Positions 1-64,000 of a stretch of DNA of 64,000 bases are shown here, in pieces. Where the stretch lies: positions 44,781,302-44,845,301 of the forward strand of contig CM046838.1 in NCBI GenBank assembly GCA_025618425.1, given 5' to 3'. Below the pieces are notes generated by a model. It had not been told where the DNA came from. It ran no database searches and saw only the letters and a program-made list of their open reading frames with translations. A program made the position numbers and the translations under genes. The stretch comes from Heliocidaris tuberculata (lineage: Eukaryota > Echinodermata > Echinoidea > Camarodonta > Echinometridae). Within the stretch, counting starts at the first letter, position 1. Each line of letters opens with the position of its first letter.

Positions 1-731
1 GCCTTGTGAAGTCGGGGTATTGTGCAACAAAGCGATAGCCTTCATCCAAGTCCACACATGATAGTATGGATCGTTCAAGCGGGACGGTATGACGTGACCG
101 TCAATAAATATCGCAACCAATCATTTTACGTTAATAGGACAATTCCACCTCCCTGATAGGACTGTCGCATCGCAGATGCTTCCGACATGAATATACGAAT
201 TCAGAGTTTGTGTTTTTTCCTCGAGGTCGTGTTCAGCCTTGTATGAACTGTAAGGTTTTTTTTTTTTTTTTAAAGTCTGTGTTAATATGTATGAGACTAC
301 GCCAATGTAGATGATTTTTCACTTTGAACTTGAATAGGCAAATCAGGGCTTGTGTATTTTTCTCGAGATTGTGTTCAACCTTGTATTAACGAGCTAATTA
401 AAGAAAAAAAGAAGAAAAAAGGCTGCGTGAATGTGTATAAGACTACGACAACGTAGATGATTTCTCGCTTTCGACATGAATATGCAATATGCAAATCAGA
501 GATTGTGTATTTTCCTCGAGATTGAGTAAAGCCACGTATTAACAAGCTAAATAAGCGTTTTACGTGAATATGCCTGGGACCGCCTGGGACTATCATTTTC
601 CACTTTGGAATGGATCTGAAAACCAGAATGCCAGTCGTTTTTTTTTTTTTTCTCTCTCTCTCTCTCTCTCTTCTTTATTTTGAGTTGTAATATTGTGTGA
701 AGCCTTGTGTTACTAGGTAACTATGTACTAT

Positions 732-788
<57 letters not shown>

Positions 789-1330
789 CACCATGAAGTG
801 TTTTATTTCTTACACTGAAAATATGATACTAAATATTTGGCTTTCAATATACCTTCATACCAAGCGTGGGATAGGCAAGTTTTGTTGTTTTTGTTGTGCG
901 TTGCTGTTGATGTCATTGTTCAGCGACCATCAAAGCATGTTTCAGATAGAAAATATGATTGTTAAGCAAACCAGTATTCACAGTTAGAAGGTTTTGCGGA
1001 CTTCTACATCAGGATGGTCTTGTATATAAGAATATGTAAATCCCGAGTGCTGTTGTCTTTCTTTTGAGGTTGAGTGTCGTGTGGAGCTTTGTATTAACAA
1101 TCTAAATACTGTAAGCATTTTTCGTGAATACGCATGAGACTATGACAAATGGTTTGGACACAAACATGTGAATCAGAGTACCAATGTTTTTCCTTGAGGG
1201 TGAGTATTGTGCGGAATCTTGTATAAAACTGTAAGTGAGAGCATTCTTTAATACAGCCTTGTATAGTTTGAAGAAGAAGAAGAAGAAAAAAAAAAAAGAA
1301 GTTTGGAGAGTCCCAGGGAGAGTCCGAGAG
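1..1330 (-). repeat. Subterminal degenerate tandem repeats, left arm
   Basis: At least five degenerate copies of a roughly 110-230 bp unit lie in the outer 1.3 kb. Read on the minus strand, each contains an ACAAGGCT-type block, then ACAC..CTCAA, CTCGAGGAAAATAC, a CATATTCATGTC block and a TAGTCTCATNCATATTCAC block. Examples lie at about 195-245, 290-390, 430-550, 1010-1090 and 1120-1260. Spacers include poly-T/poly-A runs. Clustered subterminal repeats suggest the end of a mobile or replicating element. No protein is encoded. Confidence 0.7.
735..787. repeat. (AAT)n microsatellite, mirrored at 11283-11333
   Basis: About 17 AAT units in the left arm are mirrored by a similar ATT run in the right arm. 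A short CT run beside each (650-672; 11395-11413) is also mirrored. Confidence 0.9.
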
Positions 1331-1454
1331 TCCTACTTCGAGATGGATTAACATCATGATGAATCTAAATCTTCAAAATAGGAACAACAGATCTAGGCCT
1401 ACTTGAATAATTGCATGCCACTACCCATATTCACTATGGAGAAGATGACTAATT

Positions 1455-1712
1455 GGTTCATAGTTGGTAGAGTGTCTGCCTTAATGTTAAGTCATTAGAT
1501 GAATCCACTGTGATCAGATTGAATGAAGCCAGCACTTGCATAAACACGCCCTTCCAATACTTGTGGGAGCGAATGATAGTCCCTTATGTTCATAAATTCC
1601 CTGTGAGTTTGATACCCATAGATCTACTTTATGAATGCAGACCCACACATTGCCAGTTATTTGCTGGAATTGCTCTCATAACGGGTTCAAATCCTCATAA
1701 CAAGCTCTAGAT
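1455..1712 (+). other. Split tRNA-like A and B boxes (mirror at about 10350-10605)
   Basis: TAGTTGGTAGAGTGTCTGCC at about 1463-1482 resembles a tRNA D-arm / A box. GGGTTCAAATCC at about 1683-1694 resembles a T-arm / B box. They are about 200 bp apart, far more than in an ordinary tRNA. No convincing acceptor stem was found. It may be a tRNA-derived relic interrupted by an insertion, or chance similarity. The same sequence occurs inverted in the right arm. Confidence 0.25.
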
Positions 1713-2739
1713 CCTCAAACCTATCACCACGTATATAAAAGAGCATATTTATAAGATATCACTTAAAACTGGAAGAAAATACCAGTTGGATGTTTCTGAC
1801 ACATCTGAACATATTTTCAATATTCAAAGTGGAATGTAAAGCAAGATTAACCCTTGTACCTGTCTGAAGCTGTCAGACAGATAGCATATATGCACCATCA
1901 GATATAGCTTAGGGTCTACCAGCCAACATCCCAAATGTAGGTGGGTTTTTGTTGTTGTTTTTTTTTTTCAACAGACTTCTTTAGGATAAGATCCGGCATT
2001 TACCGATGTTATTAGAACCTAATACACCTCTTTATTTTAAGCGATGTATCAAAACTCAATTTGGTAAACACTAATCATGCTTCTATCACGCAGATACCGG
2101 TATTATTTTGTTGTTTTTTCTACTTACAGTGTTAAAGATGAGGGATACGAATGAGATTCAAAATCAAGCTTTATAATCTTATTTTCCGCCAGTTTATCTG
2201 GTTATCTATAATTTATGTACGTTACAATTTAAAAATATATGTTAACCAATAGACACATGCACAATTTGAGACACGCTATGGGGGAAAAATACTAACAACA
2301 GTGGTTTAGTAATGATTAAACTCCAGTCGGTTTCACACATTTGTGATAAACACATCACATATAGAACTATACATTGTTCCACCAATAACCTCCATGCAGT
2401 GGTTAATTGTTGGAATTGTTTTAAGCATGAATCAAGTATTTCAAATATCTAAGAAACACATAAGTCAGACTAAAAATATATTTTTCCCAACCGTTTTTAC
2501 AGCATCAGATTAGAGGTTGCTTCGTGTGCTTGTGTGCATATCTTGTAATGCAATAGGTAAAGAGATGCAAGCACTCGTAAGCATCTTAGAGACTTGGAAC
2601 CCACCCGACACGAGAATTTTAATAACTATGGCACAGTGTTCATTGTCACCAGTCTTTGCACATATGTTTAGCTGTCTCTCCATATAGCTCTTCTTTTCAT
2701 CATTCATGTTTTCCCAATTTCCTATTTCATAGTTCTCTG

Positions 2740-3740
2740 TTGTTTTTTTTTTTTTTTTTTTTTGCGAATTGATTTTTTTTTTTTTAAATTTTCATTTCAG
2801 TATTTTTGATTTCCTTACCCCCCCCCCTTTTTTTTTTCATATTGCTATATTTTGTTGTTGTTGTTTTGTTTTGTTTTGTTTTGTTTTTTTGTCAGTTTGA
2901 ACAGTTTCTGTGCATCCTGTTTTACAAGTTTTGTTTATTTGTTGGTTTTGTTGTTGTTTTTTTCATTGACTAACAAAGATATTAATATTTTGCCTGTGAC
3001 TTAACAAATGTATTGATATTCTAACTGAGCATTTGGAGCAATGTTGCATTTTGTTTTCTTGTGAATCTTGTTGTTGTTGTTGTTCATTTGTTAGTGTTTC
3101 GTTGTTGTTTTCTTTGCGTGTGCAAGTTTCTTTTGGTTTAAAAAAAGAAAATTCAGTTTAAACTATTTCTCTGCATCCTCTTTTACAAGTTTTGTTGTTT
3201 ATTCGTTTGTTTCTGTTTTTCTAAGTGTGTTTTTTTTTTTTTTTTGGTATTGTTTTTGTTGCAATGAGTAACAAAGACATTTTGTCTGTGACTAACAAAT
3301 GTATTAATATTCTGTGAGCAATAGGAGCAGTGTCGTCCCTTGTTTTCTTGTTGTTAAATTTTTGTTCGTTTGTTCGTGTTTTGTTTTGTTTTGTTTTGTT
3401 TTGTTTGTTTGTTTTGTTTTTTGGGGGGGGTTTCGTTGTTATTTTGTTTTCAGTTTTACTGTTTTATTTGTTTGTTTGTTTGATTTGTTGTTGTTGTTGT
3501 TTTGTTTTTTTTTTGCATTGACCAACACATTTATTTTTACTGTACCTAATGGCATTTTGCACGATGACTTCTTTCTGTTTGCTTTTTGTTAACTTTTTAA
3601 TGTGTATGTTATTTATTTGTTTTGTTATTTTTTTTTTCTTCTTCTTCAGTTTAATCTATTTCTATGTATCCTCTCAGACTATTTTGTCATTTATTTTGCC
3701 CTGACTAACAATCTTTAAAAAAAAAAAAAGAAAAAAAGAA
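2740..3740. repeat. T-rich strand-asymmetric tract with ~280-bp degenerate tandem units (left)
   Basis: This kilobase is dominated by T runs and TTGTT/TTTTG repeats. Within it a degenerate ~270-290 bp unit recurs: TGCATCCT.TTTTACAAGTTTTG at about 2911 and 3173, and ACTAACAAATG / TAACAAAGA.ATT blocks at about 2969, 3000, 3268 and 3290. A third, poorer copy lies near 3660-3715. ORFs here are low-complexity F/V/C-rich artefacts. The mirror copy (about 8320-9320) is A-rich, so the two arms have opposite strand asymmetry. Confidence 0.6.
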
Positions 3741-5515
3741 AAGATGTTGGTACGTTTTTCTTCAGGCATTTCATTATCATATACTTGCTGTATTTGCAGT
3801 ACATTTTTTTTGTGTGTGTGTGTGTACACGTGTGTCTAAACAACGAGAAAAGATCAAGTAAATTATCTTTTGGTAGTATAAAGCCAATATGCACTTCACA
3901 TAAAAACACTCCCACACACGCTGACAATATCAAAACAGACTTAAGGAGGGAGAAAGAAAGAAAGAAAAAAAAAAGACCACGAAGATTTTGGACTTGAGAT
4001 AATACGTTAATTTCTTTTTATTATGTTAAATCATTTCACAAAACACGTGCTTCATACAACAGGGAAATATAAATTACAATTTCATGCATCGGTCATATTT
4101 CAATATACATAACTAATTCCCACAATTATATTTGCAGTCATCGTTAATTTATTACACTTTTTTTTTTCTCATTTATAATGTAAGCTCTGAGAGCTTGTCC
4201 CATTTTATGAAACTTCATAATAAATAACTGTACAGATGGTCGTATAAATACAATGAACAATCAATGTGACCGCCAAAGCAAAACCAAAATAACACTTCTG
4301 TTATATTATCATATTCCTTTGCATCTGTTTTGTTTATCATTTATTACATCATTGTATGTATTACGAAATTCCCATATTTTTTGTTATACATGACTGTTCT
4401 ATCCTACGATGGTAACGAAATGAAAACAAGAACCCACAAGTGTCAAGTGACATGTTTATTGTTTTACTTGAACAAAATTGAACTACTATGGGCATAACAA
4501 GACAATGTACAATTAAAATACCACTGACAGCTGTCTCAAAGCCAACATTCAATTGCATAAGTGTTGGCGGTTTTAACTTTCATATTACACATACATTTTT
4601 ATTTTTCATTTTTGTAAATCACATATGGAGTAGATATATAAATGATGCAGCCTATGCAACAGACTATTTACAACTTTTCATTGACAAGCATCCAATGTGT
4701 AAGATATTTATGACATATCCTCTGTTAACACTACCACGTCATTCGACTCTTACGTATCCAAAATACATCTCGTAAAGTACATATATTTACAATAATAGCT
4801 TTTCAAAACTTACATTGTAAAACAACATTGTATACAGTTCACAGCAGACAGCAACACAAATAAAGCCTGATACATCACCGTGTCAATTCATTTCTCAGCA
4901 TTTTTTGAAATAATTTTTCTTCAATAGTTGGACAGTCAAAAAAAGTTGATCTTAATAATTGGTGAAAGCAAATACATGTATAGAACATGCTTTTACACTG
5001 TATATCATATTAAAATTCATTGACAGTACGATGTTTCTATCAGTTTATATACATGTATATATTATTTAAAAAGCTTTATACAAGATAATAATTTGGGGAA
5101 TTATCTATACTTGTTGAACATTATACACAGACTATCCCAAACACAGAGAATCAATTACAATTGTGCCTACATGACAGGTTAAAAATAAGTTTATTGAAAG
5201 CTAAACTTAAACGATCAACAAAACATTACACTGACAAAATTTGAATTCAATGTGTCCAGGGTACACAGCATAAAATTTCCAAGAACTCTTGATTTGACCA
5301 TCTTTACAAAACACGCCATAGTTTTCACATTTCTTCCACATTAGATGGTATGGTATACGAGAACATTTCCCCTGCATAAGGTGCCAACGTAAAATACACA
5401 AAACGGATACAATCCTTGTGCAGAAGTTACGTTGAAATCAATTCGCTTGACAGATAACAAACAAAAACAACTCGGGAGGGAAGGGGGAAGAGAAAAGAAA
5501 ATGCCTGAACTTTAG
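3740..5515. other. Non-coding AT-rich part of left arm (mirror 6545-8320)
   Basis: This segment lies between the polymerase 3' end and the T-rich tract. It contains only short ORFs without family resemblance, such as a 95-codon frame at 4488-4775 repeated identically in the mirror. Because the arms are near-identical, conservation between them says nothing about coding. An AATAAA at about 6866-6871 (plus strand, 3' of the right polymerase fragment), with its mirror near 5190, could be a poly(A) signal for the polymerase gene. Confidence 0.5.
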
Positions 5516-5517
5516 TG

Positions 5518-5976
5518 TTAAATGTCCAAGTAGGTAGTTGACACATTGTCTTCCAACACCTTTCTCTTTGGATAGAAGTAGGTAAATGCATTTTTAATTT
5601 GTGAATAGGTCGAAATCCCATTTTGAACCACGCGAAACCCTTTGTTTACACCACTACCAGCAACCTTTGACCGAAGAACCTGCAAGTAAACGTCTTTTGT
5701 AATGTTGTTCTGTTTCTTGTTAACCCCTTTGCAACTGAATTTGTCTGTTGCGCCAAAACAGTAATATGTTTTACTACACAGCGCTATGATTCCGTCACCC
5801 TCCCATTCCACTTTGAATAGTCCCGGGGTTCTCTTGTCATATCGAGCATTCTCAGGGGTATCATTTCGAGGGAACCAGTTGGATTTGTCCCATTCGTACT
5901 CTCTTTTCATACTGGGTTTAATAAGTCTCTCAAATGAATCTGATGAAATAGCAATGTAAGCGGAGTCAGTGTCCAT
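5518..5976 (-). pseudogene. Family-B DNA polymerase C-terminus, left-arm copy
   Basis: This is an open reading frame of 152 codons with no upstream partner. It starts at the metal-binding DTDS signature of family-B polymerase motif C (MDTDSAYIAIS, residues 1-11). It then has a K-x-Y element (SKTYYCF, about residues 81-87), as in the thumb-proximal part of protein-primed family-B enzymes, and ends naturally with TTYLDI-stop. The exonuclease domain and the fingers/palm motifs A and B are absent, so it cannot encode a working polymerase. Such polymerases are carried by Polintons/Mavericks, adintovirus-like elements and linear plasmids; which one is inference. This copy is uninterrupted, unlike its mirror. 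The first methionine is only the first ATG left of the palindrome junction, not a credible native start. Confidence 0.8.
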
Positions 5977-6542
5977 TTGAATCCAATATCAGATAACTGT
6001 TATGAGGTTGATATGGCTAAGAGAAAAATCAAAATGGACCTCCCAGTTCAGATTGGGTATCCCTCCGATTTCCAAATGTGTGAAATGGACACTGACTCCG
6101 CTTACATTGCTATTTCATCAGATTCATTTGAGAGACTTATTAAACCCAGTATGAAAAGAGAGTACGAATGGGACAAATCCAACTGGTTCCCTCGAAATGA
6201 TACCCCTGAGAATGCTCGATATGACAAGAGAACCCGGGACTATTCAAAGTGGAATGGGAGGGTGACGGAATCATAGCGCTGTGTAGTAAAACATATTACT
6301 GTTTTGGCGCAACAGACAAATTCAGTTGCAAAGGGGTTAACAAGAAACAGAACAACATTACAAAAGACGTTTACTTGCAGGTTCTTCGGTCAAAGGTTGC
6401 TGGTAGTGGTGTAAACAAAGGGTTTCGCGTGGTTCAAAATGGGATTTCGACCTATTCACAAATTAAAAATGCATTTACCTACTTCTATCCCAAGAGAAAG
6501 GTGTTGGAAGACAATGTGTCAACTACCTACTTGGACATTTAA
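5977..6542 (+). pseudogene. Family-B DNA polymerase C-terminus, right-arm copy (frameshifted)
   Basis: This is the mirror copy of the polymerase 3' end, extended about 34 codons upstream through the spacer. The frame is open from about 5977, where no native ATG is present. It passes through the DTDS motif at about 6085-6100 and breaks near 6233-6235, where the right arm has CCC and the left arm CCCC. The remainder continues in the next frame from about 6249 to the stop at 6540-6542. A single-base homopolymer difference could be a real mutation or a sequencing error. With or without it the gene is only the C-terminal part of a polymerase. Confidence 0.8.
5979..6082 (+). other. Single-copy spacer (palindrome loop)
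   Basis: This 104-bp segment has no mirror copy. It reads open on the plus strand, in frame with the right-arm polymerase fragment, and encodes polymerase sequence just upstream of the DTDS motif (for example KIKMDLPVQIGY). The left-arm copy stops abruptly at 5978. The junction therefore joins one longer and one shorter copy of the same gene head-to-head, as expected if a strand folded back and this segment was the hairpin loop. The stretch between 'LPVQIGY' and 'SDFQMCE' looks shorter than I would expect in this polymerase family, so a small internal deletion is possible (low confidence). Confidence 0.85.
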
Positions 6543-8319
6543 CACTAAAGTTCAGGCATTTTCTTTTCTCTTCCCCCTTCCCTCCCGAGTTGTTTTTGTT
6601 TGTTATCTGTCAAGCGAAGTGATTTCAACGTAACTTCTGCACAAGGATTGTATCCGTTTTGTGTATTTTACGTTGGCACCTTATGCAGGGGAAATGTTCT
6701 CGTATACCATACCATCTAATGTGGAAGAAATGTGAAAACTATGGCGTGTTTTGTAAAGATGGTCAAATCAAGAGTTCTTGGAAATTTTATGCTGTGTACC
6801 CTGGACACATTGAATTCAAATTTTTACAGTGTAGTGTTTTGTTGATCGTTTAAGTTTAGCTTTCAATAAACTTATTTTTAACCTGTCATGTAGGCACAAT
6901 TGTAATTGATTCTCTGTGTTTGGGATAGTCTGTGTATAATGTTCAACAAGTATAGATAATTCCCCAAATTATTATCTTGTATAAAGCTTTTTAAATAATA
7001 TATACATGTATATAAACTGATAGAAACATCGTACTGTCAATGAATTTTAATATGATATACAGTGTAAAAGCATGTTCTATACATGTATTTGCTTTCACCA
7101 ATTATTAAGATCAACTTTTTTTTTGACTGTCCAACTATTGAAGAAAAATTATTTCAAAAAATGCTGAGAAATGAATTGACACGGTGATGTATCAGGCTTT
7201 ATTTGTGTTGCTGTCTGCTGTGAACTGTATACAATGTTGTTTTACAATGTAAGTTTTGAAAAGCTATTATTGTAAATATATGTACTTTACGAGATGTATT
7301 TTGGATACGTAAGAGTCGAATGACGTGGTAGTGTTAACAGAGGATATGTCATAAATATCTTACACATTGGATGCTTGTCAATGAAAAGTTGTAAATAGTC
7401 TGTTGCATAGGCTGCATCATTTATATATCTACTCCATATGTGATTTACAAAAATGAAAAATAAAAATGTATGTGTAATATGAAAGTTAAAACCGCCAACA
7501 CTTATGCAATTGAATGTTGGCTTTGAGACAGCTGTCAGTGGTATTTTAATTGTACATTGTCTTGTTATGCCCATAGTAGTTCAATTTTGTTCAAGTAAAA
7601 CAATAAACATGTCACTTGACACTTGTGGGTTCTTGTTTTCATTTCGTTACCATCGTAGGATAGAACAGTCATGTATAACAAAAAATATGGGAATTTCGTA
7701 ATACATACAATGATGTAATAAATGATAAACAAAACAGATGCAAAGGAATATGATAATATAACAGAAGTGTTATTTTGGTTTTGCTTTGGCGGTCACATTG
7801 ATTGTTCATTGTATTTATACGACCATCTGTACAGTTATTTATTATGAAGTTTCATAAAATGGGACAAGCTCTCAGAGCTTACATTATAAATGAGAGAAAA
7901 AAAAAGTGTAATAAATTAACGATGACTGCAAATATAATTGTGGGAATTAGTTATGTATATTGAAATATGACCGATGCATGAAATTGTAATTTATATTTCC
8001 CTGTTGTATGAAGCACGTGTTTTGTGAAATGATTTAACATAATAAAAAGAAATTAACGTATTATCTCAAGTCCAAAATCTTCGTGGTCTTTTTTTTTTCT
8101 TTCTTTCTTTCTCCCTCCTTAAGTCTGTTTTGATATTGTCAGCGTGTGTGGGAGTGTTTTTATGTGAAGTGCATATTGGCTTTATACTACCAAAAGATAA
8201 TTTACTTGATCTTTTCTCGTTGTTTAGACACACGTGTACACACACACACACAAAAAAAAATGTACTGCAAATACAGCAAGTATATGATAATGAAATGCCT
8301 GAAGAAAAATGTACCAACA

Positions 8320-8646
8320 TCTTTTCTTTTTTTCTTTTTTTTTTAAAGATTGTTAGTCAGGGCAAAATAAATGACAAAATAGTCTGAGAGGATACATAGA
8401 AATAGATTAAACTGAAGAAGAAGAAAAAAAAAACATAACAAAACAAATAAATAACATACACATTAAAAAGTTAACAAAAAGCAAACAGAAAGAAGTCATC
8501 GTGCAAAATGCCATTAGGTACAGTAAAAATAAATGTGTTGGTCAATGCAAAAAAAAAACAAAACAACAACAACAACAAAACAAACAAACAAACAAATAAA
8601 ACAGTAAAACTGAAAACAAAATAACAACGAAACCCCCCCCCCCAAA

Positions 8647-8677
<31 letters not shown>

Positions 8678-9320
8678 CAAAACAAAACACGAACAAACGA
8701 ACAAAAATTTAACAACAAGAAAACAAGGGACGACACTGCTCCTATTGCTCACAGAATATTAATACATTTGTTAGTCACAGACAAAATGTCTTTGTTACTC
8801 ATTGCAACAAAAACAATACAAAAAAAAAAAAAAAAACACACTTAGAAAAACAGAAACAAACGAATAAACAACAAAACTTGTAAAAGAGGATGCAGAGAAA
8901 TAGTTTAAACTGAATTTTCTTTTTTTAAACCAAAAGAAACTTGCACACGCAAAGAAAACAACAACGAAACACTAACAAATGAACAACAACAACAAGATTC
9001 ACAAGAAAACAAAATGCAACATTGCTCCAAATGCTCAGTTAGAATATCAATACATTTGTTAAGTCACAGGCAAAATATTAATATCTTTGTTAGTCAATGA
9101 AAAAACAACAACAAAACCAACAAATAAACAAAACTTGTAAAACAGGATGCACAGAAACTGTTCAAACTGACAAAAAAACAAACCAACAAACAAAACAAAA
9201 AAAAAACAACAACAACAAAATATAGCAATATGAAAAAAAAAGGGGGGTAAGGAAATCAAAAATACTGAAATGAAAATTTAAAAAAAAAAATATCAAATCG
9301 CAAAAAAAAAACAAAAAAAA
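8320..9320. repeat. A-rich tract with ~280-bp degenerate tandem units (right)
   Basis: This is the mirror of the left T-rich tract, with AACAA/CAAAA repeats and the same internal units inverted. Homopolymer and CAA/CAAAA copy numbers differ from the left arm, which is where most arm length differences arise. Nothing coding is seen. Confidence 0.6.
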
Positions 9321-10729
9321 ACAACAGAGAACTATGAAATAGGAAATTGGGAAAACATGAATGATGAAAAGAAGAGCTATATGGAGAGACAGCTAAACAT
9401 ATGTGCAAAGACTGGTGACAATGAACACTGTGCCATAGTTATTAAAATTCTCGTGTCGGGTGGGTTCCAAGTCTCTAAGATGCTTACGAGTGCTTGCATC
9501 TCTTTACCTATTGCATTACAAGATATGCACACAAGCACACGAAGCAACCTCTAATCTGATGCTGTAAAAACGGTTGGGAAAAATATATTTTTAGTCTGAC
9601 TTATGTGTTTCTTAGATATTTGAAATACTTGATTCATGCTTAAAACAATTCCAACAATTAACCACTGCATGGAGGTTATTGGTGGAACAATGTATAGTTC
9701 TATATGTGATGTGTTTATCACAAATGTGTGAAACCGACTGGAGTTTAATCATTACTAAACCACTGTTGTTAGTATTTTTCCCCCATAGCGTGTCTCAAAT
9801 TGTGCATGTGTCTATTGGTTAACATATATTTTTAAATTGTAACGTACATAAATTATAGATAACCAGATAAACTGGCGGAAAATAAGATTATAAAGCTTGA
9901 TTTTGAATCTCATTCGTATCCCTCATCTTTAACACTGTAAGTAGAAAAAACAACAACAAAATAATACCGGTATCTGCGTGATAGAAGCATGATTAGTGTT
10001 TACCAAATTGAGTTTTGATACATCGCTTAAAATAAAGAGGTGTATTAGGTTCTAATAACATCGGTAAATGGCGGATCTTATCCTAAAGAAGTCTGTTGAA
10101 AAAAAAAAACAACAACAACAAAAACCCACCTTCATTTGGGATGTTGGCTGGTAGACCCTAAGCTATATCTGATGGTGCATATATGCTATCTGTCTGACAG
10201 CTTCAGACAGGTACAAGGGTTAATCTTGCTTTACATTCCACTTTGAATATTGAAAATATGTTCAGATGTGTCAGAAACATCCAACTGGTATTTTCTTCCA
10301 GTTTTAAGTGATATCTTATAAATATGCTCTTTTATATAGTGGTGATAGGTTTGAGGATCTAGAGCTTGTTATGAGGATTTGAACCCGTTATGAGAGCAAT
10401 TCCAGCAAATAACTGGCAATGTGTGGGTCTGCATTCATAAAGTAGATCTATGGGTATCAAACTCACAGGGAATTTATGAACATAAGGGACTATCATTCGC
10501 TCCCACAAGTATTGGAAGGGCGTGTTTATGCAAGTGCTGGCTTCATTCAATCTGATCACAGTGGATTCATCTAATGACTTAACATTAAGGCAGACACTCT
10601 ACCAACTATGAACCAATTAGTCATCTTCTCCATAGTGAATATGGGTAGTGGCATGCAATTATTCAAGTAGGCCTAGATCTGTTGTTCCTATTTTGAAGAT
10701 TTAGATTCATCATGATGTTAATCCATCTC

Positions 10730-11280
10730 GAAGTAGGACTCTCGGACTCTCCCTGGGACTCTCCAAACTTCTTTTTTTTTTTTCTTCTTCTTCTTCTTCA
10801 AACTATACAAGGCTGTATTAAAGAATGCTCTCACTTACAGTTTTATACAAGATTCCGCACAATACTCACCCTCAAGGAAAAACATTGGTACTCTGATTCA
10901 CATGTTTGTGTCCAAACCATTTGTCATAGTCTCATGCGTATTCACGAAAAATGCTTACAGTATTTAGATTGTTAATACAAAGCTCCACACGACACTCAAC
11001 CTCAAAAGAAAGACAACAGCACTCGGGATTTACATATTCTTATATACAAGACCATCCTGATGTAGAAGTCCGCAAAACCTTCTAACTGTGAATACTGGTT
11101 TGCTTAACAATCATATTTTCTATCTGAAACATGCTTTGATGGTCGCTGAACAATGACATCAACAGCAACGCACAACAAAAACAACAAAACTTGCCTATCC
11201 CACGCTTGGTATGAAGGTATATTGAAAGCCAAATATTTAGTATCATATTTTCAGTGTAAGAAATAAAACACTTCATGGTG

Positions 11281-11334
<54 letters not shown>

Positions 11335-12290
11335 ATAGTACATAGTTACCTAGTAACACAAGGCTTCACACAATATTACAACTCAAAATAAAGAAGAGAG
11401 AGAGAGAGAGAGAAAAAAAAAAAAAAAAACGACTGGCATTCTGGTTTTCAGATCCATTCCAAAGTGGAAAATGATAGTCCCAGGCATATTCACGTAAAAC
11501 GCTTATTTAGCTTGTTAATACGTGGCTTTACTCAATCTCGAGGAAAATACACAATCTCTGATTTGCATATTGCATATTCATGTCGAAAGCGAGAAATCAT
11601 CTACGTTGTCGTAGTCTTATACACATTCACGCAGCCTTTTTTCTTCTTTTTTTCTTTAATTAGCTCGTTAATACAAGGTTGAACACAATCTCGAGAAAAA
11701 TACACAAGCCCTGATTTGCCTATTCAAGTTCAAAGTGAAAAATCATCTACATTGGCGTAGTCTCATACATATTAACACAGACTTTAAAAAAAAAAAAAAA
11801 AACCTTACAGTTCATACAAGGCTGAACACGACCTCGAGGAAAAAACACAAACTCCGAATTCGTATATTCATGTCGGAAGCATCTGCGATGCGACAGTCCT
11901 ATCAGGGAGGTGGAATTGTCCTATTAACGTAAAATGATTGGTTGCGATATTTATTGACGGTCACGTCATACCGTCCCGCTTGAACGATCCATACTATCAT
12001 GTGTGGACTTGGATGAAGGCTATCGCTTTGTTTCACAATACCCTGACTTCACAAGGCTCCACACAACACTCAACTTTGCTCAAGGAAAATACTCAAGCTC
12101 TCTACTTTACATATTCATGTCCAAATCATCCGCACTGTCATAGTCTCATGCATATTCACGTATTGCTTCAGGAACAGGGCATTTCCTAGAAGTTATGTAA
12201 TACCGTCACGCTTGAATGATCAAGCACGCGTGAACTTGGCGGAAGGATATCGCCGTGTCACTCACTTCCCCTCATTAACACTTTCTAATC
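10730..12290 (+). repeat. Subterminal degenerate tandem repeats, right arm and beyond
   Basis: This is the mirror of the left-arm repeats. It continues past the last base that can be matched to the left arm: 12055-12165 is another unit (AAGGCTCCACACAACACTCA ... CATATTCATGTCCAAATC). 12195-12290 is a degenerate copy of 11965-12050 (TACCGTC.CGCTTGAA.GATC ... ACTTGG..GAAGG.TATCGC), about 230 bp apart. The element therefore probably extends at least to 12290, and the left arm should extend a few hundred bp beyond position 1. Confidence 0.65.
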
Positions 12291-12309
12291 TAAACGGGAA
12301 ATACCATCA

Positions 12310-12405
12310 TACATATTCATGTATGATGTCATCTCATACATATTCATGTATGACGTCACGGTGGAGCTCCACTGGCTCCACGGCTCCACCGTGGAGTCTA
12401 GGGGT
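12310..12405. repeat. Tandem duplicated palindromes
   Basis: CATACATATTCATGTATG, itself palindromic, occurs twice, at about 12309 and 12335. Each is followed by ATGTCATC or ACGTCAC. Next comes a hairpin at about 12358-12392 (ACGGTGGAGC ... GCTCCACCGT) with a nested GGAGCTCC. This is hairpin-rich DNA just outside the recognisable end of the large palindrome. Confidence 0.6.
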
Positions 12406-12421
12406 ACCTATATATACTACT

Positions 12422-13145
12422 CACGTCCCTAAAAAACACCAAAGTGCCCCTAAACCCAGTTTTACTGCACCAAATGCTCTGGATATAGAGGGAAAAAAAT
12501 TGGCATTACAACCTCAATAACTCCAAACTGTCTCATTCAATTCAGCTAAAATTTACATAGTACAATTTTGAGTATTATAACTTTCTTGGGGTGCAATTTG
12601 GTGTCAAAAGATCATTTCAATAATAATTTATCAAATTGTGAAAATTGTACTGCTTTCTCAAACGTGGTCAAATGATATTGTCAGGATTATGTAAACACAC
12701 CCATTGTCCATCTGCGCCTGTTTGGAAAGGCATGATAGAGAGCTTGCAAAGTATTTGTGTAATTAACACATGAATGGTAGATTTCAGCATGGCAGCCACA
12801 TAGCCCAGATACTTAACAAGCTCCTCTACTATCTCTTGTCAAACAGGTGCAGATGGACAATGGGTGTGTTTACGTAATCCTGACAATATGATTTGACTAC
12901 TTTTGAAAAAGCAATACAATTTATACAATTTAATAAATTATTATTCAAATGATGATTTGACACCAAATTTCATCCCAAGAAAGATACAATACTCCAGATT
13001 GCAATAGGTAAATTTGACATGAATTGAATGAGTACAGTTTGGAGTTAAAGGTTGTAAAGCTTAAAAATGGTTTTCTCTACATCCAGAGCATTTTGGGCAG
13101 CAATGCTGGGTTTGGGGGTACTTTGGTGTTTTTTTCAGGGGCGTG
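12422..13145. mobile_element. Long inverted-repeat (fold-back) element
   Basis: About 290-bp arms (12422-12716 and 12843-13145) are inverted copies around a ~126-bp spacer. Outer ends begin CACG(T/C)CCCTRAAAAAACACC; inner ends carry ATTGTCCATCTGC. The arms have diverged by an estimated 10-15%. No ORF is seen. It is probably a MITE or fold-back element; the target duplication could not be identified. Confidence 0.7.
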
Positions 13146-13147
13146 TT

Positions 13148-13425
13148 ACACTCCCTTCCCGATGGAAATTTTTGTAAGTTTTTATATTTTTGTAATGTAC
13201 ACCCATAACTCTTCCTTCTGACAAAATTTGGTCTATGGGCCTTAAGAGGAAAAATTTGCCCCAATTTTTAAGGGCGGTCTGACAACCCATCCCGAAGGAA
13301 AATTTTGTCAGTTTTGGTGTTTTGGTAATGTATAGTCAGTCATACACCTTAATTCTGACAAAGTTTGGCGCATATGTTAGATGGGTTGAAATCGACCCGA
13401 CTTTGGGGCCCCTTTCGAGGGCTCT
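13148..13425 (+). repeat. Two degenerate ~130-bp tandem units
   Basis: Unit 1 (about 13155-13278) and unit 2 (about 13287-13420) share CCCGA.GGAAA.TTTTGT.AGTTTT, TTTTGGTAATGTA and TTCTGACAAA.TTTGG blocks in the same order. Nothing coding is seen. Confidence 0.55.
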
Positions 13426-13589
13426 GGGGGCCTAACCCGGCGGCTTCATTCGAGCTGACAAGCATTTTGTGAATGACATGGATAGTCTAAGGAACTTTAA
13501 GGGGGTTAAATCTCATATGTAAAATGGGTTGACTATTTCGGGACAGGCTCCCAGACTAGTATCATCGACCCTCCTAAAAAAGAAAAGGA

Positions 13590-13852
13590 AAGGAAAGAAG
13601 AAGAAGAAGAAGAAGAAGAAGAAGAAGAAGAAGAAGAAGAAGAAGAAGAAGAAGAAGAAGAGGAAGAAAGAGAAGAGAAGAGAAGAGAAGAGAAGAGAAG
13701 AGAAGAGAAGAGAAGAGAAGAGAAGAGAAGAGAAGAGAAGAGAAGAGAAGAGAAGAGAAGAGAAGAGAAGAGAAGAGAAGAGAAGAGAAGAGAAGAGAAG
13801 AGAAGAGAAGAGAAGAGAAGAGAAGAGAAGAGAAGAGAAGAGAAAAAAAAAA
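13590..13852. repeat. (GAA)n then (AGAAG)n purine tract
   Basis: About 70 bp of GAA repeats are followed by about 180 bp of AGAAG/AGAGA pentamer repeats and an A run. The plus strand is essentially all purine for 260 bp. ORFs across it are low-complexity artefacts. Confidence 0.95.
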
Positions 13853-14413
13853 AACTGTTCTCTCAACAGATTCGGAAAAATATATTTTGAATAATCCTTG
13901 TAGACACCCTGAGAGAGTTCCCCCAAAAATTTATGATCTCAGTTATCACAAATTCTTCACTTTCTTATTCTTTGTCGGTTTCTATGATTTCGCTCTTTCC
14001 AATTCCTTTTTAATTAAGTAGCTATAAAATACGAGGAAAATGAACACCCTATATAAATTACATAATTCGTGTACAAGGAAATGTGTATACAGGAACCTGA
14101 GGAAGGAAGACACAGTTTTATGAAAATGAAACAACTATTCATTACACCTACAAACAGGAAAAAACAAACTTAAACACTCTTTAAACCCGGTATGGATCCA
14201 CCACAGCGAGAAAAAGACAACAAAATTATTATCTGTATTGTAAGGCTGTAGGCACTACAATGTAGCGACATAATAGCTTGACAGTATGCGCACTTGATGG
14301 ATTGAATAGAACCATTAACATAGAAAGGAATAGAAGTCTCTTCTTCTATTTTTCTCCGTGTCTTGATCCTTCCCTCTTCCTCTGTTCGTTTCATTCTGTG
14401 TTATTCTGCTAGA

Positions 14414-14456
<43 letters not shown>

Positions 14457-14735
14457 TGCCTCTTCCCTTTCCCGCTATGTTCCTTTTATATATTTTCTCT
14501 CCCAAATAGTAGTTAACGATTTAAAGGGGAGATTTGGTATGAATTAATCTTTGCATGACATGATATTGTAATGTCTATATTGAATGTTCCTCTTGTATGA
14601 AAATGCAGCTTATACTTATAGTTTATTTCATGTTGGCAACCACTGGAATCTGGACAGAAGGCTTTATGCTGAAATTATTTATTTAAAAAATGTCTGTAAC
14701 GGCGTTCCAATGGTTGACTTTCTGCTCTGTAATGT
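13853..14735. other. No gene seen; (CT)n at 14417-14452
   Basis: Unique-looking AT-rich sequence with one CT dinucleotide run. Short ORFs show no domain resemblance. Confidence 0.6.
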
Positions 14736-14744
14736 TTTCTTTGC

Positions 14745-15232
14745 CAAATCAAAATAACAACAACAAAAACAATGATAACAATGATTACAACAATAAAAAT
14801 AATAATAATGATAATAATGATAATAACAAAAATAATAATAATTATAATCATATTACTACTAATGATAATAATGATAATTTGTGATGAAGATGCATGTAGT
14901 TACAATTGGTTTGAAAGTAATTAAAAAAAAATCATGTTCTTCATGTATATACCGGATGTTCATGTTTTAATCCTAGTCATAATTTTTTCTTCATACGGAC
15001 TTTTTACTTATTATAAATGGCATTAAACCATTAATGGCCATTTACTATTATCATAGTAGTGGTAGTAGTAGAAGTAGTACTACTACTGCTGCTACTATCA
15101 TTATCACCACCGCCGCCTTCATGATCATGATTTATATTCATCACCACAATCATCATTATCATCATTATCATCATCACCACCACTATTATCATCATTGTTA
15201 TCATCACCATAATCGACATCATCATGGATAGA
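14745..15232. repeat. Clustered trinucleotide microsatellites
   Basis: AAT/AAC/GAT-type runs at 14745-14882 and TAG/CAT/ATC-type runs at about 15053-15228. ORFs through these are N-, H- or M-rich artefacts. Confidence 0.85.
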
Positions 15233-15275
15233 TGGAAAGTGGTAAATATAGATCAATATCTTAAAAAGGATATTA

Positions 15276-15348
15276 GTGCCGCGGCGTGACCCGAACCGCG
15301 AGCCATATGATCCACAGTCCGGTGACGTATTCACTAAGACAACGACAC
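15276..15348 (-). repeat. tRNA-like sequence (tRNA pseudogene or SINE head)
   Basis: On the minus strand 73 nt begin GTGTCGT and end GCGGCAC, a 7-bp acceptor-like stem with two G-T pairs. An A-box-like TCTTAGTGAATACG and a B-box-like GCGGTTCGGGTCA lie at tRNA-like spacing, with CTGTGGA in the anticodon-loop position. A TTTTT run (15263-15267) follows 8 nt downstream like a Pol III terminator. The T and anticodon stems pair poorly, so a functional tRNA is unlikely; a tRNA-derived SINE or pseudogene fits better. Confidence 0.45.
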
Positions 15349-15359
15349 CTACACTATAT

Positions 15360-16980
15360 CAATTTATATAAACACACAGCAAATGTTAATTACTTTTGCA
15401 TTATTTGTCTTTCAATATCACTTCATTTATAATCGTCATCATCAACAAAGGAAAGTAATACAATGTAGACATGTACAACTGTACGAAAAGAAGAGAGAAA
15501 AAAGCTCAAGTCATGTCATATCATTGACGATGCATGCAGAGCTATTTCGTCGCACCATTTAGGATGGAATACATGTACCGTATATGTCCCAGTTTCCGAT
15601 CGATTCCGAACAATTGGCAAACATAAAAAAATATCTTTTTTTTTTTTTTAGGACTGTTGAAATATAATTTTGTCATAAAAACATGCTAAAGATATATTGT
15701 AAAATTTTACAATTACGGAGAGACCATCCCACGTCCCGAAAATGGGTTTACAGGTGCCCGAATATCGAGTAATTTTGATATTCTGCACCGTACGCTTAGA
15801 AGTTAAAAAGTATTTGCCCACCGATGATTATGAACCTATAAAATTGCATTTAAAAATCAAATGACTATTAATGCCTCAGTCTACAAAGTCCTGGTGTTAT
15901 CTGCAATAACCGATTTTTTTGTGTGTGTGGTGCATACATCAGATCGACAAATTATTGTATCGAATTCGATATACTGTACATGTAGATAAATATAAATTTG
16001 CCTGCACGTGAACTTTGAACATTTAGGTATTGCTTTGTTATTTTGAAAGACAAACAAATACATGGCCAACGTTAGACCAGGTATTTCCGGAGAATGGACT
16101 GGCAAAGGAGGATGAAGAGTGTCATCATTATCAGTCAGACCCAACTTCGGAAAACCGAGCACAGGTATATGTATACTACAAAAAAAACAGAGTATAACGC
16201 ACGATGAATATGAGAGCCCTCATCGTTCAGTGCGAGGCAGTATGTACAAAAGGCATAGGGAAATCTCGCAAAGTCGACCTGCTGTCGATATACTTCAAAG
16301 TAATGATGAGGATATTATTTATTTCCAATGCTGGTTATTTGAAAGTTAGTTCATATGACGAATCATTCCATGACTCTGAAGTTAATTGAGACGCAGCGTT
16401 ATTTTTGAGAGTTGCATATCATTAGCAGGTTGACTTTGCCACATTTTCCTTTGTCTTTTGTACTTACTGCCCCGAAATTTTACAACGAGGGCTTCATATC
16501 TATAGGGTGTTATAGGGCACATATTCGTAATTCATCTGCTCGCGATGCATTCTGGACATAATTGTAGCTGATCAAAAATATTCACATGAAATTAAATACT
16601 TGCCGGCTGTAAATCTATTCAAGAAAAAAATGGTGTTTGGAAGTCACATCCTTGCATATATCACCGCATGTGGAAGCTTGGACGTTTTAGTGTATTTTAG
16701 AGGAATTTTTGATCTACAGTGCATTTCCACTGTTCACAGCTGCCTGCAGTGAAAAAGTCGCAGTTCGTGATTAGCCTCGTTTCAGCCTGCACAGTATTTG
16801 TTTTAGCCAAATAAGTCGCCAAATAAAGTACCTAATTTTGTATTACCATCAGTGTAGTTCCTACTCTGTCAGTTAAATCGATTTTTTTTGGAGAGAGATT
16901 GATTAAATATGAATTTTTGATGTGGTTCAGCTTAACACGTGTTTCCGCTATCGGGGTCCGAATTACTCGTGTGATCCCTA
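15360..16980. other. No gene seen
   Basis: AT-rich sequence with only short ORFs, none resembling a known domain. No inverted-repeat or LTR structure was recognised. Confidence 0.5.
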
Positions 16981-16983
16981 TAC

Positions 16984-18055
16984 AATACGTCCCAGGAAAA
17001 AAAGGAAACCGGGACGTTCAGTTATTTTTCCATGAAATTTTATATGCATCATTATAAAGTTCAGTTTTTCTTCTTTGTTTTGATGCCTAATATGATAAGA
17101 AAGCGTCATGCATAGATGAGGAAAAATCAAGTTGCGCAGAATAAGTGGTCAAGATTTGTAAGGATGCAACAACCTTGGCTAAGAAAGGGATGGTTCATTA
17201 GCATTTCTTTCATGTTCTTTGTTATGTTTCTTTGACAAAATCTCTCAATGAGAGTGAATACAGATTTGAACAAGAGTTTTTCACTTGCCTGCCTGACCAT
17301 ACAGCTTACAACAGAGCAAAGAGTTTTTCTCGTCACCGAATGGAACCGCACTGGAAGCCTGCAGAAAGTCGCTCAGGCTTTCCTGCTCGGAATGTTCGTC
17401 AAAGTGAACCATCTGGAAGAACGTCCGAAAATACCAGAATGAAGGCACAAGCTTGAACCTGAACAAGGGTCGATCTGGGAGACCAAGGTCGGTCCGAACG
17501 GAGGACAACATCGTGGCAATTCAGCACTGGAAATAGACGCAAATCCTCATATCTCGACGAGGAGAAACGGATCATCCGACTGGACGTTCAGTGGTACCCG
17601 TACAAGATGCGCATTCGGCACCAACTGCTGGAAGCAGACTGTCCCAGAAGACTCCGATACTCTGAATGGCTGCTGGATCGTGGCCCAAGGTTTCCCGAAG
17701 ACCTCATCGTCGGGGACGAAGCGTCCTTCTTGGCTTCTTCATGAACGGCAAAGTTAATAACCACAACGTTCGGGAGTGTGAGCCAATCCGTAATCCGCCT
17801 CCGTTCTACTGCGATGTCAACATCAGTCGCGAGAAGGTTTCAGTCTGGGTAGGACTCTGTCGTAACGGAGTGTTATAATTCGGACCCTTCTTCTTCGACG
17901 GAAATATCGATGAAGAACGCTACTTATGACTTATCAACGATAAGATCGTTCCAGAGCTTGATCAACACTTCGTTCGCCAACCCGGTGGGAGCTTCGAGAG
18001 AATCTAGCGGGCACAAGATGTAGCACCGCCTCATCGAAGAGTGATCGTCATTGTT
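16984..18055 (+). pseudogene. Degenerate Tc1/mariner-type transposase
   Basis: Fragments in several frames follow the order of a Tc1/mariner transposase. An N-terminal helix-turn-helix-like piece (LTTEQRVFLVTEWNRTGS, about 17305-17360) comes first. Next is a linker with GRSGRPRSVRTEDNI (about 17467-17511), then PYKMRIRHQLLEADCPRR (about 17600-17653) and a first-Asp region DLIVGDEASF (about 17702-17731). VSVWVGLCRNGVL then meets an in-frame stop. A final D.APPHRRVIV-like catalytic piece lies near 18016-18050. In-frame stops at about 17875 and 17927 and several frameshifts make it dead. The 5' end may be the TIR-like block GTCCCAGGAAAAAAAGGAAA near 16990; no matching 3' TIR was found, so the element looks 3'-truncated. 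Confidence 0.8.
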
Positions 18056-18059
18056 TGTG

Positions 18060-18870
18060 TCTCTTTATTAAGTGACTTACAAGTTACACATGTCATTGCA
18101 ATGAAAAAAACAAAAGAACATATCAAGAAACAGCAGAAAGTTACAGAGACTGAGAGCAAGTGAAAAGAAACAAGTGAAGAGATTGATAAAAGGTTGGGGC
18201 AAAATGAAATTACATGAGAAAGCTGGAATTAATTTAAGATAATTGAGTGTAATGATACAAAGAATGTGAATGACTGAATAAGAAAATGGAATGAAACACA
18301 GAAGGAAAGAAGAGTATAAAGATTTAAAAAAGTGCAAAGAAAGAATAGGAAAGAAAGCTGGAAATGGATCCTAAAGTGAAGACGAATGTGCAGTATGAAC
18401 ATCAGGGAATGAGCGGAATAGGAAACAGAAAGAAAAGAAATGAAAATGAACGAAAAGATGAAAACTTACACAGGAAAAAAAATGAATCAAAGACAGAAAC
18501 AGAGGAGACAAAATAGAAAGAACAAATCGGGAATAAAAACATAAGAAGAATAAAAACAAACTCATGACATGTGCTTGAAAACGCTCATAATTATTCTGTG
18601 CAAATCTTTTCTGACAGGTAGCAATTGTAATTTTTCGTAATCCATCATTGCATGAACGATTCACCGTGCATTTGGTATCATCATGAGCATATGAAAGAAG
18701 AGATTTTACAGTTACTATTAGTGTTAAAGTATCAAATCAAATCGTATTTGATGATTATGCTATCTATCTCCAAAAACGGGTTTCCTTTTTTCTGGAGACG
18801 CACTGTATATACTCCGTTTTTAGAGTATATACCTGTGCTTGGTTTTTAGAAGTTGGGACTGACTGATGAT
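18060..18870. other. Purine-rich non-coding stretch
   Basis: 18090-18560 is strongly A/G-biased on the plus strand without a simple repeat unit. No gene is seen. A C14 run lies at about 18884-18898. Confidence 0.5.
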
Positions 18871-19158
18871 TATTCTCCGACAACCCCCCCCCCCCCCACA
18901 CAAGTGGCTTCGGTCCACCCATTGAATGAGCACTCGTGTTGTGGAAGGGCACCCGTCTAACCAAAATAGTGAAATGCGAGAGAGCATGGCATTCGAGTCA
19001 GGAGAGGTGTGGAGGGGTCGTTTTATTATTATTTTGTTAAATATTTTTAACATTGCCTTCCCCGTCTGTCTTGCTCTTTCGCTTTTCGATGGGGGTATTT
19101 TTCCCCTGCGTCCCACCGCAGCTACTCCCCTGACCATTATATCGTCCTCGCCTCTGAA

Positions 19159-19260
19159 AGAGACTGCACACCACTAGTAGACCTTACCATCTAGAGAAAA
19201 TATGAGATGGTAAGGTCTACTAGTGGTGTGCAGTCTCTACCATCTAGAGAAAATATGAGA
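19159..19260. repeat. Perfect 34-bp hairpin with duplicated loop
   Basis: 19159-19192 and 19205-19238 are perfect reverse complements around a 12-nt loop (AGAGAAAATATG). The 22 bp after the second arm (19239-19260) repeat the end of arm 1 plus the loop (19186-19207). The arrangement arm-loop-inverted arm-loop copy is a template-switch signature. Confidence 0.95.
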
Positions 19261-19378
19261 TTCAAGAAAAAGAGAGGTTATAGATTAACACGATGTTTTG
19301 CACCCGTTTTCCATGCTTTTGTAATTTTTCCATTTTTTTCTCCATTTAAATTTCTGCAACACCACTCCCCCTCGTCCC

Positions 19379-19425
<47 letters not shown>
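19379..19425. repeat. (CT)n microsatellite
   Basis: About 21 CT units. Confidence 0.9.
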
Positions 19426-19427
<2 letters not shown>

Positions 19428-19778
19428 CCTCTTACACCCCTGAATCTTTCTATCACTTATCTCCTTTTGGGCTAATCAATTTTCTATGGCGTATCCAAAA
19501 ATTGACAAACGGGATAACGGGGGGGGGGGGGGGGTAAAAGAAGAAGATGCATTTGAATTTAGTGCTAATACGAATTAATAAATGACATGCCTGGGAAATT
19601 ACGGAAGGGGCATAGAGAAATTTGGCGAAAAACCATTTAAAGAAGTGCAGTACCATTTTCATTATTGTCATCATCATCCTCATCCTCTCCCTTCTCCTCA
19701 TTATCATTATCATCATCATCATCATCACTGTTCCATCACCACCAACCAATGTACGCAGTAAACTCAAGCAGTCTTTAA

Positions 19779-20240
19779 AGGGAAATCCACCCTAATATTA
19801 AGTGTTGGTTTTAAAAGAAGCAGAAAAATAAAAGAAAAACAAAACATTAATGGAAGTTATAGCAAAATCCGATGAGAAATTAGAAAGTTATGAATTTTTG
19901 AAGTTGTCATGGTTGTAATCAATCAAACACAAATTGGTAACTATGTGACGTATCTTGCGAGCTCCTCTTCCATATGTCCTGTAAATTACAAAAAGCATAA
20001 ATAACTTCATAAAAAACATAAATTCCCATTTTCTCTGTAGAACATATTCAGTCATACATGTACCGTTGATATAATCATTGCACATATGTTAATAAACAAA
20101 ACCTTTATGAAACACATCTATTCCATCATCAACAACTAAGAAAATGAAATTCATGAAATTTTCTGTACTGAGCAAATAGGAAAAGAGCTCTCAAGATACG
20201 CCACGGAGTTGCCAATTTAATTTCAGCGTGGACTTTCCCT
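19779..20240. mobile_element. TTAA-flanked MITE, family copy 1
   Basis: The ends are inverted: AGGGAAATCCACC on the left, and GTGGACTTTCCCT on the right reading AGGGAAAGTCCAC inverted. TTAA flanks both sides (19775-19778, 20241-20244). The interior carries AGTTATGAATTTTTGAAGT and inverted GTGACGTATCTTGCGAGCTC-like blocks, shared with the copy at 31338. TTAA target choice fits piggyBac-type mobilisation. No ORF. Confidence 0.75.
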
Positions 20241-20614
20241 TTAAGGAAAGGGGGAAAAGAATAATGGCATCAAACACACTTTTGTCATAATTTGATTTGT
20301 AATTAAACATTTCTAACCATTCTAAAATGTCACAGTGTTCATCTGCCGATCTGTTTTATTTCATCGATGGCTTTAATACTGCAATATCATTCTCTTGCAC
20401 AATTCAGTAAACATGGTAAACCCTCCTTGAAAGATATTTTGGAAACAGCCTGCGCTTTCTCAAACAGAAAATCCTTCTTTGTCGATTTTTCTTGCTGCTA
20501 AAAATAATTTCTGATGTAATCTAGATTTTGCTAGGCTTTCATGTTTGAAAGATAATGGCAGAATTCCATGACAGAATAACATGACATTTTGTGAGGAATT
20601 ACCAAGTGCCTCGG

Positions 20615-20645
<31 letters not shown>

Positions 20646-20904
20646 AATTTTGGAAGGTATCGTACAGACATTCCTAGTCTTCGACTTCATAATCGATAAT
20701 TCTTGTCGAATTTGGATCGGACTTGATTAAGATAGTCTACGACAAACATGCAGACGAACGGTAGGTTTGCAATATTAAAAATCAATGTGTACTGCATCAA
20801 TGACTAACCATTTTACAATCATGTTGCTTACTGGGAAGGTATTAGTCAACACGAAAACGAAATAATTCGTTCATGTCTTTGGACCTTGTTAGGGTATCGT
20901 AAAG

Positions 20905-33856
<12,952 letters not shown>

Positions 33857-34100
33857 CCTGATTTTCGCTATAGGCATGGACTCAGAGTGATAAACATAGT
33901 ACAGCTCAGCTGTCATATCAATGCCTCAAAGATAGCACGGGTTACTTATTAACTCGCTTTTGAAAACAATCGACACCTGGCTGCATTTGACAAACTTTGC
34001 TATGAATAACAATAATATTGCCACATGATGGTATATTAATTTCATACTATCAGTAGCTAATATCAAGCATTGTAACTAGTGTTATTTATCCCCCCCCCCC
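33857..34100 (-). promoter_or_regulatory. GH16 5'-flanking region (promoter not resolved)
   Basis: This is the interval upstream of the ATG. I see no convincing TATA box or initiator, so no promoter element is claimed beyond location. A polypyrimidine C run lies at about 34090-34109. Confidence 0.25.
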
Positions 34101-34167
34101 TCCCCCCTTCGCCGGCCGGCCGGGTTCATGCTTTAGTTTGTAGTCACATCGGAAGGAGGGGATGGTA

Positions 34168-36600
34168 TAGGTTTTCCCGCCCATCTTCGCAATTTTATCA
34201 TCGGAATCAACGATATTTTCATTCAATTTCACGCGAAATTGATTGACAATGTGGATCAGCATTTAAAAAGCAAATATTATCGTTCAATTTGATTTTTTAA
34301 GCATGCGATTTACTACTGTTAGAATACAAAAGTGCAGAAAGATCATTCAAATTAAATATCTATGTAAACAGCATTCAAATTCGCACAGGACAGGACGTGG
34401 AAAGAATCTGCGCAAACAATTTCATGAATAGGCATACAGTTTCGTAATTTGTGCAATGTTTTTCATCTTATGGAAATGAGTTAATGCATGTTTCTGCTTA
34501 TATGAAAATTACGAATGAAGAAAGAGCAAGGTGTTCAGAGCTGCAGGTGTGTTCAGGTGTCAGTGCTTATGTTAGGCATGCTTGAAGCCTCCTCCCCCCC
34601 CCCCCGTTATATATACATTAACATTTAAAAAAAAAGCACCCAAACCGAAAAGGTCTAGACATTTGTGCAATGTCTTTCATCTTATGATAATGAGTCAGTG
34701 TATGTTTTTGCTTTCATGAAAATCATGAATGTAGAAAGAACAACATTATGATAGCATTTAGCAGATAGCTCTCATTACACCGATAATCGTTGTCAGAGAA
34801 GGTTCTTCAGTTTGGTATAGTTCTTAGAACCAGGTATCATGGCAGCTCGTGTACGATACAATCGTATCTCTGATGTCGACAGACGTCGCTTGGTTGAAGC
34901 ATTCGAAGGAAACAACCAAGATTATCTTGAACTAGCAGATAATCTCGGGATAAAAAGGTCTACTGCTCGATCTATTGTACGAACTTATCTAGAAACTGGC
35001 AGAGCTAACAAGCTTCCAAGAGGAGGGGCACATAACTCCAAAATGGACGAAGAGATGAAGAACTTTCTTCGGGATGCCCTTGAGACCAACCCTTTGCTTA
35101 CACTCACCCAGATGAAGGACAAGCTTCGGGAAGGTCTTCCTCAAAAGCCAGGCGTGTCCTTGTCGACGATTGCTAGAACTCTCGATGGCATGCTCTTCAC
35201 GCTAAAGCTCGCAGAGGATGTACCTGACGCTAGAAACTCACCACGAGTGGTCCAACAACGAAGAGACTATGCCGAGTGGTTCCTGGAGCACGGCATCGTC
35301 GCCAATTGTGTCTTCATTGACGAATGTGGCTACAACATTTGGACACGTCGTACTCAAGGAAGGGCACTACGAGGCGTTCCGGCAAGGAGGGTTGTACACG
35401 GGCAAAGAGGTCGTAACTGTAATGTGACGTTTGCAGTTTCTGCAGCCGCTGGTCTCGTTCATCATGAAATCTCTTTCGAGACTGTCACCAGGGAAAGGTT
35501 CGAGCATTTCCTCGCTGCTACAGCCGCAGAATGCAACGAAATGTTTCCAGATGATGAGCCAGTCATCTTGATTTATGACAACGCTAGGCCGCACGTGAGA
35601 GCTGAGCTACCAGCGGATGCCAACGCTCTCATGGAAACGAAGCTCCTTCCTTCCTACTCGCCATTCTTAAATATGACTGAGATGGCACACTCTTCATTTA
35701 AGAGCGAAGTGAAGAAATGCCTGGCGCAACCTGAGTGGCAAGGTCGGGTCGGAGACAGGATGGCAGCTGAGCGAGCTGGAGTCAACATGCAACAGTGGCG
35801 GTGCAACATTCTAGGAGAAGTTGCAGAGCGGTGTGTCGACGCCATTACCCCTGCCAAGTGTACCCAGTGGTTCAACCATTCACAGACATACATGCCCAGG
35901 TGTCTGAATGGTCAGGAAATTGATGGATGAAACATACTGTTGAGAGTCAAACAACTTGAAGAAAACGAGTATATGACTTTAAAAAGATGAAAAAAGATGA
36001 AAAGAAAAAAAAATATGAAAAGAAACCCCCTCACAGATATGCAAATAAAGACCCTGAAGACCACAACAAAATATATATATAACCCATGACCATGTACATG
36101 ATGTATGACAGGCAGTTTATACTCATTGTATGCAAAGATAAAGAAGTAGACCACAGAAGATTAAAGAATAATGTCATATAAATTGAAAAAAAAAGAAAAG
36201 AAATGTGAATGTCAAATGTATAATGACAGAAAAGAAATTAAAAAAAAGAGAATAAAAATGAAAATGAAAAAGAGATAGAAACCACTTACGTTGTTTTAAT
36301 TGAATGGCGTAAGTGCGAAAGTGATTGCCTGAAGACGAAAATGAAACCGCGATTCAGCAAGGAATTTCTTCTTCCACTCAAACTTGGCGAAATTGAATGA
36401 CGGTTATTCATTACCAAATTGAATCAAATTGCAGTTAATTTGAACGATAGTTTTACTAATTTCAGTGTTTAAAAAATAAATTGAACGCAAAAAGTGTTAA
36501 ATTGAAACACTGGAAAAGGGATGGACTAAAAACTGCGTGAATTTGAATGCTTGATCATGAAATTGAATGCTGTTTTGACGAATTCGGCCGGGAAAACCTA
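34168..36600 (+). mobile_element. Intact-looking IS630/Tc1-mariner-type DNA transposon
   Basis: Terminal inverted repeats TAGGTTTTCCCG (34168-34179; inverted CGGGAAAACCTA at 36589-36600) are flanked by TA (34166-34167, 36601-36602). Many ATTGAATG/CATTCAAT-type motifs lie near both ends (about 34215-34390 and 36300-36570), like transposase-binding subterminal repeats. A 363-codon transposase occupies the middle. The flanks join across the TA to rebuild one unit of the minisatellite to the right, which confirms the insertion site. Confidence 0.88.
34839..35930 (+). CDS. DDE transposase (IS630/Tc1-mariner superfamily)
   Basis: Cuts and pastes its own element at TA sites. 363 aa, uninterrupted. 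Residues 1-60 form a helix-turn-helix DNA-binding region (VDRRRLVEAFEG, LADNLGIKRSTARSIV) and a second HTH-like segment follows (about 85-125). The RNase-H-like catalytic core has FIDECGYNIW (D161), LIYDNARPH (D247) and LNMTEMAHSSFK (E281), with 33 residues between the last two by my count. The start codon follows ...GGTATC and is the first ATG of the frame. The ORF is intact and sits between matching TIRs, so the element may be autonomous. It may also belong to a little-described DDE subfamily rather than classical Tc1 or mariner. Confidence 0.9.
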   Translation: MAARVRYNRISDVDRRRLVEAFEGNNQDYLELADNLGIKRSTARSIVRTYLETGRANKLPRGGAHNSKMDEEMKNFLRDALETNPLLTLTQMKDKLREGLPQKPGVSLSTIARTLDGMLFTLKLAEDVPDARNSPRVVQQRRDYAEWFLEHGIVANCVFIDECGYNIWTRRTQGRALRGVPARRVVHGQRGRNCNVTFAVSAAAGLVHHEISFETVTRERFEHFLAATAAECNEMFPDDEPVILIYDNARPHVRAELPADANALMETKLLPSYSPFLNMTEMAHSSFKSEVKKCLAQPEWQGRVGDRMAAERAGVNMQQWRCNILGEVAERCVDAITPAKCTQWFNHSQTYMPRCLNGQEIDG

Positions 36601-36602
36601 TA

Positions 36603-37085
36603 CTACTATGTTGATCTTAATAATGGTGTTAATTCTGGAAAAAAAAAATTATATGAAGCGTTGCAATAGTTGTTCATAATACATCTTATGAAATTGGTGA
36701 CTGCATTGGATCATCTGTTATGTTGGCTTACATTCTGTTCATCCTTTAGTTTATCGTCATCAGGAGGATGGCGTTATACAACTCCGTTGATCTTAATTAC
36801 GTTCATTCTTAAACCATTTATATCGGTGTTCTAACTTGTTATTGATATTTTTATATCTTATGAAATTGGTCACTTGCTGGGATCATCTGTTCATCCTTTT
36901 GTTTATCGTCACATCGGGAGCAGGGAATTTTACAACTATGTTTATCTTTAATCATGTTAATTCTTAAAACATATATATGTCAAGCGTTTTATCTCGTCAT
37001 TGATAAGAAGTTTTATGAAACTGACCACTGACCAGGTTCATCCTGTAGTTTATCGGCACATCTGGAACAGGGGATGGGGAGAGGT
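36603..37085 (+). repeat. ~165-bp minisatellite, three units, split by the transposon
   Basis: Units start near 36603, 36776 and 36928 (ACAACTATGTTGATCTTAAT type) and end with ATCATCTGTTCATCCTTT, GTTTATCGTCACATC and a GGAGCAGGG-type block. The end of a fourth unit lies left of the transposon (about 34125-34167). Confidence 0.8.
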
Positions 37086-38449
37086 TTGGAGGAGGGAGTT
37101 GGAAGGGATTAGAACAGATCACAAAAGATGATGAGAATATTTATATTCATGCCGTTGTAATGTGAAATAAATTCAGTTATTCTTAATTGTTGATTCTATT
37201 GTAAATATAATCAAGTGAGTATATTATGAGGTTTCATAATACCTAAATTAATTTTTAAAAATTAATTTTCTTCCAGATTTGTATAACATTTCGAGGCATA
37301 TGTGAATAAAGAAAGTACTATTTTTTCTACTATGATATTCTTTCATGTTGGAATTTGATTTAAAAAAAAAAAGGAAAGAGAAAAATTACCTGTTCAACAT
37401 TAGTTTACCCGAACTTAAGAACGTACAATGACCCAATTACTGTAGCACTTGTGTGTGTCAAAACTTTATTAAGGCGAATTCGGTAACAACTTATAACATG
37501 GTTATAAAAATCGGTTAGAGGTGAAGAGACAGAAATATACCATGAGAAGCGGACAGCTGTCAACGCTTCATATCGTACTTGCTGTTTATTCACAGATATC
37601 ATGCACAATATTGAAGGTTATCCTATTAGTATAACAAATAAGACGTCAATCTATTCCAAAACCTTAGATCACTGGACTTAGTATGTATGATTGAATAAAA
37701 GAAATATATACACCGATATAGATTGCAATGGGAAAGGTAGGCCTATTCAGAATATATTACGTCAAAAATACAAGATATCGAATTGGACAAGTTTTGGTGT
37801 GGTCCCTTTCGTGGTTTGTTGTTATATATATATATACACACACACACAAACACACTCACACACAAACACATATAGTTGCAATTGAGTTGATGAACATTAA
37901 GAAAATACCAGACCTACACTGAACGGCATACTCAATGTAGTGTAATCGTTTAATCTATACATGTAAAAATTTCCAGAATATACAACGATCTATATATTAC
38001 ATATACGTCATGTATAAGAATTGATAACGGAGCACTTAGAAGTGTTAAAGCATCTAATCATTCATCAACTGAAATAAGACAAATCGGAATTTGTCTGCTA
38101 CTTTAGAATAATATGCCAATATATATGCACCTTAAAGTGACAGTAAATTGAAGCTCCTAATGGCGCCATCTTTCAACAGGATTTGATAAGTGTCTGTGCC
38201 TCTAATTTTCCCATAATGCCCCATTCTAGTTTGTAGAAGCTTAGAATGTATCTGTAGGCAATTTTCCACATGTGCAATGTCAAAAATAATAGTTATATAA
38301 AATATAATATAAAATATAAAATTTGCCTATTTTCCAAACAGCTGTTAGTCGAAATTCAAAATAAAATGAAATTAATTTTCAAATTATAATCTCAATTTGG
38401 CGGTTACTGTAAGGTGGCGCTGTTCAAGTTTTGCCAGTTTAATGCCATT
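37086..38449. other. No gene seen
   Basis: AT-rich sequence with a short TA/CA run at 37830-37870. No domain-like ORF. Confidence 0.5.
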
Positions 38450-38453
38450 TTAA

Positions 38454-38692
38454 AGGCTCGTTCAACTATGAAGCGATAAACCGCCTAAAACAAAAAACCC
38501 AAGCCGCGGGCTTTTTTTTTTTATTAAAAAAAAAAAAATTCTGTATCTTATAACACCGATGTAAAAGAGTACGCGAAGGACCTTTGTGGGGGTTACGCAT
38601 CCCTACTTGCTATTCATTTAGTACAAAAACAAAAAAACAAAAAACCGCGACTGTTCTCCGAGGCGGTTTATCGCGGCATATGTGAACAGGCC
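38454..38692. mobile_element. TTAA-flanked MITE with TIRs
   Basis: The ends pair over about 33 bp: GCTCGTTCAACTATGAAGCG / inverted GCCTGTTCACATATGCCGCG, then GATAAACCGCCT on both. TTAA at 38450-38453 and 38693-38696. A T/A-run centre; no ORF. Confidence 0.75.
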
Positions 38693-39048
38693 TTAACGTT
38701 ATTGTTTTAAAACTTGTCACAAAGTATGTAGGGTCAATTACAACACTCACTAAATGTGGCACGCATAATACCCAGGTAAAACTAATGATTATGTACAAGT
38801 CTATAATTTTTACATACAGAGCCAAAAGATATAGGCCTTACTAATTTCTGATTAAACTTTATAATTTTTATGAAATAATGACAAAATATTGACAATAAGA
38901 TGAACAATGTATTTTACACACACACACAAAAACAACAACAACAAACACACACACACACACAACAACATATTTGATAATATGTATCTAATTAAAATATGAA
39001 TATACAAACTGTATACTTTATAGATTGGAACAGCTATCTTGCATTTGT

Positions 39049-39701
39049 GACGAGGCACCACAAAACCACCAAAAAGTCCCCAGATATGAATATTTTTAGT
39101 TAAGGTCTGATTCTGAAAGAGGAGATTCTCAGCTTTAAAATGATATATAACTCATTAGTATTGGATGTTCCTAACCCACTGAAGAAAGAGTAGAATGCCC
39201 AGTCCCACAGAAAGTTACTTATATTAGAAATAAGGGTTTAAAGGTTGCAGTCTATTAAAGCAATCTGACTTGCAAGGTGTTTTGCAAAGGTGACAAAAAG
39301 AAGATTAGAACTCAATAAAAATTTCTATGAAGGAATTATCAGATTGTCCTAAAACTTGGCATTCTGATAAAACCCATCCAGCTTATTATAGTAGACAAGT
39401 ATCAAGAGCTTACTCTGTTTTAAAGTTATGGTAGATCAAACTGAGACAAGTATTCAGGATAATAACAACTTAATACAACAAAATCCAGAAAAGATAAACA
39501 TAGGTCTACTAAAATCTGTCAAAATACCACTTTTTAGATTGTTTGGAGTCTCCAAATTTTATAATTACTTAGAAAAAAAGTATACCTTTTCAGGAAATAC
39601 CAAAAACAGAAAATTAGCCGTGAGGACCACAAACACCTTTATTGAGCTCTAACTGAAAATCACACCGTGCAACTTTTTGGTGGTTTTGTGGTGCCTGGTC
39701 T
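39049..39701. mobile_element. MITE with 24-bp perfect TIR and 7-bp target duplication
   Basis: GGCACCACAAAACCACCAAA and beyond (39054-39077) recurs inverted near the right end (39672-39695). Direct repeats CATTTGT lie at 39042-39048 and 39702-39708. No transposase-like ORF in its 650 bp. Confidence 0.78.
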
Positions 39702-40381
39702 CATTTGTAAGAAATATTCTAGATAAAATGCATGCACTAACTTTTCTTCAAAATTTGTCCTTTTGGAATTTTAATTACACTGTATACTCATTTATTCTAG
39801 ATTTATTCACTACTATGAATAAAAAGTTGAAAAAGATTCGTAAAAAAAAACAAAACAATAACAACAAAAGCAGCAATAGGGCACTAAAAACGAGTCTCCC
39901 GTGAAAAAAATGTTTCACATCATTCGGTTCGTTCGACGGAATTTCCTTGGAATCACATAGCAGCTAGACATGCATAAATGATCACACACTGACTGCATTT
40001 TCAGGCACAATGTGTGCATATTCGTTTCTAAAACATGCTACATCAACATATTGGTAATATTTTATCAAAACAAGACAAGGAACAGGTGTTTGTAAAGAGG
40101 GACTCTTCTATATTAGACACTAGTTTAATTAGACGAAGTTCACATCGAATCGATATCTAAAGTCCTTGCTATTCTCAAAATAAATTTCGGATGTAGCCTG
40201 TTTTGAAAATAAACTTTTCAGATATGTTTTCTCCCCTAATAAGGGAAAAACGTTGCAATTTTTCTTCTCTATTTTATGTTAATAAGCTTTTAAAAATAAT
40301 TCTATAAGTAGGTAGCACAAAATATCGAAACGAAAGAGGAGATATAACAAATAACAAGAAATATTATATACTGAAGTCTTC

Positions 40382-40517
40382 CATGAGTTTACAATATCAG
40401 ATTCTTCATATATAAATATCTGTTTCATTTAGTCTTATAGTGCAAAGTGCATGAGTTTACAATATCAGATTCTTCATATATAAATATTTGTTTCATTTAG
40501 TCTTATAGTGCAAAGAC
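40382..40517 (+). repeat. 70-bp tandem duplication
   Basis: CATGAGTTTACAATATCAGA ... CTTATAGTGCAAAG occurs twice head-to-tail with one substitution. The rest of 39710-41180 shows nothing recognisable beyond simple runs; the part next to 41181 is the presumed 3' UTR of the phosphatase gene. Confidence 0.9.
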
Positions 40518-41180
40518 AGAGTCTTCAGACGAGTCGCACAATAACGAGAAAAACTGTATTATCTTTTTCAATAGTAATACATTTTCACTTATAAGATATT
40601 CATCTGTAACTGATATAGCTACGCTTGTTTTTGTTGTTGTTTTTTTTTTCATCCTCTTTGAGACAAATCCGATATCATACATGATAAAATTATGTTGACA
40701 AATGATATCATTCTTATCACAAGCTCTGGCTCTTCTCTATTCTCAAACATAACAAAATACAATAATTATTTCCATGATATTGCTTATAAAATAGGCAAAT
40801 TTCATATAGTCCAGAAGAAAAACCTGCTCCTCGCAATACAATTCTGTCTCTGACTTGGCCATTCATGAGATCTTACATTCAATTTGGCGAGATGATCTTT
40901 CCATAAAGTTGTCACTGCAATGATACCTCAAAAATACCATCATTAAACATTCGTTATTGTGAAATTGAAGAAAACAATTATATCTGATCTTAAATAATTG
41001 TGTTCTTATATAGTAATAACATCAAGATTCAAGCTTCGGGCAAGAAAAGATCAACAGACATGAATAATAATAACAGAAATAAATTTTAGTTCATGCAATC
41101 TTCTTCGCGTTCTCCTTCCTTGTATTTCTAGATTAATGTACGATACCTTACTTGCAATAACATGCACTTTATCTCGACTT

Positions 41181-41264
41181 TTACACTATTTTGGACATGT
41201 TTTCATAGATGGAGGATGAAATCAGATAAGATTTCACAGCTTCGTAGATGAACTGATACTGTGC
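41181..41264 (-). CDS. PTPR terminal exon
   Basis: [14 protein letters not shown] aligns with the C-terminal helix of PTP domains (QY.F.Y..V). Ends in [12 protein letters not shown] and TAA at 41181-41183. Acceptor ATATGCAG. Confidence 0.88.
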   Translation of the reverse strand, partial: AQYQFIYEAVKSYLISSSIYENMSKIV

Positions 41265-44200
41265 CTGCATATGGAAGAATAGCAACATAGAGAAAGAATC
41301 GGATGGATATTGTATCAACAAGGGTAATTAAGCATTGTACATTATAAACATTTCTTGATCTTTACAACCACCCCTTTCAAGCATTATTCAAAAATATTAA
41401 TCAAAATCTATGTACAATTTTCATATAAGCTCAAAGAAATATTTGTTTGTTTGGGTTATGGCTCTTATGGCCGATTCAGACACATAACTGAAAATTGTCT
41501 TTAAAAAAACAAAAAACAAAAAAACAAAAACATAAAAAAACGCCCTGGAAAACATGAACGAAATGAGTCAAATGCGCTTCACATTTCTGTATCATATATG
41601 ACACATTGAGTAGTCACTGTTATGCACAGCTATGTACCTTAACCCCCCCCCCCCCCTACCCACGCACAAACACACACACACACAAAAACACAAAATTGGG
41701 CCGAAATCTTGCCATACATTTACACGTTGAGAATTGCAGCGGCGTGGTTCAATGAGAGGCAGTTTACCATGTTGGTTCTAAACACCGGCGCCCAATTCAT
41801 TGTTTCCACACATCAGGAAACATCAATCGCTTTTGTTGTTTGTTTGTTTGTCTTTTAAAAATTTTGTTGTTAATGTTGTTTTTGTTGTTGTTTTTATCGG
41901 TGTGTACATGCGTTAAACTAAGGTTGCCCTACAAACCTTGCCAGGGGGGAGCATAGGCCAACGGGAATGAAAAATATTATTCTTTCTCACCAGAGATGCC
42001 ACCGCACCAGTACGCGATGTCCGCAGTCTCTTGCAGGCATGGAACACATCGATTGTTTGTTTGGTCTCCAGATGGTCCACGACAGCCAGAAAAGCACAGA
42101 ACGCTCCCGTCATTCCTTCACCATCCCTAGATTTAATTTGGATATATACTTAAACATGTGAGATCGTGGTTGAGATTACTTTAAAAACTTGTCAATAAGT
42201 TCTATTGTAAGAGGAAAAAATGGAAAGAACGGCACTGTGACTCTGATTTGAGCAACCATGATGAATATCTAAAGTTATGACCCTTCAAACACACAACGTT
42301 CTACCCTGCCAGAAAGAACACTATGTCCCACAGTGTGTTCACAGTGTGAAACACAGTGTGAAATCATCTTCACACTGTTAAATTCGAGCGTTTTAACATT
42401 GTGAATAACATCTTCACATTGTGAGTAAATTCACACTGTGAAATCGAACATCACTACGTGAAATCTCTGTGGTAAACCACACTGTGGAGGTGACCACAGT
42501 GTGAAATCATCTTCACACTGTTAAATTCGAGCGTTTTAACATTTTGAATCACATCTTCACAGAGTCGACCATGTGAACACCATGCGAACTCACTGTGGGG
42601 AACTGTGTTCTTTCCGGCAGGGATACTGACGTTCACATAACGTCCCGTTCAACGTTTTTAGAACGTTTATTTACTTTTTTGTTGTTGTTGTTTTCTGGGT
42701 GGTGTTTACGTCTTAATGCGATCAAGGACCCAGACGCTAATCATCGTTAATACCTCTTAATCTATATGTTTGTATAATTTAGGCTCTAAGCTATAATGAT
42801 GGTATAAAAATTGAATTGCATTTGGTTCAAATATCGAACTTCGTATTAAGGTGCATGATACCCTTCTACGATGGTCAGGAAACATGGTAAGGAAACTATA
42901 TGGTTTAATGATGCATAATACCACTCGAACCTGCAATGGATCAGAAGCGGAGAGTCTCCTTCTTTCCACACAGTGCTACCTAGAGAAGATACCAGTGCCC
43001 TGAACAGGTCCATCACATCTGTCAGTGTCGGGGGTACCTTAGTCGCAGGAGGGCACGAAGCAAGTTGCAGCTGTTTTACCGTCTTTGAAGCGGCCTTTTG
43101 AAATAAAGTGCGTAGAAAAATAAAGTATACTCAACTTTGATAGCTTCTAATTAAAATGTTATAACCAATGTGACTTTGAAATTTATTTCATGGGGAAAAG
43201 TGACTTGTTGTCTGTCAAGTGGTACCTCATTCATGACATTTCTGCCATGGATAACTGAGCACCAGGGTTTTTAAAAAAGTGTTGTCAAAATCTCCTTGTT
43301 CCAAGTTTGGGCTGATGCAAGGAATGTGGGTCAAGCCATACATGTATGAATGTGTTACTTTAGTCTAAAACCATTTTCAAAGTTGAATTCTCCTTTGTGC
43401 TTCAATGCTTCATGGTTTAAAGTGATCCAATGTATCTAAGCTTTCAAATGACCTTGTTTCAATCCATATGATAATCTTTAATTTATTTTAACAGCCTTCT
43501 AACTTCTGGTCTCGTGATAAATAAAAACTCTCTGCTCATCTGTCCATTGCACCATTTTACCTGCGTAACGTGCACATGGGGTGATTTCACGCTCGGTGTT
43601 GGTGTTTGTGGTTAGTGTTTATTTTGCCGCGAAATCATGATCTAACACCGACTATGAAATGAGAAAAAAATCAGTCGGTGTTAGGTGTTGACCTCTGATT
43701 TTCTGACGTAGTTCCGGTTGCCGGTGTTTAATTTTTGTCAGATGTTGTCTGCTGAACCGAGCTCGGCAGCCGGTGTTTAATTTCATGTACAAAATTCCGT
43801 TCACTAACACTATACCCTAGGGATTAAGAAATTTTCATTTCACGTTCGGTGTTGGTGCTGGTGTTGCTACTTGTACGCTAGATATGGGAAATTTTGGGGA
43901 TTAGCCGTGAGAAATAAAGTCAGTAGGCATCATTCGAAGTGTAATTTTACAGGTGTTATGAGGTAGTATGTTCATATAGGTCTGAAATTAAATCTAGGCC
44001 AACATTTAGTCCAACGTTCGATCTAGAGCACACGGAAAGGAACTACCTTTGCTTTTTAAAGGGGCGGAAGGAGTGAATAAAAAAATCCTACCTAGTTTTT
44101 TTTCCAGATAGATTTGATAAATGTGATGTTAAATATTCCGTAGTAAAAGACCCAGAGAATCCACATTATTAACTAGGATGAGTTCTAAATAAACAATCAC

Positions 44201-47200
44201 AATACAAAAGTAATGAAACTTCACGGCTAATCTGAGCCGATGCCCGAAATTTGGCCGTTGCCATATGTACGCGCTGGGCCGTCCGATCCGGCGTCTAGCT
44301 GCATTAGCTACCGCAGCATTTTCTGCTGCAAGTGAGAAACTCGAGAGAAATTAAATCTAAACTTACTGTTCCTGTCAATACTATCCATTTTTGTGAAGTT
44401 TCTTACCGGTCTCTAGATCAAATAAGGATTGCTTTTAGAATCACCGGACTACTCGGGCAATTTTACGATATTCTAGACTAACAATTCAGTAGTTAAACAC
44501 AATTATTTCTTCTTCGTTGAGAATGGTGCTGACGCCATTACCAGTGTTAAGCTATCGATGCGCTTTGTTGGGATATCGATATCGGCTCCTTAAATCTGAA
44601 CAGCGGTGTTGGAGCTCGATTTTAGGAGAATCTTTGCTCTAAACACCAACACCAAACACCAACACCGAGCGTGAAATCACCCATGGTGTTTTTCGCGAAT
44701 AGCACATGAATTCATAGATTTACTGACCTTAAAGACTAAAAATAAGAAAAAGAAGGATACGTGTGTTGAGAATTAACAAGGTAATTGATAGTATACTTTC
44801 AAGAAAAAAAGATAGCTTCCCAAATAAATGTTGCCATTTTTAATGACTTACTAAAAAGGCTTACCTTAAAAAAAGGGATCGGTGGGGGGGGGGGGGGGGG
44901 GAGCACTCAGTATATAGTGTGCGGTGGGTATGTGCCGCCCAGAAGACCCTCATTTTTACACCCAAATACCGTCTTTCTTAATTCAGCCGAATATGTAATA
45001 AAAATGATAAGAAGGTAACCTTCTTTGAGTTGATCTTGGTAACCTCTAGTGTTCTCTGCATGATCGGTCGCTTATATTCTTCTTTGAGGACTTCTACTCT
45101 GAAAGGACCGTATTGCTTGCTTCCCTCTGTTTGCCAGTACTGTGCGTATGTCTGTTATCGGCGATAAACATATAGAAAGGACTTTAATTATGTGGACGAA
45201 ATATATAGAAAAAAGAGTATAGGATCCATTCATGCCAATTAGTTGCAATGTGTTACGTACTATGTATGTCTTTTATCCATTCATTTTATCCCAAAATGAC
45301 AATTGCTTGATATTTCGATTGACTGATGGGGCTTTCCCATGATACTATCATTTATCAACGGCAATATTGAGAGATTTTTTTCATTTTTGATCGAAGTAAA
45401 TGCATACATGGAGTCATAGATAGACAGAAGCTTAGATGGACAGACGGAATTAAACAGCTAACAGGTAAAGCACTCGTCTCAGCTCATTGCATGGCTCGAG
45501 ACCGAACAACTTGGAGAACCATCTTTAACAGGCTTGGGTCACAAATGGTCAGCCATGACTCACAGGGCCATGAGGGCGAAATGGATAAAAGACATGTCTT
45601 ACGGGTCACACTGCACTGAATCGCACCGGAGGGATTTTAAATGAAACGCAGTGGTAGGCTATTCATATAAAACCCATTAAAAAAAAAATCAATTTTATTA
45701 TCTGCAGAAGGATAAGTCTTGTAAGTTTCCGTTCCTGGAAACTGGGAAAGGAATACAAAATGAGAAATTTCCGCACAAACTTTTTGAATATGTGATCTGA
45801 AAATTTTGTTCAACAAATATAGTCATCACAAAGTATTTAAAATGTACAAAAATATCGTCAGCATATTTTTTGTTAAATGAAACACAAAACTATTCTTTGA
45901 AAATTCTGAGGTATTCCGTTGTCGACTATAATACCATTTAATATGCTTGTTTATTGTCTGCTGATAATCAAATGTACATTCTGAATCTGCAGTGATTATA
46001 TCAATCATTAGAAACGTAACAATGACCATGATGACCCATATGTAAAGCAAAAGCTGTGTAATTCCCTTTCTACCCATGTTATGTTCTTACCTTGTCCCTG
46101 GAGTTACCATGAAGCATGACGATTGTATTCACTTTATAGTCTACTACCAGACGCCAGAAATCAACCACTGTATTGGGTAAGGGCGTTTGTGTCCCGATGT
46201 ACTGATTTCTTGATACGCATCCCTTGAGATGAAAATTGTTTTGGTTATGATCATATTGGTACTATCTTTAGTTTTTTTTAAAGATACTGGATTATCTTTA
46301 AACATTTCTTGATTGTGTAACTTATTCATTGGAAATATGCTTACGAAATAATGATTGTTAAACTAATTTGTATTTGTACTTTGTAACTGTAACTGGTTTG
46401 AAAGTAATTATTGGATTCGTTGTAATTATTTGATTCTTTATTATTATTACTCCATGTACCAGGCATATTTTCTATCCTGATCTATCTCTTTATACATTTT
46501 CTTTAATCGCATAGGGACTTTCTTATGAAAGTGATATGCGCTTTATCAGCAACGTTCATTATCATTAGTAGTAGTAGTAGTAGTAGGTAGTAGTAGTATA
46601 GTACTCATTTGTATTATTTTTATCACAATTATTATTACTATCATTATTATTATTATTATTATTATTATTGTTATTATTACGATTTTACTTGCATGCGTCA
46701 TGATCATGAAAACATGAAATGTAGTTTTGTTAGCTATGGGTCTAGTAAGAAAGTAAAACTGTATGTAAATATATGTAAATGTAAATTTTAATAATTATGC
46801 AATTAATTTTTTTTTTTGAGATCACTGGACCACATGGAAGACAAGTAGTCGGGCTACTGAAAGTGGGTTAATAGGGTTATCGCTTCATACATTTTTATAC
46901 GAATATTCTACATGGATTTTTTTTCATCACACGGAAATAGTTACAAATCCTAACACTTCCACTATATGATTAAAAAAAACCCTATTGCGGGCCGATAGTC
47001 CTCCATCAGCCCCAACACTACTCATAGCTCAGCAAGTAATCAGATGATGACCATGATGAACAGATTTCAGTCGATTTTTGATATAAGAGGAACAGAGTTT
47101 TATTTCTAGCCGTAAGACGCCATTTTCAACAACGAAAAAAAACCAACAAAATCACGTGTCACATTTGCATATTCATGACAAATCTCCCCCACAGGAGAAC

Positions 47201-50200
47201 ATGAGAAAGTTTTGCCTATCTAAGATTGTCAATACTTTCTAACAAACAAGAAATGAATATGTTTTCAATGCCTCCTTCAAGGAACCTTCTGATTACAAAC
47301 GATTCTTTAAAGTTTAAAAGAAATGCAACAGCTAAATTGCAAAGTTTCAACAGATATAAGAACACATGTACAATCCATGAATGCTTCGAGATTATACTTA
47401 GTTTACAGTCACTGCAATATCTAAAGATCATAACTTCATCGATCGTAACATCTACAAACTAGTGAAAAACAAAAAGAAAACGACAATGAATCGATTACAC
47501 TAGACGTACGAACGACTGAACGCTATCGTGACCATATAAGGATATATAAATATTCATAAGTACAGTGATGTCTGCGACTCATGCGCAGTGTGTGCGAAGG
47601 CACGTGTATGCAAAATTAAGCACTGAATATGTATAGAACGAACGAAAACGGCACGCGCCAAGGTCGCGTTGCTATGCAACGACCTCAGGAATGTGGAGAG
47701 CTCATTATTATGTCTATCGTAAGCTAAAAATAAGTCAATGTGTTACAAATGCACATGAAACAAGCATTTACAGGTGGTTTTTAAAAAGTTTCAAATATGA
47801 AATTGAGTAGAAAACGTCTCTGTTGTTTCTCTAATATACTGAGTACATATAGTCGTACAAAATGTGATATTTACAGCACATTTTTAGTTACAAAACAGTG
47901 TCAAAGTACTGCATTGAATCTTGCACATATTAAAACTGTATAACGAGGTTAAAGGTACAGAAAGATGCATGTATTGGCAATGCATCAAATATAGGTAACA
48001 GTATAATTACACATCATGCATAATGCTTAAAGTATAATTCTTTCACTGAACTATGTATGTACATTTATACCATGTAGAAATAATATGAAACAAAAATTAA
48101 CTTCTTTGCACAAACAAAACTTTTAACAGGTCAACTGGTGAAACATGAATTTGTATACACAAAATCTTTTACTGTCTGTAGCTTTACCTTTCACATAAAC
48201 TAAACAGAATAATACTTTGAATATCACATGTCATGAGTCAGTCTTTCCCATGCAATATTTTTTCTCCTAGCATTCAACTCTGAATTAACACAGTAAGCTA
48301 TGTAACAAAATTAACAAACATAGTAATAAGTAACATATAATAATTTTCTTTTGTTAACACCTTTTCCATCTGGTTTCAACTCGATGTTAACTGATTTCAA
48401 TTCAATGTTAACTGATATTTTTGTATCAGTATGACGATATGAAATAAAAAAAAACGATTTTCTATTTATATCACAATTCCAGGATAAAATCTTGTGTATC
48501 CAACAAACTACATGAATAATCTCCTGGTATTTTCATGTTATGATAATTCTGACATAATTTCTTTTTGACTTTTACAAAAAGCACTGTCTTAAATTTCCAC
48601 ATTATTACATGCTGGAATGTTTTGTATATATAGGTATAAACAAATTATGCTTGACCTCATGCATAGACTTACAAATCATTATCACATGAATATGGAATTT
48701 TGGGGTATACAATACATGTAAATCACAAGAATGAAAGATACATTTATGAATTGCGCGAAATGTCCAATACTGAAATGTTCAGTTATCCAGTGTCCATTTC
48801 ACTATGTTCATGTGTCCATGGTAGTCCACTCATGAATCGAATGTCCAGTATCTTCATGCAAATTTGTAATTCACATGTTAAGTGTTCACAAATGTTTGTC
48901 ATATTTCTCAATGTTCATCACGTTTTCAGTTTTCACAGGTCCATTCATATTCCTATGCTCTGGAAAGCGTATCAGCAATTATATTATCCTTTCCTTTGAT
49001 ATGAGTCACTTTCAGTCCATATGGCTGTAGAATCAAACTCCATCGAAAAAGTCTCTGGTTTCTGGTCCGGAATCGCTCAAGGAAAGTCAATGGATTGTGG
49101 TCTGTATATACAGTTACTTCAGACGAGTTGCTCAGATACACCTCAAAGTGTTGAACTGCTAACACCAGACCTAAACACTCTTTCTCTATGGTAGAATACC
49201 TTCGCTGATGAATGTTCAGTTTCTTTGAGAAGTAGCTGATGGGTTTCAGGAGTCTAGATTTGTCCTTTTGTAAGAGTACAGCTCCAACTCCTGTGTCACT
49301 GGCATCCACAGCGAGCTGGAAAGGTTTTTCAAAGTTTGGTGCTTCCAGCACAGGATCCGACATCAGCACAGCCTTCAATTTCTGGAAAGCTGACTCACAA
49401 GCTCCTGACCAGTCAAATTTGACCCCCTTCTTGAGAAGGTCAGTCAGCGGGGCAACCACTTCACTGAAGTTCGGGACGAACTTGCGGTAAAAACCACACA
49501 TTCCAAGAAATCGGAGGAGTTCTCTCTTGGAGGAGGGGCAGGGAAAATCCACGATAGCCTGGTCTTTGGCGCTTCGTGGGGCAACACGACCTTGACCTAT
49601 TTCATGACCTAAATAGGTCACAGATGCTTTGGCAAATTCGCATTTTGCCAAGTTCACAACCAGTCCTGACTTGGAAAGCCTTCTAAACAAATCTCTGAGA
49701 TGAGCCAAATGCTCCCTCCAACTGTTGCTATATACCAAGACATCGTCAAGATACACTACACAATTTCCATGCCCTGAAATCACACTATTCATCATCCTCT
49801 GAAAAGTCGCAGGGGCATTCTTCATGCCGAATGGCATGACCCGACACTGGAAGAGACCTTGTGGCGTCACAAATGCTGAGATTTCCTTGGTTTCCTCAGA
49901 TAATGGCACCTGCCAATAACCCTTCATTAGATCTATCTTGCTCACATAGGCAGCGTTTCCAACCTGGTCTATACAATCCTCTATACGGGGGAGAGGAAAA
50001 GAATCTGTCTTCGTAACAGCATTAACCTTGCGGAAATCAATACAGAATCTTTGGGAACCATCTGGTTTTGGAACCAGAACTATAGGTGAACTCCAACTAC
50101 TATTGCTTTGTTCTATGATACCATGTTCAAGCATGTATTCTACTTCTTTGTTCACTACAGTTTTCTTGTCAGGATGTAGTCTGTATGGGTGTTGTTTTAT

Positions 50201-53200
50201 GGGTTCACTTTCACCTACATCAACCTTGTGTACAGTGTTTGTTGAACAACCTAATTTGTCACTACACACCTGTGGAAATTCTTGCAAGATTTCTATTACA
50301 TCCTGCCTCTCTGACTCTGGCAAATGACTAAGCAATATCTCGGGATTAGACATTACCTTTGAATTATCTAGCCTGGGAATCATCCCTGATTTGAAGTCTA
50401 TTTCAGGTGGACTTTCTGCATCACCAAGTACATCATCATGTACATGCACAGCAGCAACACCTGAGGAGTCATTAATGATCCTAGCACCTGAATCTGCACC
50501 TTTTGCATCAGTGTGCACATCACTGACTGACATCTCATCATCACGCTGATAATACCTTTTCAGCATATTGACATGACAAACTCTCTTTGTCTTTCTCCTA
50601 TCAGGAGTACTCACAACATAAGTCTCCTTCCCAAGACTCTTCTCAATCAAGTAAGGACCACTAAATCGTACCTTCAGTGGGTCTCCTGGAATCGGAAGTA
50701 ACACGAGAACCTTGTCACCCTGCTCAAATGAGCGAGACTCTGCCTTCAGATCAGAACGAGCTTTCATCACACCCTGGGATGATTTCAAATGCTCACATGC
50801 CAGTTCGCATGCCCTTGACAGTCTTTCTCTAAATTTAGAGACATAGTCCAACACATTATCACCTTCCTCTTCCATTTCAGACAAGAGCTGTTCTTTGACT
50901 ACCTTCAAGGGGCCTCTCGGTTCATGACCAAAGACAAGTTCGAACGGGGTGAATCCTGTGGATTCATTTGGGGTATCTCTAGATGCAAACAAGAGAAAAG
51001 GGATGCCCTTGTCCCACTCTCCTGGATTCTCTTGACAATAAGACTTGATCATTGTCTTCAATGTCTGATGATATCTTTCAAGGGCCCCCTGGGACTGGGG
51101 ATGATATGCAGATGAGTTGATCTGCTTGATTCCAAGTTGATACATCACTTCCTGGAACACAGTGGACGTAAAATTTGAACCCTGATCTGACAGAATCTCT
51201 TTTGGGAGACCGTACCTTGTGAAAAAGATCAAAAGGGCATCAATCACTGTCCTTGCCTTTATGTTCCTCAGTGGAACCGCCTCAGGAAAACGAGTCGTTG
51301 TGTCCATGATAGTTGGTAAGTACTGAAAACCGGTCTTGGTCTTAGGCAAAGGGCCTACACAGTCTATCAGCACACGACTGAATGGTTCTTGACTCACTAG
51401 AATGGGAATAAGGGGTGCTGGCTTGATGCGATGTTGCGGCTTCCCCACTACTTGACAGGTATGACAGGACTTACAATACTCAGCCACATCTTGTCTGAGC
51501 CTTGGCCAATAGAAATGAGCCAAAATCCTGACTACAGTCTTTCTCACACCCAAATGACCTGCCATAGGAATGTCATGTGCCAACCGTAGGATTTCCTTCC
51601 TATATCCTGGAGGAACTACAACTTGATGGACTGCTGTCCAATCTTCATCTGGGGGTCGCCTAGAAGGGGTCCATTTACGCATTAATACACCAGACTTTGT
51701 GTAGAAACACTGTGACATGTTTTGTGCTTCTTCAGCCGTCACTGCAATATCACGCAACCTGCTCAAATCATCAGCGTCTCCTTGAGCCTTAATCAAGGCA
51801 GGCTGACTGAATACTGTCTCACCCTGAACTGAAACATCAAGACTCTCATTCAACTCTTTGAAGAAAGTATCTTCCAAACTAACTTCATCGTCAACTACAT
51901 TCTCACTCTCTTTCACTTTTTCTTTCATTGCCTGTGCTCTTGTTACTGCACATGAAGGGAAGATTCCCGGAATTTCTTCTTCCAATTTCTCAGTTTCTGA
52001 ATTCACAACTGGACAAACACTCACAATGGGGGAAGGCAATACCTTACCTCCTGCCAAATCATTCCCAAGCAAGAGCGATATTCCTTGCATCGGCAACTCA
52101 GCTACTACTCCAACAATTGCTGAACCAGAAACTAACTGACAGCTCAACTCAATATTGTACAATGGAACAGGCTTATAACCTCCATTTACATCCTGAATGA
52201 GAATGCTTCGACCAGTGAAATTCTTCTTGTCCAAGGATGCCTCATTTGCAACCAGCAATGTTTGCGTTGCACCAGTATCCCTCAGAATCACAACTGGCAA
52301 CTCTTTGTCATCATCACTGAATTTGATAGTACCACAAGAAACACAGTCCTTTTATCGTTCATCAATCTCATCTTGATCAACAACTGTCATTCTACCATGC
52401 GGTTTCTTTCACACACCACTATGCACTATGGGATTACGCATTGAAGCCGGCGCAGTGCACGCAAGTCCAGTTGGCTGTGTTGATTTTTGTGTTTGTGTTT
52501 TCTCTTTTGCTTTCAATTGTGTCTTTAAATGGCCCTCTTTCTTGCAATAAAAGCAAAATAATCTTCTTTCCTTCAGATTCACCACCACCACCACCACTGG
52601 GATTTGTTTTGCTACTTGGCTTTATCTCTCAGGGTGCTCCTTGTCTCCTCCTGAACTCGACATATGTGGTGTAAAATGCATTTTCCCATTATATATGTTG
52701 AGCTCAGAAGGAGATTAACTGCACCTTGAAAGATAATGGGGAAGATCTGAAAATCTGTGTACAAAACAAATGGAGAGTTGTTCACAAAATCAGCCATTTT
52801 GAAGCAATTTTGCCAATTTGAGGATCCCCATAGAAAGTAAAACGAGACTTTTCAAACTTCCATAACTCTCTCATTTTTTAACCAATTTTAATGAAACTTT
52901 TTGTAAAGTGCTTCTCTGAATTTTCACTTTCCAATAACATTGATTCTCTCCTTGGGTTTGGGTTTCCTTTAACATATGTCCTAACTTCCTGTGACATACA
53001 TCTTTTACACTCCTCTATGAGCATGACCTCTCTCAAGGCTTCAAAACTTTGCTCAACCTTCAAGGAACGAATCCAACGATCCAAAGCAACCTCTTTTCTA
53101 CGAACAAACTCAACATGAGTTTCCCCTTGATTTCTTCTCAAATTGCGAAATCTCTGACGATACGCCTCGGGGATCAATTCATATGACTGGAGGATAGCAT

Positions 53201-56200
53201 CCTTCACTGTCTGATAATCAAAAGACTGTTCATCACTCAATGCCGAAACCACAGACTGAGCTTTACCTGTGATAACTTGCTGAATCAAAAATGCCCACTC
53301 ATCTTCCGGCCACTTCATCTTTGAAGCAATCCTCTCAAACATAAGGAAGAAAGAATCTAAATCATTCTCATCAAACTTGGGAACAAGTTTCAACCTGGCT
53401 GCAAATTCATTTCCTTCGGATATGCCACGATCTTCCTGCATAGATATTCTAGCCTGAGCATTCATTTCCTCATACCTCATCATCTCAAATTCGAGCCTCT
53501 TTCTTTCCATCTCTCTCTCATGTTCAGCAGCTTTTAGTCTATCCCTTCTCTCTTCCAACTCAACCTTAGCAAACTCTGCTTTCAATTCATCAGAATTTGA
53601 CTCATTTTGTTTGTCACTGCTATCATTAGCATCATCAGTAAGCTCAGATGAGCATGCAGCCGATTCTACAGGGTCTGGGTTACTTAACCCTTTTTGTTCT
53701 GCAATTGCATTCAGTATGTCTCTCTTTCGTGTGCAACCACTTAAAACCACACCTAGCTTATTAGCCACACTCTTCATATTAGCCTTGACCAGGCTTTTCA
53801 ACCTGCCGATTGACAATTCCTCGCTAAGGAACGCCTCAACATCAAATTCGGCCATGATTACTGTGCCCTACTGTGCAATTCACAAACCGTTCAAAATGCA
53901 CACACACAAACTGACAAAATGTCTGAACCGACGTTCTAAAATTCTGAATAGAAACTTAACAAAATAGATACAGATCAAGTTACCAAAATCTGCACGAACT
54001 GCAGCCAAAAACATGCAATCAAACTCTAGTCCTAGCCTAGAAATGGAGGCAACGCCTCGCCAATTGCCATGCTTACAATAAACAAACGTAACTTGCATCT
54101 ACTACCTACCACCAATATGAGTACATGGGACCATACTCAAGTCTCTACGTCGAATCGTCGTCATCACAAAAACTCACAAAAATACGGCTTGATTTGTCCT
54201 TCTCCCGGACAAGCCCCCAATTATTGCGGGCCGATAGTCCTCCATCAGCCCCAACACTACTCATAGCTCAGCAAGTAATCAGATGATGACCATGATGAAC
54301 AGATTTCAGTCGATTTTTGATATAAGAGGAACAGAGTTTTATTTCTAGCCGTAAGACGCCATTTTCAACAACGAAAAAAACACAACAAAATCACGTGTCA
54401 CATTTGCATATTCATGACAACCCTCATAAACTTGTGTGAAATTGCATTCTAATCTACAAATGCATCTACTTCAAGACGCTAGTGACAAACTGGTATATTC
54501 ACCTGTTACAGATTTATTTCAGTACTTACAATGTAGGTTGAATTATTATTTACACCGTCAAACAAACAAATGAGAAGGTTTCAGATCGGCAACATTAACG
54601 TTACTAGTAGATTTATGTATGAAGTCTACTTCACATAGTTAACTGGTCTGTTAAAAAGGTAGTGACATAAAAAGGCCCCCTAAAAGCATTGTTCTGTTTT
54701 GTTTTCAGTTAACTTAGAATAACCTGCATTATGCTTACTGGCAAGAATGATGCATTTATGTAATCCGTCCCATCTTCCACTTCTGTCATCAGGAATGGAC
54801 GTGTCCTACCAGCTTTATGACGATCGGGGAGTATGCGTAATAGGAGAGAGAAAGATATAGATTTTTAAAAATGTAAAATACAAGAACTATTTTCTAACGG
54901 TGACCAATCACTTGCAGATATTGAAATGCATATGAAAACCCGCCCCCCAAAACGCCCCCTCAAAAAAAAAGAAGAGTAAATAAACAGAAAAACAAAAAAA
55001 CAAAAAACAAACAACCCCCCCCCCCCAAAAAAAAAAGAAACCGAACACATTTTACAATGAATTCATCTTCCATATATTCAAATATCTGTTTCACCAGCAC
55101 TTCGCCATTTTCTACTGCAATTTTTCTTTATTCGAGCTCAATGAAAAACACAATTTTTCTATAACTTAAAAAAAGATAAAAAGGTAGAAAATTCCACCAA
55201 TAACGAGGGAGGTTTATCTTCAACACTTACAAGGAACCTTGTCTTGGTAGCGATTCTTGACAGCATTTTCAACACCCCTAGCAGCCGCAATTTCTTCTTC
55301 TTGGAGGCTGATCGTCAACGCTTCTAATAACTACAAGAAATATTCAAAAACATTATGCTCAATTCTTAAATAATGCTATTCTGTCCATTTTTCAAACTCT
55401 TATCTTCAGAAATTTTGCAGGCCATTCCATTGAGATTTTTGAATTGATACAAATTCTACCAGAGATTTTACCCGTGGTTTGGTCTTCCTATCAGCCATTT
55501 CGCAGTAAGATGATAAAGGGCATTCATACTGAATTCTGAGATCCCCTTAACCAAATACACAAATACGTGCACATGAAAGTTATTGTACAAATACTGATTT
55601 ATTCACTGAAAACGCATCCCATCCAACATACTCAGAAATGTTTCTTTAAAAAGGTAAATAGATATTGTTCATGAAGCACCTACATTTTTTTTGGGGGGGG
55701 GGGGAGTGAATTAATTTGTCTTAATCAGACGAAAACAGCACACGTTTTGGAACTTCGTGATTTATTTTAATATTTGGGGTTATTAGGGTACATGTGCTAA
55801 CTTTAAATTTGTCTATTCTTAAGCCATACCTCGAACTGTTGCTGCATGGCGGTCATTCCTTTTTCTTTGGAGAGAAGCGACTGGTACGTTTCCTCGAAGG
55901 CACTCCGAGGGATACTTGTGTCTCCACATGTCAAGTCCTGGAGAATTGTCTCATAGATGAACCGGTATTGTTTCTTAGAAAAAAATAAAATGGTTTAAGA
56001 GGATGTTTTTTACAATGAAGCCAGCTGAATAGATTTTGTGCCCACACCTATTTAATAAATTGCATAACTATGAAATATATCTGTGTATTAATATGATAAA
56101 ATGTTAGCAACTAAAATAAGCTATTGGGAAACACTTTGCTTGAATGAGGAATTTTTGGTGTGCTCTTCAAATTTTTACACACTATTGTTCCATTTGACAC

Positions 56201-59200
56201 GATGTTCTTTCTTTTAAAGTAGAATATGTCTCACTACAGATCAATCCAGGATATACTGTTAGTATTATATTTATAGGGCATCAAACAATATTTACGCCCT
56301 AACATGGTTTTTAAAGATAAGTAAGAATAATCGGACAATGGACGTGTGTGTGTGTGTGTGTGTCGGAAGGGGAGAGCTTTTGTTTGGAGGACAAAAGGTG
56401 CCCTACCCCCCCCCCCCCCACTTTCATAGTCCAAGCCCGACGTTCCGCCGTCTCTGCTGGGTTATTATTGGTACGTGTAATTACAGTATCCAGGAGCATT
56501 TTCTCTTCTTAGAATTTTGTTTTCATTTTGTGACTTCCAAAACTAACGACGTACTGGCCATACCTTTGTTTGTACCATTTGGAGACGTTTTTGCCTCATG
56601 TTCAGGACGAAAGCGTGGATATCCACAGCTCGTTCAGCCTGGACCTGGTCCAACATGGCGTCCAGTGTAAGAAAGGTTCCAGTCCTTCCTACGCCAGCAC
56701 TGAAAAATAGACAGTGATCTAGCATACAATATTTCATTTAACTTATTTAATTTCAATTGTCAAAGCTGAGAGGCCTACTTATCATAATATCTGTATTAAT
56801 CATATTTATACTGACTTTTTATTATCTCAGAAAAGCCTTGGGCAATTTTTGTAACATTTTGAATAAAAGTAGCTTACAGGTACTGTTCTAACATGTTGGA
56901 CTGGTCATGTCATTCAATGATTTGATCACATTTTCATGAGAATACATGCTTTTCTTTATAGTAGAAAATATACAACTTATATTTAGGAAAAGTTATTATC
57001 GTCTGGTCTGAAAGAAAAAAAGTGTTACCACTTTCAATTCGTAATAAAAAATCTTCTGGTAAAGTGTTACGGATAACCTTGAAATCGTGGATGTATCCAG
57101 AAGAGTGATTTTAAAGAAATTCCACACCATTTTCACCACCCTTTAATCTTTATTTTCTTAAACTTTAGACTCATTTTGAACATTTTTTTTAAAGGTAAAT
57201 TTGAAATTTGAATATAATCAAATAAATGGTTCTGGTACCTGCAATGTACGACTGTCGGTCCATTGTGACGGGACATCAATTGTTCTCTCGTAGTCCTGAC
57301 GAAGCTCATAAGATGTGCGCTATACTCTGGAACACCCATGTCTGGCCACGCGGTGTAGTGGTATTGAATTATGTCACGCCCAGTGTTGTTACACTATAGG
57401 GTTGAAGGCGCATGAGTACATTAATGCGATTGTAAACATTTCTGCATGGGCGTAGCCATGGTTCGGATGGGTAGGGGAGGAGAAAGGCGGGGGAAGGGAC
57501 GCAGTATTGTTGTTGCCGATAGGATTATGGGGTTGCGTGTCTTCTTCGCTTTTTTTCACTTTCTCCCTCCCTTTCTTCTCTCTCTCTCTCTCTCTCTGTG
57601 CCTTTGTACCCCTAGCTGCCTTTCTTTTTGATTATGTAGTGGGCCCAGCAATACGCTACTGCTGGTCAGTTATATTGCATACATTGGACGTTTATTTCGG
57701 ATAATCAGTGTACGTGACATTTTCCAGTTCTAAATATTCTATATTCCAGGTGATTTCGCTTTCAATATGCAAACTGTGATGGTTTTTATTTATTCCGCGT
57801 TGAGACATTCAAGACGATAACCTCTAGAAGGCAAAGCGTTGTTATGTTTTTCTGTACACATTATGCTATTAGTAGAATTAATTCTCAAAGGACTATCCAA
57901 CCTTGGAAAAGGGGTTAATTGCATAAAGCAGAAGCACCAGAGGTTGGCGAATGGTTGAAAGAAATTGGACAAATGACATGAAAATTATGAATGATTAAGC
58001 ATGGAAGTTATTTAGTGTTCAAGTTTACAATTTATTGCACTTTAACATTAAATGATTTACATTTCTTTGCCATTTTGCCTTTGTATCCAAGTTATTAGCA
58101 TGTTCTTGTGTATCTTCCATTTTGAGGGCCATGCTTTATAAGCATCTTGCTTTTTGTGGTCCTAACCATGATTTTGCTTTATTGTAGATTTTGACTTATT
58201 GATATGTACACTCTTAAAATGTTGGGTAAATTTAGTTGGGTAACTGCTGGTTGGTTAAAAATATTCCCAATTCTGGGCTATTATTAACCAACTGGACACT
58301 CGAGTGGTGTAACCAATATTGGTCAATACTTTTTACCTAAATATTGGGCATATATTTACCAACAGTATTTGGTAATTATGGGTTGGGTACTTGTTGCCCT
58401 GTAGTTGTGTAATTTTGTCACATTTCCTTTGCCAGTTGGGTAAATTTTGTTGGGTAACTGATGGTTGGTTAGAAATTCGCTTTTGCCCAACTTGTGGTAA
58501 ATATTTTTACCCAATATTGGGGAAAACACTTATATGAATATTCATGAATTTTTAGTAGCGTATGGTTTGGGGTGGCCCGATTTACTAACTGTCACCGAAT
58601 GCATAAAAAAATATAAGGGGTATATAAGAGCTTGCACTAGTTTGCACTAACCGGATAGGATAGGACTAGGATAGGATAGGTTAAGATATAGGATAGGATA
58701 GCATAAAATAGGATAGGTTAGGATTGATTAGGTTAAGACCCAGAAGGACGTAACAAGCAGATTTCATTTTTTTTAACCTAGGTTGGAGGAAAAAGGAAAC
58801 AATAAATTGGGCAGCTGAATTTGCCCAACCACAAGATATTTGTTACCAAACAGCTGAACAAATAGAGGGTTGGGCAATCCTATTGGGTAAGATTGGTTGG
58901 GCAATAATTACCCAACTGAGAATATAACCAACAGTTGGGCAATTGTAGGGTAAAATCTAATGGGTCACCAACTGATGGGCAATTTAATTTGCCCAACAAC
59001 ATAGTAAATGGATTGCCCAACATCAGTTGGGCAAATTTTAACCAAAAGTTGTGTGGACAGTATGTTGCCCAGTGTTGGTTAAAAATTGGGCATTTTTTGC
59101 CCAACTTTTTTAAGAGTGTATACTTCTTTTGTAAATATGTTTGCTTTTATGGTTAAAGGGAAAGTTCACCCTGAAGATTACTTGAGTTTAAAAAATGCAG

Positions 59201-62200
59201 AAAAAATAAAGAAAAATATTGGCGAAGGTTTGATGAAAATCGGTCAAATAATAAAAGAGTTATGAGTATTTAAAGTTTTGGATTCGTGACGTCACATGCG
59301 AGCAGCTGCCCATTGGCCATGTAATAAATATTCCATATATTCGCATTTTTTTTACGTTCCACGATAAATTAATATTGTTTCTTTTCAGAATCTAGTATTG
59401 AATAGCATTTCTGACAATATATCAAATGCACAGACGAAAATATTCTAAATTTTCTGAGAAAACTGTATTTTATGGAATATTTATCACATTACATAATGGA
59501 GGAGCTGCTCGCATGTGACGTCACAAAATCAAAACTTCAAAAGTCCATAACTCCGTTATTCTTTAACGGATTTTCTCCAAACTTTCGCCAATATTTTTCT
59601 TTATTTTTTCTGCATTTTTTAAACTCAAGTGATCTTCGGGGTGAACTTCCCCTTTAAATAAATTTTTTTTTAATGTAAAGATCCTGCTCAGCGATAGTGG
59701 AAAATATTCTAATGCTGTTTCTAATGGCTTGTGGGAGATTTGTCCGATAGTAAAACCCAAAGACAATGACTAATATGCCAATTTGAAATTCCCATAAAGT
59801 GTAGTAATCTCAAATTTCAAAAAAATTGTAAATTTTGTACTGTTCGTGCAATTTCATTCAAAATTTTACCAATTATTTTCAATGATTTTTTTCCTCAAGA
59901 GAATACTCTTATAAAGGATGGATTGTTTTTTTTCTTTCTTACAGCACACAGTGTGTTGGGTTGTGGACGCCAAAGACGTCGTTTAGATTGGAGGAAAGAA
60001 TGAAAGCATTATGAATCAGTGGCGGATTTAGGGAGGGGGGCACGGACTGGTCCGTGCTCCCCCCCTTTTGGAAGAAAAGTATACATTGTGACCCCCTTTT
60101 TTATTGTGCCCCCCCCCCCCTTTAGGACGAAAAACCCTCTTTTTTTTTGCTTGTCAGAGAATTTTGGAGGGTTGGCGATTTTTTTTACCGCCCCCCCCCC
60201 CCCCCCCACTGAGCAACTTTGGAGACCTGGAGAGACCCCCAAAATATGGGTCTCCCTCCAAGCAGTTTCCAAAAATGACAAACCTGCATTTGTGTGCCCC
60301 CCCCCCCCCCTTATACAAAATCCTGGATCCGCCCCTGTTTTGAATGATTTCACAATGTACATGAATATAATTTGCGGAGTTATTACTTACCACCAAATTG
60401 ATGTACCGGACTGTATAAAGATCATTTATTTCTTCCTTCGTCATTGTCACCCAGATATCTCCGTATGCATCGCTGTTAGTTGGCCAGTATTTCTCACATT
60501 TTTTCTAAAAAAACGGAAGAATCTAATTAAAAACTTGTTAGACATTATTGCTCATTTATAATCCTATTTCAGATCAAAGATCGGAATTCTAATTTCATAT
60601 TTTCATATCTTATAACAATAGAATTACATTTCCATGTAATCATATAAGTGAAAGTGTATTTTTCGTAAGCTTCATATAAAGAAAACGCCTCGCAAGTAAA
60701 TTACTCTCACAAAAACTTTTTAAACTGAACAGAAGAAGGAGATTAATCCCTAGCTTTTGTCAGAAATATAGGCTATAGGTTTTACGGATTTAGAATTCTT
60801 TTTAATCAAACATTTCAAATTATTTCTTTAATGATTTGATACTTACATACGGTTACATAAAATATATATTTACCTTAAAAAAATGTATTTTCCCCAAAAG
60901 TCATATTCATTGAGGCAATTATGTGAATCTTTAGAATAATTATGACGTAGATAAAATAGGGTTATATTATAACATGCTTACTATGAAAAGACACAAATTC
61001 CTTTTTATATCTAACAAACGTAAGGTCCATCTACCCTAAGCCTAAACGTTTGTTTGGACCGTAGTGTGAATGGGCCATAATGATAAAGGTTACCTTATTT
61101 GCCTCCCTCAGGTTTGTTAGCATCACTATCTTCCTGCAATCATGCTCCCAGACCATACGCCAGAAGTCATCCACCGATGCTGTATTGGGACCTATCAAGA
61201 AATAAATGAAATCAAATGGTAAGAAAGCGGATGTAACGGCACGAACAAATAATTTCTAGATTGTATTAAGGCACTTTCACAAACTACAACTTGTCGTTTA
61301 TTTTCTGTGTACATTTCTCATAAAATATAAATATCTTTGGGCGCTCTTGCGTGGAATATTACAGTTGATAAAATTTGAAAAAATTACCAGCCCCGTCCCC
61401 GCCCCCCCCCCCCCCACACAATTATATTGCTAGGTTAAAATCACTTCGAAAAATATTCTGACTTCTCCACACGGGGTAACCTCGCTAGTCATAAGGACGC
61501 TATTCATAAGGACCACTTATCCATAAGGACCGCTATCCATAACGCGTGACTAAATGAATAGCGGTTTTGTACGAATAGCGGTCCTTCCAAATAGCGAGCA
61601 AACCACAGACAAATTTCCTCGCTATTCATAAGGACATCCATTCATAATGACCACTATTCATAACTACTCATAAGGACCGCTATTCATAGTGCGTGTTAAA
61701 TGAATAGCGCTTTTCTATGAATAGCGGTTCCTATGAATAGCGAGCGGACCCGCTCCACACACACAGACACCAGAACTTGTCTGAAAAATAAAACCCCTAC
61801 ACATCCCAAGGTCTCGAACTACCCACCCGGGTAACTTGGCCCGCATAAGCACTCCCCTAGTAAAATCAACCCCAGAAAAAAAAAAAAAAAAAAAAAAAAC
61901 TCCTTGGGACTATTATGCCCCAGTAAATTGACTCACCCCCACCGAAGTTCTCATTATTTTCCCTTCAACATGTTAATTATCCGGGGTTAAAAGCCCTTAT
62001 AAAGCATTTGTTTCGTTTACATATTCTGCGGAAGTTGTCTGAGGTGGTAAATGTGAAGGGGGGGGGGGGGGGGGTGTAGCTGTCCTAAAATCTTTATATG
62101 CTTATTTTCTCACAGAAATTTGAATTCGTGAAAGGGTTAAAACTTGTCATTTACCGCTTGAAATGATTTTTAAAAAAATTCTTAGGAGATAATCTGTAAT

Positions 62201-63843
62201 AATATGTTAAGGTATTCTGACCTTGAGCTGCAATGTATTTCTTGGGAGTCCTGTATCCCTGTAAAAGAAATTTATCTAGTTATAGTGAATGCAGAAAGAA
62301 GCCTTTTAAAACTGCAAGAAAAGTTTCAATATCTTTACAATGTGACAAATGATAATTCTATGTAACCGAGATGCAAACTGTATTCAGGACCTCATTTATA
62401 CCCCTTAGGAACCTCTAAATAACGTTGAAGAACACTAAAACCAAATTTATAATGTTTTATATAGATATAAATTTTATTAAGTACTTTGGGATAAAATATA
62501 TATCTTAAAATCTTGAGTGACTGGCTTGAAGAAATCATAACGTCTCTGTCATAGCATAAAGTTTATTCCTTAAAGTACAACAATATTGAACGACTTCTAA
62601 TATCAGTACAATACTATTACTACTCACATCGATAAAAGATGCGTTGATGAAGTCTGAATGAGGATCACGATTTACTACAGAGAGTTTAACACGGGAATTA
62701 TCATCTGCAGAAAAATATAAAACATGGTGTTTTTTTGTTTGTTTTTTTTGTCTTGTCATTCAGTTGATATCCACAATCAAAGGAGTTGATTATTATTGCA
62801 CTTTAAGGTGTAGACTATTTCCTGTCCTGCACTGTCCTTCGACGAAATACCTATTAAACAAGTTACTTAAAAAAATGATTTTTACTGCACACGCTGAGAG
62901 GTTATTTTAGTCATTCACAGTGCGTTGCAGAAATGAAGACTCCCTGTCTTCTGCAGGGGATGAGGTGGAACTGCCTCTAGTGAGTGCCTCATTGTCTATA
63001 TATATACAGTCTAGCTTCTTTTTTTTAGAGAGAGAGAGAGCGTCACTTTACCCCAACCCATGTTTGTCATGACTTTGCAATTCGTTCAAATTTTGCACAA
63101 CTTACAAGGTAAGATGTTAGTGAATCGGTTCTTTTCTTTATTCTCTTCCTTCAAGGCGATGTCCTGTGAATGCAGTTTCTGTGATGGTAAGCTCTGTTGA
63201 CAGTATGATACAGACAAAGAAAATGTTACAATGACTAATAGATAATTGACTTCATTGATTTTTACTGCAGTTTTTTACTGGCACTGGCAATCCAAATACT
63301 AATTGGATCCAACTTGGAATCTAGCAAATAGCATACGTTCTGTATTGCAATGAGAATGTGTTCATCCCATCAGACCGACACCCACGATACCAATTCTACG
63401 AGACCGACGGCCCACGAGACCGACAGCCTATGAGAACGACTATGTGGTCTGGTGAGCCCTCGAGAAAGTCAGAAGGTACGCAAGGCTGACATGTAGTTCT
63501 CGTGGGCTGTCGGCCTCGCTGGACATCGGTCTCGTGGGACTTATGACAACTTTTCAAAAGGCCTACAAGATGTCCACGCGGGCCGACGGTCTCTTTTTAA
63601 ACGGATGACTGCGGCCGTTTCACTGCCCCTCCATCTTCCCATGCTTCATGAAGCTGACCTTAAAGTCCTCATCCAGGCTATTCGATCCATCAGCGTTTTT
63701 TCTGGCCACGTATCCCAGAAGTTGTCCTACAGGAATTGCTTGGTGCTTTGTGGCCTGAGAGGGCATATTCTCGTAGATTGCACATGACAAATTGGTTTCC
63801 TCTTCATAGTTGTTGGCATGGTTACTGATTTGGCTGGTTCCAC
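41181..63843 (-). CDS. Receptor-type protein tyrosine phosphatase, cytoplasmic part (tandem PTP domains)
   Basis: Removes phosphate from tyrosine residues at the inner face of the plasma membrane. Exons in gene order: 63659-63843 (juxtamembrane), 63106-63178, 62628-62704, 62222-62258, 61094-61191, 60391-60504, 57239-57393, 56564-56699, 55830-55973, 55231-55330, 54739-54812, 46091-46222, 45020-45151, 42931-43094, 41991-42126, 41181-41264. Phases match throughout. From 63178 to the stop there are 552 codons, the usual size of a D1+D2 pair. D1 has [36 protein letters not shown] and the Q-loop QTKKQY, so it should be catalytic. D2 lacks the WPD Asp and the P-loop Arg. Ectodomain and transmembrane exons lie beyond 64000. 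The JM and WPD region most resemble type IIB receptors (inference). A 7.4-kb gypsy element and several MITEs sit in its introns. Confidence 0.92.
41991..42126 (-). CDS. PTPR D2 degenerate P-loop exon
   Basis: Joined to the previous exon it reads [12 protein letters not shown]. The cysteine is kept, but the phosphate-binding Arg of HC(X5)R is Met. Followed by [12 protein letters not shown], typical of D2 after the P-loop. Confidence 0.9.
42304..42622. mobile_element. TIR MITE (CCCTGCC.GAAAGAACAC) with internal direct repeats
   Basis: Left CCCTGCCAGAAAGAACAC and right GTGTTCTTTCCGGCAGGG are inverted, with TA close to both ends. Inside, a CACAGTGTGAAATCATCTTC block of about 60 bp occurs twice, about 145 bp apart, and there are many CACAGTGTG motifs. 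Lies in a PTPR intron. Confidence 0.75.
42931..43094 (-). CDS. PTPR D2 exon with altered WPD loop
   Basis: Encodes [18 protein letters not shown] where active domains have (F/Y)H(F/Y)T.WPD.G(V/I)P. The general-acid Asp is gone. It ends LLIHCR with a split codon joining exon 41991-42126. Confidence 0.88.
43579..44682. mobile_element. 1.1-kb non-autonomous element with 30-bp perfect TIRs
   Basis: GGGTGATTTCACGCTCGGTG plus TTGGTGTTTG starts the element and recurs inverted at 44653-44682. ATG flanks both sides (43576-43578, 44683-44685), a possible 3-bp target duplication as in PIF/Harbinger elements. A third, internal copy of CACG.TCGGTGTTGGTG lies at about 43840. No transposase ORF. Confidence 0.8.
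44880..45016. mobile_element. Partial relative of the G-tract element at 23311
   Basis: A G17 run followed by ACTCAGTATATAGTG.GCGG and GGTATGTGCCGCC parallels TACTCACGTATATTGGGTAT and GGGATGTGCCGC at 23318-23360. It abuts the PTPR exon at 45020. The other end was not found. Confidence 0.45.
45428..45619 (+). pseudogene. LINE ORF2 C-terminal fragment
   Basis: An open frame encodes [15 protein letters not shown] followed by [15 protein letters not shown] and ends at TGA 45617-45619. This pattern (R-x-x-x-RW-D-I ... A-x-DR-x-W-R) is the C-terminal tail of endonuclease-type LINE polyproteins. 5'-truncated, in a PTPR intron, opposite in orientation to the gene. Confidence 0.6.
46565..46680. repeat. 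(TAG)n and (TTA)n microsatellites
   Basis: Short TAG runs at 46567-46600 and TTA/ATT runs at 46625-46680 in a PTPR intron. Confidence 0.85.
46984..47180 (-). repeat. 3' LTR (197 bp)
   Basis: Near-identical to the 5' LTR; the differences are at about 47142-47145 within the A-run/CCAAC block. Preceded in sense by the purine tract TGTGGGGGAGATT (47181-47193), a polypurine tract for plus-strand priming. Confidence 0.93.
47194..48952 (-). other. Gypsy non-coding 3' region, 1.76 kb
   Basis: Between the pol stop and the polypurine tract. AT-rich, with only short ORFs. No env-like signal peptide or transmembrane ORF was seen. Unusually long for a gypsy 3' untranslated region. Confidence 0.6.
48953..52300 (-). 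CDS. Gypsy pol: protease-integrase-RT-RNase H
   Basis: 1115 codons, uninterrupted. Protease: [12 protein letters not shown] (residues 5-16). Integrase zinc finger: [10 protein letters not shown] ... CKSCHTC. Integrase core [38 protein letters not shown]-like module ([11 protein letters not shown]) follows. Next come RT ([45 protein letters not shown]) and RNase H ([39 protein letters not shown]-stop). Every catalytic motif is intact. RT lying after integrase is the notable feature. The first ATG is internal to the protease region. The native protein probably begins upstream as a gag-pol fusion, but the two stops at 52352 and 52409 block it. Confidence 0.95.
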   Translation of the reverse strand: MPVVILRDTGATQTLLVANEASLDKKNFTGRSILIQDVNGGYKPVPLYNIELSCQLVSGSAIVGVVAELPMQGISLLLGNDLAGGKVLPSPIVSVCPVVNSETEKLEEEIPGIFPSCAVTRAQAMKEKVKESENVVDDEVSLEDTFFKELNESLDVSVQGETVFSQPALIKAQGDADDLSRLRDIAVTAEEAQNMSQCFYTKSGVLMRKWTPSRRPPDEDWTAVHQVVVPPGYRKEILRLAHDIPMAGHLGVRKTVVRILAHFYWPRLRQDVAEYCKSCHTCQVVGKPQHRIKPAPLIPILVSQEPFSRVLIDCVGPLPKTKTGFQYLPTIMDTTTRFPEAVPLRNIKARTVIDALLIFFTRYGLPKEILSDQGSNFTSTVFQEVMYQLGIKQINSSAYHPQSQGALERYHQTLKTMIKSYCQENPGEWDKGIPFLLFASRDTPNESTGFTPFELVFGHEPRGPLKVVKEQLLSEMEEEGDNVLDYVSKFRERLSRACELACEHLKSSQGVMKARSDLKAESRSFEQGDKVLVLLPIPGDPLKVRFSGPYLIEKSLGKETYVVSTPDRRKTKRVCHVNMLKRYYQRDDEMSVSDVHTDAKGADSGARIINDSSGVAAVHVHDDVLGDAESPPEIDFKSGMIPRLDNSKVMSNPEILLSHLPESERQDVIEILQEFPQVCSDKLGCSTNTVHKVDVGESEPIKQHPYRLHPDKKTVVNKEVEYMLEHGIIEQSNSSWSSPIVLVPKPDGSQRFCIDFRKVNAVTKTDSFPLPRIEDCIDQVGNAAYVSKIDLMKGYWQVPLSEETKEISAFVTPQGLFQCRVMPFGMKNAPATFQRMMNSVISGHGNCVVYLDDVLVYSNSWREHLAHLRDLFRRLSKSGLVVNLAKCEFAKASVTYLGHEIGQGRVAPRSAKDQAIVDFPCPSSKRELLRFLGMCGFYRKFVPNFSEVVAPLTDLLKKGVKFDWSGACESAFQKLKAVLMSDPVLEAPNFEKPFQLAVDASDTGVGAVLLQKDKSRLLKPISYFSKKLNIHQRRYSTIEKECLGLVLAVQHFEVYLSNSSEVTVYTDHNPLTFLERFRTRNQRLFRWSLILQPYGLKVTHIKGKDNIIADTLSRA
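52409..52600 (-). pseudogene. Gypsy nucleocapsid zinc-knuckle remnant
   Basis: [13 protein letters not shown] is a CCHC knuckle (C-x2-C-x4-H) whose last cysteine position holds Leu. No ATG begins this frame. It lies in the same frame as pol but is separated from it by TGA (52409-52411) and TAA (52352-52354). Confidence 0.7.
52878..53855 (-). CDS. Gypsy gag (capsid-like), truncated C-terminally
   Basis: 325 codons from ATG at 53853-53855. An N-terminal helical region is followed by an acidic Ser/Asp linker and a charged coiled-coil (about 100-135, [20 protein letters not shown]). A SCAN/retrotransposon-gag-like capsid region (about 170-300) has [39 protein letters not shown] and DRWIRSL. The frame ends in [13 protein letters not shown] inside non-coding sequence that separates it from the zinc knuckle. 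That ~250 bp (52610-52880) resembles a small nested insertion. Confidence 0.85.
   Translation of the reverse strand: MAEFDVEAFLSEELSIGRLKSLVKANMKSVANKLGVVLSGCTRKRDILNAIAEQKGLSNPDPVESAACSSELTDDANDSSDKQNESNSDELKAEFAKVELEERRDRLKAAEHEREMERKRLEFEMMRYEEMNAQARISMQEDRGISEGNEFAARLKLVPKFDENDLDSFFLMFERIASKMKWPEDEWAFLIQQVITGKAQSVVSALSDEQSFDYQTVKDAILQSYELIPEAYRQRFRNLRRNQGETHVEFVRRKEVALDRWIRSLKVEQSFEALREVMLIEECKRCMSQEVRTYVKGNPNPRRESMLLESENSEKHFTKSFIKIG
54202..54219 (-). other. Primer-binding site (tRNA-Pro-like)
   Basis: TGGGGGCTTGTCCGGGAG starts 3 nt after the 5' LTR. It closely matches the tRNA-Pro primer site known from gammaretroviruses, by recall. Confidence 0.75.
54223..54419 (-). repeat. 5' LTR (197 bp)
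   Basis: Begins TGTCATGAATATGC and ends GGCCCGCAAT in the element's sense. It contains ATAAAA (antisense of TTTTAT near 54335), which may serve as a TATA or polyadenylation signal. Confidence 0.93.
56564..56699 (-). CDS. PTPR D1 active-site exon
   Basis: The catalytic Cys codon lies at the end of exon 57239-57393 (VVHC plus AG). This exon completes [10 protein letters not shown], giving an intact HC(X5)R P-loop, and continues through [21 protein letters not shown]. Confidence 0.95.
58209..59118. mobile_element. CACTCTTAAAA element rich in TTGGGTAA/TTGCCCAA repeats
   Basis: CACTCTTAAAA... starts at 58209 and TTTTAAGAGTG ends at 59118, each flanked by TA. Inside are dozens of TTGGGYAA and TTACCCAA motifs in both orientations and an ATAGG minisatellite (58655-58735). 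No ORF of note. Fold-back-prone MITE in a PTPR intron. Confidence 0.75.
59157..59653. mobile_element. TTAA-flanked MITE, family copy 3 (long TIR)
   Basis: Arms of about 120 bp, AGGGAAAGTTCACCCTGAAG to TTTGATGAAAATCGG, recur inverted. Outer flanks TTAA at 59153-59156 and 59654-59657. GTGACGTCACATGCGAGCAG occurs on one side and inverted on the other. Same terminal style as 19779 and 31338. Confidence 0.85.
60017..60337. mobile_element. hAT-like MITE (CAGTGGCGGAT ... ATCCGCCCCTG)
   Basis: TIR CAGTGGCGGATTTAGG against inverted CAGGGGCGGATCCAGG. 8-bp direct flanks TTATGAAT / TTTTGAAT (one mismatch). G and C runs inside. No transposase. PTPR intron. Confidence 0.78.
61488..61750. repeat. Tandem palindromic minisatellite (CGCTATTCATAAGGACC)
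   Basis: Two head-to-tail units (about 61488-61611 and 61617-61750), each itself an imperfect palindrome. CTCGCTATTCATAAGGACC on the left is answered by GGTCCT.CNAATAGCGAGC on the right, around a GCGTGNNTAAATGAATAGCG centre. Several extra copies of ATTCATAAGGACC lie inside. Confidence 0.8.
61875..62082. repeat. A24 and G17 homopolymer runs
   Basis: An A run at about 61876-61900 and a G run at about 62058-62075 in a PTPR intron. The sequence between has no recognised feature. Confidence 0.8.
63365..63600. repeat. Inverted GAGACCGAC repeats
   Basis: Multiple copies of CCCACGAGACCGACAGCC-type sequence on the left (63378-63430) are mirrored on the right (GGGCTGTCGGCCTCG, CATCGGTCTCGTGGG at 63508-63540; GGGCCGACGGTCTC at 63579-63593). 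Similar CAGACCGACAAT wording occurs near 23300. A fold-back minisatellite next to the PTPR juxtamembrane exon. Confidence 0.7.
63659..63843 (-). CDS. PTPR juxtamembrane exon
   Basis: Encodes [26 protein letters not shown] and DEDFK, the segment that precedes D1 in receptor PTPs. The donor AAG|GTCAGC is clear. The acceptor (GATGAAG|GT) is my best choice but has a weak pyrimidine tract, so the upstream limit is tentative. Confidence 0.75.
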
Positions 63844-64000
63844 CTTCATCAAATGAGGATATCAAAGAAGCAATAATACACAGACTGTTCATTGAAATTA
63901 ATTGTATATCTCTTTATTTATTCTTATTCTTCTTCTTATTATTATTTAAGGGGGGGGGGGACTTAGCATCATCAGTCGATCATTTCCGAAATTAACGACT

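Follow-up and report, generated by a model that had tools for sequence, protein, structure and literature searches.

A palindromic insertion of a Polinton-type polymerase element in the genome of Heliocidaris tuberculata

Introduction

Polintons are marked by ends that start with AG and by 6-bp target duplications. Adintoviruses are defined by a polymerase that occurs together with integrase and capsid genes. AAV is a parvovirus with hairpin ends that lacks a DNA polymerase of its own. For Polinton/Maverick elements, a four-gene core has been described (PMC3671162). AAV snapback genomes are described as self-complementary molecules that carry the same end twice; AAV populations contain both a symmetric form and an asymmetric one, in which a loop remains single-stranded (PMC8235507). 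A palindromic form of a Polinton was not mentioned in the titles and abstract openings of the best matches listed in our literature search.

Here we analysed a 64,000-nucleotide stretch of Heliocidaris tuberculata DNA (the window; C7:44781302-44845301) and compared it with the genome (897 Mb, 69 contigs). The start of the window holds nearly all of a 12.8-kb palindrome, which is a Polinton-type polymerase element and not a canonical Polinton.

Results

Extent of the palindrome

Self-comparison of the window showed that positions 1-12057 are self-complementary. The original prediction had described a palindrome with these limits. The palindrome was confirmed, and its limits were corrected to -336..12421 (12,758 bp) by the alignment of the arms, using the 10 kb upstream of the window, and by comparison with related copies. 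Because the symmetry extends into the 10 kb preceding the window, the left arm begins upstream of it. This arm (-336..5978, of which 1..5978 lie in the window; 6,315 bp, minus strand) repeats the polymerase-side end of the element in inverted orientation. The right arm (6083..12421; 6,339 bp, plus strand) ends with CCTATATATACTACT, the element terminus. Between the arms lies an unpaired spacer (5979..6082; 104 bp, plus strand) of polymerase coding sequence from upstream of motif C. Aligned over 6,287 columns, the arms show 27 substitutions, besides 20 indel events, a likeness far beyond chance; the outermost 313 columns contain a single substitution, with no identity step toward the ends. Both ends of the element follow the pattern AGTAGT...ACTACT: its 5' start is AGTAGTATATATAGG, and the other end is the reverse complement of this sequence.

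Degenerate repeats had been predicted near the outer ends, and a subterminal array with a period of about 146 bp was found at 272..554 (plus strand), with a mirror copy at 11503..11785 (minus strand) by arm symmetry. Similar repeats in the relatives at C9:17.04 Mb and C10:33.39 Mb resemble this array. No Pfam match at cut-off was obtained for the 12 ORFs scanned of the 61 listed (stop-to-stop, at least 60 aa, within 1-12600, many of them mirror pairs), in agreement with the prediction that the arms carry no other recognisable gene.

Insertion site

Elsewhere on this chromosome, at C7:35.92 Mb, a sister locus matched both flanks and lacked the element. C7:35924539-35928000 matched positions -337..-3780, and C7:35920001-35924544 matched positions 16915..12422, both on the minus strand. 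The two matches overlap at the empty locus by six bases, CACGCC, which are present there once. At the occupied locus, the target-site duplication reads CACGCC on the left (-342..-337, outside the window) and CACGTC on the right (12422..12427, plus strand); since the empty locus reads CACGCC, we attributed the mismatch to mutation. Since both flanks are matched and the target is held once at the empty locus, the 12.8 kb represents a single, precise insertion that duplicated 6 bp of target, neither an assembly fold-back nor a host rearrangement. That the arms might be unrelated host sequence duplicated once is likewise excluded by the empty site.

The match to the sister locus reaches -9,999 on one side and about 49 kb of the window on the other, with 99.6-99.7% identity in two of three samples; the third sample (C7:35872001-35876000) gave no collinear match. 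The sister locus may have arisen by segmental duplication or may be a haplotype that was misplaced. By comparison, the reported heterozygosity of another sea urchin, Diadema setosum, is 2.11% (PMC11066563).

Outside the element, -743..-337 and 13140..13551 are symmetrical to each other (91.7%). These outer 407/412 bp, together with the 718 bp beyond 12421, form an older host inverted repeat, whose arms are identical in 655 of 757 columns and whose left arm is interrupted by the element. The non-element remainder, delimited by symmetry and host-repeat comparison, occupies 12422..13551. The host repeat is high-copy (4,386 first-look candidates, of which the best 40 were scored), and the copy at C7:35923415-35924066 is identical over 652 bp; it was in the 8 kb surrounding this copy that the empty sister locus was recognised. 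Three candidates were rejected on this basis: a 4-bp duplication, CCAG, at -743/13551, since the outer symmetry is host repeat and the true ends lie at -336/12421; a 718-bp 'insert' in the right arm, which is the middle of the host repeat; and a repair model prompted by abruptly higher arm divergence towards the ends, which was withdrawn as this step belongs to the host repeat.

Polymerase gene

The 3'-terminal part of a polymerase gene, about 152 codons, is present in each arm and reads outward from an MDTDS motif. The left copy, located by the ORF listing and the search with relatives, lies at 5518..5976 (minus strand); the right copy, located by the ORF listing and the polymerase search, lies at 6085..6542 (plus strand) and is frameshifted. 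In the spacer the right copy continues upstream, as far as about codon 1052 in the numbering of the C9 relative, and the polymerase sequence of the spacer aligns as 69 bp shorter than those of the C10, C14 and C18 relatives. The centre of the palindrome is thus within a truncated gene of the protein-primed type, as originally proposed.

In the C9 relative, an uninterrupted reading frame of 1,262 aa spans C9:14888183-14891968. The structure predicted for the C-terminal 939 aa of its product (pLDDT 87) matched phi29 polymerase best; the closest viral models, in BFVD, were a record carrying a densovirus name, an adintovirus and a MELD virus. The polymerase is predicted by its fold to be of the protein-primed class. 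Pfam gave no match in the window fragment or the C9 ORF, and NCBIfam did not recognise the C9, C18 and C19 ORFs as polymerase, whereas PF03175 was present in four of five protein relatives rescanned. A PDB sequence search with the window fragment gave six weak matches (best E 0.79), and in IMG/VR 6 and 26 pattern stretches were found, none of which was confirmed as a contig with this polymerase. The identification as a polymerase is based on the motifs, PF03175 in the relatives and the predicted fold. Named relatives came from echinoderms, lancelets and cnidarians among the matches listed (120 of 830 and 120 of 1,553).

Polymerase motifs A and B enclose a segment with similarity to Vsr endonuclease (phmmer E 0.004, profile E 8e-5), and the Vsr-like pattern occurred in 109 of 120 relatives, these being the matches listed out of 1,553. 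An OTU-like motif pair in the N-terminal part of the C9 polymerase was putatively assigned by sequence; such polymerases have been described to carry a vOTU domain (PMC11071308).

Related copies

Related copies carry this polymerase. The ends of five relatives were mapped (C14:28411636-28422900, C18:343652-359437, C10:5174473-5184840, C9:14884324-14897786 and C9:17042205-17050506). Further copies were observed at C19 (two direct) and C13 (one decayed). All six end-mapped copies, the window element included, have AGTAGT or AGCAGC at both ends. Six-bp duplications flank all five relatives; four are exact, two of these lying in low-complexity DNA, and that of C18 agrees at five of six positions. 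The terminal inverted repeats of the relatives are unequal and range from 0.53 to 4.0 kb.

Integrase, packaging ATPase, C5 protease and capsid were found above the Pfam cut-off in none of 21 ORFs from the C14, C18, C10 and C9:14.88 Mb copies, a set that comprises all ORFs of at least 130 aa lying wholly within the retrieved DNA. One of the 21 contained C2H2 fingers. By Pfam, the RVE integrase, packaging ATPase and C5 protease were also absent from three C19 ORFs and 12 ORFs of the window element, and no family member examined had an integrase gene. Because the other core genes were sought and not found in the element and the relatives examined, we did not file it as a Polinton or an adintovirus. 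The original prediction of a head-to-head Polinton/adintovirus-like element therefore holds in part: an inverted-duplication form is the best reading of the structure, and the assignment to canonical Polintons or adintoviruses is dropped.

Inverted-repeat junctions

In two relatives and in the window element, one of the repeats is the inverted polymerase-side end and reaches to or into polymerase sequence. The far repeat of the C9:14.88 Mb copy holds the last 39 polymerase codons and so was copied from the polymerase-side end; the junction falls within a poly-A run and says little. The far repeat of the C14 copy extends 339 bp deeper into the polymerase-side end than that of its sister C18 and meets the polymerase at about codon 203 in a clean join with a 3-bp microhomology, CTA; alternatively, this junction could have arisen by internal deletion in a parent whose repeats were longer.

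The left side of the window element consists wholly of the inverted right end, starting about 59 codons from the break of the right copy. The junction (5971..5984) has a microhomology of 0-4 bp, ATTT at most, and the 4-bp value is valid only if the parent resembled the C9:14.88 Mb copy at this site, where C10, C14 and C18 differ. The unrearranged parent of the element was not found.

Divergence of arms and flanks

We counted as strict those substitutions with five identical columns on either side. By this measure, the flanks differed from the empty locus at 27 of 7,893 columns (0.34%) and the arms from each other at 14 of 6,287 (0.22%). The raw counts were 142/7,893 for the flanks and 27/6,287 for the arms with MAFFT, and 18 and 24 flank mismatches with BLAST, a comparison that depends on the aligner in simple repeats. 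Judged from these sequences, the insertion appears to postdate the split of the two C7 loci. Since the locus split is at 0.34% and the arm divergence at 0.22%, little time is left for later conversion in place; gene conversion could hold the arms alike, which would weaken the timing argument. It is the empty sister locus that makes the timing testable.

Discussion

On balance, we consider it likely that the window element is an integrated defective copy with the polymerase-side end present twice, produced by snap-back on a 3'-truncated strand during protein-primed replication and then integrated; the palindrome was probably inserted as one piece. Protein-primed strand-displacement replication would free a single strand with its right 5' end intact, and the 3' side of this strand would be lost within the polymerase gene, in the part that precedes about codon 1052 in the numbering of the C9 relative. 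The resulting 3' end would pair by a few bases with its own strand about 59 codons on, at MDTDS, and would be extended to the 5' end to give a hairpin. Replication would then open the hairpin, producing a linear palindrome bounded by a terminus on either side. An integrase, probably acting in trans, would insert this palindrome with a 6-bp target duplication. The long-repeat relatives may represent the asymmetric outcome, in which the 3' end annealed far off and left a large single-copy centre. With a near annealing site leading to a palindrome and a far site to a long-repeat element, one process could account for all three junctions.

The main rival is conversion in place soon after insertion, in which an ordinary element would have inserted, a chromosomal break would later have occurred in its other half, and one terminal repeat would have invaded the inverted one and copied inward to the polymerase, ending in a microhomology join. 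Such conversion would preserve the termini and the 6-bp duplication and yield the same junction, and fold-back products are known after chromosomal breaks (PMC10622511). We nevertheless think it unlikely, given the little time between the locus split and the arm divergence (0.34% and 0.22%) and arms that show no step in identity near the ends. It is improbable that the palindromic form replicates and moves as a lineage of its own, as a snapback satellite of full elements, with the window copy being one of its insertions. A terminus at each end and a unit enclosed by target duplications would fit such a lineage; however, two arm pieces (736-1730 and 11900-12421), searched genome-wide, gave no further match of more than 73 bp at above 89%, and polymerase searches found no second copy with the inverted arrangement at MDTDS, in both cases among the best candidates scored. 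The result for the arm pieces also leaves the earlier suggestion of hairpin ends or amplification as a palindrome unsupported.

Inverted artefacts do occur in long-read data, but an assembly or chimeric-read fold-back is very improbable at this locus: the arms differ in both substitutions and indels, and the flanks, which are different from each other, are both collinear with the empty locus across the 6-bp duplication. Least probable of all is an inverted duplication of the host chromosome without transposition. Chromosomes are known to undergo inverted duplication by fold-back priming (PMC10622511), yet the palindrome stops exactly at element-type termini and the target duplication, the host flanks lie outside the inversion, and the empty site contradicts this reading.

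More tentatively, and with less confidence than we attach to the snap-back origin of the window element itself, animal protein-primed polymerase elements might restore a lost end by snap-back from the surviving one. The copies would then form a series from long-repeat elements to a full palindrome, the integration machinery would accept the symmetric defective form, and a one-gene family with a Vsr-like nuclease in its polymerase would provide an endogenous counterpart of viral snapback genomes. If so, the junctions would be sequence-level evidence for a single-stranded, protein-primed stage of Polinton-type elements in animals, the variation in terminal-repeat length between sister copies would be explained, and a terminus at each end would suffice for integration. 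It would also mean that these elements can rebuild a missing terminus by using the opposite one; this step is familiar from adenovirus-like replicons but difficult to observe in transposons.

By predicted fold, the family shares a protein-primed family-B polymerase with Polinton/Maverick elements; terminal inverted repeats, AG-starting ends and 6-bp duplications are further common features. It differs in that the copies examined are without integrase, packaging ATPase, C5 protease and capsid, and in that the window copy is a full palindrome. The closest predicted folds in BFVD to its polymerase are those of adintovirus and bidnavirus-like polymerases; unlike adintoviruses, the family yielded no capsid or integrase ORF in the Pfam scans, and a Vsr-like nuclease segment lies between its polymerase motifs A and B. 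The invertron-type linear plasmid pAL2-1 also has large terminal inverted repeats and integrates into the host genome, but it is mitochondrial and fungal, is flanked by short direct and inverted duplications instead of a plain 6-bp one, and is described without a palindromic integrated form in the parts of the report drawn on here (PMC1864894). AAV snapback genomes are packaged, whereas the window element is chromosomal; in the assembled genome neither a replication intermediate nor an extrachromosomal palindrome was seen. Both are self-complementary and carry one parent end twice, and by this analogy the window element may work like a snapback genome.

Polymerase loci elsewhere in the genome

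The relative of the element at G000:C9:14888183-14891968 (G000, the same H. tuberculata assembly) and its own relatives constitute a family of animal proteins that combine zinc-finger, OTU-like and family-B polymerase parts; a segment resembling Vsr endonuclease is located between polymerase motifs A and B. The Vsr-like pattern was found in 109 of 120 protein relatives, among the matches listed. DNA cutting for integration is possibly a role of this nuclease segment. At G000:C19:28819825-28833927, the polymerase unit occurs twice in direct orientation, with a spacing of ~8 kb and 98.8% identity across 5.2 kb. A Polinton-like locus distinct from the element, G000:C6:45000001-45010000, contains a 1,306-aa polymerase-family ORF that matches Endonuclease VII (E 1.5e-6); it adjoins opposite-strand ORFs, one of which has a weak Pox_A32 ATPase match, under the cut-off. 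This locus is a possible provider of trans functions.

Duplicated segment and other repeats

The region from window −9,999 (negative positions lie upstream) to ~49,000 has an inverted counterpart 8.9 Mb distant, at G000:C7:35894001-35934249. The duplicated segment spans at least ~59 kb, element not counted, with 99.6-99.7% identity in the sampled parts; arithmetic from the coordinates indicated that the counterpart is ~6.2 kb shorter within the window 17-46 kb interval. The ~59-kb duplicate is either a segmental duplication or a misplaced haplotype.

A high-copy host inverted repeat of ~1.5 kb, with 4,386 first-look candidates across the genome, occupies window 12422-13551 and −743 to −337. 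The 379-bp TAC triplet array at 30679-31057 contains several open frames on both strands. An open 363-aa DDE_3 transposase frame (34839-35930, plus strand) falls within a GC peak (0.497 at 35001-36000, versus 0.381 and 0.313 alongside). The Gypsy-type element at 48953-53855 (minus strand) has an upstream ORF with a weak SCAN-like match, under the cut-off, and its integrase domains (residues 228-581) precede the reverse transcriptase (residues 742-900), an order similar to that of gmr1-like elements.
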